A stretch of 64,000 nucleotides of DNA from assembly GCF_023006325.1 (NCBI RefSeq), contig NZ_JAINDF010000002.1, positions 124,001 through 188,000 of the forward strand, in the 5' to 3' direction. Below the pieces are notes generated by a model. The model did no database searches. It was not told where the DNA came from and was given only the letters and a program-made list of their open reading frames with translations. Source of the DNA: Kordiimonas marina (GTDB taxonomy: Bacteria > Pseudomonadota > Alphaproteobacteria > Sphingomonadales > Kordiimonadaceae). Shown piece by piece: positions 1-64,000 of the stretch. Each line of letters opens with the position of its first letter. The first letter of the stretch is position 1. Both the position numbers and the translations under genes were made by a program.

Positions 1-98
1 CCCGGCGGCGGAAGCGCCCCTGGGGTTTCGCGCAACCCGATGCCAAGGTCAGGCCCCTCCGGGGGTCCGTTAACAGTTAAGAAGGACAAAAGACCACC

Positions 99-599
99 AT
101 GGCAAAATCGAACAAGCATCCCTATGCCGTTGGCGATTACATCGTATACCCGAAGCATGGCGTCGGCCGGATCACCGAGCTGGAGACGCAGGAAATCGCC
201 GGGCTGGCGCTGGAGCTTTACGTTATCCGGTTTGAAAAAGAACGCATGACCCTGCGTGTCCCGACCAACAAGGCGGAAGTCAGCGGTATGCGCCGCCTGT
301 CGTCCGACGCGACGCTCAAGGAAGCCTTCACGACCCTCAAGGGCAAGGCCAAGATCAAGCGCACGATGTGGAGCCGCCGGGCCCAGGAATATGAAGCCAA
401 GATCAACTCGGGGGACCTGGTCTCCATCGCCGAAGTGGTGCGGGACCTGCACCGCGGCGCCGACCAGCCTGAGCAGTCCTACAGCGAACGCCAGATCTAT
501 GAGGCCGCCCTCGGCCGTCTGGCCCGCGAACTCGCCGCGGTCGAGGATATCGACGAAGCCGCCGCGATGGTGAAGCTGGAGAAGGAACTGGCCGCTTAA
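99..599 (+). CDS. carD: CarD/CdnL family RNA polymerase-binding transcription factor
   Basis: 166 aa. Residues about 8-65 form the CarD N-terminal Tudor-like domain that contacts the RNA polymerase beta subunit (YAVGDYIVYPKHGVGRI, then a beta-rich stretch ending in MTLRVPTNKA). The rest is the helical DNA-binding part, with basic and aromatic residues around KRTMWSRRAQEY. CarD proteins stabilise open promoter complexes, notably at rRNA and housekeeping promoters. The length is normal for the alphaproteobacterial family. The ATG start has an AAGAAGGA element upstream at about 78-85, although the spacing is generous. A rho-independent terminator follows directly, so the gene looks monocistronic. 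An AT-rich island now separates it from rpoH. Confidence 0.93.
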   Translation: MAKSNKHPYAVGDYIVYPKHGVGRITELETQEIAGLALELYVIRFEKERMTLRVPTNKAEVSGMRRLSSDATLKEAFTTLKGKAKIKRTMWSRRAQEYEAKINSGDLVSIAEVVRDLHRGADQPEQSYSERQIYEAALGRLARELAAVEDIDEAAAMVKLEKELAA

Positions 600-632
600 T
601 AAGCCGCGCCATTTTCTGAAGCGATCAAAGAA

Positions 633-659
633 CCCGTCTCACACCGAGGCGGGTTTTTT
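633..659 (+). terminator. Rho-independent terminator of carD
   Basis: An 8-bp stem (CCCGTCTC with GAGGCGGG, one G-T wobble) with loop ACACC is followed by six T. It lies 33 bp after the carD stop codon. Confidence 0.9.
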
Positions 660-769
660 GTTGGGGGGGGGAGCGGTCACTAACGGCTTTTTTCTTATAT
701 TGGATCACGGCCATTGACGCATGAGCGTCACATTCAAGTCGGGCGTTATTATAAGAGAAAGTTGAAGTG

Positions 770-2083
770 ATGAAGTTTGAGATATCAGGCTCAATGTTTC
801 CGGTTAATAAACTTAAAAATAGAGCTTCGGAGACAAGTGGGCACATTATCGCTCAGAATTTCATAACAACATTTCCAAGGGATTTCATAATTGGCTTTGC
901 TTCTCGTTTGCCTGCGATACTATTATTAATATCCTCTGACACAGGTATTGGTAGTGAAGAAGGATTTGAGTCGTATATGAAGCTGAGAACGGCAGCTCAA
1001 AAAAAGCGGAATACTATTCGTGCCCAGAAGCTGCATCGGCGTGCGCAGGCATACAAACATTGGCGTCGTACGGAGAATATCCGCAAATATATAAATCCAA
1101 ATTATCGTGAGGGCTCACGATGGCGCTTACGTTATGAGAAATATGAACGGCAGTATTTGGCTTTACCAGCACAGCTGAGTCTTAGTCATAACTATGAAGA
1201 GACAGTTTCTTTTTTACATGATTTTAGGAAGTGCATCTTCGAGGATCGCTGTCCCCTTCAATTGGATTTTACAACGTTGAAACATGTCAGCCCTGGGGCG
1301 GCTCTTGTGTTAGTTGCGGAAATTGATCGATGGCGGAAACTATTCAAGTTTCGCCCTAAGGCTGTCGACCTTGAAAAATGGGACACAAAAATTCGCCACC
1401 TACTTAAACAAATGGGCTTTTTCAATGTATTAAATGTGTCCAACGCCCCGACGGATGAACTTTCAGAGGTTGATGCGGCCCCAGACGGCGTTATTTCGGA
1501 GTTCTTAGAATTTACATCTTCAGATAAAGTGGTAGGAGAACTGGCGATCTCCCTTAGGCAGAAGCTGGAAGAGCTCGCGGGAGAGGGTATGCCTGAACGT
1601 GGAGGACTATATCGTTCAATCTCTGAGGCTATGACGAACGTTTTAAAGCACGCCTACCCTGACGAAATTAGAAACAGCGTTTCATGCCTACCTGATCGGT
1701 GGTGGATGTCTGGGTCATTTCGTAGGGATCAGAGACGCATGACGGTTATGTTCTTTGATCAGGGTGTTGGGATTGCAAAAACGCTTCCACGTAGGTTTGG
1801 CTGGGAACAGATCCAAGGCTTCCTAGCGAAGCTAGGGCTTACTCAAGATGACGCGTCGATGATTCGAGCTGCTATGGAAATGGGAAGAAGCCAAACAGGA
1901 ATGCCGTATCGAGGTAAGGGGTTGCCTGATATCCGTGCCTTGATTGACAAACTTGGAGAGGGACGTTTGCGTATTGTCAGCGGTGCAGGTCACTACCAGT
2001 ATACTTCAGAAACTGACGTGACCTTGAAAAACCACTCAAAATCATTAGGTGGTACGCTGATACAATGGGACTTTATGATTTAG
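770..2083 (+). CDS. GHKL ATPase with STAS-like region, island gene 1
   Basis: About 437 aa, read from ATG 770 (GTG 767 is just upstream). An alternative ATG at 977, preceded by GAAGAAGGA, would remove the first 70 residues and begin with a strongly basic segment (KLRTAAQKKRNTIRAQK); either start is possible. The middle (about residues 130-225) resembles a STAS fold (LQLDFTTLKHVSPGAALVLVA). The C-terminal third is a histidine-kinase-type ATPase: N-box SEAMTNVLKHAYPDE, G1 box FFDQGVGI, G2 box RGKGLPDI. There is no phospho-acceptor His domain, so it resembles anti-sigma kinases rather than sensor kinases. Base composition is visibly AT-richer than in the flanking genes, which suggests transfer. 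The two genes downstream are tightly linked. Cellular role unknown. Confidence 0.75.
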   Translation: MKFEISGSMFPVNKLKNRASETSGHIIAQNFITTFPRDFIIGFASRLPAILLLISSDTGIGSEEGFESYMKLRTAAQKKRNTIRAQKLHRRAQAYKHWRRTENIRKYINPNYREGSRWRLRYEKYERQYLALPAQLSLSHNYEETVSFLHDFRKCIFEDRCPLQLDFTTLKHVSPGAALVLVAEIDRWRKLFKFRPKAVDLEKWDTKIRHLLKQMGFFNVLNVSNAPTDELSEVDAAPDGVISEFLEFTSSDKVVGELAISLRQKLEELAGEGMPERGGLYRSISEAMTNVLKHAYPDEIRNSVSCLPDRWWMSGSFRRDQRRMTVMFFDQGVGIAKTLPRRFGWEQIQGFLAKLGLTQDDASMIRAAMEMGRSQTGMPYRGKGLPDIRALIDKLGEGRLRIVSGAGHYQYTSETDVTLKNHSKSLGGTLIQWDFMI

Positions 2084-2106
2084 AAACCAAATGAACCGGA
2101 ATCAGT

Positions 2107-2427
2107 ATGGACACCGTTATAATTGATGTCGGAAAAGATTTTTCTGTTGCTCCAGCGGGGCGCAATCTTTCGGATGGGCCCAATAGCGGCGAGCGTTTCC
2201 GAAAAGACTTTCTTGTGCCAGCTCTGAAAGAAAACAGGCACATCCTCATAAAGCTTGATACTGCCGAAGGCTACGGCTCTTCATTTTTAGAAGAAGCCTT
2301 TGGGGGGCTTGTTCGAGAGGAAGGTTTTTCGGCTAAATTATTATCAACGCTTTTAGATTTTGAAACCATAGATGCGAACCTAGTCCCTGAAATTCAACAA
2401 TATATTCTTGAAGCTCAGTCTAAGTAG
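2107..2427 (+). CDS. STAS-like small protein (DUF4325 type), island gene 2
   Basis: 106 aa, starting 23 bp after the ATPase gene. The core LIKLDTAEGYGSSFLEEAFGGLVRE matches the STAS-like DUF4325 pattern, in which a beta strand is followed by a Ser/Gly turn and the helix FLEEAFGGL. Proteins of this type usually sit beside a GHKL ATPase, as here, and are thought to act as partner-switching antagonists of it. The equivalent Ser in true anti-anti-sigma factors is phosphorylated; Ser-Ser in GYGSSF is the candidate site here. Codon use is AT-rich like its neighbours. The partner-switch function is inferred from family context. Confidence 0.7.
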   Translation: MDTVIIDVGKDFSVAPAGRNLSDGPNSGERFRKDFLVPALKENRHILIKLDTAEGYGSSFLEEAFGGLVREEGFSAKLLSTLLDFETIDANLVPEIQQYILEAQSK

Positions 2428-2435
2428 CGTGCATC

Positions 2436-2864
2436 ATGACGTTTGATGCTTCGAACATAATTACAATTGTTATAGCCGTACTTGGAATTCCTTGCGCAAT
2501 TTGGGCTGTTCGTAGGTCGGAACTGACCAAGAGAATTGAAGACGTAATTAATTTGATTGACGCGACGGAGAACCTTGGCGAGGTCTACTGGCAAAAAGAG
2601 CATCCGGATCCAGATGCCCTAGCTATGGAAATTAAGCTCAAGAATTGTTTGTCCAGAATTTCGCTAGAGATTGAGCAGCTCGCAAACAACTATTTTTCGT
2701 TCAGGCCTAAAGCACAAATTCAATATATTGCTTTCAAACAAGCGATCACTGACGGGACATTTGAGCAGCGTCCTCATGCCCCTAACATTTCCAAATTAGA
2801 CAGAATATATAATAGCCGCCAGAATCTTGACCAGGCGGTAAGGGACGGTAGGAAGCTGTTATAG
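2436..2864 (+). CDS. Membrane-anchored hypothetical protein, island gene 3
   Basis: 142 aa, starting 8 bp after the STAS-like gene, so almost certainly co-transcribed. One hydrophobic N-terminal segment (about residues 8-25, IITIVIAVLGIPCAIWAV) is followed by a charged helical cytoplasmic region with no recognisable catalytic motif. The family is not recognised. The layout suggests a membrane anchor or effector controlled by the ATPase/STAS-like pair; that role is inference. It shares the low GC of the island and is followed by about 215 bp of non-coding sequence before rpoH. Confidence 0.6.
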   Translation: MTFDASNIITIVIAVLGIPCAIWAVRRSELTKRIEDVINLIDATENLGEVYWQKEHPDPDALAMEIKLKNCLSRISLEIEQLANNYFSFRPKAQIQYIAFKQAITDGTFEQRPHAPNISKLDRIYNSRQNLDQAVRDGRKLL

Positions 2865-3017
2865 CTCCGAGTTGCTCTATTAAGCGGATATTCTTAAACC
2901 ACTAGCCAGGGCAGCCTTCGGGGCGCCGATTTCTTGTCTTACGCAAAACGTCCCCCCTCACCCCCCACCCCAATCGCTTTTTTTCATCTCTCGGCTTCAC
3001 AAAATCGTCGCTGCTCT

Positions 3018-3048
3018 CTTGACAGACTGAACGAGTAATGCCATGCAT
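3018..3048 (+). promoter_or_regulatory. Candidate rpoH promoter
   Basis: CTTGACA (3018-3024) and CCATGCAT (3041-3048) are separated by 16 bp and lie upstream of the rpoH ATG at 3080. The -35 fits both the sigma-70 consensus (TTGACA) and the sigma-32 consensus (CTTGA). The -10 looks more like the sigma-32 CCATnT type, so autoregulation is possible but unproven. Confidence 0.35.
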
Positions 3049-3079
3049 TAATCAAGGTCATTAAAACGGGAGGGAAGGG

Positions 3080-3961
3080 ATGTCCCGGCTTAATTGGGCT
3101 ACGGGCGACGACCGTCGTCTCATTCGCTTTGCCATGCGCGCGCCGATGCTGGACCGCGCCGAAGAATCCGAGCTTGCCATCGCCTGGCAGCAGGAGCGTG
3201 ATGAACACGCGCTCAAAAAACTCACCGAAGCACACCTGCGCCTCGCCGTCGCCGCGGCCAGCCGCTACCGCCATTATGGCCTGCAGACCGCCGACCTCAT
3301 CCAGGAAGGCTCCGTCGGGCTGATGGAAGCCGCCTTCCGGTTCGAGCCCGAGCGCGATGTCCGCTTCTCCACCTATGCCTCCTGGTGGGTGCGCGCCGCG
3401 GTGCAGGATTATGTCCTCCGCAATTGGTCGATCGTCCGCACGGGCACGACCAGCGCGCACAAGGCGCTCTTCTTTAATTTGAAGCGCCTGAAGGCCCGCA
3501 TGGGCGTGGACCCGGACCGGCCGCTCAGCTTCACCGCCCGCAACCAGATCGCGGATGAAATGGGCGTGCGGCTGTGTGACGTCGAGGCCATGGAAGGCCG
3601 CCTGACCGGCGTTGACCGTTCGCTCAATGCGCCGGTGGCCGACGAATCGGCGCAGGAATGGCAGGACCTGCTCATCAGTGACGGCCCGGCGCCCGAACAG
3701 GTGTGCATGGAACATCATGACGGTGACAGGAAGGCCCAGCTTCTGGCCGAAGCCATGACCCACCTCACCGAACGCGAAAGCTTCATCATCCGCGAACGCC
3801 AGCTGAAGGATGAGGGCGTGACCCTCGCCGTGCTCGGCAACCAGCTCGGCATCTCGAAGGAGCGGGTGCGCCAGCTTGAGGTGCAGGCGCTCGGCAAACT
3901 GAAGGATGCGCTGGTGCAGACGGTGGGGGACCCGGTCTCGGCCGGTCTCGCGCACGGTTAA
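3080..3961 (+). CDS. rpoH: RNA polymerase sigma-32 factor
   Basis: 293 aa, the usual RpoH length. Region 2 is clear (AHLRLAVAAASRYRHYGL, then DLIQEGSVGLMEAAFRFEPERDVRFSTYASWWVRAAVQ). The RpoH-specific box is recognisable as KALFFNLKRLKARM. Region 4 ends with the helix-turn-helix LGISKERVRQLEVQALGKL. It directs RNA polymerase to heat-shock promoters, probably including hslVU in this same window. The ATG has a strong purine-rich ribosome site (GGGAGGGAAGGG) just upstream. The gene converges on the nuclease gene with a 3-bp gap. Many alphaproteobacteria carry two RpoH paralogues; which one this is cannot be decided here. Confidence 0.93.
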   Translation: MSRLNWATGDDRRLIRFAMRAPMLDRAEESELAIAWQQERDEHALKKLTEAHLRLAVAAASRYRHYGLQTADLIQEGSVGLMEAAFRFEPERDVRFSTYASWWVRAAVQDYVLRNWSIVRTGTTSAHKALFFNLKRLKARMGVDPDRPLSFTARNQIADEMGVRLCDVEAMEGRLTGVDRSLNAPVADESAQEWQDLLISDGPAPEQVCMEHHDGDRKAQLLAEAMTHLTERESFIIRERQLKDEGVTLAVLGNQLGISKERVRQLEVQALGKLKDALVQTVGDPVSAGLAHG

Positions 3962-3964
3962 GGG

Positions 3965-4780
3965 CTAACGCGCTTTAGAATTTGTTCTCTCCAGAACACG
4001 GAGGCGGCCCGGGCCTGGGACTATCAGGCGCGGGCCGCTTTTTTGGTCCACGAACCCGCGCAGCTCGACCGTCGCCCCGGTGAGGGTGAGCGGGTCGAGG
4101 CCTTGAGCGCGGAAGGTACGCAGGGCACGCACGGGGATTTCCGCGGTGACGTCGCTGCGCCAGGTGGGGCCGAAATTCAGATAGACGGTGTCGCCGACCC
4201 GCGTGGCCCCCGTCACTTTGCCGCGGACGATCTGGAACCAGCCGGGCCTCACGTTGCCGGGCTTCGCGGGCACGGCGCGGAAGCTCTTATAGCGCCACAG
4301 CCCGAGGCGCTTCGCCCGCGCGGCATCCTCGGCCTTATAAAGCGCGGTGAGCCCGGCGTGACGGCGGGGGCTGGGGAACACCAGCACCGCGCCCATCGCC
4401 ACCAGCTTTTCCTGCAGCCAGCTGCCGTCCGGCAGGACCACGGCCGCGACCCTTTCGCCCAGCCGGTCCGTCTGTTTGCCCTCGCACGCGAGCGTGAGGG
4501 TCTGGCCCTTGATGAGCTTTGCCAGCGCGTCCCGCGCCTCACGGGCATAGGGCCAGCTTTTATAGGCAGCGCCCTTCCCCCACAGCTCCGGCGCCTTGAC
4601 CATCGCGAGCCGCACGGTGTTGCCGTCCTTCGCGGTGAAACGCGCGCCGTCGAGCACGCGGGTGACCGTCGCCTGCCCGCACGCGCTCAGGTCCTCGGGC
4701 AGGGGCGTGGCCCCCGCCGCGAAAGTATGCGCCAGGGTCATGAGCGCCATCAGCGCCGCTTTATGGAATTTCGTCCGCAT
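3965..4780 (-). CDS. Secreted thermonuclease (SNase-like) family protein
   Basis: 271 aa with an N-terminal signal peptide (about residues 1-25, hydrophobic LMALMTLAHTFAAGA). Residues about 35-165 match the staphylococcal-nuclease fold: VTRVLDGARFTAKDGNTVRLAMVKAPEL at the start, and later LGERVAAVVLPDGSWLQEKLVAMGAVLV. The catalytic Arg of the family is plausible in DRLGER, but the full Asp/Arg/Glu triad was not verified. A further beta-rich domain of about 90 residues at the C-terminus (GWFQIVRGKVTGATRVGDTVYLNFG) recalls the OB-like module attached to some of these nucleases. It is expected to act in the periplasm or outside the cell on nucleic acids, or to be a degenerate relative. Confidence 0.8.
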   Translation of the reverse strand: MRTKFHKAALMALMTLAHTFAAGATPLPEDLSACGQATVTRVLDGARFTAKDGNTVRLAMVKAPELWGKGAAYKSWPYAREARDALAKLIKGQTLTLACEGKQTDRLGERVAAVVLPDGSWLQEKLVAMGAVLVFPSPRRHAGLTALYKAEDAARAKRLGLWRYKSFRAVPAKPGNVRPGWFQIVRGKVTGATRVGDTVYLNFGPTWRSDVTAEIPVRALRTFRAQGLDPLTLTGATVELRGFVDQKSGPRLIVPGPGRLRVLERTNSKAR

Positions 4781-4833
4781 CCTGTGCCATGCTATTCACG
4801 AACAAGACTGTTTGACAAGAAAGGCGACCCCCT

Positions 4834-5769
4834 GTGGCCCACGGTACCCATGATTATGTCGACGACCCGCGCAACCGCGATATCCTGATCAACATCAGCG
4901 GCACGCTTTACCCGCGTGAGGAGGCCAAGGTGTCGGTGTTCGACAGCGGCTATATCCTCGGCGATGGCGTGTGGGAGGGCCTCAGGCTGCATGACGGCGT
5001 GCTCGTCTTCCTCGACCGTCACATGAAGCGCTTGTACGAGGGCGCCAAGGCGATCGACATGGATATCGGCCTGACGAAAGCCGAGCTTGTCGCGCGGATT
5101 TATGAGACCATCGAGGCCAACGGCATGCATGACGGCGTCCATATCCGGCTGATGGTCACCCGCGGCATCAAGGCGACCCCGTACCAGGACCCGCGCATCA
5201 CGGTGACGCCGCCGACCATCGTCATCATCCCGGAATATAAGACCCCGAAGGCGAGCGAGACCGAGGCGGGCATGCGGCTCTTCACCGTGCATGTGCGCCG
5301 GGGCGCGCCGGACGTGCAGGACCCCAAGCTCAACAGCCATTCCAAGCTCAACTGCATCACCGCCTGCATCCAGGCCGCAAAGGCGGGTGCGGACGAGGCG
5401 CTGATGCTGGATCCGCACGGCTTTGTCGCCACCTGCAACTCGACCCACTTTTTCATCGTGCGCGACGGTGAGGTCTGGACCTCGACCGGGAAATACTGCC
5501 TCGGCGGCATCACCCGGCAGATGGTGATCGAAGTCGCGCGCGCAGCCGGGATAACGGTGCGGGAGAAGGACTTCAGCCTCACCGATGTCTACGGTGCCGA
5601 TGAAGCGTTCGTCACCGGCACCTTCGCGGGGCTGGTGCCCGTGAGCGAGGTAGACGGCCGGGTGCTGGGCGAGGACAGCCCCGCGATACCGGGGCCGATG
5701 GTCACGCGCCTGCGCACGCTGTACCGTGCGGCGATCGAAGCCGAGGTCGCGAAAGGGCGCGGCCAATGA
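4834..5769 (+). CDS. Class IV (BCAT/DAAT-type) PLP aminotransferase
   Basis: 311 aa. Fold-type IV signatures are present: FDSGYILGDGVWEGLR near the N-terminus, the catalytic Lys in KLNSHSKLNC (about residue 170), and the phosphate-binding LGGITRQMVIEVA with EAFVTGTFAG towards the C-terminus. Such enzymes transfer amino groups between branched-chain or D-amino acids and 2-oxo acids, or act as 4-amino-4-deoxychorismate lyases; the substrate cannot be assigned. The start is GTG. The stop overlaps the next gene by 4 bp (ATGA), so the two are translationally coupled, an arrangement that suggests a joint pathway with the sulfotransferase-like partner. Confidence 0.85.
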   Translation: MAHGTHDYVDDPRNRDILINISGTLYPREEAKVSVFDSGYILGDGVWEGLRLHDGVLVFLDRHMKRLYEGAKAIDMDIGLTKAELVARIYETIEANGMHDGVHIRLMVTRGIKATPYQDPRITVTPPTIVIIPEYKTPKASETEAGMRLFTVHVRRGAPDVQDPKLNSHSKLNCITACIQAAKAGADEALMLDPHGFVATCNSTHFFIVRDGEVWTSTGKYCLGGITRQMVIEVARAAGITVREKDFSLTDVYGADEAFVTGTFAGLVPVSEVDGRVLGEDSPAIPGPMVTRLRTLYRAAIEAEVAKGRGQ

Positions 5770-6512
5770 GTGCGGGAGCCGACGGCGTCACCCGCATCGC
5801 CATGTGGTCGGGGCCGCGCAATATCTCGACCGCGATGATGCGCTCGTTCGAAAACCGGCCCGACACGGTGGTGGTCGATGAGCCTTTCTACGCCACTTTC
5901 CTCAAGGAGACCGGCATCGACCATCCGGGCCGCGACGCCGTGCTCGCCTCCCAGTCGACCGACTGGCGCACGGTGGCGGATCAGCTCACCGGGCCTGTCC
6001 CTGCGGGCAAATCCGTCTTCTACCAGAAGCATATGAGCCACCATATGCTCCCCGGCATGGGGCGCGACTGGATGGCGGGGCTGACCCACGCTTTCCTGAT
6101 CCGCGAACCCGCGCGCATGCTGGCGAGCTATGTCAAAACCCGCGAGGAAGTCACGCTCGAGGATCTCGGCCTGCCGCAGCTTTCCGATCTATTTGGGTGG
6201 GTGTCCGACCGGCTCGGCAGCGCGCCGCCAGTGGTGGACAGCCGCGCCGTGCTTGAGGACCCGGAAGGTCAGCTTTCGGCGCTGTGCGCGGCGCTCGGCA
6301 TCCCGTTCGACCCGGCGATGCTGTCCTGGCCCGCGGGCAAGCGCGACAGTGACGGCGTGTGGGCGCCCTGGTGGTACGAAAGCGTCGAACGTTCGACCGG
6401 TTTCATGGCGCCGCCCGAAGGCCCCGCGCCCACGCTTGATGCCCGGCTGCAAAGAATCGCCGACGCCGCCCAGCCCTATTATGACGACCTGGCGCAATAC
6501 CGCCTCGGCTGA
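5766..6512 (+). CDS. Sulfotransferase-like P-loop protein
   Basis: 248 aa. The N-terminus MWSGPRNISTAMMRSFENRPD resembles the 5'-phosphosulfate-binding P-loop of sulfotransferases (GPRNIST). A downstream AFLIREPARMLASY resembles the 3'-phosphate-binding LRDP-R element. It overlaps the aminotransferase gene by 4 bp. Proteins of this kind are sometimes annotated as aminotransferase-like because of that linkage, but no PLP motif is present. It probably uses a PAPS-type donor; the acceptor is unknown. The next gene is convergent, 15 bp away. Confidence 0.7.
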   Translation: MSAGADGVTRIAMWSGPRNISTAMMRSFENRPDTVVVDEPFYATFLKETGIDHPGRDAVLASQSTDWRTVADQLTGPVPAGKSVFYQKHMSHHMLPGMGRDWMAGLTHAFLIREPARMLASYVKTREEVTLEDLGLPQLSDLFGWVSDRLGSAPPVVDSRAVLEDPEGQLSALCAALGIPFDPAMLSWPAGKRDSDGVWAPWWYESVERSTGFMAPPEGPAPTLDARLQRIADAAQPYYDDLAQYRLG

Positions 6513-6527
6513 CGCTCCGCAGGGGCG

Positions 6528-8078
6528 TCAGGGGACGTCCGGCAGGTTCTTTTCCCGCATGTTACAGGGGAAGGTGAGGGTGATGCAGGTGCCTTCGCCC
6601 GGCGTGGACTGGATGTCCATGCTGCCGTCGAGGAGCGTCATGAAGCGGTGGACGAGCGGCAGGCCGAGCCCGGTGCCGGCATGGCTGCGGGCATAGTCGC
6701 TCTGGATCTGGCCGAACAGGCTCATGGCGATCTCGATATCCTTTCGGCTCATGCCGATGCCGGTGTCCCGGACCGTGATGACATAGCCGTCTTCCGCCGG
6801 GTGGCCAGCGATCGTCACCTGTCCGCCGGAGCCGGTGAATTTCACCGCGTTCGACAGGATATTGAGCACCACCTGGCGGATGATGCGGGCGTCGCTTTTG
6901 ATGCTGCCGTCTTCGCATTCGTTCACGAGGGTCACGTTGCGTTCGATAGCGTTGGAGGCGACGATCTTCAGGCAGGCGGCGACTTCCTCGGCCGGGTTCA
7001 CGGTTTCGGCATAGATGTCATAGCGCCCGGCCTCCAGCTTGGAGATGTCCAGAATATCGTTGATGATGGTCAGAAGATGCTGGCCGCTATCGCGGATCAG
7101 CTTCAGATATTCCTTGTTCTTCTTGCCTTCCACCTTGCCGTAAAGCTCCAGCGAGACCAGCTCGGTAAAGCCGATGATGGCGTTGAGCGGCGTACGGATT
7201 TCATGGCTCATGGACGCAAGAAAGGCGGACTTGGCCCGGTCGGCTTGCGCCAGTTGGTCAACCATCTTGCTGGCGCGGCGAAAGAAATAGCCGAGCGACA
7301 TCACCACCACGAGCAGAAGCGCGAGCGCCGGCACGGCCATATCCCTGACAAGCTGCATCCCTGGCCGGCTCGCCCGCCAGGTGAAACCGCCCAGCGCTGC
7401 CCCGAACGGGTCATAGGCGGCGAGCATGGCCTTTCCCTTATCGGTGCCGGGGGCGCTGAATCGCAGGTGTTGAATAGCGTTGTTATCGCCCAGCTCTTTG
7501 AGAATGGCTGGGGTCATGTGACCGAGGAACACAATCAGCGGCCGCTTCTCCGGCAAGCTGTTCTTGAAATCGATGGCGCCGGTTTGGGTGAGGCGGCTGG
7601 CCCCGAAGGCGAGCAGGTCGCCCTGGACCCGGGCAAGCCCGGACACGGTAGACGGTGTATGGCCGTTCGTCTTGGGCATGATGGCAGGCAGGCGGCTCAG
7701 GACCGCATCGACAATCAGGTGCGGGGCGGGCAGGCCTGCATCGAACCGGCTATAGATCACGCTGGCGTCAGGCCGGAGGACAATAACCCCCTGCACCTGT
7801 TTGATGCCGTCGACACTTTCACCCAGGGTGGCGTCGATCCAGGCGATATCTTCCTTGAGGAGGATATGTTCAATCGCTACATCCCACCAGGCATTGTCTT
7901 CGGCGAGGACGGCAAGCTGTTCGCGGTATGCGGTGATGGTGCGGCCGACCACTTTGCGCTCGGCCGAAAAGGACTCCGCGTCACGGCTTTTGGCGGCGAT
8001 GAAGCCGAAACCGACGAACGCCACGATGCTGACGGCCACCGCGATAATTACAGGGGTTATAAGTTTGCGGAAATACAT
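6528..8078 (-). CDS. CHASE4-domain sensor histidine kinase
   Basis: About 516 aa from the ATG at 8078. The open frame runs 50 codons further upstream, but this ATG begins a clean N-terminal membrane helix (MYFRKLITPVIIAVAVSI). The periplasmic part contains the CHASE4 signature EDNAWWDVAIEH. A second membrane helix follows (LALLLVVVMSLGYFF). The cytoplasmic kinase has a HisKA motif (SMSHEIRTPLNAIIGFTEL, phospho-His) and a HATPase domain (N-box NILSNAVKFT, DTGIGM, GTGLGLPLV). There is no receiver domain and no adjacent response regulator, so it is an orphan kinase. The signal is unknown. Confidence 0.88.
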   Translation of the reverse strand: MYFRKLITPVIIAVAVSIVAFVGFGFIAAKSRDAESFSAERKVVGRTITAYREQLAVLAEDNAWWDVAIEHILLKEDIAWIDATLGESVDGIKQVQGVIVLRPDASVIYSRFDAGLPAPHLIVDAVLSRLPAIMPKTNGHTPSTVSGLARVQGDLLAFGASRLTQTGAIDFKNSLPEKRPLIVFLGHMTPAILKELGDNNAIQHLRFSAPGTDKGKAMLAAYDPFGAALGGFTWRASRPGMQLVRDMAVPALALLLVVVMSLGYFFRRASKMVDQLAQADRAKSAFLASMSHEIRTPLNAIIGFTELVSLELYGKVEGKKNKEYLKLIRDSGQHLLTIINDILDISKLEAGRYDIYAETVNPAEEVAACLKIVASNAIERNVTLVNECEDGSIKSDARIIRQVVLNILSNAVKFTGSGGQVTIAGHPAEDGYVITVRDTGIGMSRKDIEIAMSLFGQIQSDYARSHAGTGLGLPLVHRFMTLLDGSMDIQSTPGEGTCITLTFPCNMREKNLPDVP

Positions 8079-8199
8079 CCAATGCCTCAATCCGACCCAC
8101 CAGCATTCATATGACAGACTAAAGATTAATGTTCGGTAATATTCATGGGTGAAAGTGAGGGAATCGGTTGGAAATGCACTTTTTGCCCCAAAAGAGACG

Positions 8200-8228
8200 A
8201 TGCCTGCACCGGGATCACTTGCAGGCAT
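8200..8228. repeat. Inverted repeat in the 285-bp gap between divergent genes
   Basis: ATGCCTGCA (8200-8208) and TGCAGGCAT (8220-8228) are perfect 9-bp arms around an 11-nt spacer. It lies in the gap 8079-8363 between the divergently transcribed kinase and hydrolase genes, so an operator is more likely than a terminator. Nothing else distinctive was seen in that gap. Confidence 0.5.
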
Positions 8229-8363
8229 TTGTGCGTTCCCTTATGGATTGAGCCGAAAAAACCGGACGTAGTTTCCGGGGGTGGCGGTGCTTGCAGATTC
8301 CAGACCTTTCCCCACCCTTCGAATCGCTCTTAAAAAAATGCCGTGAAAAAAAGCGAGGATATG

Positions 8364-9128
8364 ATGAGATCATTTTATTCAGCAAAGCACGATGGTCGGC
8401 TCAGATATCACGATCTGCCGGGGGACGGCATACCGCTGATTTTCTTCCATGGCCTTGGCTGCGCGTCGTCTTGCGACTATCCGGCCGTGGCGGCCGATGA
8501 GCGCCTGCGCGGCCGCCGGATACTGCTCGTGGATTTTCTGGGCTCCGGCTTCAGCGACAGGCCGGAAAGCTTCGCCTATACGGTTGACGCCCAGGCCGAC
8601 CTGATGGCGGTTTTCATCCGGCATCTGGGGGTCGAAAAAATAGACCTGTTCGGCCACAGCATGGGCGGCACGATCGCGATTGAAACCGCGTACCGGCTGG
8701 GGGCTATCGTCGACCATCTGATGTTGGGGGAACCCAATCTCGAAGGCGGTGGTGGCACGTTCAGCCGCCAGGTGGCAGGTATGGCCGAAGCAGACTATGT
8801 CGCGCACGGCCATGACAATCTGGTGCAGGCCGCGGCTGCCGACGGCAATGATATCTGGGCGAGGTCGATGGCGGTGAGTGCGCCCTATGCCGTCCACCGT
8901 GGGGCGGCATCCCTGGTCGCGGGCAGCGACCCGCTTTGGCGCGACAGGCTGTTTGGCCTGACGTCCCGCCGGACCATGATTTTCGGCGAACGATCGCTGC
9001 CGGACCCGGACATGCAGCGCATGAAAGACGCGGGCGTCGGCGTTCAGGTCGTGGCGGACGCCGGCCATTCGATGGCGTGGGAAAACCCGGCGGGCCTTGC
9101 CGCCGCCATCAAGGCCGCGCTCGGCTAA
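8364..9128 (+). CDS. Alpha/beta-fold hydrolase
   Basis: 254 aa from the ATG at 8364; GAGG at 8355-8358 gives a good ribosome site, while the GTG at 8343 and the ATG at 8361 are less well placed. The oxyanion region is FFHGLG, the nucleophile elbow is GHSMGG (Ser), and the catalytic His is in VVADAGHSMAWENP near the C-terminus. The acid residue probably lies in RSLPDPD. Typical of small serine hydrolases or esterases; the substrate is unknown. It stands alone between the kinase and a Crp/Fnr gene. Confidence 0.85.
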   Translation: MRSFYSAKHDGRLRYHDLPGDGIPLIFFHGLGCASSCDYPAVAADERLRGRRILLVDFLGSGFSDRPESFAYTVDAQADLMAVFIRHLGVEKIDLFGHSMGGTIAIETAYRLGAIVDHLMLGEPNLEGGGGTFSRQVAGMAEADYVAHGHDNLVQAAAADGNDIWARSMAVSAPYAVHRGAASLVAGSDPLWRDRLFGLTSRRTMIFGERSLPDPDMQRMKDAGVGVQVVADAGHSMAWENPAGLAAAIKAALG

Positions 9129-9161
9129 ACCGCACAGACGGTTTAGCCCGCCTCACTCTAT

Positions 9162-9710
9162 CTACGGAGTGGTATCCACTCGCTTTTGCCGTTTGGCCAT
9201 TTCGCGATAAAGCGCCTCGGGGCTGACGCCGATCTCATCGGCTAGCTGCCTCCACTCCCCTTTCGGGGGCAACTGACCGTACCAGCCCTGCCAGGTATCC
9301 AGCCGTGCCGACACCGTTCTCAGCGAGAGTATCTCACTGCGGAGGCGGGCATTCTGCACAGTTCTCGCCAGATGGGCCGTCAGCCCCTCGGCGAAGTCCG
9401 GGTCGGCGCGAAAGCGTCCGAGAAGTGCCCGTTTCGGAATATGCGCCACGCTGGCGGCTGTTGTGGCGACCCCGTCACAGTGGTAATGCGCCGAAAACAG
9501 CGACGCCTCGGCCAGAATTTCACCCGGGCCCGGTCGTTGCAGGATAAGCGTGCTGCCATCTTCTTGACGGCGGACCAAATTCAGCTGACCGGTCAGCACC
9601 ACATGCAAGGCGCCTGCAGCCTCCCCCTGACGGAACAGGCATTGGTCAGGGGCCAGGGACAGCTCTCGGTCCTGCATGGAAAGAAGGGAGGGGATAATGT
9701 CATGTAACAT
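9162..9710 (-). CDS. Crp/Fnr family transcriptional regulator
   Basis: About 182 aa from the ATG at 9710 (beginning MLHDIIPSLL). The open frame extends about 100 codons upstream, but that part is unlike the family. The cyclic-nucleotide-like beta-roll covers about residues 15-100 (LFRQGEAAGALHVVLTGQLNLV, then GPGEILAEASLF). A helix-turn-helix follows (WRQLADEIGVSPEALYREMAKRQ). It has no N-terminal Cys cluster, so it is not an Fe-S FNR. No convincing ribosome site precedes any candidate start, and a palindrome (9709-9722) covers the chosen start codon, which would suit autoregulation. Divergent from a His/Met-rich exported protein that it may control. Confidence 0.75.
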   Translation of the reverse strand: MLHDIIPSLLSMQDRELSLAPDQCLFRQGEAAGALHVVLTGQLNLVRRQEDGSTLILQRPGPGEILAEASLFSAHYHCDGVATTAASVAHIPKRALLGRFRADPDFAEGLTAHLARTVQNARLRSEILSLRTVSARLDTWQGWYGQLPPKGEWRQLADEIGVSPEALYREMAKRQKRVDTTP

Positions 9711-9722
9711 GATCAATATCAT
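9709..9722. promoter_or_regulatory. FNR-type palindrome in divergent promoter
   Basis: ATGAT-CAAT-ATCAT is a perfect palindrome in its arms and matches the FNR/Crp consensus TTGAT-N4-ATCAA at 4 of 5 positions in each half. It lies 58 bp upstream of the ATG of the exported protein and overlaps the likely start of the Crp/Fnr gene. Confidence 0.5.
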
Positions 9723-9780
9723 GTCTTGTGACCCGGTCCTGTGGCAAGCTGCAAAAATTATATCAAATGAGGATCTCCCG

Positions 9781-10359
9781 ATGATCAGATATCTTCTTGC
9801 CGCCACCCTCCTGTGGGCTTCGGGGGCCGCGAGCGCGCAGCAGCCTGCCTCACACCCTGCAGCCATGATGCACCATGGCGAATCTGGGATGATGGATATG
9901 CCGACCTCTGCCGAGCCCAAGGAGACGGGACAGGCGGCGTTCGCGGCCATCCAGGAAATTGTTTCCATCCTTAACGCGGACCCGGATACTGACTGGTCGA
10001 AAGTCAACATCGAGGCGCTCAGGCGTCACCTCGTCGACATGAACAATGTGACGCTCTATGCGCAGTCCACAGCGACCCCTATTGCGCATGGGATGCAGTT
10101 CACTATCACCGGCCAAGGGGCGGTTCGGGGCTCGGTCCAGCGGATGGTCCTGGCCCATGCAAAAACCATGAACGGGTGGCACGGATGGTCGTTCGCCGCC
10201 AAGACGACCCCTGATGGCGCGACCTTGACTGTTACGGTGCCGACTGCGGCAGACCTTGAAAAACTCAGGGGGCTAGGTTTCATCGGTGTCATGGCGAGCG
10301 GGATGCACCATCAGCATCATCACCTGATGATCGCCACCGGTATGGCGCCGCATAAATGA
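9781..10359 (+). CDS. Exported His/Met-rich hypothetical protein
   Basis: 192 aa from the ATG at 9781, chosen because GAGGA lies 7 bp upstream and a signal peptide follows at once (MIRYLLAATLLWASGAASAQ). The mature N-terminus carries HPAAMMHHGESGMMDM and the C-terminus GMHHQHHHLMIATGM, both of the kind that bind Cu, Ni or Zn. The middle has no recognised domain. It is probably a periplasmic metal-binding or metal-response protein; this rests on composition only. Paired divergently with a Crp/Fnr regulator. Confidence 0.7.
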   Translation: MIRYLLAATLLWASGAASAQQPASHPAAMMHHGESGMMDMPTSAEPKETGQAAFAAIQEIVSILNADPDTDWSKVNIEALRRHLVDMNNVTLYAQSTATPIAHGMQFTITGQGAVRGSVQRMVLAHAKTMNGWHGWSFAAKTTPDGATLTVTVPTAADLEKLRGLGFIGVMASGMHHQHHHLMIATGMAPHK

Positions 10360-10448
10360 ACGAACCCACCGGCAGGCGGGCACAAAACGTATCGGGCGGA
10401 TTGATCACCCCTTGGGGCTATGATACAAGGCACGCGGTTTTCTGGTCT

Positions 10449-10525
10449 GGCCCCGTAGCTCAGCTGGATAGAGCATCAGATTCCTAATCTGAGGGCCACT
10501 GGTTCGAATCCAGTCGGGGTCACCA
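10449..10525 (+). tRNA. tRNA-Arg (anticodon CCT)
   Basis: A full cloverleaf is readable: acceptor GGCCCCG pairing with CGGGGTC (one G-T), D stem GCTC/GAGC, anticodon stem TCAGA/TCTGA with loop TTCCTAA (anticodon CCT at 10483-10485), T arm ACTGG-TTCGAAT-CCAGT, discriminator A and encoded CCA. Confidence 0.97.
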
Positions 10526-10533
10526 ATGATTTC

Positions 10534-10571
10534 AAGAGGTTATGTGCCATGATGGCGCTGACCTCTTTTTT
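10534..10571 (+). terminator. Terminator after tRNA-Arg
   Basis: Stem AAGAGGT (10534-10540) with ACCTCTT (10561-10567) continues into a T run, 8 bp after the tRNA CCA end. Confidence 0.65.
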
Positions 10572-10674
10572 CATGTCCGCCCTATGTCCGCAGTTTTGGG
10601 TTGGGAGAGCTCTTTAGCTATCCAAGCGGAACATGGCGAGGTTTTTCCTGAAACGGCATTTTGGGAAGGGCCGG

Positions 10675-10706
10675 AAAAACAAAAAGCCACCGTTATCGGT
10701 GGCTTT
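10675..10706 (-). terminator. Terminator of tRNA-Gly (bidirectional stem)
   Basis: A 10-bp perfect stem, AAAGCCACCG with CGGTGGCTTT, has loop TTAT. On the minus strand it is followed by TTG and a T run, 22 bp after the tRNA-Gly 3' end. The plus-strand tail (GTTTTC) is weaker. Confidence 0.85.
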
Positions 10707-10728
10707 GTTTTCTCCCCCGGAGGGAGAA

Positions 10729-10803
10729 TGGAGCGGGCGATGAGATTCGAACTCACGACCCTAACCTTGGCAAGGTTATGCTCTACCCCTGAGCTACGCC
10801 CGC
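10729..10803 (-). tRNA. tRNA-Gly (anticodon GCC)
   Basis: The minus strand gives acceptor GCGGGCG/CGCCCGC, D arm with GTAGCTCAGGGGTAGAGC, anticodon stem-loop ACCTTGCCAAGGT (GCC), T-loop GTTCGAATC, discriminator T and encoded CCA. Confidence 0.97.
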
Positions 10804-10931
10804 TCAATCAGCGTATCGCTTGCGGTCAGTACCGCTTGCGTGGCGGGATAATAGCCAACCGCCTTTCCTTTGCAAGGGGTTTTTTTACATTTTTGTATTT
10901 TTCGGGTAACTGTATGATAAATAATTAATTT

Positions 10932-10946
10932 CACGCATTTTGCGTG
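10932..10946. repeat. Short palindrome upstream of the YbaK-type gene
   Basis: CACGCA-TTT-TGCGTG is a perfect 6-bp inverted repeat 32 bp before the ATG at 10979, in an AT-rich leader. It is a candidate operator or 5' UTR hairpin. The remainder of 10804-10978 shows no gene. Confidence 0.4.
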
Positions 10947-10978
10947 CCTTATTCCGGTGCCCGAAAGGACCCTTGTTT

Positions 10979-11494
10979 ATGGAATCACCCGCGACCGAAG
11001 CCGACCTGATGGCTTTCCTCCAAGACCTTGGAATCGAGACCGAAACTGTGCGCCACGAGCCCGTCTTCACGGTGGAGGAAGCGCAGGAGCACAGGGGCGA
11101 GCTTGCGGGCGGTCACTGCAAATGCCTGTTCGTGCGCGACAAGAAAAAACGCCGGGCGCTGATCGTGGTCGATGAAAACCGCCGGGTCGATCTGGCGGGG
11201 CTTGCGGAACAGACCGGCCTTGGCCGTCTGTCGTTCGGAAGCGCCGACAGCCTGAAGGCCATGCTCGGCGTGGTGCCCGGCTCGGTCACGCCGTTCGCGC
11301 TTGTCAACGCGCGGGTGACGGACGGGGGTGAACCGCCGCTGATGGTCGTGCTCGATGCCGCGATGCTCGGCCACGCGCTGCTTCATTATCACCCGCTTCA
11401 TAATGCCGCGACCACCGCGATTGCGCCGGATGACCTGTTGCGTTTTATCCGGGCCTGCGGCTATGAACCGCTGATCGTCGATATGGACGCCTGA
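10979..11494 (+). CDS. YbaK/ProX-type aminoacyl-tRNA deacylase
   Basis: 171 aa from the ATG at 10979, with AAAGGA 9 bp upstream. The fold is recognisable by HCKCLFVRDKKKRRALIVV (about residues 40-58, with the conserved Lys), then GRLSFGSADSLKAMLGVVPGSVTPFAL and the closing ALLHYHPLHNAATTAI. Stand-alone proteins of this family hydrolyse mis-acylated tRNA, typically Ala- or Cys-tRNA(Pro). The length is normal. Located beside two tRNA genes, although that link may be accidental. Confidence 0.88.
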   Translation: MESPATEADLMAFLQDLGIETETVRHEPVFTVEEAQEHRGELAGGHCKCLFVRDKKKRRALIVVDENRRVDLAGLAEQTGLGRLSFGSADSLKAMLGVVPGSVTPFALVNARVTDGGEPPLMVVLDAAMLGHALLHYHPLHNAATTAIAPDDLLRFIRACGYEPLIVDMDA

Positions 11495-11512
11495 CCCAGC
11501 GGCCGCCCGGCT

Positions 11513-11564
11513 GAGAATCTTCGCAGAGAATCTTCGCTGAGAATCTTAGCGGAGAATCTTCATT
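11513..11564 (+). repeat. Four 13-bp tandem repeats upstream of cnoX
   Basis: GAGAATCTT begins at 11513, 11526, 11539 and 11552, exactly 13 bp apart each time; the 4-bp linkers vary (cgca, cgct, agcg, catt). The array ends 70 bp before the cnoX start codon. Confidence 0.9.
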
Positions 11565-11634
11565 GGCAAGAGGGGGCTCCCCGTCCTATGGTCGGGGGGA
11601 ATCGGGCCCCAAAAGTATAAGAGCATTAAAGACC

Positions 11635-12579
11635 ATGACTGACATGATCGCAGGCGGCGCTGGCGCCACCGAAGACCTGATAAAATCGGCCGACCTCAAA
11701 AGCTTTGGCGAGGATGTGATTGTCGCCTCACGCGAGGTGCCGGTCATCGTCGATTTCTGGGCCGACTGGTGCGGGCCGTGCAAGCAGCTGATGCCGGCTT
11801 TGGAAGCCGCGGTGAAGGCGGCGGGCGGCAAGGTCCGGCTCGTCAAGGTCAACGCCGATGAAAACCAGGCGCTGTGCGGCCAGCTGCAGGTTCAAAGCCT
11901 GCCGACGGTGCTCGCCTTCTGGCAGGGCCAGCCGGTGGACGGCTTCCAGGGCGCTATCCCGCCAAGCCAGCTGAATGTGTTTATTGACCGCCTGACTAAG
12001 CTGGCGGGCGAAGGCGGCGCACCCGCCAATGACGATGAGGCGATGATCGCCGAAGCGCTTGCCCACGCCGACGAGCTTCTGGCCGCGGGCGAAGCCATGC
12101 AGGCGGTGCAGATTTACCAGCAGATCCTCGGACACGATGACAAAAACGCCGGCGCGCTCGTCGGGCTCGCTGATGCAGCGGTCAAGCTGGGCAAGGCCGA
12201 TCAGGTTCAGGAAATTCTGAACCAGGTGCCGGAAGACGCCCTCAAGGACGCGAAACTGGCCGACCGCGTGAGCGGCATCAAGACGGTGCTGGAGCTCGCC
12301 GAGCAGGCCAAGGGCCTCGCCTCCCCGGTCGAATATGAAGCCATGATCGCCGAGGACCCGCAGAACCATCAGGCGCGCTATGACCTGTCGCTGGCGGAAG
12401 CCGCGCGCGGCAACATGGACGGTGCCGCCGATGCGCTTCTCGGCATCATCATGCGGGACCGCGAGTGGCAGGACGATGCCGCGCGCAAGCAGCTTCTGAA
12501 GCTGTTCGAAGCCGCCGGGCCCACCGATCCGTTCACGGTCAAATACCGCCGGCGCCTGTCGTCGGTTCTGTTCAGTTGA
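11635..12579 (+). CDS. cnoX: CnoX/YbbN-type thioredoxin-TPR co-chaperone
   Basis: 314 aa from the ATG at 11635. The N-terminal thioredoxin domain carries an intact active site (DFWADWCGPCKQLMP, about residues 40-54) and the cis-Pro region QSLPTVLAFWQG. The C-terminal half is alpha-helical with TPR-like repeats (AVQIYQQILGHDDKNAGALVGLADAAVKLGK and later NHQARYDLSLAEAARGNMDGAADAL). CnoX proteins protect folding clients from oxidation and hand them to GroEL or DnaK. E. coli CnoX has lost one of the two Cys; this one keeps both, as in other alphaproteobacteria. The LON-domain and Trm112-like genes follow within 35 bp, so an operon is likely. Confidence 0.92.
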   Translation: MTDMIAGGAGATEDLIKSADLKSFGEDVIVASREVPVIVDFWADWCGPCKQLMPALEAAVKAAGGKVRLVKVNADENQALCGQLQVQSLPTVLAFWQGQPVDGFQGAIPPSQLNVFIDRLTKLAGEGGAPANDDEAMIAEALAHADELLAAGEAMQAVQIYQQILGHDDKNAGALVGLADAAVKLGKADQVQEILNQVPEDALKDAKLADRVSGIKTVLELAEQAKGLASPVEYEAMIAEDPQNHQARYDLSLAEAARGNMDGAADALLGIIMRDREWQDDAARKQLLKLFEAAGPTDPFTVKYRRRLSSVLFS

Positions 12580-12587
12580 GGCCGGGG

Positions 12588-13253
12588 ATGACGGAACAAA
12601 AACAGCGCACGCTTGTCCTGCCGTCCGTCATCCCGGTTTTTCCGCTGAGCGGCGTTATCCTGCTGCCCGGCTCCAGCCTGCCGCTCAATATTTTCGAACC
12701 CCGCTATCTCCAGATGGTGCGCGACGCGGTCGCGGGCCACGGCCTCATCGGCATGATCCAGCCGGAGGAGGCGGACAGCATACGCGAAAACCCAGCCCTC
12801 AAGTCGGTCGGTTGTGTCGGTATCCTCGGCCCGGTCAAGGAAACCGGGGATGGCCGCCTTGTGGTCCGGCTGAAGGGTGTGTCGCGCTTCCGTGTAGGCA
12901 GCGAGCTTCGGGTCACCACGCCTTACCGGCAGGTGCAGGCGGACTGGTCGCCTTATGAGACCGACCAGACCGACTGGCACCAGGGCGACCACGGCGTGGA
13001 GCGTGGGCCGCTTCTCGATGCGCTCAAGCGGTATCTGGACCTGCGTGGGCTGGAGGCCGACTATGACGCCATCGCCTCGGCGCCCGATACGGTGCTTGTG
13101 AATACGCTGTCGATGATCGTGCCGTTCGGCCCGGCCGAGAAGCAGGCGCTTTTGGAGGCCCGCACCGTGGGCGAACGCGGCGGCATCCTCACCGGGCTCT
13201 TGCTCATGGCGCTCAGTTCCACTATGCACCAGGCACCGGGCGCCCGGCACTGA
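12588..13253 (+). CDS. LON substrate-binding-domain protein
   Basis: 221 aa from the ATG at 12588, 8 bp after cnoX. The sequence opens with the Lon N-terminal motif (IPVFPLSGVILLPGSSLPLNIFEPRY) and continues as a single LON domain with a helical tail. No AAA+ or protease part is present, as expected for this stand-alone family. The role is unclear; the domain recognises unfolded peptide segments in Lon, and the link with cnoX suggests proteostasis. Confidence 0.9.
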   Translation: MTEQKQRTLVLPSVIPVFPLSGVILLPGSSLPLNIFEPRYLQMVRDAVAGHGLIGMIQPEEADSIRENPALKSVGCVGILGPVKETGDGRLVVRLKGVSRFRVGSELRVTTPYRQVQADWSPYETDQTDWHQGDHGVERGPLLDALKRYLDLRGLEADYDAIASAPDTVLVNTLSMIVPFGPAEKQALLEARTVGERGGILTGLLLMALSSTMHQAPGARH

Positions 13254-13286
13254 GGCGCAGCCCATCAGTAAGAAGGATTCGTGACC

Positions 13287-13481
13287 ATGCCGACCGCCAA
13301 GCAGCGCAGCAGCACCGACCCCAAGCTTCTCGAAATCCTCGTCTGCCCGGTGACGCGCACGACGCTGGAGTATGACGCGGAAAAGCAGGAGCTGATCAGC
13401 CGTGCGGCCGGGCTCGCCTTTCCGATCCGTGACGGTATCCCTATCCTGCTCGCCGACGAAGCCCGCGAGCTGGACGGCTAG
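13287..13481 (+). CDS. Trm112/YcaR family small protein
   Basis: 64 aa from the ATG at 13287, chosen because AGAAGGA lies 9 bp upstream (GTG 13281 is too close). Motifs [17 protein letters not shown] and [19 protein letters not shown] are those of the Trm112/UPF0434 family. Only one Cys remains of the zinc pair. In other organisms Trm112 activates tRNA and protein methyltransferases; the bacterial role is poorly defined. It ends overlapping the convergent 13478 gene by 4 bp. Confidence 0.9.
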
Positions 13482-13675
13482 CGTCCCTTATCCAGCTTAT
13501 AGACGAGCGCGAACCCTGCGAGGCAGGCGGCGATGACAAGGACCATGTTGGCCTTGAGGAAGCTGCCCCAGGGCTCGCCGAGGTCGAGATAGCCGACCGC
13601 ACCGCCCACCGTGATCACGATGATATCGAACAGGATGAAGGCCAGAAGCCGGACGGCGTGCCGCTGTAGCTGCAT
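13478..13675 (-). CDS. Small two-helix membrane protein
   Basis: 65 aa with two hydrophobic segments (about residues 10-30, [20 protein letters not shown], and 44-58, [16 protein letters not shown]) and a basic C-terminus. It begins 11 bp after the HIT gene stop on the same strand, so it is probably co-transcribed with it. No family recognised. The lack of a clear ribosome site leaves some doubt. Confidence 0.55.
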
Positions 13676-13686
13676 GAGGCTTGGGC

Positions 13687-14055
13687 TCAGAGCGTTTCGC
13701 GCGTGAGCATGGGCCCCAGCGGGCGGCCACCGAAGATGTGGATATGCAGGTGCGGCACTTCCTGGTGGGCGTTCACACCGGCGTTCGCGAGGATGCGGTA
13801 GCCGGGTTCGACCAGTTCCAACTGCTTCGCGACCGTGCCGACCGCGCGGAAGAAGCCGGTGACCAGCTCGGCGGGCGCGTCGGCTGTGAAGTCCGCCATC
13901 GAGACATAATCACCCTTCGGGATCACCAGTACATGGATGGGCGCCTGCGGGTTGATGTCATGGAAGGCGAGGGCGAAGTCATCCTCATAGACCTTGTTGC
14001 ACGGGATCTCGCCCTTCAGGATTTTCGCGAAGATATTATTCTGGTCATAGGCCAT
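13687..14055 (-). CDS. HIT-family (HinT-like) nucleotide hydrolase
   Basis: 122 aa with the histidine triad HLHIHIF near the C-terminus, and NIFAKILKGEIPCNKVYEDD at the N-terminus, as in HinT/PKCI proteins. These hydrolyse adenosine 5'-phosphoramidates and acyl-adenylates. In many alphaproteobacteria the gene follows hisE; here it lies on the other side of hslVU, about 7 kb from hisE. The small membrane protein gene follows. Confidence 0.93.
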   Translation of the reverse strand: MAYDQNNIFAKILKGEIPCNKVYEDDFALAFHDINPQAPIHVLVIPKGDYVSMADFTADAPAELVTGFFRAVGTVAKQLELVEPGYRILANAGVNAHQEVPHLHIHIFGGRPLGPMLTRETL

Positions 14056-14103
14056 GGCGGGCTCCCTTCCGGCAAGGCGCGACAGGCGCCATTTTCTTGA
14101 TCA

Positions 14104-14204
14104 GTGTCACCCCGGGACTTGATCCCGGGGTCCATACCCCAGTGGATACAGCGGTATATGGTTCAGGTATCGCATGGATACCGGGGTCAAGCTCCGGTAT
14201 GACA
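14104..14204. repeat. REP-like extragenic inverted repeat
   Basis: The outer arms begin TGTCACCCCGGGACTTGA (14104) and end GCTCCGGTATGACA (14204). The two halves are imperfect inverted copies of about 31 bp, each itself containing a small palindrome (CCCCGGG/CCCGGGG). The layout resembles the dispersed extragenic palindromes common in alphaproteobacteria. Confidence 0.7.
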
Positions 14205-14257
14205 AGCTAGGGGATATGAGGGGTGCAATCAACGGCCATAATGACTGTGTGGTCACC

Positions 14258-14287
14258 CTACAGAATGAATTCCGACAGGTCGCTTTC
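14258..14287 (-). pseudogene. Duplicated 3' end of hslU (remnant)
   Basis: Minus-strand codons read ESDLSEFIL-stop, the conserved HslU C-terminus. The true hslU ends ESDLSKFIL-stop 709 bp away. Nucleotide identity covers 14257-14287 with three mismatches and stops abruptly at about ten codons. It has no coding context of its own. Confidence 0.75.
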
Positions 14288-14323
14288 GGCGAGGATGTTT
14301 CACCCGTTTTATCTCAGTGGCCT

Positions 14324-14842
14324 TCAACGGGAAGGCAGGCCCAAGTTCGGTAGAACCTCGCCGCGAATTTGCTCATAATAGTCCTGAATTGCGGTCACGA
14401 CCTCCATCGTGGGTTTGACCAGATAGCCTAATCTCATTTGGATAGGGGTCAGCTCGTGCGTGGATGGGTTTGGCGTCAGATACAGGTAAAACCGGAAGCC
14501 GTGGTATATAAAAATCACGCCGAAGCCTTGGATTGTGTCCCACGGATACAGCTGATCACCCCAGGTGAGACCTTCGGGGGCCAGAACGAGCTTTGGCCGT
14601 GTCAGGGCCCATTTCATCAAGTAAAACCCGATGCCCAGGAAAAGGACCCCCAGTATCCAAGCCAAAGGATAGTTTGTTTCAAAAGCCGGGTGTGGGACAA
14701 GGTCAAGCGCGAGCGCGATGAACGCGGCCCCAAGAATCGGCACGGTACTGAAGATGAGGCCATACTGGAATGTAGCAGGCGGGAATTCTATCCTGTCAGG
14801 TAGGGCGTCGGACTTATATCTTGCTTGCTGACCCTCATTCAT
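14324..14842 (-). CDS. Two-helix membrane protein with C-terminal soluble domain
   Basis: 172 aa. Two transmembrane segments (about residues 28-48, LIFSTVPILGAAFIALALDL, and 58-76, YPLAWILGVLFLGIGFYL) precede a beta-rich soluble region (PKLVLAPEGLTWGDQLYPWDTIQGFGV) that resembles bacterial PH-like domains. Not otherwise recognised. It lies between two copies of the hslU 3' end and is flanked by REP-like sequence, so it looks like a small inserted cargo gene. Confidence 0.6.
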   Translation of the reverse strand: MNEGQQARYKSDALPDRIEFPPATFQYGLIFSTVPILGAAFIALALDLVPHPAFETNYPLAWILGVLFLGIGFYLMKWALTRPKLVLAPEGLTWGDQLYPWDTIQGFGVIFIYHGFRFYLYLTPNPSTHELTPIQMRLGYLVKPTMEVVTAIQDYYEQIRGEVLPNLGLPSR

Positions 14843-14870
14843 CCGTCACCCCCTCCGTGTTCGTAAAAAT

Positions 14871-14924
14871 ATGGCCCCCGGGATCAGGCGGCGCAGGTGC
14901 CAGTTTTGCAACCCCGGGGTGACA
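14871..14924. repeat. Second, interrupted REP-like element
   Basis: On the minus strand it starts TGTCACCCCGGGGTTG and ends TGATCCCGGGGGCCAT, matching the arm of the 14104 element, but with about 24 bp of unrelated sequence in the middle. Confidence 0.55.
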
Positions 14925-14966
14925 CGGTAGGAGATTCGACCGGATCGTTCAATCCGCTGAAGCGGC

Positions 14967-16274
14967 CTACAGAATAAACTTCGACAGGTCGCTTTCGCCG
15001 GTGACTTCGCCCATCTGCTTGCCGACGAAGGCGGCGTCGATGGTCACGGTGGCGCCGGCCTGGTCGCTGGCGGTGAAGGAGATGTCCTCCAGCACTTTTT
15101 CAAGCACCGTATGCAGCCGCCGCGCGCCGATGTTTTCCACCGTCTCGTTGAAGTGGGCGGAGATGCGGGCGATCTCCTTGATGCCGTCCTCGGTGAAGTC
15201 GAGCGTCACCTCCTCGGTGCCCAGAAGCGCTACATACTGGCGGATCAGGCTATAGTCCGGCTCGGTCAGGATGCGGACGAAATCGGCTTCGCTGAGCGCG
15301 TCCAGCTCCACCCGGATCGGCAGGCGGCCCTGCAGTTCCGGCAGCAGGTCCGACGGTTTCGACAGATGGAACGCGCCCGAGGCGATGAACAGGATATGGT
15401 CGGTCTTGATCACGCCATGCTTGGTGGAAACCGTGGTGCCTTCGATGAGCGGCAGCAGGTCCCGCTGCACGCCTTCGCGGCTGACATCCCCGCCACGCAT
15501 GTCGGCGCGCGCGCAGATCTTGTCGATCTCATCGATGAAGACGATGCCGTGCTGTTCGACGAGGAAGATGGCCTCGCGGGTGATGACATCCTCATCCACC
15601 AGCTTGTCGGCTTCCTCGGCCATTAACTGCTCGTAAGCGTCGGAGACCTTCAGCTTTTTCTTCACCGTGCGGCCGCCCATGGCCTTGCCGAACATGTCGG
15701 AGAGGTTGAGCATGCCGACGCTCGCGCCCGGCATCCCCGGCACCTCGAACTGCGGGAACGGGCTCGTGGTGTCGGCCAGTTCCAGCTCGATTTCCTTGTC
15801 GGCCAGCTCGCCCTCGCGCAGCATCTTGCGGAATTTCTGGCGCGTGGCGTCGCTCGCGCCGGGGCCGGTCAGCGCATCGAGCACCCGGTCCTCGGCCTGG
15901 ATCTCGGCCTTGGCACCGACTTCGGCGCGCTTCTTCTCGCGCGTCATCAGGATCGCGCTCTCGATCAGGTCACGGATGATCTGCTCGACATCGCGGCCGA
16001 CATAGCCGACCTCGGTGAATTTGGTCGCCTCGACCTTGATGAAGGGCGCTTCCGCCAGCTTGGCGAGCCGGCGGGAGATTTCGGTCTTGCCGACACCGGT
16101 CGGCCCGATCATCAGGATATTCTTGGGCAGCACCTCTTCGCGCATCTGGCCGTCGAGCTGCTGGCGGCGCCAGCGGTTCCTGAGCGCCACGGCCACGGCG
16201 CGCTTGGCGTCCTTCTGGCCGATGATGAAGCGGTCGAGCTCGGAAACGGTCTCGCGCGGGGAAAACTCGGGCAT
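14967..16274 (-). CDS. hslU: ATP-dependent protease ATPase subunit HslU
   Basis: 435 aa from the ATG at 16274, which gives the canonical start [20 protein letters not shown]; the longer open frame is not part of the gene. Walker A is [10 protein letters not shown], Walker B is [10 protein letters not shown], and the I-domain lies between them. The conserved C-terminus ESDLSKFIL docks into HslV. It unfolds substrates for the HslV peptidase in the cytoplasm. It starts 4 bp after hslV, forming the operon hslVU, probably under the heat-shock promoter at 16886-16914. Confidence 0.97.
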
Positions 16275-16278
16275 ACCC

Positions 16279-16848
16279 TTACTCCTTACTGTCGCTCTCG
16301 AGGCTCTCGAGAATGATATTATTGTTGGTATAGACGCAGATATCGGCGGCGATGCCCATGGCCTTGCGGGCGATATCCTCAGCCGGCAGGTCCTGGTCAT
16401 AAAGCGCGCGCGCGGCGGCGAGCGCATAGTTGCCGCCCGAGCCGATGGCGACCACGCCGTGTTCGGGTTCCAAGACATCGCCGTTGCCGGTGACGACGAG
16501 GCTCACGTCCTTGTCGACCACGATCATCATCGCCTGAAGCTGCCTGAGGTATTTGTCCGTCCGCCAGTCCTTGGCGAGTTCGACACAGGCGCGGGCCAGT
16601 TGCCCGGGGTGGCGCTCAAGCTTGGCCTCGAGCCGTTCGAACAGGGTGAAGGCGTCGGCGGTCGCGCCCGCGAAGCCGGCCAGCACCTTGCCGCCGCCCA
16701 GGTGGCGCACCTTGCGCGCATTCGCCTTCATCACCGTGTCGCCGACCGAAACCTGGCCGTCGCCCGCGATGACGACCTTGCCGCCCTTGCGCACGCTGCA
16801 GATGGTGGTGGCGTGCCAGGTGGGGAGCTTGTCGTTGAATTGGGTCAT
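16279..16848 (-). CDS. hslV: ATP-dependent protease peptidase subunit HslV
   Basis: 189 aa. Proteasome-type threonine peptidase: the sequence [24 protein letters not shown] places the nucleophile Thr after a short propeptide, and [22 protein letters not shown] is typical. It forms the double hexamer capped by HslU. It is the first gene of the operon; a sigma-32-like promoter lies about 40-65 bp upstream. Confidence 0.97.
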
Positions 16849-16885
16849 GGGAAACCTTCTTGTGTTTGTCTGAAGTCTGGTCTGG

Positions 16886-16914
16886 ATATATGGAGCCTGG
16901 GCGATATTCTCAAG
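16886..16914 (-). promoter_or_regulatory. Sigma-32-type promoter of hslVU
   Basis: The minus strand reads CTTGAGAA (16914-16907), then 13 bp, then CCATATAT (16893-16886), close to the heat-shock consensus CTTGAAA and CCCATnT. It lies between the hslV start and the end of the 16932 gene. Confidence 0.65.
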
Positions 16915-16931
16915 GGCCTGTTTCCCTGACG

Positions 16932-18473
16932 CTATTTCACCGCGATTTGTCTCCAGGCTGCCAATTGTGCTGTGTCCTGGTTATCGTTGGTAACTGGCAG
17001 GATATTGAAGGTGGCGGAATAGTTACTGAAACTCTTGCCGAATTTTTTGGAATTCTTATAGCTGTATCCAGTCGTAACCGTCTGCAACAGGAATGATTTT
17101 ACTCCTTTGTCGGAGGCAGCCTTTTGCGCCGCCCGCATTGTTTCTAGCCAGACACGATAAGCTCCCATGGGGTTATCATCGTGGACCTCAACTGTTAGCG
17201 TGCTGCCTGAATACGAATAGCTTCTTACTTTTGGAGAACCAAAGTAATATCCGGTGGTGAAATGTTCGAGTGGAATGGATGGCAAACCAAGAATGAAAGA
17301 GGTTTCCCAGTTGTTTGCATAAACATTGGAAATTTTGTCCACTGAGTGAGCGATTTTTTCTTTTAATTTGTCAGCTTTGTCATGGTCTCCCGCAGCCTCT
17401 GCTACTGCAGCCTCAAGCTTCATACAGCGCAGATTGGTACATACTAGCTGTTGTTTGGCCGCTATCGAAACCGCGCCCGGAATATCGCCGCGCTCTAGTT
17501 TATTGTATGCAGTTTCGAGCTTTACGTCTTCGTTGAAAGAATAGCTCTTGCTGATCCATAGGTGTCGATTAGCCAAGGAGGGATACTGAGCAAATACTTG
17601 CCTTTGCAGCGTCCTGGCCTTTTCTCCACTCATTTCGGGCGACAACATGCTCAATAATTGCGAGGCATTGTCAAAACGATGGGCCAGCCCTTCAGACCTG
17701 CTGTATGCGATCAGCAGATTACCAAGGTCATGGTGTAGTTCAGCGGAGCTTAGAGCATGGATCAATAGCTGACTTGCTTCGTCGGGACGTCCTTGGTTTT
17801 GGAGAATAAGAGCGAGGCTAATAAAGCCGTTATCCGAGGGACTGATCCGGAGTAGCCGTTGGTAGCCAATTATAACGTCATCAATGCTGTGAGCTTTGAA
17901 TGCAATATTTTCATATAGCATGTGCGCGAAAACGAAATCGGGATTGGCATTGGAAAAGGCGCGGGCCCGCTTGAGCCAAACAGGCGACCTCTTGTCGAAA
18001 TAGCCGACAAAAATGTCGAGAGCTTCGACAGTTTGTTGGCGTATGTGGGTTTCTAAGGGGTCATCGGGTACATTGGTGAGATTTTGCGCCTCGGCGAGAT
18101 CGGCCTTCATCTGCGTATAATTATGTGCTTCGTAATCCAGTTTAACCCGAGCAATGGCTACGGCATATCGCTGATCCGGGGTCAGCTTGTCCTTATATTG
18201 AGCTAGGAAGTGATCGCATGTTTTGGCTTTCTTGTAGAAAGCTGGCGGAGTTAGCTTTTGTGCTGGTTCTGTTGCGCTGAACAGACAGTCCCGGAGCGGT
18301 AGGTATTGGACGCTGGTGTTCACGGACGAGGGCTTTTCGTCTGGTAGGCCAGGGAATGATAGCTGGCCTTCAGGGTGATCATCGCCGGGTAGACGGCCTA
18401 TTTCCTGAGCAATGGCTGCGGAAGGCGCGCCAAGGATTCCTACAGCAAGTATAGCAATAAATAAGCTTTTCAT
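16932..18473 (-). CDS. Exported TPR-like hypothetical protein
   Basis: 513 aa from the ATG at 18473, preceded by AAGGGGG and followed by a clear signal peptide ([19 protein letters not shown]). The open frame continues far upstream antisense to hisB and hisH, but that part is not coding. The middle is alpha-helical with repeats of TPR style ([61 protein letters not shown]). The C-terminus has beta-rich sequence ([24 protein letters not shown]). No family was recognised. It is AT-richer than the hsl and his genes on either side, suggesting later insertion between them. Confidence 0.7.
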
Positions 18474-18635
18474 CGGGGCCCCCTTCCCTGTCAAAACACG
18501 TAGGTTTATCAACTGTTTCAAAAGAAATTGTTCGTCTGATGCCCAGAATATGCTTATTAGCAAGGCTATCAACCGTTTTACCGGCCTTTTTTGTCCCATA
18601 ATGGGCAAGGTCGATAGGAAGCAGGAGCGAGAGAC

Positions 18636-19235
18636 ATGCGCATTGCCGCATATGACAGGAAAACCAAGGAGACGTCGATCGACGTCGCGCTCAATCTGGA
18701 TGGCACCGGTATCTACGATGTCCATACCGGTATTGGCTTCCTCGACCATATGCTGGAGCAGCTGTCGCGCCATTCGCTCATCGATATCGAACTCAAGTGC
18801 GAGGGCGACCTGCATATCGACGGCCACCACACCACGGAGGACTGCGGCATCGCGCTCGGCACCGCGGTGAAGAAGGCGCTGGGCGGGATGAAGGGTATTA
18901 CCCGTTACGCCAATGCCTATATCCCGATGGACGAAACGCTGACCCGCGCGGCGATCGATATTTCCGGCCGGCCGTTCCTGGTCTGGCGGGTGGAGTTCCC
19001 GCGCGACAAGATCGGTGAAATGGATACCGAGCTGTTCGAAGAATTCTTCCGCGCCTTCGCGTTCGCCGCCGGTGTGACGCTGCATGTGGAAAATCTCTAC
19101 GGCACCAACAGCCACCATATCATCGAAAGCTGTTTCAAGGCGCTGGCCCGCGCGCTGCGTGCCGCGGTCGAGATCGACCCGCGCAAGGCCGATGCGGTAC
19201 CCAGTACCAAAGGCACCCTGGGCGACAGCCTCTAA
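18636..19235 (+). CDS. hisB: Imidazoleglycerol-phosphate dehydratase
   Basis: 199 aa, the monofunctional length. Metal-binding motifs [12 protein letters not shown] (about residues 66-77) and the second copy [16 protein letters not shown] are present, as are [13 protein letters not shown] and the N-terminal [16 protein letters not shown]. Sixth step of histidine synthesis. The start overlies a good purine-rich site (GGAAGCAGGAGCGAGAG). First gene of hisBHAFE. Confidence 0.97.
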
Positions 19236-19253
19236 GCGACGACGGAGAGTGTG

Positions 19254-19910
19254 ATGAGTGAAACCGTCGCCATTATCGATTATGGCTCCGGCAACTTGCG
19301 GTCGGCAGAGAAGGCGCTGGCCCGTGCAGGCGTCGAAGCCGGCCTTGATAGCCGTATTATTGTAACCGACAAGCCGGACGTGGTGGCATCCGCCGACCGC
19401 GTCGTGCTGCCGGGCGTTGGCGCCTTCGGTGACTGCCGCCGTGGGCTTCTCGCCATCGATGGCCTCAAGGAGGCGATCCGCGAAGCGGTGCGGGTAAAGG
19501 GGCAACCCTTCCTCGGTATCTGTGTCGGGATGCACCTGATGGCGCGCGAGGGCCATGAACACGGCACCCACCAGGGCATGGGCTGGATCGACGGCGTGGT
19601 CGAGAAAATGGAACCTGCTGATGGGAGCCTCAAGATCCCCCACATGGGCTGGAACGAGATCGAGCTGACCGATGCGGGCCGCGCCCATCCGGTCGCTGGT
19701 GTCATCGAGCCCGGTGACCACGCCTATTTCGTCCATAGCTACCATATGGCGCTTGCCGACAAGTCGGCGCTATTGGCGACCACCGACTACGGCATGGCGG
19801 TCACCGCCATCGTGGGCGAGGGCAATATCATCGGCACCCAGTTCCACCCGGAAAAAAGCCAGAAGGTGGGGCTGAAACTGTTGCGTGCGTTTCTGGAGTG
19901 GCGGCCATGA
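19254..19910 (+). CDS. hisH: Imidazole glycerol phosphate synthase, glutaminase subunit
   Basis: 218 aa from the ATG at 19254 (GTG 19251 is too near the GGAGAG site). Class I amidotransferase: [13 protein letters not shown] at the N-terminus, nucleophile Cys in [10 protein letters not shown], and His/Glu in [13 protein letters not shown]. It supplies ammonia to HisF. The stop overlaps the hisA start (ATGA), indicating coupling. Confidence 0.96.
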
Positions 19911-20641
19911 TTACCCTTTACCCCGCAATCGACCTCAAGGACGGCAACTGCGTGCGCCTCTTCAAGGGCGACATGGACGCGGCTACTGTTTTCAATGACG
20001 ATCCGGCAGCGCAAGCCGAAGCCTTCGTGCAGGCAGGCTGCCCGTGGCTGCACCTTGTCGACCTCAATGGCGCTTTCGCGGGTGAGCCGGTCAACGCCGC
20101 GCCTGTGGAAGCGATCCTTAGCCGCGTCGATGTGCCGGTGCAGCTCGGCGGTGGTATCCGCGATATCGCGACGATGGAACGCTGGCTCGCCGCCGGTATC
20201 TCACGGCTTATCCTCGGCACGCTCGCGGTGAAGAACCCCGCGCTTGTCAAGGAAGCCTGCCACCTGTTCCCGGGCAAGATCGCCGTCGGTATCGACGCCA
20301 AGGGCGGTATGGTCGCGGTGGAAGGCTGGGCCGAAGCCAGTGAACTCGAGGTGACCGAACTCGCGCGTCAGTTTGAGGACGCGGGCGTGGCCGCGATCAT
20401 CCATACCGACATTGACCGGGACGGCACGCTCACGGGCGTAAACGCCGAAGCGTCCTCCGCGCTCGCGGAGGCGGTCAGCATTCCGGTGATCGCCTCGGGC
20501 GGCGTGAAGGACCTTGAGGACATCCGCCGCGTGGTCGCCGCAGGCAACCTTGAAGGCGTGATCACCGGCCGGGCGATTTACGACGGCGGCATGGACCTCC
20601 ACGCGGCCCTCAAGATCGCGGCAGGAGAAGGTGAATGCTGA
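19907..20641 (+). CDS. hisA: ProFAR isomerase
   Basis: 244 aa from the ATG at 19907, with TGGAG 8 bp upstream. A (beta/alpha)8 barrel with the paired phosphate sites LGGGIRD and [12 protein letters not shown]; the catalytic Asp pair is in AIDLKDG and [12 protein letters not shown]. Fourth dedicated step of histidine synthesis. It overlaps hisF by 7 bp. Confidence 0.97.
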
Positions 20642-21399
20642 AAGCACGCATTATCCCTTGTCTTGACGTTAAAGACGGCCGTGTTGTGAAGGGCGTAAAT
20701 TTTGTCGACCTCAAGGACGCGGGTGACCCGGTCGAGCAGGCGCGGGTGTATGATGCCGCGGGCGCCGACGAACTCACCTTCCTCGACATCACCGCGAGCC
20801 ACGAAAAACGGGATATCCTGCTGGATGTGGTGAGCCGCACGGCCGAGGCCTGCTTCATGCCGCTGACCGTCGGCGGCGGCGTGCGCACCGAAGAAGATGT
20901 GCGCAAGCTGTTGCTCGCGGGCGCCGACAAGGTTTCGCTGATGACCGCGGCGGTCAAGAACCCGGACATCGTCCGGCAGCTCGCCGAGAAATTCGGCTCC
21001 CAGTGCATTGTTGTCGCGGTGGACGCCAAGGAAGTGGCGCCCGGTAAGTGGGAGGTTTTCACCCACGGTGGCCGCACGCCCACCGGCATTGATGCTGTGG
21101 AATATTCCAAACAGGTGGCCGCGCTGGGTGCGGGTGAAATTCTGCTGACCAGCATGGACCGGGACGGCACGCGTGAGGGCTTCAACATTCCGCTCACGCG
21201 CGCGATTTCGGACGCGGTGTCGGTGCCGGTGATCGCCTCGGGCGGTGTCGGCACGCTCGACCATCTGGTCGAAGGTATCAGGGACGGCCACGCCTCGGCG
21301 GTGCTGGCGGCGTCCATTTTCCATTTCGGCGACTATTCGATCGCCGAAGCCAAGGCCCATATGATCCGGGCCGGAATCCCGATGCGGGAGATTGACTGA
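20635..21399 (+). CDS. hisF: Imidazole glycerol phosphate synthase, cyclase subunit
   Basis: 254 aa. A barrel beginning [21 protein letters not shown], with LTVGGGVRT and the catalytic Asp in [11 protein letters not shown]. It works as a heterodimer with HisH, and a 1-bp overlap links it to hisE. Confidence 0.97.
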
Positions 21400-21725
21400 T
21401 GACCGACCGATTGGACACCCTCCGCCGTCTTGAGGCCCTGCTGGCTGAACGTAAAAACGCCGACCCGGACACCAGCTATGTCGCCAAGCTCTACAAGAAA
21501 GGCGACCGCAAGATCGCCCAGAAGGTGGGCGAGGAAGCGGTCGAGATCGCCATGGCGGTGGCGATGGATGACCAGGACGGCATTGTGGGCGAAGGCGCGG
21601 ACCTTCTGTTCCACCTGATGGTTCTCCTTGAAGCCCGCGGCCTGACGCTCGGCGATATCGCCGACGAGCTTGCCCGCCGTGAAGGCCTGTCCGGCCTCGT
21701 CGAAAAGGCATCCCGCCCAGACTGA
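21399..21725 (+). CDS. hisE: Phosphoribosyl-ATP pyrophosphatase
   Basis: 108 aa. An all-alpha MazG-like fold with [27 protein letters not shown] and the acidic metal site [17 protein letters not shown]. Second step of the pathway; HisI must be elsewhere. Last gene of the block. No clear terminator was seen in the 59-bp gap before the convergent chemoreceptor gene. Confidence 0.96.
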
Positions 21726-21784
21726 AACCCGGCAGGGGGTAAGCCTGGGTCCGAATCTGGGCGGTGCAGGATGCGCGGCGCTTT

Positions 21785-23128
21785 CTAGCGCGCCACGCCT
21801 TCCAGAAATTTGTCCACCGAGGTATTCAGCTGTTCTGTCAGCATTTGCAGGTGGCCTGTTGCTTCTAAGACTTCCGCGGCGTTGCCCTGGTTCTTCTGGG
21901 TGAAGCTGGACACAAGCGCGATGCTGCTGGAGACATCCTGCGTGCCGCGCGCGGCCTCCTGAACATTCTGGGCGATCTCGTGGGTCGCGGCGGTCTGCTC
22001 CCGCACGGTATGGGCGATCTGGCCGGAAATCTGGCCTACCGATTCGATGGTTTCCGCGACCGATTTGATCGAGTTCACGGTGGCGTCCGTTGCGGTCTGC
22101 ATGCCGGCGATCTGCTCGTCGATCTCCTCGGTTGCGCGCGCGGTTTCCTGCGCCAGGCTTTTTACTTCGCTGGCGACGACGGCGAAGCCGCGCCCGGCAT
22201 CGCCCGCCCGCGCGGCCTCGATGGTGGCATTGAGCGCCAGCAGGTTGGTCTGCGCGGCGATATTCTGGATCAGGCTGACCACCTTGCCGATGCGCTCGGC
22301 GGCTGCGCTGAGCGAGGTGATGTCCTCATTGGTGGTGCGCACCTGTTCGACCGCGCGGTCGGTCGAGCTGGCCGATTGTTGGACCTGGCGTTCGATTTCC
22401 TGCAGCGATGCCGACATTTCCTCAGCTGCGGCCGCGACGGTGCGGACGCTGGTCGAGGCTTCCTCGGATGCGGCGGCCACCGCGACGGTCTGCTGTTCGC
22501 CGTCCTGGGCGTTTTCCGCGACGATTTCGGCGATGGATTTCAATTGCCCGACCGAGGTCGCGACCCCGGCGAGGGACTGACGCACCTCATCTACGAACGA
22601 AAGCGAAGCTTCGAGCGTGGCCCTTTGTTCGTGGGTCATGGCCTCGAAATAGACGCTGATCGCCATGTCCATGTCCAGATAGATGGCGCGGGTGATGGCC
22701 GTGTTGGCAAGCGCCGCGCGCTCCAGGTCATTATGATACTTTCGGAACATGATCTGGCAGATTTTGCCAAGCACGAAACTGTAGGCGGCCAGATACCAGC
22801 GGGGTTCAAGCCCGATGCGGTTGTGGGCGAGGCCGATGCGTTTGACGCTTTGGAAATAGCTGTCATTGAAGCGGTCGCACATGAGGCTCCGCCAGTGGTT
22901 ATGCTGTGCTTTCTTCAGGCGTGGCAGGCGGGCCGTGTCGCCAATGATGGCGGCAAGCCCGGGTACGCGCATCACATGCTCATAGAAACTGTCCAAAATG
23001 TCCGGTAGCGCCGGTTCTATGGCTTCCCACAGTTCCGGCAATATGGCGATATGATCTTCGCCGACGGCCAGGAAGGCCAGCCTGTTTTCCCTGTCGAATT
23101 CATCCAATTTTTCTCTCCCTAACCGCAC
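21785..23128 (-). CDS. Globin-coupled (HemAT-like) chemotaxis transducer
   Basis: 447 aa with no membrane segment. Residues about 10-175 form a sensor globin/protoglobin domain ([50 protein letters not shown], the latter containing the expected proximal His). The second half is a chemoreceptor signalling domain with the hairpin tip [36 protein letters not shown]. Such proteins sense O2 or other gases through haem and steer CheA. No CheA or CheW gene is in the window. Two sensory genes on the same strand follow upstream. Confidence 0.9.
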
Positions 23129-23183
23129 CCATGGTGATCGCTGCTCTGTGTCAGCTTTGAAAAGGGGCGGGTGCCTGTTTCTA

Positions 23184-24749
23184 TTATGGTGGTCCTATGG
23201 TTCGTGATGGGGGAAAGTCTACGAAAACGGTCGTGCCTTGGCCGGGGTCGCTTTCGATGGTGAGGTCTGCTTCGTGCAGGTCGCAATAGGCCTTGGCCAT
23301 GCTGAGACCGAGGCCAAGCCCGCCCTGATATTGGCTCTTGAGCGGGCTATGGAGTTTGGTGAATTTCTTGATGGCATCTTCGATGCGGTTTTTTTCCATG
23401 CCGCAGCCATTGTCGGCGACCGAAACGCGGACACCGCCGTCGTCGCGTTCATAGGCATCCACATGCACCCAGCCGCCGCTGTCGGTGAATTTGATGCTGT
23501 TGACGATCAGGTTGAGCAGCACTTGTTTTATACGCAGGGCGTCGCCGGTTACCCGGGGCAGGGCCGGGGCGATCTTGGTCCGGAGGATGACACCCCTTTC
23601 GTTGGCCCGGCCGTTGGCCATGGTTTGGACGGCATGGATGACGTTCTCGAGGTCGACGTCGTCTTCATGCAGGTCGACGATGCCGAGGTCGACCTTGGAC
23701 ATTTCCAGAATGTCTTCCACAAGTTCGCTCAGATGGGTACCCGCCATGTTGATGTCACCGGCATATTCCTCGATCTTGTCGAAGGCGGCGTCGGTTTTCG
23801 GCAGGGTCGCGATCAGGCTCGAATAGCCGATTACGGCGTTGAGCGGCGTTCTGAGTTCATGGCTCAGGTTGGCGAGAAATTCGCTTTTCGAGCGGTTGGC
23901 CTCGGTCTCGCGGATCAGCGCGGAGGCCATCTGTTCCTGCAGGCTCTCGCTTTCGGTGATGTCCTGTACTGATCCGATCATCAGGCGCGGCTTGCCATCC
24001 TTGTCCATCTGGGCTTTACCGATTTCCCGGACGGTGCGGATTTCACCGTCGGGCCGGACGATACGGTGGTTGATGTCATAGCGCTCCGCCGGGTCCTCAA
24101 GCGACCGCGCGACCGCGGCTTCCACCGCGGCACGGTCGTCCGGATGGATGAAACTCAGGAAGATGTCGTAGGTGGGCGTCAGGACTTGCGGCTCCATCCC
24201 GAAAATGCGGTAGACCTCATCGGACCAGAAAAGCTCGCCATTGGCGATCTGCCAGTCCCAGCTGCCGATCTGGGCCAACTGCTGGGCGAGGACGAACCGT
24301 TCCTCGGCGCGCTCCAGCTGTTCCAGCGATTGCTTGAGCTTGATTTCCCGGTCCACCACATATTGGAGCGCGGTCTTCAAGGGCGACAGGTCGGTCAGGA
24401 TCACGCCGAAATAAAGCTGGCCGTCCACCATCTTGCGGCTGATGGTGGCGCCGACCTCATAGATATGATCCCCCTTGCCCAGAAGCGGCACGGTCCCGCG
24501 CCGGCTCATCAGATAGGTTTCCTGGCCGCTGTCGACGAAACTTTTGAAAAGTCCGGCGTGGGCGGCCCGGCGCTGTTTCGGGATCAGCATATCGATCGAC
24601 ATGCCGATCAGGTCTTCCCGGTCATAGCCGGTCAGGTCCCGGGCGCCATTGTTGGCAAAAACGATATTGCCATCGGCGGTTACGACCAGAAAAGCGTCCT
24701 GGGCGATATCGATCAGCTCGGAGATCAGCGGTTGCAGGCCTTGTGTCAT
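23184..24749 (-). CDS. PAS-domain sensor histidine kinase (cytoplasmic)
   Basis: 521 aa with no transmembrane segment. The first PAS (about residues 10-120) has [28 protein letters not shown]. The second, PAS-PAC (about 150-275), has [26 protein letters not shown] and ends in [10 protein letters not shown] coiled linker leads to HisKA ([21 protein letters not shown]) and HATPase ([36 protein letters not shown]). There is no receiver or adjacent response regulator. It sits between a gas-sensing chemoreceptor and a Crp/Fnr gene, which suggests redox or energy sensing, but no cofactor site can be read. Confidence 0.9.
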
Positions 24750-24804
24750 GCAGTGCCCCCGCCTTGATGGGCAGCTATATGCTGGCTGACCTTGAAAGGA
24801 TACA

Positions 24805-25488
24805 TCACCCCGCGCATGGCAACATCGCTTTCAGGTCCCGGATGGCGTTTCTCAGGAACTCGGCATCATTGATCAGCAGGGTATCCCCATCCTTGAGGAA
24901 GTATCCCGCGGCGCACAGGTCGCCCAAGGTCCGGCTGACCTGGGCTTTCGACAGGCCGGAAACCAGGCTCAAGTGCGTTTGGGTCATGGCAAGTGGAATT
25001 GGTTCGCCTGCAACAGGCATAATATTGTTGCCGTGGGTCCTGATCCAGATTTCGGCGATCAGGGCGGTCAGTTTAGCGGTGGCATCGCCAAAATTGGTGA
25101 CTGTCCCGCGCATCCCGCAGTGGAGGACATTCTGTCTCAGCGCCCTCAGGATCCATTCCTGGTTCTCGGGGCGGTCCTGAAGCCACGCCAGGATGGTTTT
25201 CCGCGGGACGGACGTTACCGTTGTTCTGGAAAGCGCGATCATGTCCACCTTGATCTCGCCTGGGATCAGGGCGAAGGCAGGGGCATAGTCCCCCGGGACA
25301 AAGATTTGTGGGCAAAAAATGCGGCCGCAGGGCAGATTGGCCGTGGTGGCCAGACAGCCTTCGCGGACAAGATAGAGCGACCCAAGCGGTTGATGCCGTG
25401 AGGCAATCTTTGACCGCTTTTCGAAACGCTCGATCCGTCCAGAATCCGTTATGACACGTTCTAGAGTAATGTTCCGCTCGTCCAGCAT
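24805..25488 (-). CDS. Crp/Fnr family transcriptional regulator
   Basis: 227 aa. The N-terminal effector domain is of cNMP-binding type (SLYLVREGCLATTANLPCGR, then FVPGDYAPAFAL) without an N-terminal Fe-S Cys cluster. The C-terminal winged helix has TQTHLSLVSGLSKAQVSRTLGDLCAAGYFL; the recognition helix (KAQVSRTL) differs from the FNR ExxSR pattern, so a different operator is expected. Palindromes within 95-160 bp upstream are candidate autoregulatory sites. Confidence 0.88.
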   Translation of the reverse strand: MLDERNITLERVITDSGRIERFEKRSKIASRHQPLGSLYLVREGCLATTANLPCGRIFCPQIFVPGDYAPAFALIPGEIKVDMIALSRTTVTSVPRKTILAWLQDRPENQEWILRALRQNVLHCGMRGTVTNFGDATAKLTALIAEIWIRTHGNNIMPVAGEPIPLAMTQTHLSLVSGLSKAQVSRTLGDLCAAGYFLKDGDTLLINDAEFLRNAIRDLKAMLPCAG

Positions 25489-25582
25489 AGACCCCCGCTT
25501 CCATGCCTCGATTCCCCCGCTATTTTACAAGCCAACCTGTAACTAAGCTCTTAACAGCCCTAGCGATATCGGCGGCTCATCG

Positions 25583-25645
25583 TATGCAACAATCATAGAA
25601 TTTTGATATTTCAAAACCAGCGCTATGTCGTTGCATATGCAACAA
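25583..25645. promoter_or_regulatory. Cluster of palindromes upstream of the 24805 regulator
   Basis: The 10-mer TATGCAACAA occurs at 25583 and again at 25636, 53 bp apart. The second copy lies in the perfect palindrome GTTGCATATGCAAC (25630-25643). Between them TTTTGA-TATT-TCAAAA (25601-25616) is also palindromic. No other gene lies between the regulator start (25488) and tRNA-Ser. Confidence 0.5.
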
Positions 25646-25764
25646 AGTGATCACATTCTGCCAGCGGGACGGGAATTATTGTCGGGGTGGGGGTATTTGT
25701 CGCTCATCCTGCGTTTTCGCGGCCAGCGAGGCTGGGGAAATTAGGATATTTTTTCCAGGATGAA

Positions 25765-25853
25765 TGGCGGAGCCGGAGGGATTCGAACCCTCGAGGGGCA
25801 GGACCCCAACACGCTTTCCAGGCGTGCGCCTTAAACCGCTCGGCCACGGCTCC
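25765..25853 (-). tRNA. tRNA-Ser (anticodon GGA)
   Basis: The minus strand shows acceptor CGGCTCC paired within GGAGCCG, D arm TGGCCGAGCGGTTTAAGGC, anticodon stem ACGCC-TGGAAA-GCGT with GGA, the long class II variable arm (TTGGGGTCCTGCCCCTCGA), T-loop GGTTCGAATCC, discriminator G and encoded CCA. Confidence 0.97.
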
Positions 25854-26243
25854 GTTCGAGAGAGCATACCAAGCCAGCCCCATAGGGGCGCTCAGCTGCG
25901 GGGCGCACTATAGCTATCCTGATCCCGATGGCAAGAGGGAAATACAGCTACACCGGAATTCTGCGCCGGAATTCTGCATCGGAATTCCGCATCGGGGAAA
26001 GCCCGGTAGGGGCCGGGTGTTAATCATCTATCGCGTCTATAGTGCTACTTTCAGGCGCAACCCGGTTTGACAGATTGGAAAATAGGCTAGATTACCGAGG
26101 GGAACCCGTGCTCGGGGGTCGACAGGCTGCCGGAAATAGTGCAGGTAACCTTAATGATAAATTAACCATAATTCTTATCAGTGTCTTTACCTGCGTTTCA
26201 TATCATACGCTGGTGTCCGGTAAGAGAAACGGGGAGAATACGC
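25854..26243. other. 390-bp gene-free stretch before the TonB-domain gene
   Basis: It contains the 13-bp tandem repeats (25954-25992) and an AT-rich leader at about 26150-26200 that probably includes the promoter of the 26244 gene. Short open frames here have no ribosome sites or recognisable sequence. Confidence 0.6.
25954..25992 (+). repeat. Three 13-bp tandem repeats (CGGAATTCTGC core)
   Basis: CGGAATTC begins at 25954, 25967 and 25980, with the following bases TGCGC, TGCAT and CGCAT; a degenerate fourth unit (CGGGGAAAGC) starts at 25993 in the same phase. GGAATTCC in the third unit is itself palindromic. Confidence 0.85.
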
Positions 26244-26636
26244 ATGATTCAAAGGGTAACGGCAGGCCTGGCTGTCAGGCGTGCTATCGCCGCCGCGATG
26301 GTCGTTTTGGTGACAGGCTTTACCATGTCGATGCCTGCGCGCGCCGACGCAATGTCCGATTGGCGCCATAAACTTGTCCAAAAAATTGGTCACGCCCACA
26401 TTTACCCGCGTGCTGCAATTGCACGTGAGATCGAGGGTGTCGCCAAGGTAAAAGTCACGATCGACCGTGACGGCAAGATCACTAATTATGAAGTGGTGGA
26501 AGCGACGGGGCAAAGCGTCCTCGATAACGTAATCCCCAAAATCATGAAAAAGCTGGATCCGCTGCCCAAGCCGCCGGCAAGCCTGTCGGATGCGAACCTG
26601 ACGTTCGTTATTCCGTTTGCCTGGCGTTTGCGCTAA
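26244..26636 (+). CDS. TonB C-terminal-domain periplasmic protein
   Basis: 130 aa from the ATG at 26244 with GGGGAGA upstream. A signal peptide is evident (about residues 1-34, ending MSMPARADA). Residues about 50-125 match the TonB C-terminal fold: YPRAAIAREIEGVAKVKVTIDRDGKITNYEVVEATG, then LDPLPKPP. There is no proline-rich spanner or membrane anchor, so it is not a complete TonB; a periplasmic TonB/TolA-like adaptor is likelier. Monocistronic, with a terminator directly after it. Confidence 0.8.
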   Translation: MIQRVTAGLAVRRAIAAAMVVLVTGFTMSMPARADAMSDWRHKLVQKIGHAHIYPRAAIAREIEGVAKVKVTIDRDGKITNYEVVEATGQSVLDNVIPKIMKKLDPLPKPPASLSDANLTFVIPFAWRLR

Positions 26637-26670
26637 CGCAGCCAGTATATATATAGCGATCTGATGTGAA

Positions 26671-26700
26671 GAGCCCGCCTGAGCGCGGGCTCTTGCTTTT
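26671..26700 (+). terminator. Terminator of the TonB-domain gene
   Basis: Perfect 8-bp stem GAGCCCGC/GCGGGCTC, loop CTGAGC, followed by TTGCTTTTTC. Confidence 0.85.
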
Positions 26701-27041
26701 TCAGGGGCCGAAAAGGCGTATGGTCCGCCGGGTGAAGGCTCTGGGGCGAGGGGGGCTTGTTCTTGTCGGCCGTGCGAAAACGCAAGCCAGGTCTTATGCC
26801 TCTCCCCTCCTCTTTAATCTCTCCTCCTTAAGGCGCCAGAGCGGTACGGTGTGGCTGGGGCCAACTTGGGGCCGCCGGTCCCCGTATGTCCGGCCTAGGG
26901 GCGTGTACGGCGAAGGGCGGTATCCGCGGCGTCCAGCAAGGCGTGCCATGCGCTAGAACCGTGCGGAATGCGGGCACAGGGCATGGTGGCGGTGAATATG
27001 CCGGAACAGGCCCTCATCTCCTGCAAGAGAGGCGCGGCCAT
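26701..27041. other. Gene-free stretch, no recognised content
   Basis: About 340 bp between two terminators. Open frames run through it on the plus strand but have no ribosome site, no coding bias and no recognisable protein sequence. No repeat or RNA gene was recognised. Confidence 0.5.
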
Positions 27042-27070
27042 AAAAAAAGCCCCGCCGGAGCGGGGCTTTT
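27042..27070 (-). terminator. Terminator of the 27096 chemoreceptor gene
   Basis: The minus strand reads stem GCCCCGC/GCGGGGC with a 4-nt loop followed by seven T, 26 bp after the stop codon. Confidence 0.9.
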
Positions 27071-27095
27071 GTTCTGGATGAAGGCGGATGCTCGC

Positions 27096-29384
27096 TTAGG
27101 TGCGGATCGTCTTCAGGAAGCTTTCGACCTGGCCGCGAAGCTCGTCCGACTGCTGGGTCAGCAGTTGAGCGGCGGACAGAACCTGCGTCGCGGCGGAGCC
27201 GGTCGAGGTTGCGCCCTGGTTCACGGCATGGATGTTCGAGGTCACTTCTTCCGTACCCGTGGACACTTCGGCCACGTTGCGGGCGATTTCCTGGGTCGAG
27301 GCATCCTGCTCTTCAACCGCCGAAGCAATCGATACCGACGTGGATTCGATCTCGCCGATGATCGACTTGATCTGGTCCATGGCACGGACGGCCAGGTTGG
27401 TGGCCTGCTGCATGCCGTCGACCTGTTCGCTGATTTCCTGGGTGGCCTTGGCGGTCTGGTTGGCGAGGCTCTTGACCTCGCTGGCGACCACGGCAAAGCC
27501 CTTGCCGGCATCACCCGCGCGCGCCGCCTCGATGGTGGCGTTGAGCGCGAGCAGGTTGGTCTGCTCGGCGATATCGTTGATCAGCTTGACCACGTCGCCG
27601 ATCTTCTGGGCGGCGTTCACCAGTTCAGCCACGTCATTGCTGGCGTTTTCGGTCCGGCTCACGGCGTCGCGGGCAGAAGCGGACGACTGGTTGGTCTGGC
27701 CGGTGATCTCACGGACGGAGGACGACAGCTCTTCGGCTGCCGATGCCACCATCTGGGCATTGGAGCTGGCCTGCTGGGCAGCGTTCGCCACGACTTCCGA
27801 TTTTTTCGACGTGTCGTCTGCGGTTTCGGCCATCGAGCGGGCAGCGTTTTCCATTTCGCCTGCCGAGCGGGACACGCCTTCCACAACAGCCATGACCGAT
27901 GCTTCGAACTGGTCGGCAAGGTCCAGCATCGCCTGACGGCGTTCCTCGCGGGCAGTTTCTTCCTGCTCCTGTTCGCGGATGCGGCGGGCTTCTTCTTCCT
28001 CGCGCTGCTTGCGCTCGGCTTCTTCCTGGCGGACGCGCTCGGTTTCTTCACGTTCGCGCTGTTCGGTCTCAAGCCGCTGGCGTTCGACAGCGTTTTCCTT
28101 GAACACCTGCACCGACCGGGCCATGTCGCCCATTTCGTCGTTGCGTTCGGCGTTCGGAACTTCGACTTCCAGGTTGCCCTGGGCCAGCACCATCATGGTG
28201 TTTGACAGAGCATTGACCGGGCGGACGACACGGAACAGGACCACGATACCCGCGGCACCGCCCATGGCGATCACGAACAGCAGCAGGAAGCCGGCCGTCC
28301 ACAGGCTGCCGGTTGCAGCGCTGACGGCGTTTTCATTGAGTTCCCTGGAAAGCTTGCCGGCATAGTCCGCCATCGCCATTACGGGGGCGGCGGATTTCTG
28401 GCTCAGCTGAACCCATTCCATCGGCGTCATGCCATAGTTGACAACATAGTTGCCGTTTTCATCGGCATCGGCTTCATCCGACAGGTCATAGAGGTTGAAG
28501 CGGGTGTTTTCGAAATCGGTGAAGAAGGTGTCCTTGATCGCCTTGATGCGTTTCTGCAGGGCATCTTCGGTGGTGTCCGGGCGGGCAATCGAAACCGAAT
28601 GGATGATCGCCATCGCCTGGTTCCAGGCAGCCTGGCCGACACCGCCATAGCGGGCGCCCTGTTCACGCTTGATCGCGGAAATCTGCTCGTGCGCAGCGAT
28701 GTTCTCACCCAGCGAGGCCGACTCGCGGGTGGCATATTCGATCATCAGCCACAGCTGGTGCTTGAGCATCATGACTTCGCTGATGCGGTCGTCGCCGAAA
28801 TCATAGTTCTGTTCGAGCGCGTCCCGGATCGATGCTGCGGTTTCGATCAGGTCGGTCATGTAAAGGGTGGCGCTGCGGCCGCGCATTTCTTTCTTGCCGG
28901 TGGAGGTCAGGTCGGCGTCAATTTTGCTCAGGTGGTCCTGATAGGCCTTATACTGGTCGGTGAGCTTCTTCTCGGTGGCCTGGAAGCGCTTGTTGACGGC
29001 CTTGTACATCTGCTCGTTGTAGGACTCGCCATCGAACGGCGGCAGCTTCTTGAGCCGCGCCTGGATGTTGTTATAGGCATCTGCCACAACACGCCGGTTG
29101 GTCTTGATCAGGTTCAGGAAGTCCGCGTCCGCGGCGCCCTTGAAGCCATAGGCCGTATAGGTCGCGGTCCGTTCGGCACCGAGCGCCATTTTCATCTGGA
29201 CGATGTCGTCGATCAGGACGTTGATGCTCATGGCATCCTCGGCACGCTCGCGCTTATCCCAAGCGTTCTTCATCTGGAGGCCTGCCAAGGCCATGACGAT
29301 CAGCATCAAGGTTGCTGTCACGGCAAAAAGCAGGTTTCGGATACTGAAAAGACGTCCTTTGGAGACGGTATCAAGCGCGGCCAT
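27096..29384 (-). CDS. Methyl-accepting chemotaxis protein (large periplasmic sensor)
   Basis: 762 aa. N-terminal membrane helix (about residues 16-38, [22 protein letters not shown]), then a periplasmic sensor of about 320 residues rich in helices (contains [20 protein letters not shown], reminiscent of nitrate-sensing NIT-like helical bundles, not firmly assigned), a second membrane helix ([24 protein letters not shown]), HAMP, and a very charged coiled coil ([19 protein letters not shown]). The C-terminal signalling tip is [40 protein letters not shown]. The ligand is unknown. Monocistronic. Confidence 0.9.
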
Positions 29385-29649
29385 ATGGAATGCCCCTTGT
29401 CATTCGACGAACAAAAACATTAGAGAACAGAGGTTATTTGACCCAATACATTGCACAAGGCAGTTAATGAATCATAAAGACAGGTGTCCCACTGCCTATT
29501 TCCCTGGAGTTCCCCTTTAGGTTGGCATGATAGTAACGCTTCATTTCTTGTTATCAACAGTCTCGTTGGATAAAAGCGCCATCAGCGCGAAAATTGAGGC
29601 CAGCCGGTCATTGATACCTTGTCGCAGTATGGAAAAGGACATCTGAGGA

Positions 29650-30828
29650 ATGGCTGAATGGGATGCGATCATCGTTGGCGCCGGGGCCGCAGGGCTGATG
29701 TGCGCCCAGGTCGCGGCCGGGCGGGGCCTCAGGGTTTTGGTGTTGGAGCGCAGCAAAAAGCCGGGGGCCAAAATCCTTATCTCCGGGGGCGGGCGCTGCA
29801 ATTTCACCAACATCGATGTGCGGCCGACATCTTACCTCAGCGAGAATCCCCACTTCGCCAAATCGGCGCTCAGCCGTTACACGGCGTGGGATTTCATGGA
29901 TCTTCTGGCGCGCCACGGAATCACCTGGCATGAAAAGACGCTGGGGCAGCTTTTCTCCGACCAGGGCGCGCGGGCGGTGCTCGATGCCCTGCTGGCGGAA
30001 TGCCGCACGGCAGGGGCCGAAATTCGCTGCGGCCAGGCGATTGAGACGGTCGGGTATGAGGATGGCCTTTACCGGCTCACCCTGGAGGACGGCGGCCATC
30101 TCACCGCGCCCAGGCTGGTGATCGCGTCGGGCGGTGTCTCCATCCCGAAAATGGGGGCGACAGGCTTCGCCTATGATATCGCCCGCCAGTTCGGGCTTGA
30201 GATCGTGCCGCCCACGCCGGCGCTTGTGCCTTTCACCTTCGCGGATGACGACCTCGCCTTCATGCAGCCGCTGGCGGGCGTTGCCGCCGACAGCATTGTC
30301 AGTGTCGGGAAAACCTCGTTCCGCGAAGCCTTGCTGTTCACCCACCGCGGGCTTTCAGGCCCGGCGATCTTGCAGGTGTCCTCCTATTGGCATCCGGGGG
30401 AGGCGGTGACGATCAACCTGCTGCCGGATGGGCCTGAGGTGCTGGGCTGGCTGAAGGCCGAGCGGCAGCACCGCGCCAAGGCGGCCCTCAAGACCGTGCT
30501 TGCCGAAAAGCTGCCGGCCCGGCTTGCCGACGCCATCGCTGCGTCCTGGCCGGGGACGATGGCGGGCCTGTCGAACAAGGACCTTCAACAGGTAGCCGAC
30601 AGGCTGGGCGCCTGGACGCTCACACCTTCGGGCACCGAAGGCTTCAAGAAAGCGGAGGTCACGCGCGGCGGCGTCTCCACCGACGACCTCAGCTCCAAAA
30701 CCCTGGAAGCCAAGGCCATGCCCGGCCTCTATTTCATCGGCGAATGCGTCGATGTCACCGGCTGGCTCGGCGGCTATAATTTCCAGTGGGCCTGGGCCAG
30801 CGGCTGGGCCGCCGGTCAGGCGCTGTAA
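29650..30828 (+). CDS. HI0933/BaiN-type flavoprotein
   Basis: 392 aa. The N-terminal Rossmann motif AIIVGAGAAGLMCAQVAAGRG binds FAD, followed by GAKILISGGGRCNFTN, the signature of the HI0933 family, and at the C-terminus GECVDVTGWLGGYNFQWAWASGWAAG. Family members include the bile-acid enzyme BaiN and proteins of unknown function; the substrate here is unknown. The ATG is preceded by GAGGA at close distance. No operon partner. Confidence 0.9.
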   Translation: MAEWDAIIVGAGAAGLMCAQVAAGRGLRVLVLERSKKPGAKILISGGGRCNFTNIDVRPTSYLSENPHFAKSALSRYTAWDFMDLLARHGITWHEKTLGQLFSDQGARAVLDALLAECRTAGAEIRCGQAIETVGYEDGLYRLTLEDGGHLTAPRLVIASGGVSIPKMGATGFAYDIARQFGLEIVPPTPALVPFTFADDDLAFMQPLAGVAADSIVSVGKTSFREALLFTHRGLSGPAILQVSSYWHPGEAVTINLLPDGPEVLGWLKAERQHRAKAALKTVLAEKLPARLADAIAASWPGTMAGLSNKDLQQVADRLGAWTLTPSGTEGFKKAEVTRGGVSTDDLSSKTLEAKAMPGLYFIGECVDVTGWLGGYNFQWAWASGWAAGQAL

Positions 30829-31113
30829 GTAACTAAAATATATATGTGACGGTACAGCATATATTGTGAATATTCCCCCTTTTAGTCACCCTAAAAGAGT
30901 CCTGGAAGCGAAAGTCGGAGAGCTTCGCTGTACATCAAAAATCGCTGAGGGCCTTTTGGCGCTGAAAGCCGGCTACCCTGATTTTTCGGCCGATGTCGAC
31001 GATGCTGACTATTGCAAGGACCTGGAATTCGCCAGTCCCAACCAACTGGCGAAGATCATTTCCGGGGAAATCAACGCCACACTCTACCCTGCCGAAAGCT
31101 TCCGCCGACAGCC
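30829..31113. other. 285-bp stretch between convergent genes
   Basis: It contains a short palindromic AT-rich sequence near 30838-30866 (ATATATGTGACGG and CAGCATATATTG) that may end transcription of the flavoprotein gene. A plus-strand open frame from GTG 30866 looks protein-like at first but runs into the antisense of the chemoreceptor; see rejected items. Confidence 0.4.
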
Positions 31114-33342
31114 CTATCCAACTGCGGCCATAACCTTGCGGATATTTGCAAAGAAGCTGTCGGTCGCCGCCTTTACCCGGTTGGATACGCTGGAGACCTC
31201 CTGCGCGGCGCTCAGCACTTGTGTCGCGGCCGCCTGTGTTTCGGTCGCGCCGGTTGCGACATGGGCTATATTCTCGTTTACCTCGCGTGTGCCTTTGGCG
31301 GCCTCCTGAATGTTGCGGGCGATTTCGCCTGTAGCCGCCTGCTGCTGTTCGACCGCAGCGGCAACAGCGTTCGCCAGTTCAGCCGTTTCACGTACGGCAG
31401 CCCGAATTTCACTCATCGAACTTGTCGCAATACCGGTCTTTTCTTGCACGGCAAGAATTTGGCGTTCGATCTGCTCGGTCGCCTGTGCCGTTTGGCTGGC
31501 CAGGTTTTTCACCTCGCTGGCAACAACAGCAAAGCCCTTTCCGGCCTCGCCTGCACGGGCCGCCTCAATTGTGGCGTTGAGTGCAAGCAGGTTGGTCTGT
31601 TCGGCGATGTCGTTGATCAGGTGCACGACCTCTGATATCGCCTGAGATGCAGCAACAAGTTCCTCCATCACGGTCGCCGCATGTTCGGTCTTGTCAGCTG
31701 CCTGATTGTTGGCCTGATACGAGCGTTCGATTTGTTGACCGATTTCCGAGATCGAGGCTGTCAGCTCTTCCGTCGCGCTCGCCACGGTTTGGACATTTAC
31801 AGTCGCTTCCTCGGCTGCCGCGGCAACGGTGTTGGATTGGGAGCTTGTCTGGCCTGCCGTGCTGCTCATGGACCGGGCTGTGCTTTCCAGTTCTGCGCCC
31901 GCAGAGGTTACCATCTGTAGTAGCTCGGACGTTTGCGTATCGAACTCGCGTGTCAGGTCTGCCATGTTGCGGGCAAGGGCTTCCTTGCGTTCGGCTTCCT
32001 CTCTTTCTCGACGCGCTTCTTCTTCACGCCGCGTCCGCTCAGCATCCATCTGGTCTTTCTCCAGCTTGCGGCGGTGTTCCTCATCGGCCTTAGCTTGGGC
32101 CTCAAGGCGTAATCGTTCTATGGCGTTTGCCTTGAACTTCTGTATGGCCTGCGCCATGGCGCCTAACTCGTCGCCCCGGCCAAGGTTGGGGATGTCGACA
32201 TCATTATTCCCGTCGGCCAGAACGCCCATTATTCCTGTCATATTGACGAGCGGTTTTATTACAGACCTGTTGAGGAGGAAAAGAACCACGATAGAGATTA
32301 CCATGCCGACGGAAAGCAGCAGCCAGTTCAGGGTAACAAGGCTGTTCACCTGATCGACCGCCTGTTTCGAATCCTGATCCAGAAGTTTCTTCTGATTGGC
32401 AGTCATGCCACCTGTGCGGTTACCTGTATCGTCTTGGATGCCCGCCAGGATATCCAGGATCGCGTTCGCTCGGGGGGCGGCTTCGGTTACCAGCATAAAG
32501 TTCGCCATGTTCCATTTATTCGAGGAACGAATTTCAAACATGCGCTGCGGAATTGGGGCGAACTGGTTCCGGGCTGCGGACAAGGCCTTGAAGGCCGTCC
32601 GCTGAGACTTCGTCATCAGGCGCACATTCTTGCTGAGGTCCGCGAAGCGCTTCTCGTTCTTGGCCCAGGTGCCATTGAAATTGTCTCTGAAGCGGGTATC
32701 GCCTGACAGCAGATATGCTCGAATGTTCGCCAAGCTCATCGCCATGGAGCCTCGCACGTCCGCCATGATACCCAAAAGGTTCTTGCGGTCCTTGTTCGCA
32801 GCAAGCGTGATTTCTTCGTCGATAAGCGCTGTGATCTGCTTGATGATTTCGCCTGCGAGCGGGGCGGCTTCGTTCAGCAGAATTTCACTTGCAGGCAATT
32901 CCGCAGGGCTGTGGGCTATGACTTCCACTTTTGCCTGGGCGTCGCGGAATTCTGCCAGAGTGGTTTTGACCTTGGCGAAGTCCTTCACGTTCTCCTGGTT
33001 TGTCCAGGAATTGGATAAACCTTCCATGGCCGTAACGGTTCGGTCGATGTCTTTCCAGACTGCGGCGCGTTCTGCCTTGAAGGACGGATTGCCTGTCAGC
33101 ATCCAGCCCCTCAGTGCGGCAAGAGATGCATATATGTCGGAAACCAAAGTCGCACTGGCATTGGCTGTAGGAACCCTCAAGGTTACGGTTCGCTGTGAAA
33201 TATCGCCGATATTTGAGCTTTTGCTAACACTTAGCAGAACCGCGACGATGAAGATTGCCATCAAGCCTGAGAATGCTGCAATCAGGCGCGTCCGTATGCT
33301 GGTGTTTCCAGAAAGGAGGGAACTCAGAGATTTTTGTGTCAT
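31114..33342 (-). CDS. Methyl-accepting chemotaxis protein with large periplasmic helical sensor
   Basis: 742 aa. First membrane helix about residues 20-42 ([20 protein letters not shown]), a periplasmic helical-bundle sensor of about 310 residues (HBM/4HB-like, with [24 protein letters not shown] and a second similar block [20 protein letters not shown]), second membrane helix ([19 protein letters not shown]), HAMP, charged coiled coil and signalling tip [40 protein letters not shown]. The two similar blocks point to a bimodular helical sensor, a class known to bind TCA intermediates or acetate. The ligand is inferred only. Confidence 0.9.
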
Positions 33343-33986
33343 ATTCTACCCTGTGGCGTACGAACGCCCCTTTTTTGTATTGTAATCACGCAGCGCCGGC
33401 CAGAAGACATTCCTCGAACCACAGGCCCCGATCTGTGTTGGAAATTTTTCGAAATTTCCCAACGCAATTGGGTTCCAATAGTGAGAAGGCTGACAGTGAA
33501 AACCTAATTTTCTATAAAAATCCCATCACTTAAAATAGTGGGGAAACCGAGACATCATATTTTGGAAAACTACGTACAACCTGAAGCGCCTACGCTGCAG
33601 AGAAAATAGGGGAACCATGCCCCTTATTATCTGGCAAAGACCAAGGATTTTCATCGTATTTTTATGTGTCGTTTAGTCTGGCCGATTGAATCTAATTCAC
33701 ATCAGATAGTTGTAAGGGCTTGCTCCATCATACCGTGAAGTTTCCGTACGCTGGCTCACGTGCCAAGCCAGATAAGATGCGTTTTGGATTGCTCAGGCGC
33801 AGCAAGTTGAAGATCTATCGCAGCCTGGGTATGAAAGTGGATGGTGAAAGTGGGGCACCAAATTTATGGCCACCTCCAGAGTACCTGTATTTCATGATTC
33901 TGAGGATATGCTCCCGGGCTATCTTATGCTGTTTCCTCACAGGTTCAGTGTCGGGGGGGACACGGTATAAATCTATAGATGTATAA
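33343..33986. other. 644-bp gene-free stretch bordering the nitrate island
   Basis: AT-richer than its surroundings. It holds a hairpin at 33437-33463 (AAATTT arms around TTCG, continued by GTTGG/CCAAC with one bulge) without a T tail. Open frames on both strands between 33720 and 34084 overlap and look non-coding. It lies between the chemoreceptor promoter and the broken nsrR, a plausible recombination boundary. Confidence 0.5.
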
Positions 33987-34250
33987 TTAAAGAAATTCCC
34001 GCAATCTGGTGCTCTGCTCCAAGGGGACCAGATCGGCAAGGCTGTATCGGTCAAGCGTGTCAAAGAAGCTGCCGAGCGCCTCATTCAGGACGCCCTTAAG
34101 CCGGCAGGCTGGGGTGATGACGCACCTGTTGCCAGCACCGAAGCATTCGACGAGCGGGGTTCCCTGCTCGATCTCCCGCACCAGCTTGCCGATATTGATA
34201 TTTTCCGGGCGGTCCGCGAGCGCGAGGCCGCTCCTGTTTGTGGGGCTGGG
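33987..34250 (-). pseudogene. nsrR: Truncated NsrR/Rrf2-family regulator (C-terminal part only)
   Basis: In frame on the minus strand, SGLALADRPENINIGKLVRE, then ECFGAGNRCVITPACRLKGV and SFFDTLDRYSLADLV match the second half of NsrR, including the three Cys (C-x6-C-x5-C) that hold the nitric-oxide-sensing [2Fe-2S] cluster. Reading upstream, the frame meets TGA at 34251-34253, and the N-terminal winged helix (about 55 residues) is absent; the end of moeA lies there instead. A GTG at 34181 could start a 64-aa peptide, but it would lack the DNA-binding domain. The family normally represses NO-detoxification and denitrification genes. Confidence 0.8.
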
Positions 34251-34282
34251 TCAGGCCTTGTTCAAGAGCACGACCTTGCTGG

Positions 34283-35542
34283 TTAAAGAACGCCCGGCCG
34301 TATGGGCAGCCAGTCCACCAGCGTTCCGGCGGGCAAACAATCCGTTCCTTCGGGCAAGATGAGCCAGGCGTTACTGGCGGCAAACGGCCGTGTCTGGAAG
34401 GACTGCTGGCATGTATCCGGCGTGGCGGACACCATGCCATCGTCATCGACGCTTACAGTCCCCATCAGGAAGGCTGTCTTATCGGCAGGGCCTTTGCAAT
34501 CGGCGGCCAGCCGCGCCTTCCGGGGAGCTTCCGGCGTATCGCCGGTGAGCGCGCGCACGAAAGGATAGACAAAGACGCGGAGCGCGAGCGCGGTCGAAAT
34601 GGGGTTGCCGGGGAGGCCGAAAAAATAGCGGCCATCGGGCAGGACCGCGAACAGCACCGGTTTGGCGGGCTTGATCCGCGCTTTATGGAAGATGATGTCG
34701 GCGCCCATGTCTTCCAGCACGGGCCGGACGAAATCATACTGACCAGCGGAAATGCCCCCGGTGGAGAGAATAATATCCGGACCCTGGTCGAGCGCCTTTT
34801 CAAGGGCTGCCGCAAAATCTTGCGGCGTATCTCGGACAGTCATTGCGCCTTTGATTTCCATCCCGAGCTCGGGCAGGTGCCGTTCGCCATAATGCCGCGT
34901 GGCGTTGTAGATATGGCCGGGTAAAAGGGGCGTGTCGAAATCGTCGGTAATTTCCTGGCCGGTCGAAATCCAGAAGGCCGAGGGCGCCTGATAGACCGGC
35001 ACCCGGCCCAACCCGACCGCGCTCAGGAGCGGGATATGCGCGCTGGTCAAGCGGGTTCCTGCGGCCAGCAAGGGCTTTCCGGCCTCAATATCCTGACCGA
35101 CGCGGCGGACATGCTGGAAGGCGGGATAAGGCGCCGTGAAGGTTAGCTCTTCATGATTCCAGCTGGCGGCTTCGACCGGCAGGACCGTGTCGGCGCCTTC
35201 GGGCAAGGGCGCGCCGGTCATGATCTTGACGGCGGTACCGGGATGAAGGTGTGACAGCTCGGCACTGTCACCGGCGATACTGGCGCCCGCAACGCGCAAC
35301 ACAATGGGGGATTCTGCTGTCGCACCCGCAACATTTTCGGCGCTGAAGGCGAAACCGTCCATGGCCGAATTGTCGAAGCTCGGAACCGAGATGGGTGCGG
35401 CAAGGAACCGGGCCAGCACCTTGCCGACGGCATCAGCGGGGGACAGATTCACGAATGGAAGGGGCCGCGCCTCGCCGAGCAGGATATCGAGGGCGTGATC
35501 ATAGCCGATCATGCTTCTGTTTACATGGCAGCAGTCAGGCAT
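34283..35542 (-). CDS. moeA: Molybdopterin molybdenumtransferase
   Basis: 419 aa from the ATG at 35542, chosen for GGGGAG 7 bp upstream and overlap with the stop of the preceding gene. Domain signatures: PSFDNSAMDGFAF (N-terminal), IMTGAPLPEGADTVLPVE, the MoaB/MPT-binding STGGISAGQYDFV, and FGLPGNPISTALAL. It inserts molybdate into adenylylated molybdopterin to make the Mo cofactor needed by NarG. Last intact gene of the moa/moe run driven from the FNR box at 37037. Confidence 0.95.
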   Translation of the reverse strand: MPDCCHVNRSMIGYDHALDILLGEARPLPFVNLSPADAVGKVLARFLAAPISVPSFDNSAMDGFAFSAENVAGATAESPIVLRVAGASIAGDSAELSHLHPGTAVKIMTGAPLPEGADTVLPVEAASWNHEELTFTAPYPAFQHVRRVGQDIEAGKPLLAAGTRLTSAHIPLLSAVGLGRVPVYQAPSAFWISTGQEITDDFDTPLLPGHIYNATRHYGERHLPELGMEIKGAMTVRDTPQDFAAALEKALDQGPDIILSTGGISAGQYDFVRPVLEDMGADIIFHKARIKPAKPVLFAVLPDGRYFFGLPGNPISTALALRVFVYPFVRALTGDTPEAPRKARLAADCKGPADKTAFLMGTVSVDDDGMVSATPDTCQQSFQTRPFAASNAWLILPEGTDCLPAGTLVDWLPIRPGVL

Positions 35543-35870
35543 CGTAAATCTCCCCATCCGTGGCGGAGCGGGGTTTTCGGTCCCGCCGGATATCGACCTG
35601 AAAGGCCACTTCCAGGTCTCCGATCGTTGTCTGAAGGCCTTCGCGCGTGGTGCGTTCGATAAGCTCCGACGCGATCATGTGACGGGGGACCGTGAGATTG
35701 AGGCCGTCGAGCTGCATCTCGGCTTCCGCTGTGGCGGCGACGGTCCAGCGCAGCGATGTCATGCCCGGCGGTGTGAATTCGGCCGCGAGCTCTCGCCCCA
35801 TGACCAGGGCGGTGGCCTCGGCGCGGGCAAGCTTGAACAGGATTCTCTTTTCTTCAAGGCGCAGTTTCAC
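35535..35870 (-). CDS. Unknown small protein between moaA and moeA
   Basis: 111 aa from the GTG at 35870, chosen because GGAGGA lies 8 bp upstream; earlier in-frame Met codons belong to antisense of moaA. It begins KLRLEEKRILFKLARAEATAL and is mostly beta with a hydrophobic centre (GLNLTVPRHMIASELIERTTREGLQTTIGDLEVAFQVDI). No signal peptide, membrane segment or metal motif. Operon position (15 bp after moaA, overlapping moeA by 8 bp) points to Mo-cofactor assembly or nitrate-reductase maturation. No family could be named with confidence. Confidence 0.7.
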   Translation of the reverse strand: MKLRLEEKRILFKLARAEATALVMGRELAAEFTPPGMTSLRWTVAATAEAEMQLDGLNLTVPRHMIASELIERTTREGLQTTIGDLEVAFQVDIRRDRKPRSATDGEIYDA

Positions 35871-35884
35871 CGGATTTTCCTCCT

Positions 35885-36862
35885 CTAGCCGCCGATGGCG
35901 GAAAGGTTGCGGGTCATGCCGGTCACACCGTCGGCGAGCCTGTGACCCGCTGTCTTGCGGCGGACGGCTGCGATAAGGCGGTCCCGGAACTCGGTCATCT
36001 GGTCGTCGGACTGAAGCCACTGGCGCATGGGAATGCCGAAATCACCGAACAGACACAGATGCAGTTTGCCGAGGCTTGAAAAACGAAGGCGGTTGCAACT
36101 GGCGCAGAAATCCTTGGAATAAGGCGCGATCAGACCCACGCTGCCTTTGAAATCCGGATGGACGAAATCATTAGCCGGGCCGGCATCCGCAGCCTTCAGC
36201 TTCGGCGTCCAGCCCCCGGCCGCGAGTTTTCCGGTGATAACATCGGCGTCAATATGATGGTCGCGGAAGAAAGCGGCATGGTCGCCGGTTTCCATGAGCT
36301 CAATGAAGCGCACATCAAGCGGCCTGTCCTTGGCGAGCGCAAGAAAGCCATCGATCTCATGGTCATTGACCCCCTTCATCAGGACGGCGTTCAGCTTGAC
36401 GGTTTCGAAACCGGCCTCAAAGGCAGCGTCGATACCGCGCATCACTTCGAGGCAGCGGTCATGCCCGGTGATGGCATGGAAGGTTGCGGGGTCGAGGCTG
36501 TCGAGGCTGACATTAAGGGCCCTGATACCGGCAGTCGCCCAGGTTTGTGCGCGCTTTTCCAGCCGGTAGCCATTGGTGGTGAGCGCCAGCTTCTGGATGC
36601 CGGGCACGGCGGCAATGGTTTCGGCGATGGCGTCGAAATCCGGCCGGATCGTTGGCTCGCCACCGGTGAGACGGATTTTCGTAAGCCCGAGCGACGCAAA
36701 CACTGTCGCCGCGCGCCGAAGCTCATCCAGCGTCAGTGGTCCCGGCCCCGCGCATTTTTTAAACCCGTCCGGCAGGCAGTAGCTGCAGCGGAAATTGCAG
36801 GCCTCGGTGAGCGAGAGCCTGAGATAGCGAAATGTCCGGCCGAAGCCATCCTCAAGCTGCAC
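35885..36862 (-). CDS. moaA: GTP 3',8-cyclase (radical SAM)
   Basis: 325 aa from the GTG at 36862, selected by AAGGAG 7 bp upstream; the TTG at 36880 overlaps that site. The radical-SAM cluster is CNFRCSYC (C-x3-C-x2-C). The second [4Fe-4S] site is in FCASCNRLRFSSLGKLHLCLF. The protein ends in the family style, GG (SAIGG). First step of molybdopterin synthesis, using GTP. MoaC, MoaB, MoaD and MoaE are not in the window. First gene of the moaA-unknown-moeA operon. Confidence 0.95.
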   Translation of the reverse strand: MQLEDGFGRTFRYLRLSLTEACNFRCSYCLPDGFKKCAGPGPLTLDELRRAATVFASLGLTKIRLTGGEPTIRPDFDAIAETIAAVPGIQKLALTTNGYRLEKRAQTWATAGIRALNVSLDSLDPATFHAITGHDRCLEVMRGIDAAFEAGFETVKLNAVLMKGVNDHEIDGFLALAKDRPLDVRFIELMETGDHAAFFRDHHIDADVITGKLAAGGWTPKLKAADAGPANDFVHPDFKGSVGLIAPYSKDFCASCNRLRFSSLGKLHLCLFGDFGIPMRQWLQSDDQMTEFRDRLIAAVRRKTAGHRLADGVTGMTRNLSAIGG

Positions 36863-37036
36863 AAGCGGTCTCCTTTCCAAATACGAGAGGCCGGTCCGTT
36901 TCCGGTTCCGACCCGGCAGCCGTTCGGCTGCGGCCTGACCGCCCTATCCTTTGTTCCCTTGCGGGGGACGTAGGCGGCCAGGCTTCGGAGCTCAGCAGTC
37001 TGAGAGAATCAGTAACCCGGCGGAGAAGGGACCAGC

Positions 37037-37050
37037 TTGATTGAGATCAA
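37037..37050. promoter_or_regulatory. Perfect FNR-type box upstream of moaA
   Basis: TTGAT-TGAG-ATCAA matches the FNR/Dnr consensus at all ten positions. It lies about 175 bp upstream of moaA and just past the stop codon of the NIT-Crp gene. Confidence 0.85.
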
Positions 37051-37058
37051 GCGTCTGT

Positions 37059-38663
37059 TCAGGTCCCGGTCAGAATTTCGATATCGCCATATTCGGGGTG
37101 CGGGCAGGCGTCGTCGCCGACGCGCGGACATTGGCTGGCGAGATCGGCATCGCAGAAGCCGCACAGGGCGTAGGCATCCGGCATCTTGAGCCGGTCGCTT
37201 TCGACCTCGAACCCGTCGTTACGAAACTTCTGCAGCGTGCGCGAGAATGTTTCCGGCCGCATATCAAGATAGGCGGCAATGATGGATTTCTCATACGGCA
37301 GGTGGATGGTCATATCCGGGCTTTTCTGGTTGATCGCCAGCCGGAGCAGGAACCAGCCCACGCGTTCCTGCACAGTACGGAGCCGCGATAGTTCAATCTG
37401 CTGCACCAGGCGCTGGGAACGGAGCGAAACGGCATTGAGCATATTGACCGCAAGCCGCGGATTGGAATGCAGGCGCTGGCGGATGATCGGCGCCGGGATG
37501 GACAGCAGAAGCGCCCGTTCGACCACCTGGGCGTTCACGGGTGCGGGCACGTTGAGGAAGACGGCGGACTCGAGAAGCGTTTCGCCAGCGCCAAGCATCT
37601 GCAGGATCGCCTCCTCGCCGCTTTCGAGGCCGTTATAGACCTTCACCCAGCCTTCGAGAACGATATAGAGACGAGGCGCAGGCTCGTCGCGCAGGAACAG
37701 GAGCTTGTCCTTGCCGTATTCGCGTACCTGGGCGAAGCTCAGGAGCTCATCCAGTTCATTGTCTTCAAGGCCCGAGAAGGTCGGCAACGATTTCAGGAAC
37801 GGCCGGAAATGACCGACATGGCTGATCATCGCCCTGGTTTGACCCGTTGATGCCGCTTCCTTTAGTCCTGCGCCGCAGAGTGTCTCGACCAGGCGTGCCT
37901 CGACCGTGTGCAGGCAGTCGATCATGCGGGTCAGGAGGTCGTACCAGGTTTCCCCTGAATAGCGCTCGACCTCATGGGGCGGGGCGCCTTCTTCCAGAAG
38001 CGTGTTGATGTCCTTGAGGGCATCCATGTCGCGGTCTTTCACCACGTCCTGAAGGAGCGCAATCTGTGACGGCGACGCCAGGGCCTTGAAGGTTTCGAAA
38101 TAGGTTTTCTGTTCCGCGATCAGGGCGACGAACCGGTCGCAGAATTCCTGGTTTCGGAAGGCGAAAGTATGGAACCCGCGGGCGCCGAGCGCGCGTTCCA
38201 TCCCGACGCGCTCCTTCCATTGCAGGAAATTGGCGTAAGCCGAAACCAGTGCGGAGTTGTGCCCAGGTTCACGTTGCGCCAGCTCGATCATGGCATCGAT
38301 CGTCGGGACGGTCAGGCTGAAGGTATAGCTGTTGAGCGCTTGGGTGTAGCGGACGGACAAGAGCCTGATCTTGTCACGAAGCTTGCCGATGTCGTCATAC
38401 TTTACGAAGAGATATTTGAGCCGACCGGCGAACCCTGACGGCAACACGGCCATGACATCTTCGCGCGCCTGAAAGGCGCGCAGATCTTCGACCGCAGCAT
38501 CGACAGCCTGATTCTGGTCCTGAAAGCGCTCCGCAAACACTTTTCCCAGGCTATCCAGGAAAAGCCCTGCACAGCCGCGCTCGCGCTGGATTTGATGAAC
38601 CACTTCCCCCAGCTTGTGCAGAAGCTCCTGCACCAGCTTGGTTTTTTCCGTCGTTGCTTCCAT
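37059..38663 (-). CDS. NIT nitrate-sensing domain fused to Crp/Fnr regulator with Cys-rich tail
   Basis: 534 aa from the ATG at 38663 (AGGGAAG upstream). Residues about 10-270 match the NIT (nitrate/nitrite-sensing) helical domain: HQIQRERGCAGLFLDS, AVDAAVEDLRAF, then NFLQWKERVGMERALGARGF and LIAEQKTYFETFKAL. Residues about 288-400 are a cNMP-type beta-roll (LYIVLEGWVKVYNG, LGAGETLLESAVFL). The winged helix (about 425-495) has LPYEKSIIAAYLDMRPETFSRTLQKF, with the FNR-type recognition triad E471, S474, R475. A tail with Cys at 501, 504, 512 and 520 follows. Predicted to be a one-component cytoplasmic nitrate-responsive activator of the neighbouring FNR boxes. Divergent from narK1. Confidence 0.85.
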   Translation of the reverse strand: MEATTEKTKLVQELLHKLGEVVHQIQRERGCAGLFLDSLGKVFAERFQDQNQAVDAAVEDLRAFQAREDVMAVLPSGFAGRLKYLFVKYDDIGKLRDKIRLLSVRYTQALNSYTFSLTVPTIDAMIELAQREPGHNSALVSAYANFLQWKERVGMERALGARGFHTFAFRNQEFCDRFVALIAEQKTYFETFKALASPSQIALLQDVVKDRDMDALKDINTLLEEGAPPHEVERYSGETWYDLLTRMIDCLHTVEARLVETLCGAGLKEAASTGQTRAMISHVGHFRPFLKSLPTFSGLEDNELDELLSFAQVREYGKDKLLFLRDEPAPRLYIVLEGWVKVYNGLESGEEAILQMLGAGETLLESAVFLNVPAPVNAQVVERALLLSIPAPIIRQRLHSNPRLAVNMLNAVSLRSQRLVQQIELSRLRTVQERVGWFLLRLAINQKSPDMTIHLPYEKSIIAAYLDMRPETFSRTLQKFRNDGFEVESDRLKMPDAYALCGFCDADLASQCPRVGDDACPHPEYGDIEILTGT

Positions 38664-38793
38664 TTCTGTGTCTTCCCTGTCCAAGAAGGTGAGCCACGAG
38701 CAAAGGCCGGTGCAACTCCCCACCTTCGGACGTCCTTCTTGTCTACGTCCCTGCCTTGCTCACCCGGCTTACAGAGAAAAGTCCGCAAAACCC

Positions 38794-38807
38794 TTGATAT
38801 GGATCAA
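38794..38807. promoter_or_regulatory. Perfect FNR-type box between the NIT-Crp gene and narK1
   Basis: TTGAT-ATGG-ATCAA matches the consensus at all ten positions. Its centre is about 75 bp upstream of narK1 and about 137 bp from the divergent regulator start, so it could serve either direction. Confidence 0.88.
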
Positions 38808-38875
38808 ACGAGCACCAGCCCCTTCCAGCAATGATGCGGTCAATCTTGGAGTCGAATCTTTGTCAGGAGGCAAAT

Positions 38876-40186
38876 GTGACAACCGAACCGGCAACCCTTG
38901 GAGAGAAGCGACAGGCCCTTACGGCCAGTACGCTCGCCTTCACCGTCTGCTTCGCCGTCTGGACGATCTTTTCCATCATCGGGATCAAGATCAAAAGCCA
39001 GCTCGGCCTTAACGACACCGAATTCGGCCTTCTGGTCGCAACCCCCGTGCTCACCGGCTCCTTGAGCCGATTGTTCCTCGGTATCTGGTCTGACCAATAT
39101 GGCGGACGCATCGTCTATGTCAGCCAGATGCTGTTCACGGCCGTGGCGGCTTTCCTGCTGACCAAGGTCACAAGCTACGAAATGTTCCTCCTCGCCGCGC
39201 TCGGTGTCGGTTTCGCCGGTGGCAGTTTCGCGGTCGGCGTCGCTTATGTCTCGCGCTGGTACCCGAAAGAGCAACAGGGCACGGCCCTTGGTATCTTCGG
39301 CATGGGTAACGTCGGCGCGGCCGTCACCAACTTCGGTGCTCCCTTCCTTTTGGCGGCCATGGGCGGTCGGTGGCAAGGTGTCGCCCAAGTCTATTCGATC
39401 ATACTGGCGATCACGGCGGTGCTGTTCTTCGTGTTGACCAAGGATGACCCGGTTCACGCGGCCAACAAGGCGTCCGGTCACAAGCATCCGGGCTTCTTCG
39501 AACAGCTTGAGCCTCTGAAGAACCTGCAGGTCTGGCGCTTTTCGCTCTATTACTTCTTCGTCTTCGGTGGCTATGTCGCCTTGGCCCTGTGGCTGCCGCG
39601 CTACTATGTCGGCGCCTATGGGCTGGACCTGAAGACCGCCGGTATGCTGGCGGCGGCCTATGCCCTGCCGGGCAGCATCTTCCGGGCCCTAGGCGGCTGG
39701 CTGTCCGATAAATATGGCGCCCGGACGGTGATGTACTGGACCTTCATCGCAGCTGTGATCTGCACCTTCATCATGTCCTACCCGGCCACCGACTATACGG
39801 TCGCCGGCATCAAGGGCCCGATCGCCTTCAACATCACCATCCCCTTGGGGGTCTTCGTGGGCCTCACCATCGTGCTCGGCTTCTTCATGTCGCTCGGCAA
39901 GGCGGCCGTCTACAAGCATATCCCGGTCTATTACCCGAACCATGTCGGCTCGGTCGGCGGCACCGTTGGCCTGATCGGCGGCTTGGGCGGCTTCTTCCTG
40001 CCTGTGACCTTCGGGATCATGAACGATGTCATCGGCGTCTGGACCAGCTGCTTCATGCTGATGACCATACTGGTCGCCCTCGCCCTTACCTGGATGCATT
40101 TCGCCATCCGGCGGCTTGAAAAGAGACGCATCCCCGAACTGCGCGGACCGCGCAATCTGCCCGAACTCGAAGGCCTCAAAGGCTAG
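38876..40186 (+). CDS. narK: NarK1-type nitrate/proton symporter (MFS)
   Basis: 436 aa from the GTG at 38876, chosen because AGGAGG lies 5 bp upstream; the ATG at 38831 has no such site. Twelve hydrophobic segments are expected. Nitrate-signature sequences are GVGFAGGSFAVGVAYVSRWYPKEQQGTALGIFGMGNVG and, in the second half, GTVGLIGGLGGFFLPV. It is placed with NarK1-type carriers by its short loops and by the NarK2-like gene behind it. It imports nitrate with protons to start respiration. First gene of the nar operon. Confidence 0.9.
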   Translation: MTTEPATLGEKRQALTASTLAFTVCFAVWTIFSIIGIKIKSQLGLNDTEFGLLVATPVLTGSLSRLFLGIWSDQYGGRIVYVSQMLFTAVAAFLLTKVTSYEMFLLAALGVGFAGGSFAVGVAYVSRWYPKEQQGTALGIFGMGNVGAAVTNFGAPFLLAAMGGRWQGVAQVYSIILAITAVLFFVLTKDDPVHAANKASGHKHPGFFEQLEPLKNLQVWRFSLYYFFVFGGYVALALWLPRYYVGAYGLDLKTAGMLAAAYALPGSIFRALGGWLSDKYGARTVMYWTFIAAVICTFIMSYPATDYTVAGIKGPIAFNITIPLGVFVGLTIVLGFFMSLGKAAVYKHIPVYYPNHVGSVGGTVGLIGGLGGFFLPVTFGIMNDVIGVWTSCFMLMTILVALALTWMHFAIRRLEKRRIPELRGPRNLPELEGLKG

Positions 40187-40190
40187 GTCC

Positions 40191-40217
40191 ATGGGCCCCG
40201 CAAGCGCGGGGTCCCAT
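40191..40217 (+). other. Intercistronic stem-loop between narK1 and narK2
   Basis: ATGGGCCCCGC and GCGGGGTCCCAT form a near-perfect stem with an AA loop and one bulge, 4 bp after the narK1 stop. There is no T run, so an RNA-processing or stability element is more likely than a terminator. Confidence 0.6.
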
Positions 40218-40232
40218 ACCCGGAGAAAAACA

Positions 40233-41876
40233 ATGCATGACACTAACGCAAAAACCGAGCTCAAAATTACGGGCCATGACATCAGGGGCTGGAACCCGGA
40301 TGACGATGCCCAGTGGGAAGCCCAGGGCAAGAAGATCGCGACCCGCAATCTGTGGATTTCGATCCCGTCGCTCCTGTGCGGTTTCGCGGTCTGGCTTTAC
40401 TGGGGCATCATCACGGTTCAGATGCTGAACCTGGGCTTCCCCTTCAGCCAGGGACAGTTGTTCACCCTCTCGGCGATCGCCGGCCTGTCGGGAGCGACGC
40501 TTCGTATCCCCAGCAGCTTCTTCATCCGGATCGCGGGCGGGCGCTATACCATCTTCCTGACCACTGCACTCCTGATGATCCCGGCTGCGGGCACCGGCTT
40601 CCTGCTTCAGGATCCGAACACGCCCCTGTGGCAGTTCCAGCTGATGGCGCTCCTCAGCGGCTTCGGCGGCGGTAACTTCGCATCCTCCATGTCGAACATC
40701 AGCTTCTTCTATCCGAAGAAGGTGCAGGGCTATGCCCTCGGCATGAACGCGGGCCTCGGCAACTTCGGTGTCACCACCATGCAGATTGTCGTGCCGCTCG
40801 TGATGACCTTCGCGCTGTTCGGCGGCGCGGGCCGGGTGCTCAAGAACACGTCAGGCACACTGATCGGCAAAATTCCGGCGGGGACGGAGACCTATATCTT
40901 CAACGCCGGTTGGGTCTGGCTGTTGTTCCTGGTGCCGCTGGCCTTCGCCGGCTGGTTCGGCATGAACAATATCCGGGATGAGCATGTCTCGCCCGATGCC
41001 GGTGCGGCGCTACCTGCCTTCGGCAAAATCCTCGGTATGCTCGGGATCGGCCTCGCCACAGCGGCCTTCGGCCTGTGGCTGATGCTGCCGGCCGCCATCG
41101 GCGGCTCCGGGCTCGAACTCAACAAATGGATCGTCCTGCCGATCGTGATTGCGCTCACGCTCCTCTTGATGAAGCTGATCCCGGGCAAGATCCAGGCGAA
41201 CCTGAAGCGCCAGTTCCAGATTTTCGACAACAAGCACACCTGGGCCATGACCATCATCTATACGATGACCTTCGGCTCCTTCATCGGCTTCTCGGCCGCC
41301 CTGCCGCTCGCCATCAAGGTGGTGTTCGGCTACCAGCACCTGATGGTGGACGGCGCCATGACCCACACGACCGTCAACCCCAACGGTCCGTCGGCTCTGA
41401 TGTTCGCCTGGATGGGCCCGTTCATCGGCGCGCTCATTCGCCCGATCGGCGGCATGTGGGCCGACAAGATGGGTGGGGCCAAAGTGACCCAGATCATCAG
41501 TGTCGTCATGGTCGCTTCTGCGCTCGGCGTCGCCTACTTCATGAAGGCGGCTTACGGCTCCGCGACCCCGGAACAGTTCTTCTATCCGTTCCTGGTGCTG
41601 TTCATCATCCTGTTCGCGGCCACCGGCATCGGCAACGGCTCGACCTTCCGCACCATTGCCATGGTGTTCAACAAGGAACAGGCGGGTCCCGTGCTCGGCT
41701 GGACCTCGGCGGTGGCAGCCTATGGCGCCTTCATCATCCCCAAGGTGTTCGGTGAAGAGATCAAGGCCACCACGCCTGAGTATGCCCTCTATGGCTTCGC
41801 GGTCTTCTACACCGTCTGTGTCCTGATCAACTGGTGGTTCTACCTGCGCAAGAACGCCTACGTGAAAAACCCTTGA
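40233..41876 (+). CDS. narK: NarK2-type nitrate/nitrite antiporter (MFS)
   Basis: 547 aa from the ATG at 40233 (GGAGAAAA upstream). NNP-family motifs: GFGGGNFASSMSNISFFYPKKVQGYALGMNAGLGNFGVTTMQ, and later GIGNGSTFRTIAMVFNKEQAGPVLGWTSAVAAYGAF. The long insertion in the second third is usual for the NarK2/NarU group. Predicted to exchange nitrate for nitrite across the inner membrane. Pairing with NarK1 as two separate genes mirrors the fused NarK of Paracoccus. NarG begins 28 bp downstream. Confidence 0.9.
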   Translation: MHDTNAKTELKITGHDIRGWNPDDDAQWEAQGKKIATRNLWISIPSLLCGFAVWLYWGIITVQMLNLGFPFSQGQLFTLSAIAGLSGATLRIPSSFFIRIAGGRYTIFLTTALLMIPAAGTGFLLQDPNTPLWQFQLMALLSGFGGGNFASSMSNISFFYPKKVQGYALGMNAGLGNFGVTTMQIVVPLVMTFALFGGAGRVLKNTSGTLIGKIPAGTETYIFNAGWVWLLFLVPLAFAGWFGMNNIRDEHVSPDAGAALPAFGKILGMLGIGLATAAFGLWLMLPAAIGGSGLELNKWIVLPIVIALTLLLMKLIPGKIQANLKRQFQIFDNKHTWAMTIIYTMTFGSFIGFSAALPLAIKVVFGYQHLMVDGAMTHTTVNPNGPSALMFAWMGPFIGALIRPIGGMWADKMGGAKVTQIISVVMVASALGVAYFMKAAYGSATPEQFFYPFLVLFIILFAATGIGNGSTFRTIAMVFNKEQAGPVLGWTSAVAAYGAFIIPKVFGEEIKATTPEYALYGFAVFYTVCVLINWWFYLRKNAYVKNP

Positions 41877-41904
41877 GCGCAGCCTGAGATAACGGAGACA
41901 AACC

Positions 41905-44900
41905 ATGAGTAACTTTATCGACAGGCTCAGCTACCTGACGCAAACGCCGGAGACCTTCTCGAACGGGCACGGCATCACCACCGACGAAAGCCGGACCTGG
42001 GAACGCGGCTACCGCGGCCGCTGGGCGCACGACAAGGTCGTACGTTCCACCCACGGGGTCAATTGCACGGGCTCGTGCAGCTGGAAAATCTACGTCAAGA
42101 ACGGCCTGGTCACCTGGGAAACCCAGCAGACGGATTATCCGAAAACCCGGACCGACCTGCCGAACCATGAACCGCGCGGTTGTGCCCGGGGCGCCAGCTA
42201 CAGCTGGTATCTCTATAGCGCCGCCCGGCTCAAATACCCGATGATCCGCAGCCGCCTTCTCGAGCTCTGGCGCAAGGCCAAGGCCGAGCATGGCGACCCG
42301 GTCGACGCCTGGGGCAGCATCGTCTCCGACCCCAAAAAGGCGCGGGAATACAAGAAAGTCCGCGGTCTCGGCGGGTTCGTGCGCGCCGACTGGGATGAGG
42401 TCAACGAAATCATCGCCGCCAACAATATCTATACCGCCAAGGAATTCGGCCCCGACCGGATCATCGGCTTCTCGCCGATCCCGGCCATGTCGATGGTCTC
42501 CTACGCCGCCGGCAGCCGCTACCTGTCGCTGATCGGTGGTGTGTGCATGTCCTTCTATGACTGGTACTGCGACCTGCCGCCTTCTTCGCCGCAGACCTGG
42601 GGCGAACAGACGGACGTGCCCGAAAGCGCCGACTGGTACAATTCGGGCTATATCATCGCCTGGGGCTCCAACGTGCCGCAGACCCGCACGCCCGACGCTC
42701 ACTTCTTCACCGAAGTCCGCTACAAGGGCACCAAAACCGTGTCGGTGACGCCGGATTATTCCGAGGTTGCCAAGCTGACTGACATCTGGCTCAACCCGCG
42801 CCAGGGCACGGACAGCGCCATGGCCATGGCCATGGGCCATGTGGTGCTCAAGGAATTCCACGTTGCCGGCAAGTCGGAATATTTCGACGACTATTGCCGC
42901 ATGTATACCGACATGCCGTTCCTGGTCCGGCTCGATGAGCGCGACGACAAGCTGATCCCGGCCCGCCTGCTCAGGGCGTCCGACTTCGCGGATGGCCTCG
43001 GTGAAAGCGAGAACGCAGACTGGAAAGCCACCATCCTGGACGGCAACACCGGCAAGATCTGCGTGCCCAACGGCACTATCGGCTCGCGCTGGGACAAGTC
43101 CAAGAAATGGAACCTTGAGCTCAAGAATGTCGCCGATGGCAGCGATGTCTGGCCGAGGGTGTCGCTGGAGAAGGTGGTCGATACCATCGAAGCGGTTGCT
43201 TTCCCTTATTTCGGCAATCTGGAGCATGAGCAGCCGATCTTCCAGCATACCGACCACGAAAGCGTCCTGGAGCGTAACATTCCGGTCAAGACGATCGAGA
43301 CCAAGGACGGCCCCGTGAAGGTGGCCACGGTCTATGACCTGATGGTTGCCAACTATGGCGTCGACCGTGGCTTCGGTGGCGGCAATGTCGCTGCGTCCTA
43401 TGACGACGATGTGCCCTACACCCCGGCCTGGCAGGAGAAGATTACCGGCGTGCCCAGGGACCGGGTTATCCAGGTTGCGCGCGAGTTCGCCACCAATGCC
43501 GACCAGACCCGGGGCCGCTCGATGGTCATTCTCGGCGCTGCCGTCAACCACTGGTACCATATGGACATGATCTACCGCGGCATCATCAACCTCCTGGTGA
43601 TGTGCGGCTGTATCGGCAAATCCGGCGGTGGCTGGGCCCACTATGTCGGCCAGGAAAAGCTCCGCCCGCAGACCGGCTGGCTGCCGCTCGCGTTCGGGCT
43701 CGATTGGTCCCGCCCACCCCGGCAGATGAACTCCACCAGCTTCTTCTATAACCACTCCAACCAGTGGCGCTATGAGAAGCTCAGTGTCGATGAAATTCTG
43801 TCGCCGCTGGCTGATAAGGAAAAATGGGAAAACATCACGCTTCTCGACTGCAACGTGCGTTCTGAACGCATGGGCTGGCTGCCGTCGGCCCCACAGCTAA
43901 ACGTCAATCCTCTTAAGGTGGGGGCCGACGCAGCCGAGGCCGGCCAGAAGGCAAGCGACTATGTGGTGGCAGGCCTCAAGGCCGGCACCATCGGATTTGC
44001 CTGCGAGGACCCGGACGACCCGAAAAACTTCCCGCGCACCATGTTCATCTGGCGCTCGAACATCCTCGGGTCTTCCGGTAAGGGCCACGAATATATGCTG
44101 AAGCACCTTCTGGGGACCCAGCATGGCCTTCTCGGCAAGGACCTGGGCGAAACCGGGGGCCAGAAACCCAGTGAGGTGGTCTGGCACGATGAAGCGCCTG
44201 AAGGTAAACTGGACCTGGTGGTCACGCTTGACTTCCGCATGTCCACCACCTGTGTTTACTCGGACATCGTGCTGCCCTCTGCCACTTGGTACGAGAAGAA
44301 CGACCTCAACACGTCCGACATGCACCCTTTCATCCATCCGCTGACCCGCGCGGTCGACCCGGCGTGGGAAAGCCGCAGCGACTGGGACATCTACCGTGGC
44401 CTTGCCGAGAAATTCTCGGCCCTGTGCGACGGTCACCTGGGGATGGAGCGCGACGTGGTTACCCTGCCGATCCTGCATGACACGCCGGGTGAAATGGCCC
44501 AGGCGCTTGATGTCCGGGACTGGAAGAAGGGCGAATGCGACGCTATCCCCGGCAAGACCATGCCGGCGATCGTCGAGGTGGTCCGGGATTACCCGAGCAC
44601 CTACAAGCGCTTCACGGCCCTTGGGCCGCTCCTTGGCAAGCTTGGCAACGGCGGCAAAGGCATCAACTGGAACACCGACGACGAGATAGAGCTCCTGGGC
44701 CGTCTCAACGGCACGCATATGGAACCTGGTGCCAATGAAGGGATGCCCAAAATCGTGACCGACATTGACGCGGCCGAAGTGGTGCTTTCTCTGGCGCCGG
44801 AGACCAACGGTCATGTCGCTGTCAAATCCTGGGCGGCGCTGGGGAACGTCACGGGGCGTGAGCACACGCATCTGGCGCGGCCGAAGGAAGATGAGAAAAT

Positions 44901-45648
44901 CCGCTTCCATGACATCAAGGCGCAGCCTCGGAAAATTATCAGTTCGCCGACCTGGTCCGGGCTTGAGGACGAGCATGTCAGCTACAACGCCGGTTATACC
45001 AACGTCCATGAACTGATCCCCTGGCGGACGCTCACCGGCCGTCAGCAATTCTATCAGGACCATGCATGGATGCGTGATTTCGGCGAGGGCTTCTGCGTCT
45101 ACAAGCCGCCGGTCAATACCAAAACCATCGCACCGGTGATCGACAAGTTCGCCCGCGGCCACAAACAGGTGACCCTGAACTGGATCACGCCGCACCAGAA
45201 ATGGGGCATCCACTCCACCTATTCCGACAACCTTCTGATGCTGACGCTGAACCGGGGTGGCCCGGTGGTGTGGGTTTCGGAAATCGACGCCCGCAAGATC
45301 GACGTCAAGGACAACGACTGGATCGAACTTTACAACACCAACGGCGCCATCATGGCGCGGGCGGTGGTGAGCCAGCGTGTCCCCGAGGGCATGACCATGA
45401 TGTATCACGCCCAGGAAAAAACCATCAACACGCCGGTCTCTAACACCACGGGCGGCCGCGGCGGCATCCATAACTCGGTCACGCGGGCGGTGGTCAAGCC
45501 GACCCACATGATCGGCGGCTATGCCCAGCTTTCCTACGGCTTCAACTATTACGGCACGGTTGGCTCTAACCGGGACGAGTTCGTGGTCGTACGCAAGGTC
45601 GACAATATCCAGTGGGGCGAAGAAGCCGCCACGACGGCAGCCGAGTAG
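41905..45648 (+). CDS. narG: Membrane-bound nitrate reductase, catalytic alpha subunit
   Basis: 1247 aa, the same length as E. coli NarG. The FS0 [4Fe-4S] ligands are seen in HGVNCTGSCSW and the later PRGCARGASYSW. The Mo-ligand Asp lies in FYDWYCDLPPSSPQTWGEQT, followed by YNSGYIIAWGSNVPQTRTPDAH. bis-MGD binding stretches continue to the end (GYAQLSYGFNYYGTVGSNRDEF). It reduces nitrate to nitrite on the cytoplasmic face with NarH and NarI. No twin-Arg signal is needed in this class. Overlaps of other frames are shadows. Confidence 0.98.
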   Translation: MSNFIDRLSYLTQTPETFSNGHGITTDESRTWERGYRGRWAHDKVVRSTHGVNCTGSCSWKIYVKNGLVTWETQQTDYPKTRTDLPNHEPRGCARGASYSWYLYSAARLKYPMIRSRLLELWRKAKAEHGDPVDAWGSIVSDPKKAREYKKVRGLGGFVRADWDEVNEIIAANNIYTAKEFGPDRIIGFSPIPAMSMVSYAAGSRYLSLIGGVCMSFYDWYCDLPPSSPQTWGEQTDVPESADWYNSGYIIAWGSNVPQTRTPDAHFFTEVRYKGTKTVSVTPDYSEVAKLTDIWLNPRQGTDSAMAMAMGHVVLKEFHVAGKSEYFDDYCRMYTDMPFLVRLDERDDKLIPARLLRASDFADGLGESENADWKATILDGNTGKICVPNGTIGSRWDKSKKWNLELKNVADGSDVWPRVSLEKVVDTIEAVAFPYFGNLEHEQPIFQHTDHESVLERNIPVKTIETKDGPVKVATVYDLMVANYGVDRGFGGGNVAASYDDDVPYTPAWQEKITGVPRDRVIQVAREFATNADQTRGRSMVILGAAVNHWYHMDMIYRGIINLLVMCGCIGKSGGGWAHYVGQEKLRPQTGWLPLAFGLDWSRPPRQMNSTSFFYNHSNQWRYEKLSVDEILSPLADKEKWENITLLDCNVRSERMGWLPSAPQLNVNPLKVGADAAEAGQKASDYVVAGLKAGTIGFACEDPDDPKNFPRTMFIWRSNILGSSGKGHEYMLKHLLGTQHGLLGKDLGETGGQKPSEVVWHDEAPEGKLDLVVTLDFRMSTTCVYSDIVLPSATWYEKNDLNTSDMHPFIHPLTRAVDPAWESRSDWDIYRGLAEKFSALCDGHLGMERDVVTLPILHDTPGEMAQALDVRDWKKGECDAIPGKTMPAIVEVVRDYPSTYKRFTALGPLLGKLGNGGKGINWNTDDEIELLGRLNGTHMEPGANEGMPKIVTDIDAAEVVLSLAPETNGHVAVKSWAALGNVTGREHTHLARPKEDEKIRFHDIKAQPRKIISSPTWSGLEDEHVSYNAGYTNVHELIPWRTLTGRQQFYQDHAWMRDFGEGFCVYKPPVNTKTIAPVIDKFARGHKQVTLNWITPHQKWGIHSTYSDNLLMLTLNRGGPVVWVSEIDARKIDVKDNDWIELYNTNGAIMARAVVSQRVPEGMTMMYHAQEKTINTPVSNTTGGRGGIHNSVTRAVVKPTHMIGGYAQLSYGFNYYGTVGSNRDEFVVVRKVDNIQWGEEAATTAAE

Positions 45649-45659
45649 GAGCAAGAGAC

Positions 45660-47219
45660 ATGAAAATACGTGCACAAATCGGCATGGTCCTGAACCTCGA
45701 CAAATGTATCGGCTGCCATACCTGTTCGGTAACCTGCAAGAACGTCTGGACCAGCCGCGAAGGCGTTGAATATGCCTGGTTCAACAATGTTGAATCCAAG
45801 CCGGGCGTCGGCTACCCGCGCGACTGGGAAAACCAGAAGCGCTGGAACGGCGGCTGGGAGCGCAAGGCCAACGGCAAGATCCAGCCCAAGCTTGGTGGCA
45901 AGTTCCGCCTGTTGGCCAAGATTTTCGCCAACCCGGACCTGCCGGAGATCGACGATTATTACGAGCCCTTCACCTTCGACTATGCCCATCTTCAGAACAG
46001 CCCGGAGGTAAAAACCCCGCCGACCGCGCGGGCGCATTCCATTATCACCGGGCAGAAGATGGAGAAGCCGGAATGGGGCCCCAACTGGGAAGAAATCCTG
46101 GGCGGCGAGTTCGAGAAACGCAGCCAGGATTATAACTTCCAGGGCGTCGAGAAGGAGATTTACGGCCAGTTCGAAAATACCTTCCTGATGTATCTGCCGC
46201 GCTTGTGCGAACACTGTCTGAACCCGACCTGCGTGGCCTCGTGCCCGTCGGGCGCCATCTACAAACGCGAGGAAGACGGTATCGTCCTGATCGATCAGGA
46301 CAAATGCCGCGGCTGGCGCATGTGCGTGTCCGGTTGCCCCTACAAGAAGATTTACTTCAACTGGCAATCCGGCAAGTCGGAGAAATGCACCTTCTGCTAC
46401 CCGCGGATCGAGAACGGCGACCCGACGGTGTGCTCGGAAACCTGCGTCGGTCGTATCCGCTATCTGGGTGTATTGCTCTATGACGCCGACCGGATCGAGG
46501 AAGCCGCCTCCACCGAGGATGAGCAGAATCTCTATGATGCCCAGTGCGGCGTGTTCCTGAACCCGCACGACCCTGAGGTGATCAAGCAGGCCAAAGCGGA
46601 CGGCGTGCCGGACAGCTGGATCAGTGCTGCCCAGCGGTCGCCGGTCTATAAGATGGCGATGGAATGGAAAGTGGCCTTCCCGCTGCACCCGGAATACCGG
46701 ACGCTGCCGATGGTCTGGTACATCCCGCCGCTGTCGCCGATCCAGAGCGCCTACAATGAAGGCAAGATCGCGGGCGATGACATCATGCCGGATGTGAAAA
46801 ACCTGCGCATTCCGGTCAAATATCTCGCCAACATGCTCACGGCGGGTAAGGAAGAGCCGGTGGTCCATGCGCTGGAGCGTATGCTGGCGATGCGCAGCTA
46901 TATGCGCGGCAAAAGCATCGGTGGCCAAGGCAATGTGGATGTGCTCGACCGGGTCGGTCTCGATGAGGCCACGGTCGCGGATATGTACAAGATCATGGCG
47001 CTGGCCGACTATGATGACCGCTTCGTGATCCCGACCAACCACCGGGAATATGCCGGCAAAACCCCATTCGACAATGACATCGCCTTCGAAAGCAAGGCCG
47101 CTTGCGGCTTCAGCTTCGGCAATGGCTGTGCGTCGTCGGCACGGTCCGGCGGCCTGTTCGGTGGCCCGACCCACCATAACACCATGAACGGCAAAGCCGG
47201 CGACGTAAGGAGATCATGA
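45660..47219 (+). CDS. narH: Nitrate reductase beta subunit (Fe-S protein)
   Basis: 519 aa from the ATG at 45660, 11 bp after narG. Four Cys clusters: CIGCHTCSVTCKN; CEHCLNPTCVASCPSG; CRGWRMCVSGCPYKK, where Trp replaces a Cys and so yields the [3Fe-4S] centre; and CTFCYPR with CSETCVGR. Transfers electrons from NarI haem to NarG. The stop overlaps the narJ start (ATGATG). Confidence 0.98.
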   Translation: MKIRAQIGMVLNLDKCIGCHTCSVTCKNVWTSREGVEYAWFNNVESKPGVGYPRDWENQKRWNGGWERKANGKIQPKLGGKFRLLAKIFANPDLPEIDDYYEPFTFDYAHLQNSPEVKTPPTARAHSIITGQKMEKPEWGPNWEEILGGEFEKRSQDYNFQGVEKEIYGQFENTFLMYLPRLCEHCLNPTCVASCPSGAIYKREEDGIVLIDQDKCRGWRMCVSGCPYKKIYFNWQSGKSEKCTFCYPRIENGDPTVCSETCVGRIRYLGVLLYDADRIEEAASTEDEQNLYDAQCGVFLNPHDPEVIKQAKADGVPDSWISAAQRSPVYKMAMEWKVAFPLHPEYRTLPMVWYIPPLSPIQSAYNEGKIAGDDIMPDVKNLRIPVKYLANMLTAGKEEPVVHALERMLAMRSYMRGKSIGGQGNVDVLDRVGLDEATVADMYKIMALADYDDRFVIPTNHREYAGKTPFDNDIAFESKAACGFSFGNGCASSARSGGLFGGPTHHNTMNGKAGDVRRS

Positions 47220-47926
47220 TGAAAAGCCTCAAGATACTCGGCCTTCTGCTGGCCTACCCGACCGATGAGCTTAAGGCTCATGCGGGCGATCTTCGGGCGG
47301 TTCTTGAAGACGAAGCCTTGGTGCCAGCGAAAATTCGCCGCCGCCTGGATGCTTTCATCGGTGAGATCGGCCGCCGGAATATTCTTAATCTGCAGGAAGA
47401 GTATGTCCGTCTGTTCGACCGTAGCCGGGCTCACTCGTTCTATTTGTTCGAGCATGTACATGGCGAAAGCCGGGACCGCGGCCAGGCCATGGTTGACCTG
47501 ACGGACCTTTATAAGCGCCATGGTTTTACGCTCGCCGCGCGCGAACTGCCGGACTATCTGCCCTTGTTCCTGGAATTCCTGTCGGTCCTACCGTTCGAGG
47601 AAGCGCAGGAGCTTCTGGGCGAAACCGCCCATATCCTCGCCGCTATAGGCGCCAAACTGAAGGCGAAGAAAAGCGGCTATGCCCATGTGTTCGCAGCCCT
47701 GGAAGCGCTCACGGGTGTCGAAGTCGACCCGCGCTTTGTCGAACAGGCGGTCGAAGAGGCGAAGAGCGAGGACACCAGCCTCGAAGCACTCGACAAGCAG
47801 TGGGAGGAAACCCCCGCTTTTGACGGTGCGGGTACCCCCGCAGCCTGTGGGGTCTGCCCCCAGGCGACGCATCATCTGGCCAACACCGCCCCGACCGGGG
47901 CGGACCATCAACAAAGTCAGCAATAG
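47216..47926 (+). CDS. narJ: Nitrate reductase assembly chaperone
   Basis: 236 aa, the E. coli length, from ATG 47216 (ATG 47219 is equally possible; AAGGAGAT precedes both). TorD/NarJ-type helical protein: LLAYPTDELKAH, RRNILNLQEEYVRLFDRSRAHSFYLFEHVHGESRDRGQAMVDL and LPDYLPLFLEFLSVLP. It guides cofactor loading of NarG before membrane attachment. The C-terminus is Ala/Gly/His rich and variable. Confidence 0.96.
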   Translation: MMKSLKILGLLLAYPTDELKAHAGDLRAVLEDEALVPAKIRRRLDAFIGEIGRRNILNLQEEYVRLFDRSRAHSFYLFEHVHGESRDRGQAMVDLTDLYKRHGFTLAARELPDYLPLFLEFLSVLPFEEAQELLGETAHILAAIGAKLKAKKSGYAHVFAALEALTGVEVDPRFVEQAVEEAKSEDTSLEALDKQWEETPAFDGAGTPAACGVCPQATHHLANTAPTGADHQQSQQ

Positions 47927-47938
47927 GAGGGCCGAGCC

Positions 47939-48619
47939 ATGACATATCTCAATGATTTCTTCTTCGGCATCTATCCCTATATCGCCATCGTCGTCATGGT
48001 GGGAGGGTCGATCCTCCGCTATGATCAGGACCCCTATACCTGGAAGGCGAGCTCAAGCCAGCTTTTGAGCCGGCGGGGTGTGCGTGTCGGCAGCAACCTG
48101 TTCCATGTTGGTATCCTGCTTCTCTTCATGGGGCATTTCGTCGGGCTTCTGACCCCTGAAGCGCTCTATGAATGGGTGATCACGCCGGCGGCGAAACAAA
48201 AGCTCGCCATGATCGCGGGCGGCATTTTCGGGACGCTCTGCTTTATTGGCATGACCATCCTGATCATCCGTCGGCTGTTTGACCCGCGTATCCGCGCCAC
48301 CAGCCGGCCGGCCGATATCCTGATCCTCCTGATCCTCTATGTGCAGCTGATCCTCGGGCTCGGCACCATTCCGTTTTCGGCGGAACATGCTGACGGTAGT
48401 TCGATGATCGCGCTCGCCGAATGGGCCCAGCATATCGTTACCTTCCGGTCTGGGGCTGCGGCTTACGTGCTGCATGAGCCGGTCGTGTTCAAACTGCATA
48501 TCGTGCTGGGGCTCACTATCTTCCTTCTGTTCCCCTTCACCCGGCTCGTCCATATCCTGTCGGCCCCGGTCAAATACCTGTTCCGGTCCGGCTACCAGAT
48601 CGTCCGCAGGAGGGCCTGA
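47939..48619 (+). CDS. narI: Nitrate reductase gamma subunit (cytochrome b)
   Basis: 226 aa with five hydrophobic helices. Candidate haem ligands are in FHVGILLLFMGHFVG and in VFKLHIVLGLTIFLLFPFTRLVH. It oxidises quinol in the inner membrane and passes electrons to NarH. The start has GGAGGG immediately upstream. The next gene begins 2 bp later. Confidence 0.97.
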   Translation: MTYLNDFFFGIYPYIAIVVMVGGSILRYDQDPYTWKASSSQLLSRRGVRVGSNLFHVGILLLFMGHFVGLLTPEALYEWVITPAAKQKLAMIAGGIFGTLCFIGMTILIIRRLFDPRIRATSRPADILILLILYVQLILGLGTIPFSAEHADGSSMIALAEWAQHIVTFRSGAAAYVLHEPVVFKLHIVLGLTIFLLFPFTRLVHILSAPVKYLFRSGYQIVRRRA

Positions 48620-48621
48620 CC

Positions 48622-49074
48622 ATGCCGCTTTATGTCAATACTGTCGAAATCACCGACGACGAGGTGTTCCGCGAAATGCAGTTCCATGCCGCCGCCACCC
48701 GCGAAGCCGCGCGGGATGAAGCCGCGCGGGCACTCCTGATCCGGGAGCTGCTGCGCCAGCGCGCGGTCGAGAAAGGCTTTCTGGCTGAGGATGCCACCGG
48801 CGAGGACTTCGACGCCGGAATCATGGACCTACTGGGGGCCGAGGTAACGACGCCCGAACCCAGCGCGGAGGTTTGCCGCCGCTATTATGAGCAGAATGTC
48901 GACCGCTTCGCTGTGGGCGAAAACAGTGCTCTGCCATCGCCGTTCGAGGCGGTGGAAGGCCGTATCCGCCAGTATCTGCAGACAAGGAGCATTCGTCATG
49001 GAATTCAGTCTTACCTGCTGGACCTTGCTCATCAGGCAAGAATTGCGGGCTTTGATCTGGCCGCAAGCCTTTAA
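48622..49074 (+). CDS. NarI-linked parvulin-like protein lacking the PPIase domain
   Basis: 150 aa, 2 bp after narI. Residues 1-92 resemble the SurA/NifM-type helical N-domain of the PpiC proteins often encoded after narI (VEITDDEVFREMQFHAA, AARALLIRELLRQRAVEKG, CRRYYEQNVDRF). Residues 107-146 resemble their C-terminal helices (PFEAVEGRIRQYLQ, YLLDLAHQARIAGFDL). The roughly 100-residue parvulin core that normally sits between, at about residue 97, is absent without a frameshift. If made, it would be a binding-only chaperone for nitrate reductase assembly. The usual full length is near 250-280 aa, from memory of the family. Confidence 0.7.
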   Translation: MPLYVNTVEITDDEVFREMQFHAAATREAARDEAARALLIRELLRQRAVEKGFLAEDATGEDFDAGIMDLLGAEVTTPEPSAEVCRRYYEQNVDRFAVGENSALPSPFEAVEGRIRQYLQTRSIRHGIQSYLLDLAHQARIAGFDLAASL

Positions 49075-49091
49075 GCGCGGGGGCAGGTATC

Positions 49092-49745
49092 ATGGTGGAT
49101 GCATACCAGGGTCTGATCGAAGGATACCGCACGTTCCGGCGGGAATATCTGGACAAGCAGTTCGATGCATACCGGTCCTGGGCTTCGAAAGCCCAGAACC
49201 CTCGCACCCTGATTATCGGCTGTAGCGACAGCCGCGTGAACCCGGCGATCCTGACCCATGCCGGTCTCGGCGAGATTTTCGTCGTCAACAATGTCGCCAA
49301 CATCGTGCCACCCTATGAAAAGGGCAAGTCGCACCACAAATCGCTCGGCGCCGCGATCCAGTTCGCGGTCAATCATCTGAGGGTCGAACATATCATCGTC
49401 ATGGGCCATTCGGGCTGCGGCGGAATTGCGGCCTTGATGGCGGCAGATCCCGCGGCCCGGTATGACGCCGACGATGACGATTATATTGCCGATTGGGTGT
49501 CGATCCTTCAGCCCGCGCGTGAGGCTGTTGAGGTTTGTTGCGACGCCCATGTGCCGGACCATGAGAAACGGGCGCTTGCCGAAATGGAGGGCACGCTCGT
49601 CTCCGTCAGCCACCTGATCAGCTACCCATGGGTCAGGCAGGCAGTGGACGCAGGCGTGCTCAGCCTGCACGCCTGGTATTTCCATGTTGATTCCGGTGAG
49701 CTCCTGACCTTCAGTTCAGAAAAGGGCCGTTTCTGTCGGGTGTGA
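49092..49745 (+). CDS. Beta-class carbonic anhydrase
   Basis: 217 aa. Zinc ligands are apparent in GCSDSRVNPAIL (Cys, Asp, Arg dyad) and VMGHSGCGGIAAL (His and Cys), with LGAAIQFAVNHLRVEHI between them. It interconverts CO2 and bicarbonate in the cytoplasm. It begins 17 bp after the parvulin-like gene and so probably ends the nar transcript. In this context it may supply bicarbonate or buffer pH during nitrate respiration; that is inference. Confidence 0.93.
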   Translation: MVDAYQGLIEGYRTFRREYLDKQFDAYRSWASKAQNPRTLIIGCSDSRVNPAILTHAGLGEIFVVNNVANIVPPYEKGKSHHKSLGAAIQFAVNHLRVEHIIVMGHSGCGGIAALMAADPAARYDADDDDYIADWVSILQPAREAVEVCCDAHVPDHEKRALAEMEGTLVSVSHLISYPWVRQAVDAGVLSLHAWYFHVDSGELLTFSSEKGRFCRV

Positions 49746-49800
49746 CTGATTGGCAACATGCTCAGGTATTTTTTGTGGTTTGTCCAAATAAAACATGGAC

Positions 49801-49814
49801 TTGATCTGGATCAG
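49801..49814. promoter_or_regulatory. FNR-type box upstream of the porin gene
   Basis: TTGAT-CTGG-ATCAG has one mismatch (last base) to the consensus. Its centre is about 66 bp before the porin ATG, so a start site about 41 bp downstream of the box is well placed. Confidence 0.8.
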
Positions 49815-49873
49815 GCAAAGACGGGTCAGGGGCCGATAAAAGGAAGCATACACGGCTTTCAAGGAGTAGACCG

Positions 49874-51103
49874 ATGAAAAAAAGCCCCCTCATGCTGGCT
49901 GCAAGTGCTCTTGTTCTGATGAGCGCGATGCCGGCAGTCGCCGCCGAGACTGAAGACAATGCGTCTGACATATTTGCCAAGGGCAAGGCCGGGCTCGATT
50001 TTCGCTACCGGTTAGAGAATGTCGACCAGACCGGCTTCTCGAAGCAGGCAACCGCATCCACGCTTCTGACGAAACTTCATTATGAAACAGCCTCTTACAA
50101 AGGTTTCAGCGGGTTTCTTGAGGCCACGAATATCACTGTGCTCGGTGAAGCGACCTACAACAGTACGGTCAATGGCAACACCACCCGCCCGGTGGTCGCC
50201 GATCCGTCGGGGACCGAGCTCAACCAGGCTTATCTCCAGTATAAGGGTGACCAGGTCACGCTTAAATTCGGTCGTCAGGGCGTCAACCTGGATGATCAGC
50301 GTTTCATCGGCACCGTTGCCTGGCGCCAGAATGACCAGACCTACGATAGCGCGGTCGCCATACTCACGCCGGTCAAGAACCTGACGGCCATCTATGGCTA
50401 TGTCTGGAACGTTAACCGCGTGTTCGGGGACGATCATCCGCTTGGTAATCTCTCGACCAACGCACATCTGATCAATGTCAGCTATTCGGGTTTCGACTTC
50501 GCCAAGATCACGGCTTACGGCTACCTGCTCGACCTGAATGACGTGCCGGTTTACGGCCTGTCATCGGCCACCTACGGTGTGCGCGTCGCGGGCAGCCACA
50601 AGGCAGGCTCGGTCAAGGTCGGCTATCAGGCTGAATATGCCACCCAGTCGGACTATAAGGATAACCCAAAGAATTTTAGCGCCGATTTCTGGCATCTGGG
50701 CGCCAGCGCGGGGGCCTCGGGCGTGACGGCCAGCTTGGACTATGAGCTTCTGGGTGCCGATAATGGCGTCGGTTTCCAGACACCGCTGGCCACCCTCCAT
50801 AAGTTCAACGGTTGGGCCGACAAGTTCCTGTCCACCCCGGCGACCGGCCTCAAGGACGTCTATGGCAGTGTCGCCTACAAGGTTCCCGGTGAGGGTGCTT
50901 TGAGCGGCCTGCTGGTGAAGGCCGTCTATCACGACTTTTCGGCGGATGTCGGCGGTGCCCACTATGGTCATGAATGGGATTTTCTGGCGTCCAAGAAGTT
51001 GACCAAAAGTGTGTCCGCTTTGGTGAAAACAGCCTTCTATAGCGCGGATAGTTTCGCTACCGATACGACCAAATTCTGGGTCATGCTCACGGCGAAATTC
51101 TAA
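49874..51103 (+). CDS. Outer-membrane porin, alginate-export-like
   Basis: 409 aa with a Sec signal peptide (about residues 1-23, ending AMPAVAAE). The mature part consists of alternating amphipathic strands rich in aromatic and Gly residues and ends in Phe (FWVMLTAKF), as outer-membrane beta-barrels do. Segments DFRYRLENVDQTGF and NQAYLQYKGDQVTLKFGRQGVNLDDQRFIG recall the alginate-export/OprD-like porin group. Probably admits nitrate or other anions under anaerobic control. AAGGAG precedes the start. Confidence 0.8.
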   Translation: MKKSPLMLAASALVLMSAMPAVAAETEDNASDIFAKGKAGLDFRYRLENVDQTGFSKQATASTLLTKLHYETASYKGFSGFLEATNITVLGEATYNSTVNGNTTRPVVADPSGTELNQAYLQYKGDQVTLKFGRQGVNLDDQRFIGTVAWRQNDQTYDSAVAILTPVKNLTAIYGYVWNVNRVFGDDHPLGNLSTNAHLINVSYSGFDFAKITAYGYLLDLNDVPVYGLSSATYGVRVAGSHKAGSVKVGYQAEYATQSDYKDNPKNFSADFWHLGASAGASGVTASLDYELLGADNGVGFQTPLATLHKFNGWADKFLSTPATGLKDVYGSVAYKVPGEGALSGLLVKAVYHDFSADVGGAHYGHEWDFLASKKLTKSVSALVKTAFYSADSFATDTTKFWVMLTAKF

Positions 51104-51168
51104 GGTGATGCCTCCGGGGTGTGGCTTGCCGTGCCCCGGGGGACAAGACAGGGACAGAAAGGTATATT

Positions 51169-52338
51169 ATGGCACGCGCGCGATACCAGGGTCCGGCTTT
51201 CCTGAGCCACGGTTTTCGTCCCTTCTTTCTGGGGGCGGGGGTCGTGGCGTTCCTGCTGGTTCCAGTATGGCTGTGGCTTTTCCTCACAGGCCAAGGGCTG
51301 CCCTCCGGCATGGCGCCACTAGATTGGCACCGCCATGAAATGATTCTCGGTTATCTGGGGGCCGTGGTTACAGGCTTCCTCTTGACGGCGATCCCGAACT
51401 GGACCGGGCGGCTGCCGCTCAGCGGTAAGCCCCTGCTTGCACTGTTCCTGCTGTGGGTCGCGGGCCGGGTGGCTCTTCTCCTGCCTTTGGGGCCGATGGG
51501 GGCGGTGACCGACAGCCTGTTCCTGCCTGTCGTCGCCTTTTTCGCGGGGCGTGAGGTGGTCGCGGGCAAGAACTGGCGTAATTTGCCGGTCGCTGTCTTT
51601 GTCGGCCTGTTTGCGCTGGCGAATATCCTCTTTCATCTTGAGGCCGCTGGTGTGCTGGCGACGGCATTTTCCGTGCGCGCTGCCCTCGGTGTCCTGATCT
51701 TGCTGATTTCGCTGATCGGTGGGCGGATCGTGCCCAGCTTCACCACCAATTGGTTGATCAAATCGGGTGCCTCGGCGCGCCCGGTACCCTTTGGCCCCTA
51801 TGACAAGACCGTTCTTGTCCTCACAGGTCTTGCCCTGGGCCTTTGGGTATGCCTGCCGGATGGCGCGGTGACGGCTGCTTCCCTCCTCACCGTTGCCGTC
51901 CTGCAGGCGGTCCGGCTCTGGCGCTGGAAAGTGTGGGCCGTGGGACCGAGCGCCATCGTGCTTGTTCTCCATGTCGCCTACGCCTGGCTGCCGGTGGGTC
52001 TCGCGCTATTGGCGGCGTCTGACCTCCTCCCCCCCAAGGTTGCGCCAAGCCAGAGCGCAGGGGTTCACGCCCTCACGGCCGGCCTCATGGCCATGATGAC
52101 CGTGGCGGTGATGACCCGCGCCACCCTTGGCCATACCGGTCGGGCCCTCGCAGCCGGCAGGGCCGGGACGGTGCTATATGGTCTTTTATTCCTGGCAGCG
52201 GTTACCCGTGTGGCCGCACCGCTCGTCGCGGCGTATGAACCGCTCCTGATGGCGTCGGCGACATTTTGGAGCCTTGCCTTCCTCCTGTTCACGCTGCACT
52301 TCGGCAGCATGATGCTACGGCCGCGCGCCGGGGGCTAA
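51169..52338 (+). CDS. nnrS: NnrS family haem-copper membrane protein
   Basis: 389 aa from the ATG at 51169 (AGAAAGG upstream). About twelve hydrophobic helices. It opens in the family manner with FLSHGFRPFFLGAGVVAFLLV and HRHEMILGYLGAVVTGFLLTAIPNWTG, containing the conserved His residues of NnrS. The family protects against nitrosative stress during denitrification and is usually under NnrR/Dnr control. Convergent with the PLP decarboxylase gene. Confidence 0.92.
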   Translation: MARARYQGPAFLSHGFRPFFLGAGVVAFLLVPVWLWLFLTGQGLPSGMAPLDWHRHEMILGYLGAVVTGFLLTAIPNWTGRLPLSGKPLLALFLLWVAGRVALLLPLGPMGAVTDSLFLPVVAFFAGREVVAGKNWRNLPVAVFVGLFALANILFHLEAAGVLATAFSVRAALGVLILLISLIGGRIVPSFTTNWLIKSGASARPVPFGPYDKTVLVLTGLALGLWVCLPDGAVTAASLLTVAVLQAVRLWRWKVWAVGPSAIVLVLHVAYAWLPVGLALLAASDLLPPKVAPSQSAGVHALTAGLMAMMTVAVMTRATLGHTGRALAAGRAGTVLYGLLFLAAVTRVAAPLVAAYEPLLMASATFWSLAFLLFTLHFGSMMLRPRAGG

Positions 52339-52362
52339 GCTTTGAGGGTATCCTCTGCTCCT

Positions 52363-54111
52363 TTAAGTGTTCAGGAAGGTTGCCAGCTCCTCACTCAGTT
52401 GGTCGCGTAATTTATCCTCGGCCCAGAAGGGGTTCATGAACACCATGCGCAACAGCACCAGATGGTCGTCATCCAAGGGTCCGTCATAGGTGCCCGTGTG
52501 GCGTTCGATCATGAGGCGGTGGCTTTTGACCCCCAGCGTGGTTTTGGAAACCGCAAAATCCGGGCTTGTGGCAAAGCGGTCGTACATGGCCTCGGTCGCG
52601 GCATTGGCGGCCTTGAGGCTGTCGCCCTCCCGGGCCAGTGAGAAGCACAGGATATTGGTGTCCGTGGGCTCAAGCGGGCGGAAGGCAGGTACCAACTGCG
52701 CCAACCGGTCCTTGACCTGGCGGCAGGCCCCAATGGTTGCCGCGATCACACCGCCCATGCCGCCCGCGTCGAAGCCCAGGGTTTTGCCGGTAAGCCAGGT
52801 GGCGGTAGCGCCTGCGGCCGAGCGTGACCCTTCAAGCGTGGTCGACCATTTGTCCGGCATCTCGAGCTGACGCTCAAGATAGGGCGCCTTGAAACTGGAC
52901 ACGGCATAGGCCTGGGTATCACGGGTCAGGATGGCCCCGCAGGCATAGGGCACATAGCCCAGTTTGTGCGGATCAATGGTGACCGAATGAACCCGCGAGA
53001 TGCTGGCCAGTGCTGCTGTGTTGGAAGGGCTCAGGGCGTCGGCTGGGTTCGGCCCCCGCAGCATGGAACACAGGAAGCCGCCATAAGCGGCATCGACATG
53101 ATGCCAGATGTCCCACCCGCGCGTGGCGCGGGTTTGGTCCAGCACGTCCTGGACCCGGTCGATCGGGTCGATCTTGCCGGTCTCGGTGGTGCCGGCGACA
53201 CTGACGACCATGGTGATCGGACGCCCGGCCTTGTCGGCGTGGTCTATTTGCTCCTGAAGCGAGGCGATGTTGAGCCTGCCCATATCATCGAGGGCGATGG
53301 GCCAGAAGCTCTCCTCGCCGAAACCGAAGACATTGGTGGCCTTGGTCCAGGAGAAATGCTTGTTCTCCGGCACCAGAAGCACGGGGCCACGGTAGGGCAG
53401 GCCGAAGGCCGCCGTCATGCGTTCGCCGAAAGCATAGGGATTGCTGGCGATGCCGCTGTAGCCGCGCAGGTCGTCAAGTCGCACGTCATACTCATTGAGG
53501 AGCGCGCCGAACCGGTGCCAGCCCATGTGGCCCGCCTCCATCAGGGGGAGCGTCAGGCCGCGTTTCTCCGCCAGATAGAGCGCCAGGCTCAGCCAGTGAT
53601 CCTGGCGGAAGCGGGCGCGCCAAACCGCTTCGAAATTGGCTACGGTCCCGCCGCCGGTTATGTGGCCATGGGCCTTGGCTGGGTCGTACCCCACCATGGT
53701 GGCCAACATGGCGATGACGTCGGTTTCGATCCGGGTTCCGACCCAGGACGCGTCGCGGCAGGTATTGTTCGGGTTGTGGAGCAGGGCGGCGAAATGGCCG
53801 AGAAGCGCGGGCAAGCTCAGGTCCGCCACCATATGGCCGATATAGCGCGGCGTATATTTCGGCATCTCGTGGCTCAGAAGTTCCGTCAGCGTCTCAAGCC
53901 CCTCGGTCATGGCCGCGCGGGCCCTGAGGTAGGGGGCTGACTGCCGCTCCTCGGCTGTGGAGATGGGCGGGTCGCCCGGAAACAGCCCCTTGCGCCAGTT
54001 GAACCAATGGTCGAGCACGGCCTGAAACTCGGCGCCAGTCCAGGCTGCGTTCTCGGCCTTGGGCCCCAGGAAAAAGGCCTTGTAGGCCTTGGATATAGTC
54101 GTTTCTGGCAT
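52363..54111 (-). CDS. Group II PLP-dependent amino-acid decarboxylase
   Basis: 582 aa from the ATG at 54111, with TGAGG about 7 bp upstream; the longer frame starts inside ubiV. Motifs: GYDPAKAHGHITGGGTVANFEA (PLP phosphate and ring), HVDAAYGGFL (Asp) and the internal aldimine Lys in SVTIDPHKLGYVPYACGA. The group includes glutamate, aspartate, tyrosine and diaminobutyrate decarboxylases. The substrate is uncertain; tyrosine-type enzymes of similar length exist. It follows ubiV by about 8 bp and so is probably co-expressed with the anaerobic ubiquinone genes. Confidence 0.87.
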   Translation of the reverse strand: MPETTISKAYKAFFLGPKAENAAWTGAEFQAVLDHWFNWRKGLFPGDPPISTAEERQSAPYLRARAAMTEGLETLTELLSHEMPKYTPRYIGHMVADLSLPALLGHFAALLHNPNNTCRDASWVGTRIETDVIAMLATMVGYDPAKAHGHITGGGTVANFEAVWRARFRQDHWLSLALYLAEKRGLTLPLMEAGHMGWHRFGALLNEYDVRLDDLRGYSGIASNPYAFGERMTAAFGLPYRGPVLLVPENKHFSWTKATNVFGFGEESFWPIALDDMGRLNIASLQEQIDHADKAGRPITMVVSVAGTTETGKIDPIDRVQDVLDQTRATRGWDIWHHVDAAYGGFLCSMLRGPNPADALSPSNTAALASISRVHSVTIDPHKLGYVPYACGAILTRDTQAYAVSSFKAPYLERQLEMPDKWSTTLEGSRSAAGATATWLTGKTLGFDAGGMGGVIAATIGACRQVKDRLAQLVPAFRPLEPTDTNILCFSLAREGDSLKAANAATEAMYDRFATSPDFAVSKTTLGVKSHRLMIERHTGTYDGPLDDDHLVLLRMVFMNPFWAEDKLRDQLSEELATFLNT

Positions 54112-54119
54112 GATTGACC

Positions 54120-55046
54120 TCAACAGGGCTGAGCGGCGGCGCTTGCTTCAAGGGTGGCAAGGCCTTCCATGCCGTGGAAGAAGCCGTTGGCAAACCGGGC
54201 ATCCGGCAGCAGGGCCGCCAGCCGGTGCGTGGCCTCCTCGCCGCTGATCCAGCCGGCCAGGCGCGCCCGAAACAGGTTCGTGATCTTGATCATGTCGGCC
54301 GCATGGGGTGACAGGCGGAACCCCCGGATGCCGATCTCAGCCAGCCGGGGCATCTCCTCCAGCAGGTTCACATAATGGTGCGACAGTGTCTGTAGGCCGT
54401 TGATGGCCAGGAAGGACTGATGGTCGAGGGTTTCGACCGTCAGGCCGTCCGGGTCCTTCTCGCAGACATATTGGCAGCTGTTTTTCGCAAGGCCATGCGC
54501 CCGGGCATGGAAGCAGCGTGCGGAGATGGCGAGCGGAATACGCCCGAACACCTGTACTTCCAGCCGGGCGGTTGCGACAGAGGCCAAGGCTTTCAGGCTG
54601 TCTTCCGGGAGCTCGGCATTGAGGCTGATGCGCCGGGCGCCTTCGGCCTCGAAGAATTTGAGCGTGGCTTCGTTATAGACATTGACGGTTGGCCCAACGG
54701 CATAGGCCTTGCCCGCCAGCAAACTGCAGGCCGCCATATCGCCCGCTTCCACCAGATACTCGTCCGCCATCGCCACCATGTCGGACACGGCGGCCATGTC
54801 TTTCCGGTCCATCGCCAGCTGAAGGCACGAAAGGATGACCTGCTTGCCGCCTGCCTTGAGCCTGTCGAGGATGGCTTCATAGTGCGGCACCAGAAACGGC
54901 CTGCGTTTGGCGCAGACGGCTTCGCCGAAATAGACCACATCGATATCGGCCTCATCGGCGATGCGGAAATAGAAGTCGCGGACTTTCTCAGGGGCCCAAT
55001 TGAACAGAAGCGGGCCGAGGGACAGGTCTTTGGTTGCTACATCCAT
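54120..55046 (-). CDS. ubiV: O2-independent ubiquinone hydroxylase subunit UbiV
   Basis: 308 aa of the peptidase-U32 family. Four Cys expected for the [4Fe-4S] cluster are seen in YFGEAVCAKRR (one) and in ISARCFHARAHGLAKNSCQYVCEKD (three). UbiV pairs with UbiU to hydroxylate ubiquinone intermediates using prephenate rather than O2. The start overlaps the ubiU end by 10 bp. Ubiquinone or a related quinone would be needed for nitrate respiration in a menaquinone-free alphaproteobacterium. Confidence 0.93.
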   Translation of the reverse strand: MDVATKDLSLGPLLFNWAPEKVRDFYFRIADEADIDVVYFGEAVCAKRRPFLVPHYEAILDRLKAGGKQVILSCLQLAMDRKDMAAVSDMVAMADEYLVEAGDMAACSLLAGKAYAVGPTVNVYNEATLKFFEAEGARRISLNAELPEDSLKALASVATARLEVQVFGRIPLAISARCFHARAHGLAKNSCQYVCEKDPDGLTVETLDHQSFLAINGLQTLSHHYVNLLEEMPRLAEIGIRGFRLSPHAADMIKITNLFRARLAGWISGEEATHRLAALLPDARFANGFFHGMEGLATLEASAAAQPC

Positions 55047-56020
55047 TTTTTTGCATACGCTCCTGTCGTATTCTGATGGCCTTCCGACAGCCCGGCCATG
55101 TCGAGCGTTGCCCGGCCCCCGGCCGCCGCGGTGTCGACCGCGCGGCGGAAGTCCGTTACCACCTGTTTGACATAGGCCTTGCCGCGCTGGCGCCCTTCGA
55201 TCTTGAGGGCGGTGACGCCTGCCTTGGCCAGCTCCGGCAGGATCGCGGAAATATCAAGGCTCGTCGGCTCCTCGAACAGGTAGCCCGCCTCGCCGCCTGC
55301 CTTGAAACGGCCCTTGCACAGGGTCGGGTAGCCTGCCTGTTCATGCGCCCCGAAGCGGTTGATGGTGAAACCGCCCAGCCGGCTTGTCAGGATGTCCCCC
55401 TCGTTGACATAGGCGACATGGCTCGCGGGCGAACAGACACCATTGCGGTTCGGCGACTTGCCGGTCACGTAGGAGGACAGGGTACAGCGGCCTTCCGCCA
55501 TCGGGCACATGCCGCCGAAAGCGAAGACCTCGGTCTCGATATCGATCTCGCCATTGAGCTTGGTGATGTCCGGCACGGTCAGCACGCGCGGCAGCACCAC
55601 CCGCTTCACGCCGAACCGCTGACCGTAGAAATTGATCGCCTCGGCATTCGAGGCCGACGCCTGCACCGATAGGTGCAGCCGGAGGTCCGGGTAGGTTTCG
55701 CGTGCGTAAGCCAGAAGCCCGATATCGGCGAGGATGAGCGCATCGACCTTCAGGTCATGCGCGGATTTGATGGCGGCGCGCCACGGCGCATCGTCGCCCG
55801 CGCGGGCATAGGTGTTGACGGCCAGGAACACCATGGCGCCGCGCGCGTGGGCATAGTCCAGCGCTTCGGCCAGCTCCTCGCGCGAGAAATTGAGGCCGGG
55901 GAAATTGCGGGCGTTGGTCTCGTCCCGAAAGCCCATATAGACCGCATCGGCGCCGGCATCGACCGCAACACGGAGCGCCGCCGGTGTACCGGCAGGACAG
56001 ACAAGTTCGAGCTTTTTCAT
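55037..56020 (-). CDS. ubiU: O2-independent ubiquinone hydroxylase subunit UbiU
   Basis: 327 aa from the ATG at 56020 (GGGAG 8 bp upstream). U32-family start KLELVCPAGTPAALRVAVDAGADAVYMGF. Cluster Cys appear in FGGMCPMAEGRCTLSS, NRNGVCSPASH and TLCKGRFK. Forms the UbiUV complex. The start overlaps the ubiT stop by 4 bp, so ubiTUV is a coupled operon. Confidence 0.95.
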   Translation of the reverse strand: MKKLELVCPAGTPAALRVAVDAGADAVYMGFRDETNARNFPGLNFSREELAEALDYAHARGAMVFLAVNTYARAGDDAPWRAAIKSAHDLKVDALILADIGLLAYARETYPDLRLHLSVQASASNAEAINFYGQRFGVKRVVLPRVLTVPDITKLNGEIDIETEVFAFGGMCPMAEGRCTLSSYVTGKSPNRNGVCSPASHVAYVNEGDILTSRLGGFTINRFGAHEQAGYPTLCKGRFKAGGEAGYLFEEPTSLDISAILPELAKAGVTALKIEGRQRGKAYVKQVVTDFRRAVDTAAAGGRATLDMAGLSEGHQNTTGAYAKKWM

Positions 56021-56559
56021 CGTGCCGGGCTCCCGTTCAGAAAGCCTGTCCCGCCTCCGTACCGAACCCAAAGGCTTGTTCCGGCATCGAGGAGCCGCGC
56101 AGCAGGACTAGCCAACGGGCCGCAGGCGGACAGGACCTCAGCTCTCAGGTCTATATCCTCACTGTCGATGGCATTCCGGAGCGTAAGCATGGCTTCGGTG
56201 TCGCCTTCGATGCTGATCTCGCGGGAGAAGAACAGAGCGTCGCCATCCAGCGAGCCTTCGAGCATCTGCACGAGCCGGACAAAATTGCCGCTGATTCGGA
56301 CATCGGCTGGCAGACGACTGTTGCGGGTCGCCGTCGCGGTCACCCTGTGGGCATGAATTTCCAGGAGGAAGCCGATGTCGGAGCCATCGGGCGTGATGAG
56401 AAAATGGTGGCCGACGATCGGCTGCAGCCGCCGGACCACCGCCTGATGACGGCGGCACATATGCCGCGTGATCAGGCTGAGAAGGTGATTGAGCGGCATC
56501 AGCGGCAAGGGGCGTACGAGCAATCTTGCGATCGTGGCCGGGGGCATAATCCGAGGCAT
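56017..56559 (-). CDS. ubiT: UbiT-type SCP2 lipid-binding protein
   Basis: 180 aa from the ATG at 56559 (AGGA just upstream). An SCP2 sterol-carrier fold is recognisable from LQPIVGHHFLITPDGSDIGFLLEIHA, then VRISGNFVRLVQMLEGSLDGDALFFSREISIEGDTEAMLTLRNAI. UbiT binds the hydrophobic quinone precursors in the O2-independent pathway. First gene of ubiTUV-decarboxylase, 60 bp downstream of an FNR-type box. Confidence 0.92.
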   Translation of the reverse strand: MPRIMPPATIARLLVRPLPLMPLNHLLSLITRHMCRRHQAVVRRLQPIVGHHFLITPDGSDIGFLLEIHAHRVTATATRNSRLPADVRISGNFVRLVQMLEGSLDGDALFFSREISIEGDTEAMLTLRNAIDSEDIDLRAEVLSACGPLASPAARLLDAGTSLWVRYGGGTGFLNGSPAR

Positions 56560-56619
56560 TTTTCCTGGTCCTCCATACTCTGAATGGCAGGACCTTAAAG
56601 GGGCACACAGGTGTCCGGC

Positions 56620-56633
56620 TTGATGTCAGTCAA
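56620..56633. promoter_or_regulatory. FNR-type box upstream of ubiT
   Basis: TTGAT-GTCA-GTCAA has one mismatch to the consensus (G for A in the right half). The centre is about 67 bp upstream of the ubiT start codon. Confidence 0.75.
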
Positions 56634-56832
56634 GTGGTTCAAGATTGAGCGGCGGGCACTCAGCTTTTTCAACAACCGCATCGATATGGGTGCGATCGCC
56701 ATGCGCTCCTTCCTTCTCGCCTGAGGAGGGCTGTTCGGTTGCGGACAGCAGACTGTACGTTTCCGGACACCTGCAGCACCGGCAACAAAAGGTCAAAAAT
56801 ACAAGTCATTGAATTATAATGGTTTTACATGT

Positions 56833-56848
56833 TGGCACGCCGGTTGCT
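56833..56848 (+). promoter_or_regulatory. Near-perfect sigma-54 (RpoN) promoter
   Basis: TTGGCACGCCGGTTGCT contains the -24 GG (56834-56835) and the -12 GC (56846-56847) with the required 10-bp separation, and agrees with the extended consensus TGGCACG-N4-TTGCW. Transcription should start near 56859, about 100 nt before the small gene. Confidence 0.85.
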
Positions 56849-56956
56849 GAGAGAAGGCTACATAAAACAAATATAGACACCGACAGCAAAAACCCGAGCG
56901 CTCGACAGCCCTGCCTAAAGACAGTCCCGAGTTTCTCGACAGCGAGGAGAATAAAA

Positions 56957-57052
56957 ATGTTCATGACCCAAGTCACCGCAGCAAAACCCCGTGCCGGTTT
57001 CGCCCCGGCTCAACCCGGTTTCATCCGGCGCCGCAGCCGCCGCTACAAATAG
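56957..57052 (+). CDS. 31-aa basic small protein under sigma-54 control
   Basis: The frame MFMTQVTAAKPRAGFAPAQP continues GFIRRRSRRYK and ends TAG. GAGGAG lies 8 bp upstream of the ATG, a strong ribosome site. The C-terminus is markedly basic (six Arg and one Lys in the last nine residues). It lacks a membrane helix or signal. No family recognised. It sits alone between a sigma-54 promoter and a strong terminator, so it is either a genuine small protein or a translated leader of a short RNA. Confidence 0.6.
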   Translation: MFMTQVTAAKPRAGFAPAQPGFIRRRSRRYK

Positions 57053-57083
57053 CAGGTTCCGATGACCAAGACCCTCACTGCCC

Positions 57084-57124
57084 CCGGGCGGCGCAGGCAC
57101 AGTCGTGCCGCCGCCCGGTCTTTT
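57084..57124 (+). terminator. Strong terminator after the 31-aa gene
   Basis: Outer stem CCGGGCGGC (57084-57092) with GCCGCCCGG (57110-57118), an inner stem GGCAC/GTGCC around AGTC, then TCTTTTTC. It lies 31 bp after the small gene stop. Confidence 0.85.
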
Positions 57125-57233
57125 TCATTTTCATTGATGACGCTCGGCTACCGCTACCGCCGGTTCCGCGCGCGCGTGCTGAGCTGACGGACCTCCGTCC
57201 GCCGCGTCCAACGCTGGCTGTGTTTCCGGCGGG

Positions 57234-57578
57234 TTATTGAAGGCCGAGCGGGTCCTCGGCCGGCGCGACCGGCTTTTCCGACAGGGCGGCGCCCGATCCT
57301 TCCGCGAATTTCTTGAGCATCAGGTCAGGTCCGGCGATGATGGCGAGCCCCAGCTGGGCCGACCCCTGCCATTTCACCTCGGTCGCGAACTCGCCCAGGC
57401 CGTCAATCGTCAGGATCAGCTCATCTCCGATGCTGAGGTCGGTCTCACAGGTGATCAGCGTCCCGGCGGTTGATACGTCCCGCACCTCGCACGGAAATTG
57501 CCGGTCATCCTCTGTCGTCAGCGTGCCGTGCCACAGCACGGGCAGGCGGTTATCGCGGCGTTTTTCCATGGTTGTCAT
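57234..57578 (-). CDS. PilZ-domain protein
   Basis: 114 aa from the ATG at 57578 with GGGAGAG 8 bp upstream; the GTG at 57596 overlaps that site. The c-di-GMP motif is present as RRDNR (RxxxR) and VRDVSTAGTLI (DxSxxG), followed by a beta-barrel stretch (GDELILTIDGLGEFATEVKWQG). Likely a single-domain c-di-GMP effector. No partner gene nearby. Confidence 0.88.
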   Translation of the reverse strand: MTTMEKRRDNRLPVLWHGTLTTEDDRQFPCEVRDVSTAGTLITCETDLSIGDELILTIDGLGEFATEVKWQGSAQLGLAIIAGPDLMLKKFAEGSGAALSEKPVAPAEDPLGLQ

Positions 57579-57747
57579 GGCGGTCGTCTCTCCCACATGA
57601 GCCAGTTTGCCGTGGCAGGCTAACCGATTTTTTTCTTGTGTAAAACCCGCTTAAGATGGCAATGGCTAAAGCCAGCCGCAGCGAGGGCGGCCCAAAGCCA
57701 TGACGGCCAGCGTCATAACGAAAAGTGCCACAAAGGGGAGCAAAAGC

Positions 57748-58509
57748 GTGTCCGGTATCTTCAATGCCATCAGGTCGGTTCTGTTCAATGTGGTCTTTTA
57801 TCTCTATATCACGCTGTTTCTGGCGTTCATCATGGTGCCGCTTGCGCTCCTGATGAAGTCGGACAGGGGGGTCCGTGGCGCCATTCTGGTTTTCTGTAAA
57901 ACCACCCTGTGGCTTGCCCGTGTCATCATGGGCATCAAGCTGGAAATCCGCAACGCCGAGATGCTGCCCAAATCCGGCGCCTTCATCCTCGCCGCCGCGC
58001 ACCAGAGCTATATGGACCCGATCATCACCTATACGCTCAGGAGCGACGTCACCGCGCTGGCCAAAAAGGAACTGTTCAGCCTGCCGCTTCTGGGCACCGT
58101 GTTCCGCAAGATCAAGATCGTCCGCATCGACCGCCAGTCCAAGACCGCGCACCGCGCCATGGATGCGGTTGCTGACCATGTGGTTGAGCTTGGCCGCCCG
58201 CTGATCATCTATCCGCAGGCGACGCGTGTGCCCATCGGCCAGACCCGCAAGCTCAAGAGCGGCAGCTACTTCCTGCAGGAGGACACCGGCCTGCCGGTTT
58301 ATACCGTGGCCACCAATACCGGGCTTTTCTGGACCAAGGGCTTCTGGCACAGAAGCGGCACTGCCGTGTTCGAAATCACCGGCGAAATTGCTGCGGGCAC
58401 CAAGAAAGAAGACTTCATGGCCGAGCTTGAGGACAAGGTGGTCGCGCGCTCCAATGCGCTGGTCGCCGAGGCGGGCTATGCCGCCCTGTTGCCGAAACCG
58501 TCAGCCTAA
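57748..58509 (+). CDS. 1-acyl-glycerol-3-phosphate acyltransferase (PlsC family)
   Basis: 253 aa from the GTG at 57748, selected by GGGGAG 7 bp upstream over the ATG at 57700. N-terminal membrane helix (NVVFYLYITLFLAFIMVPLALLM). The catalytic HX4D motif is HQSYMD. Later blocks are FRKIKIVRIDRQ and IIYPQATRVPIGQ, a variant of the usual FPEGTRS. It acylates lysophosphatidate in phospholipid synthesis at the inner membrane. Monocistronic. Confidence 0.9.
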   Translation: MSGIFNAIRSVLFNVVFYLYITLFLAFIMVPLALLMKSDRGVRGAILVFCKTTLWLARVIMGIKLEIRNAEMLPKSGAFILAAAHQSYMDPIITYTLRSDVTALAKKELFSLPLLGTVFRKIKIVRIDRQSKTAHRAMDAVADHVVELGRPLIIYPQATRVPIGQTRKLKSGSYFLQEDTGLPVYTVATNTGLFWTKGFWHRSGTAVFEITGEIAAGTKKEDFMAELEDKVVARSNALVAEAGYAALLPKPSA

Positions 58510-58650
58510 TAATGGGCGATAGGGGGAAATATATTTTCTCCCGGTAAAGTTATTGTCCTGTCAGTGTGAAGAAATTCTAGTGTGCGGCGGCTCTTGTAGA
58601 TAGCCCCCGCCCTCCTAACCTGTTATAAATAGCGAGGGAGAGCCCCTGAT

Positions 58651-59505
58651 ATGACCAAAATTACCGATACATCCACGAGCCTTGAAGATATCGCCGCGCG
58701 GCTGAAGGAGCAGCATGCTGTTTACGGCAGCCTGACCGGCCTGTCGCTCGGCAAGATCGGCGACCTATTGAACCGCACCACGGCGGTTATGTTCCCACAC
58801 TATTCGGTGGCTGAGGAAGACGGGCTGAGCCTTGAAGACAGGCTCGCCGGTCTTGAAGACGCTTTCTTCAAGCTCGTCGACCGTCTGTGCAAGGACAATG
58901 TCGGCTGCGCGCGCCGCCTGGTGCAGGGCTTCCTGGCTGACCTGCCGGATATCGCCGCAGTGGCCTACACGGACGCCAAGGCGCTGTATGAAGGCGACCC
59001 GGCGGCCGAATCGATCGAGGAAGTCATGCTGTGCTACCCCGGCTTTTATGCCGTGGTGGCCTACCGCATCGCCCATGCGCTGATGAAGCGCGAGGTGCCC
59101 TTGCTGCCGCGCATGATTACCGAATATGCCCACCAGAAAACCGGGGTCGACATCAACCCCGGCGCCCGGATCGGCCATTCGCTGTTCATCGACCACGGCA
59201 CTGGCGTGGTGATCGGTGAAACCGCGGTTCTCGGCAACAATGTCAAAATCTACCAGGGGGTCACCCTGGGCGCGCTGCGGGTCGACCGCGAAGAACGCGC
59301 CAAGAAACGCCACCCGACCATTGAAGACAATGTGGTCATCTATTCCGGCGCCACGATCCTGGGCGGCGACACGGTCGTCGGTCATAATACGGTGATCGGC
59401 GGTAACGTGTGGCTGACCCGCTCGGTCCCTGCCTGGTCGCGCGTGATGTTCCGTCCGTGCGACACCGAAGAGATCGTCCCGATCCGGACCCGCAAGAAGG
59501 CCTGA
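58651..59505 (+). CDS. cysE: Serine O-acetyltransferase
   Basis: 284 aa. The N-terminal helical domain is followed by the left-handed beta-helix (hexapeptide repeats from about residue 165: VDINPGARIGHSLFIDHGTGVVIGETAVLGNNVKIYQGVTLGAL). Catalytic His and Asp are in FIDHGTG and nearby. It makes O-acetylserine for cysteine synthesis. The ATG has GCGAGGGAGAG upstream. The cysteine synthase gene follows after 42 bp. Confidence 0.95.
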   Translation: MTKITDTSTSLEDIAARLKEQHAVYGSLTGLSLGKIGDLLNRTTAVMFPHYSVAEEDGLSLEDRLAGLEDAFFKLVDRLCKDNVGCARRLVQGFLADLPDIAAVAYTDAKALYEGDPAAESIEEVMLCYPGFYAVVAYRIAHALMKREVPLLPRMITEYAHQKTGVDINPGARIGHSLFIDHGTGVVIGETAVLGNNVKIYQGVTLGALRVDREERAKKRHPTIEDNVVIYSGATILGGDTVVGHNTVIGGNVWLTRSVPAWSRVMFRPCDTEEIVPIRTRKKA

Positions 59506-59547
59506 CCCGCCTTCAAAGCCTGACAAGAAAAGATAAAGGACAAGCCC

Positions 59548-60465
59548 ATGAAAGCTCAGTCGATCCTCGACACCATCGGCCGTACGCCCCATGTGCGCAT
59601 GAGCCGCCTGTTCCCGGACCATGAAGTCTGGGTCAAACAGGAACGGGTCAACCCCGGCGGGTCGCTCAAGGACCGTATCGCCCTTTCGATGATTGAGGCG
59701 GCGGAAAAAAGCGGTGAGCTGGCGCCGGGCGGCGTGATTGTTGAGCCGACCTCCGGCAACACCGGGATCGGCCTTGCCATGGTCGCGGCCGTCAAAGGCT
59801 ACCGGCTGATTATCGTGATGCCTGAATCCATGTCGGTCGAACGCCGCCAGATCATCGCAGCTTATGGCGCCGAACTGGTGCTGACGCCGAAGGAAGAAGG
59901 CATGAAGGGCGCGATCGCCAAGGCGCTGGAGCTGGTGGAAAGCACCCAAGGCGCCTGGATGCCGCAGCAGTTCGGCAACCCGGCGAACCCGGCGGTGCAC
60001 CGCGATGTCACCGCCCATGAAATTCTCGCCGACTTCCCGGAAGGCATGGATTATCTGATCACCGGTGTCGGCACCGGTGGCCACCTCACCGGCACGGCCC
60101 AGACGCTGAAGCAGGCGTGGCCGGGCCTGAAGGTCATCGCGGTGGAGCCGAGTCTGTCGCCGGTTCTGTCGGGCGGGGCTCCGGGCCCGCACCCGATCCA
60201 GGGTATCGGTGCCGGTTTCATCCCGGACGTGATGGAGACCGACCTCCTGAGCGGCGTTCAGCAGGTGGATCCCAAGGACGCGATGGACATGGCCCGTGCG
60301 GCCGCGCGCACCGAAGGCGTGCTCTGTGGCATTTCCTCAGGCGCCACGCTGGCGGCCATCAAGGCACAGCTGAAGGAAGCCCCGAAGGGCACCCGCGTCA
60401 TCGCCTTCTGCTACGACACCGGCGAACGCTACCTTTCAGTCCCGGACCTGTTCCCAGCGCCCTGA
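59548..60465 (+). CDS. cysK: Cysteine synthase (O-acetylserine sulfhydrylase)
   Basis: 305 aa. The PLP Lys is in [17 protein letters not shown]. Asn/Ser/Gly loops are [20 protein letters not shown] and [13 protein letters not shown], and the terminal motif [11 protein letters not shown] is present. It combines O-acetylserine with sulfide. cysE-cysK forms an operon closed by a very strong terminator. Confidence 0.96.
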
Positions 60466-60487
60466 TAGAGCGACTGCCAAACCAAAT

Positions 60488-60524
60488 AAAAAGGGCCCTG
60501 CCGATCGATCGGCGGGCCCTTTTT
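60488..60524. terminator. Bidirectional terminator after cysK
   Basis: Stem AAAAAGGGCCC/GGGCCCTTTTT encloses a second palindromic part around CGATCGATCG. The T and A runs on both sides suit cysK (plus) and the convergent 60552 gene (minus). Confidence 0.92.
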
Positions 60525-60551
60525 CATGCACTTGGTCGTGCAGAAAGCTGG

Positions 60552-60899
60552 TTATTCGTCTTCGTCAACCGGGCTCATGCCGCCCGATTCCATGCGCACG
60601 ATCAGGGCGACATGGTCGCCGCGGATCGCCAGTTCCTTGTAGGCGCCGCGCGGCAGCGGAATACCGCGTTCAATACAGTGGTTGAGGACTGCCGCGCCGA
60701 CTTCACGGCTTGAGAAGACGATCGAGTCCGACCCATCGGTCAGGTCGAAGCGGACGGTCACGTCCCCATCTTCATCCAGGAAGGAGATCACGTCCTTGAG
60801 CGGCGGGTTGCCGGACATGCCCTTGCCTTCAAGGATTGGACGCAAGGCGAGGACGAGTTCCTCGTCGGAAAAAATGAGACTGCGTGATTCGAGAATCAT
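60552..60899 (-). CDS. Conserved-looking hypothetical protein
   Basis: 115 aa, MILESRSLIFSDEELVLAL at the start, a beta-rich middle (DVTVRFDLTDGSDSIVFSSREVGAAVLNHC) and an acidic tail (PVDEDE). No membrane segment, signal or metal motif. Not recognised. Well-formed codon use and its own terminator argue that it is real. It may be a small regulatory or structural protein. Confidence 0.65.
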   Translation of the reverse strand: MILESRSLIFSDEELVLALRPILEGKGMSGNPPLKDVISFLDEDGDVTVRFDLTDGSDSIVFSSREVGAAVLNHCIERGIPLPRGAYKELAIRGDHVALIVRMESGGMSPVDEDE

Positions 60900-60987
60900 A
60901 CCTCGGCCTAACCTGATACCCTTTGAATTTTCGCCAATTTAGTCAGAAATCGCCTTGAAAGGAAAGGGCTTTTCTTGCGTACACGCG

Positions 60988-62055
60988 TCAGCTGGCCTGT
61001 GCCTCGTCATGGGCGCGGGCCCGCCAGGCGCGGATGACGGCGTTGGCCAGTGTCGCCAGCGGGATTGCGAAAAACACGCCCCAGAAGCCCCACAAGCCAC
61101 CGAACAGCAGGATTGAGATGATGATGGCATTGGGGTGCAGCTTCACCGCCTCAGAGAAGAGCAGCGGCACCAGAAGGTTGCCGTCCAGCGCCTGCAGCAC
61201 GAAATAGGCGGTCGCGGCGATGACGAAATCGGGGCTCATGCCCCACTGAACGTAGGCGACCAGAAGCACGGGCACTGTCACCGCCGCCGCGCCGAAATAG
61301 GGGATGATGACGCTGAGACCGGTCGCCACCGCAAGCAGCGTGGCATAGCGGAGGCCAAGCACCTGATAGAGGATGAAGGCGGCGATGCCGCAGATCAGGA
61401 TTTCATAGACCTTGCCGCGGGCATAGTCGCCCGCGCGTTCCAGGCTTTCGTGCCATACCTGTTCCAGCACCGGCTTGTCATGCGGCAGGAAGCCGGTGAC
61501 CCAGCCGAGGATCTGCTCCTTGTCCTTGAGGAAGAAGAAGACCATCACCGGCACCAGTACGGTATAGACGATCAGGCTGACAGCACTTGTCAGGCTGGTC
61601 AGGGAATATTGCACTAGGCGCGGGCCCAGGTTGGCGACCTCGTTGCCCATGCGCTCCAGCCAGCCCTGCGCCTGCACCTCCGAGATAATGTCCGGGAAGC
61701 GGGCATGGAGGCCGAGGAAACCGGCCTGAAGCCGGGCGATCATCTTGGGGCTGTCATTCACGAACTGGCCGATCTGCTGGACAAGCGGCGGCATGACCGC
61801 GAGCAGCGTGATGACTGACAGAAGCAGGAAGCTGATGAACACAAACAGAAGCGCGATCATCGGCCGCGCGCCCCGGCGTTCCAGCCAGCCGATCGGCCCG
61901 TCCAGCAGGAAGGCGAGCACAATGGCGGCGATGGCGGGGGCCAGCATATGGCCGAAGAAGCTGAAGGCGAGCACGGCAAACAGCAGCACGACCAACAGGA
62001 GAACGACCTGCGGGTCCGACAGGGTCCGGCGGAACCAGTTGCTGATCATGTTCAT
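60988..62055 (-). CDS. AI-2E family transporter (UPF0118 permease)
   Basis: 355 aa from the ATG at 62055 (AAGGAGA upstream). Eight or so hydrophobic segments. Family features are IAAIVLAFLLDGPIGWLERRG near the N-terminus and the C-terminal VQALDGNLLVPLLFSEAVKLHPNAIIISILLFGGLWGFWGVFFAIPLATLA. The family name derives from an autoinducer-2 exporter, but many members move other solutes, including Na+/H+. Substrate unknown. Confidence 0.9.
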   Translation of the reverse strand: MNMISNWFRRTLSDPQVVLLLVVLLFAVLAFSFFGHMLAPAIAAIVLAFLLDGPIGWLERRGARPMIALLFVFISFLLLSVITLLAVMPPLVQQIGQFVNDSPKMIARLQAGFLGLHARFPDIISEVQAQGWLERMGNEVANLGPRLVQYSLTSLTSAVSLIVYTVLVPVMVFFFLKDKEQILGWVTGFLPHDKPVLEQVWHESLERAGDYARGKVYEILICGIAAFILYQVLGLRYATLLAVATGLSVIIPYFGAAAVTVPVLLVAYVQWGMSPDFVIAATAYFVLQALDGNLLVPLLFSEAVKLHPNAIIISILLFGGLWGFWGVFFAIPLATLANAVIRAWRARAHDEAQAS

Positions 62056-62172
62056 GCCCTGTGTCTCCTTAGGGGGCGCCTTCATTGTTGGGGTCAACCC
62101 CTTATCTGGCGCGGGATATGGGCGGTTTCAAGGCCGTGATAGGTGTCCGGTGTTTTCCGGCAAGCTTTGGTA

Positions 62173-62946
62173 TCAGCCGTGCTGGCCGGTAGAGGTGCCG
62201 CCGTCGACCACGACATTGGCGCCGTTCATATAGGCGGCTTCCTGGCTCGCGAGATAGAGCACGGTTTTGGCGACATCGGCCGGGTCGGCGGGGCCGCCCT
62301 TCGGCAGGCCGCCCGCGAACTTGCTCATGTCGCCGCCGATATCGGCGAGCGCGCGCTCGAACATCGGGGTGCGCATCGGCCCCGGCGAGACCGCATTGAT
62401 GCGGATGCCTGCGTCGGCGTAATCCAGCGCGGCGCTTTTGGTCAGGCCGATCACTGCGTGTTTGCTGGTGCCGTAGGCCGCCATCCATTCCGCGCCCGAA
62501 CGCGACAGGATCGACGCGATATTGATGATGGTGCCGCCGGGCTTCGGTGCGTTCTTCAGCATGGTGCGGATTTCATGATGCATGGCGTGCCACACCCCCA
62601 TGACGTTGGTGCGGAACACGTCCTCGACCATGGCGATGTCCTGGTCGGCGAACCGGGCGGCGGTGTGGCTGATCCCGGCGTTGTTGACCGCGATATCGAG
62701 CCTGCCTGCCTCAGCTGTTGCAGCGGCAACAAAATCGGCGACCAGGCTGTTGTCGCGCACATCGGCGTGGTGATAGTGGGTTTTGCCAGGGTAATGGCGG
62801 GTTTCATGGGCCACGCGCGCGCCTTCTTCGTCGATGAGGCCGCAGAAATGCACAGTCGCGCCTTCGCTCGCGAAAGCCTTGACGATGGCTTCACCGAACC
62901 CTGACGTGCCGCCGGTTACAAGCGCGGTCTGGCCTTCAAAACGCAT
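62173..62946 (-). CDS. SDR-family oxidoreductase
   Basis: 257 aa. Rossmann motif TALVTGGTSGFGEAIV, NNAG motif, catalytic Ser region IASILSRSG and YxxxK as YGTSK, then the PG motif AVSPGPMRTPMF. It reduces or oxidises a small carbonyl substrate with NAD(P)H; the substrate is unknown. Not obviously linked to its neighbours. Confidence 0.93.
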   Translation of the reverse strand: MRFEGQTALVTGGTSGFGEAIVKAFASEGATVHFCGLIDEEGARVAHETRHYPGKTHYHHADVRDNSLVADFVAAATAEAGRLDIAVNNAGISHTAARFADQDIAMVEDVFRTNVMGVWHAMHHEIRTMLKNAPKPGGTIINIASILSRSGAEWMAAYGTSKHAVIGLTKSAALDYADAGIRINAVSPGPMRTPMFERALADIGGDMSKFAGGLPKGGPADPADVAKTVLYLASQEAAYMNGANVVVDGGTSTGQHG

Positions 62947-63045
62947 GGAACATCCTTTCGAAACTCGCGCATGGCTACCCTTTTTCGGGGCCGCGGGGCA
63001 AGTAAAATCAACGCCTGAGCAAGGGCAGAGGTCGCGGGGGGAAGC

Positions 63046-64000
63046 CTAGTGGCTGTGGCTATGGCCGTGGTGGTGGATGTGCACTGTGGGCAACAGGACC
63101 GAAAAGAACTTGCGCGCGCCGGTGTGTATGAGGATCGCGCAGACGCACGCCAGCCACAGCGAGAACAGCACATAGCCCCCGGACGGCAGTTTGACATCGA
63201 AGGGCAGCAGTTCGACCACGAAGGCCGCCGCGATCCAGAGCGCAACAGTCCAGGGCGCGATTTTCTGCAGGCCGTGATAGCCGCCAACCACAAGCGTGCG
63301 CACCCCGGTGTCATGTGGCTGCTTGTAAAGCTGCAGGAGAATGCCGCCCGCGACCAGGATCAGCAGAAGCCCCGGTGCGATGAAGCGGCCGACCGCGGCA
63401 ATGGTATCGACGGCATGATAGGCGCCGTGCACCAGCGTCGTGTCGAGCGGTCCCGCGACGTGATAAAGATAATGGGCATAGATAAGCGCGGTCACGAACA
63501 GGATGCCGAGCGCGGTACCGACCCTGTGGGCGCGCATGGTCTCCGGCTTCGGGGCCGTGCTGTGGTGCTCCAGCGGGTGCAGGATGACATGGAGGAGCGA
63601 GCCCGCGGCGAACGCCTGCCAGTAGCCGATCAGCGGTACGCCCCACCAGTCGGAAGCAAAGATCGCCATCAGATAGCCGATCACGGTCATGGCGCCGAGC
63701 GCGGCCAGCACGGCGATGCCGCCGGTGGTCGTCAGCACGGGGCGCAAGAGCCACCACACGGCGATCGCGACACCGATCCGGTGCAACAGAACCCCGCCGG
63801 CCACAAAGTCCCCTTGCGGGCTGTTTTTGGCCAAGGCGAGGATGGCGCCGTCACTGGTGGCATGGACCACAAGCGCAAGGGCAGCGACCAGCATCACGAT
63901 ACGGTGCGTCGACTGTTCGGGCTTATGGAAGACGAATTCGGCAATCCAGGGCAATGAAAAGCCGAGGATGGCGATCATAAGGCCTAAGAGACCGGCGTGT
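63046..64000 (-). CDS. Polytopic membrane protein with His-rich tail, ZIP-like motifs (5' end outside window)
   Basis: The frame stays open to the window edge (HAGLLGL precedes the ATG at 63978), so the start lies beyond 64000. At least eight hydrophobic helices are seen. ALVVHATSDGAILALAK and GVLLHRIGVAIAVWW are similar in placement to the metal-site helices of ZIP transporters (HNxxDG, HExP), and GSLLHVILHPLEHH adds further His. The C-terminus is HIHHHGHSHSH. A divalent-metal transporter or sensor is possible; the match is partial and no family is claimed. Confidence 0.6.
   Translation of the reverse strand, partial: HAGLLGLMIAILGFSLPWIAEFVFHKPEQSTHRIVMLVAALALVVHATSDGAILALAKNSPQGDFVAGGVLLHRIGVAIAVWWLLRPVLTTTGGIAVLAALGAMTVIGYLMAIFASDWWGVPLIGYWQAFAAGSLLHVILHPLEHHSTAPKPETMRAHRVGTALGILFVTALIYAHYLYHVAGPLDTTLVHGAYHAVDTIAAVGRFIAPGLLLILVAGGILLQLYKQPHDTGVRTLVVGGYHGLQKIAPWTVALWIAAAFVVELLPFDVKLPSGGYVLFSLWLACVCAILIHTGARKFFSVLLPTVHIHHHGHSHSH

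Follow-up and report, generated by a model that had tools for sequence, protein, structure and literature searches.

The question raised by this locus is whether one soluble protein could both recognise nitrate and control the genes of nitrate respiration. In the stretch of Kordiimonas marina DNA that was analysed (64,000 nucleotides, hereafter the window), a regulator ORF of 534 aa is located on the minus strand at 37059..38663. According to the ORF list and the sequence, it starts from the ATG at 38663. The initial annotation had read it as a one-component regulator in which a NIT domain is fused to a Crp/Fnr protein with a C-terminal Cys4 tail, and had stated that no such fusion was known to be characterised. 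The gene is called nit-crp here and its product NIT-Crp. In agreement with that statement, no description of a NIT-Crp fusion was found in the open-licence papers searched. NIT-Crp is a new combination assembled from known domains.

Domain architecture and gene neighbourhood

Three domains were detected in NIT-Crp by Pfam at E<=0.001, and no others. The NIT domain (PF08376) was obtained with 131.7 bits against a cut-off of 24.9 at residues 20-261 (37881..38606, minus strand, also seen in the structure model), inside the interval of residues 10-270 where it had been claimed. It is followed by a cNMP_binding-type beta-roll at residues 314-399 (37467..37724, minus strand; 56.7 bits, cut-off 27.5), a fold name that implies no cyclic-nucleotide binding. 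The third domain is an HTH_Crp_2 winged helix at residues 433-500 (37164..37367, minus strand; 37.9 bits, cut-off 27), which contains E471, S474 and R475 (37239-37253, minus strand) as had been described. The protein ends with the tail C501-x2-C504-x7-C512-x7-C520 (37104..37163, minus strand), so that all four of the cysteines named earlier are present; the others are at positions 31, 175, 250 and 263. By its beta-roll and winged helix NIT-Crp belongs to the Crp/Fnr superfamily. An ANTAR output domain was not found by Pfam at E<=0.001. The highest Kyte-Doolittle mean over 19 residues was 1.32 and no membrane-like stretch appeared, which suits the claimed cytoplasmic location. Identity as a membrane receptor was dropped for this reason.

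Among solved structures, the top matches by sequence were two Crp-type entries for a single protein of Ruegeria, together with DNR and NasR (4akk), the last with an E value of 1.8e-13 over residues 15-265. The full-length model showed a mean pLDDT of 86.9 and a pTM of 0.58; therefore, the domains are confident and their mutual arrangement is uncertain. All of the 50 Foldseek matches listed for it were Crp/Fnr-type structures. The NIT part modelled by itself was all-helical (pLDDT 91.3, pTM 0.89), and the PDB entries matched at E<=0.001 were two NasR 4akk chains only, with a TM of 0.77 by query length. As modelled, the N-terminus belongs to the NIT family with a NasR-like fold.

Upstream of nit-crp and divergent from it are two NarK-type transporter genes and narGHJI. 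The first MFS transporter gene, narK1 (38876..40186, plus strand), has its longest ORF from 38831 and its likely start at GTG 38876, five bases past AGGAGG; its best model was the NarK family TIGR00886 with 229.9 bits, below the cut-off of 311.7. The second, narK2 (longest ORF 40116..41876, plus strand), matched NarU/NarK-type models below their cut-offs. The plus-strand genes narG (41905..45648; TIGR01580), narJ (47216-47926; TIGR00684) and narI (47939-48619; TIGR00351) were all over the cut-offs of their models, and narH (longest ORF 45612..47219, plus strand) was named by its place between narG and narJ. Past narGHJI there are genes for a carbonic anhydrase and a porin-like protein and then nnrS. 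Downstream of nit-crp on the same strand are moaA (35885..36880, minus strand; TIGR02666 over cut-off) and a moeA-like molybdotransferase gene (34283..35557, minus strand) recognised by profile matches.

The motif scan found a perfect FNR-type box, TTGATATGGATCAA, before narK1 at 38794..38807, exactly where the initial annotation had placed one beside the gene. A second perfect box, TTGATTGAGATCAA, is located at 37037..37050. Between this box and moaA lies a molybdenum/tungsten (Moco) riboswitch, RF01055 (36854..37002, minus strand; 65.3 bits). These two are the only exact TTGATN4ATCAA sites in the window, one at each end of nit-crp, and the centre of TTGATATGGATCAA is 75.5 bp before the likely GTG of narK1. 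The relaxed pattern TTGAYN4RTCAA occurs three times in the window against a mean of 0.15 and a largest value of 1 in 100 shuffles; the third site precedes a small ORF with two U32-peptidase genes after it. Over the whole genome (3.68 Mb), 33 TTGAYN4RTCAA sites were listed versus 3 sites of the reversed control pattern. By hand count, five of the 33 are exact TTGATN4ATCAA, two of them being the window boxes.

Distribution, nar linkage and the narK box

Co-occurrence of the NIT and Crp parts had been suggested as a check, and it was examined in a named-genome scan in which 78 loci were returned. The fusion was counted where an ORF of 429-590 aa matched nit-crp, and it was found in at least 65 further loci from 64 assemblies besides the window; 65 is a lower bound because only the best 80 of 190 relatives were kept. 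In this count L081 and L089 belong to one assembly, a second copy in L080 was left out, and the copies of L089 and L103 are cut at the N-terminus by a contig end. The carriers are mostly alphaproteobacterial, nine of the 65 loci being gammaproteobacterial by title. Their titles include Kordiimonas, Pseudokordiimonas, Emcibacter, Robiginitomaculum, Asticcacaulis, Pseudaquidulcibacter, Hyphomonadaceae and many Alphaproteobacteria, with the strains Kordiimonas sediminis, Pseudokordiimonas caeni, Asticcacaulis aquaticus, A. tiandongensis, Pseudaquidulcibacter saccharophilus and Exilibacterium tricleocarpae among them. NIT, cNMP_binding and HTH_Crp_2 were all detected at E<=0.001 in 47/47 members of a hand selection from the 66 sequences, L118 and L120 having been dropped for a stop inside the match range. 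In the alignment of the window and the 65 loci, E471, S474 and R475 are identical in 66/66 rows. Considering 65 loci in 64 assemblies and this strict conservation, a chance or artefactual fusion was dropped as an explanation.

The fusion was also compared with narG in genomes carrying G numbers, which are partly the same as those of the named-genome loci. The full-length fusion was present in 17 of 59 genomes, the own genome included, and the 16 others were 33-76% identical. narG was over its cut-off in 25 of the 59, among them all 17 fusion carriers, and eight narG carriers were without the fusion. In the window's family narG was found in 12 of 29 genomes, exactly the 12 fusion carriers, and both were missing in 17. 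This is a raw count that ignores kinship; G002, G007, G009 and G010 are 76-83% complete, and narG of G014 passes the cut-off only with its pieces summed. The class survey gave matches at E<=1e-60 in 13 of 385 genomes, with the NIT part only in the window's genome and G349, and the phylum survey gave matches at E<=1e-70 in four of 398, three with the NIT part. Among 72,556 plasmid records, no place covered 80% of the NIT-Crp protein. The fusion is rare overall, narrowly distributed and well conserved.

Adjacency to nar genes, another check proposed earlier, was evident: a divergent narK was found within 1.5 kb in 50 of the 65 loci. As for the remaining 15, six end within 1.2 kb upstream (L082, L084, L089, L102, L103 and L105), in L104 a fragment of narK lies 4 kb off where the contig stops, and narK of L109, L117 and L119 is on the opposite strand but at a distance of 2.6-3.8 kb. 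In L129 and L131 a NarR-type gene occupies the narK side, and no narK was found in the locus DNA examined of L108, L121 and L125.

The box was searched between 450 bp ahead of the ORF start and 150 bp past it, and TTGAYN4RTCAA was present in 49 of the 50 loci with a divergent narK. Shuffled versions of these stretches contained it in a mean of 0.22 and a maximum of 2 loci over 200 rounds, and a 600-bp control stretch inside the gene in 0/50. The distance from the box to a fixed codon of narK had a standard deviation of 14 bp, and that to a fixed codon of the regulator one of 48 bp (48 of the 50 loci). The spacing is tight to narK and loose to the regulator; therefore, the box appears to serve narK. 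A palindrome of the TTGA-N6-TCAA type, the kind of target expected for a Crp/Fnr protein, is present and conserved there. A second box near the nit-crp stop was found in 30 of the 40 loci where moaA or moeA follows immediately, and eight of the ten boxless ones are gammaproteobacterial by title.

NarR and other known regulators

NarR of Paracoccus resembles NIT-Crp in its Crp/Fnr fold, its E-xx-SR reading head, its position divergent from narK beside narG and its role in nitrate respiration. In the available part of PMC8139620, NarR is regarded as a sensor of nitrate and nitrite that has no Fe-S cluster. The narR mutant of P. denitrificans, as the accessible text of PMC3541799 has it, shows no denitrification from nitrate and recovers on nitrite. 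A NarR-type ORF was found opposite the narK1 match, just before narG, in seven of eight plasmid or megaplasmid nar loci (Paracoccus denitrificans, P. zhejiangensis, Thioclava, Methylovirgula, Mesorhizobium, Tistrella and Ciceribacter). The eighth, Roseomonas L158, differs in its Crp protein, and the NarR set does not include it. The label NarR-type is given by position, the records saying helix-turn-helix or cyclic nucleotide-binding protein and two of the seven being unannotated. However, the NarR-type proteins have 232-237 aa where annotated, and neither a NIT domain nor a C-x2-C tail was found in the seven. Within the available portions of the cited literature no nitrate-binding domain is ascribed to NarR, whereas NIT-Crp has a recognisable one.

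The trees cover the window and 30 of the 65 loci. The careful tree used the Crp halves of 61 of 70 rows and was rooted on FNR; L061, L032 and seven rows without a tail were omitted. In it the NarR-type rows form their own clade (100/99), and NIT-Crp is placed outside, in a 98/92 clade. The NarR clade pairs with eight NIT-less Cys4-tailed Crps (92/88), this pair is sister to NIT-Crp, and the three together are set apart from the Cys3-tailed Crps and FNR (97/96). The quick tree of all 70 rows recovered this wider group as well as the NIT-Crp group, each with an SH-aLRT of 92, below the 95 mark, but did not resolve NarR and the Cys4-only Crps as a pair. Within the NIT-Crp clade there are also four rows that have no NIT, and the careful tree requires 4 changes of the NIT label. 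One gain of NIT followed by three losses may be one reading of this topology. NIT-less Cys4-tailed Crps lie inside the nar clusters of L135, L137 and L139. In L047 and L049, a protein of the NarR type (196-198 bits against that of Paracoccus) is found at narK with NIT-Crp adjoining. Membership in NarR was dropped, as NIT and Cys4 are present and the protein is outside the NarR clade.

Other known systems share parts of the architecture. NasR, the Klebsiella NIT-ANTAR protein (PDB 4AKK), has a cytoplasmic NIT domain, the same fold, the nitrate-site motifs and one-component logic; its output, however, is an RNA-binding ANTAR domain acting by antitermination, and that of NIT-Crp is a DNA-binding Crp domain. 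NIT chemoreceptors share the NIT sensor but are without direct DNA output. FNR of related alphaproteobacteria is similar in its C-x2-C-x7-C motif, FNR-type site and reading head, but that motif is N-terminal and NIT is missing, whereas the motif of NIT-Crp is C-terminal. No N-terminal FNR-type cysteine motif was found in NIT-Crp, its N-terminus being the NIT domain, and FNR membership was dropped. Fnr of Bacillus subtilis and B. cereus is also a Crp/Fnr protein whose cysteine cluster is C-terminal and not in the canonical N-terminal place. As far as the available accounts of it go, Bacillus Fnr has C-x2-C-x4-C plus an Asp and no NIT, whereas NIT-Crp has C-x2-C-x7-C-x7-C and a putative cluster. 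The Bacillus-type spacing was not found in the nit-crp family, which has C-x2-C-x7-C-x7/8-C in 65/65 (last spacing x7 in 61 and x8 in 4), and this membership was dropped as well.

Putative nitrate pocket, cysteine tail and proposed mechanism

Two putative nitrate-site motifs were located by alignment with NasR, Q26-x-E28-R29-G30 on helix 1 (38574..38588, minus strand) and G154-x-E156-R157 on helix 5 (38193..38204, minus strand). Q26/R29 and G154/R157 fall on the Q-x-x-R and G-x-x-R of NasR. Over the window and the 65 loci, E28 and R29 are kept in 64/64 rows each, Q26 in 63/64 with one letter unreadable, and G154 and R157 in 65/66 each. E156 is kept in only 56/66 rows, which weighs against the nitrate-site reading. 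In the part of PMC8199190 available, NasR keeps both nitrate arginines and has one G-x-x-R glycine replaced by glutamine, and the accessible text of PMC7496416 places E175 and R176 of NasR in the proposed pocket. The latter two fall on E156 and R157 by a hand count that allows for extra residues in the crystal chain. The pocket residues of NIT-Crp would fit the NasR site as far as these two sources describe it. The Q..ER and G.ER motifs are also common to NIT chemoreceptors; thus they do not discriminate nitrate binders and are necessary but not sufficient. Their use as proof of nitrate binding was dropped. In the available part of PMC6381276, the NIT domain of PA4520 bound neither nitrate nor nitrite. 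We infer from the pocket and the nar linkage that NIT-Crp would bind nitrate or nitrite.

The tail is more strictly conserved than the other cysteines. C504, C512 and C520 are kept in 66/66 rows and C501 in 65/66 with one letter unreadable, versus 34/64 for C31, 13/66 for C175, 1/66 for C250 and 5/66 for C263; D505 is kept in 65/66. Bacillus Fnr carries a C-terminal [4Fe-4S] cluster according to the available parts of PMC3520743 and PMC12937710, and in the former the extension has four Cys, of which the last three, C-x2-C-x4-C, together with an Asp are the ligands. Perhaps the Cys4 tail likewise holds an Fe-S cluster sensitive to O2 or NO. The main alternative is structural zinc, and four regularly spaced cysteines would suit it too, the sequence not separating the two metals. 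Considering the C-terminal cluster of Bacillus Fnr, Fe-S is somewhat more likely.

The other regulators of the genome bear on both questions. Its search lists six cNMP-domain proteins, namely NIT-Crp, a Cys3-tailed Crp, two in the window that are weak or without HTH, an FHA-like one and a channel-like one; none of them combines an FNR-type N-terminal Cys motif with a Crp helix. The FNR model matched only the Cys3-tailed paralog at E<=1e-10, with 51 bits, and the best FNR-like proteins of many relatives reached 90-127 bits. The 12 top-scoring FNR-like loci of relatives all have an N-terminal C-x2-C-x7-C. The paralog ends with C-x2-C-x5-C, and its neighbours, with boxes, are a radical-SAM gene (presumably hemN, from its place) and OmpW, FixG, FixI-type ATPase and COX1 genes. 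A place beside FixG/COX1-type genes is usual for an oxygen regulator. A PilJ/NarX-type sensor was not found in the own genome. Its other NIT protein looked chemoreceptor-like by eye.

We propose that NIT-Crp is quite probably a soluble nitrate- or nitrite-responsive Crp/Fnr activator of narK-narGHJI acting in the role of NarR, with a tail that leans towards Fe-S. It would form a presumed homodimer, in which the NasR-like NIT bundle would bind cytoplasmic nitrate or nitrite and then allosterically license the winged helix. The winged helix would recognise TTGAYN4RTCAA in the narK-narGHJI promoter and, in the window's genome, before moaA too. Genes for nitrate respiration and the molybdenum cofactor would be induced by the substrate, and NIT-Crp would fill the role held by NarR in Paracoccus. 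An Fe-S cluster in the tail, beside the recognition helix, would be O2- or NO-labile and would add a 'nitrate AND low oxygen' logic to one polypeptide. In its fullest form, held tentatively and at somewhat less than an even chance, the proposal is a single nitrate-and-anoxia gate, in which NIT senses nitrate and a C-terminal [4Fe-4S] senses O2 or NO through one winged helix. On this view NarR and the nar-linked Cys4 Crps would come from the same stock, and C-terminal cluster sensing would be the older device of this Crp clade, lost by NarR.

The nearest rival keeps the nitrate-responsive nar activator and reads Cys4 as a zinc knuckle whose role is structural, the stabilising of the winged helix, with oxygen being sensed through the Cys3-tailed paralog. 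The four cysteines with their short regular spacing, kept also in carriers that have FNR-like proteins, and the place of the paralog by its radical-SAM and FixG/COX1-type genes make this a serious possibility, again a little short of even. On the other hand, C-x2-C-x7-C of the tail is the N-terminal spacing of the 12 best-scoring FNR-like proteins of relatives, and Bacillus Fnr offers a C-terminal [4Fe-4S] precedent in the part of PMC3520743 available. In addition, the NarR-type proteins of the same wider clade do without a C-x2-C tail, and thus the fold does not need it. It is also conceivable that the NIT domain no longer binds nitrate or responds to a different ligand, and that the nar regulator is driven by the redox- or NO-responsive tail alone, as the NIT-less Cys4-tailed relatives beside nar genes and the perhaps three losses of NIT could suggest. 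The near-invariant pocket residues and the strict narG/fusion co-occurrence in the window's family argue against it, and it is the least likely of the readings.

A further rival concerns the box itself. TTGATN4ATCAA is a generic FNR site, the box geometry tracks narK and not the regulator gene, and three of the 33 genomic TTGAYN4RTCAA sites lie within 12 kb of the Cys3 paralog. Another Crp/Fnr protein (this paralog here, FNR elsewhere) could therefore occupy the narK box, with NIT-Crp merely autoregulating or modulating it. This is nevertheless unlikely, as the box stands beside the NIT-Crp gene in 49 of 50 divergent loci and the window, the window's genome shows no FNR among its listed cNMP-domain proteins, and the E-xx-SR reading head is kept in every NIT-Crp row. 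From the reading head and the box we infer that NIT-Crp would contact the narK box DNA. In the overall reading of the initial annotation, the fusion, the nar link, the box and the Cys4 tail stand as computed, whereas nitrate sensing, the redox or metal signal and occupancy of the box are carried forward as the conditional part of our proposal.

How NarR-like Crp/Fnr regulators sense nitrate is not explained in the available parts of the cited literature. In the carriers of NIT-Crp, a relative whose nitrate domain is of a structurally characterised type occupies NarR's position in the genome; therefore, Crp-type nitrate sensing becomes directly testable, and the named carrier strains offer hosts for this. 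If the tail holds Fe-S, a single protein would bring together the control of nitrate respiration by nitrate and by oxygen, and it would also lend itself to a compact nitrate biosensor. If the nitrate-and-anoxia gate is true, one polypeptide would do the work of FnrP and NarR, or of FNR and NarXL.

Apparent two-input control of the Moco genes, and other genes of the window

A Moco (molybdenum/tungsten) riboswitch (RF01055; 65.3 bits) was found on the reverse strand at 36854-37002. It is flanked by moaA on one side and by a perfect FNR-type box (37037-37050) on the other, and the cofactor genes are apparently under two-input control by the box and the riboswitch. Two U32-peptidase genes, which we take to be UbiU/UbiV-like, lie with a small ORF before them (56017-56559) at 54120-56559 on the reverse strand. 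A TTGATGTCAGTCAA box is located at 56620-56633, about 67 bp before the small ORF. The reverse strand also carries a chemoreceptor with Protoglobin and MCPsignal domains (21785-23128), likely an oxygen-taxis receptor, and two further cNMP-domain proteins (9162-10010 and 24805-25488), one without a Pfam HTH and the other a weak Crp-type regulator.

NIT-Crp copies and Cys4 tails in other loci

The NIT-Crp gene adjoins a NarR-type gene, which encodes a Crp/Fnr protein without the NIT domain, within a single nar cluster in loci L047 and L049 (also L129 and L131). Locus L080 has two NIT-Crp-like ORFs on the forward strand (9001-10581 and 12092-13660) with a porin-like gene between them. In genome G014, narG and narK1 were each read as several ORFs (L040, 1709-8675, reverse strand), reflecting either decay or an assembly error; NIT-Crp is a single ORF there. 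The Cys4 tail of NIT-Crp was also observed on NIT-less Crp proteins (L056, L058-L060, L062, L064, and L068), whose hosts have small genomes of the class (1.5-2.9 Mb).

Crp/Fnr paralog with a three-Cys tail

The window's genome encodes a second paralog of the Crp/Fnr type, whose C-terminal tail has the pattern C-x2-C-x5-C (locus L202, G000:C11:328000-347500; gene within 3586-4647, forward strand). Similar three-Cys tails are present in twelve Crp-only relatives (L021-L032). Next to the paralog are radical-SAM and OmpW genes and others of the FixG/FixI/COX1 type, and TTGA boxes occur among these neighbours. The paralog is possibly the oxygen regulator of the genus, replacing an N-Cys FNR.
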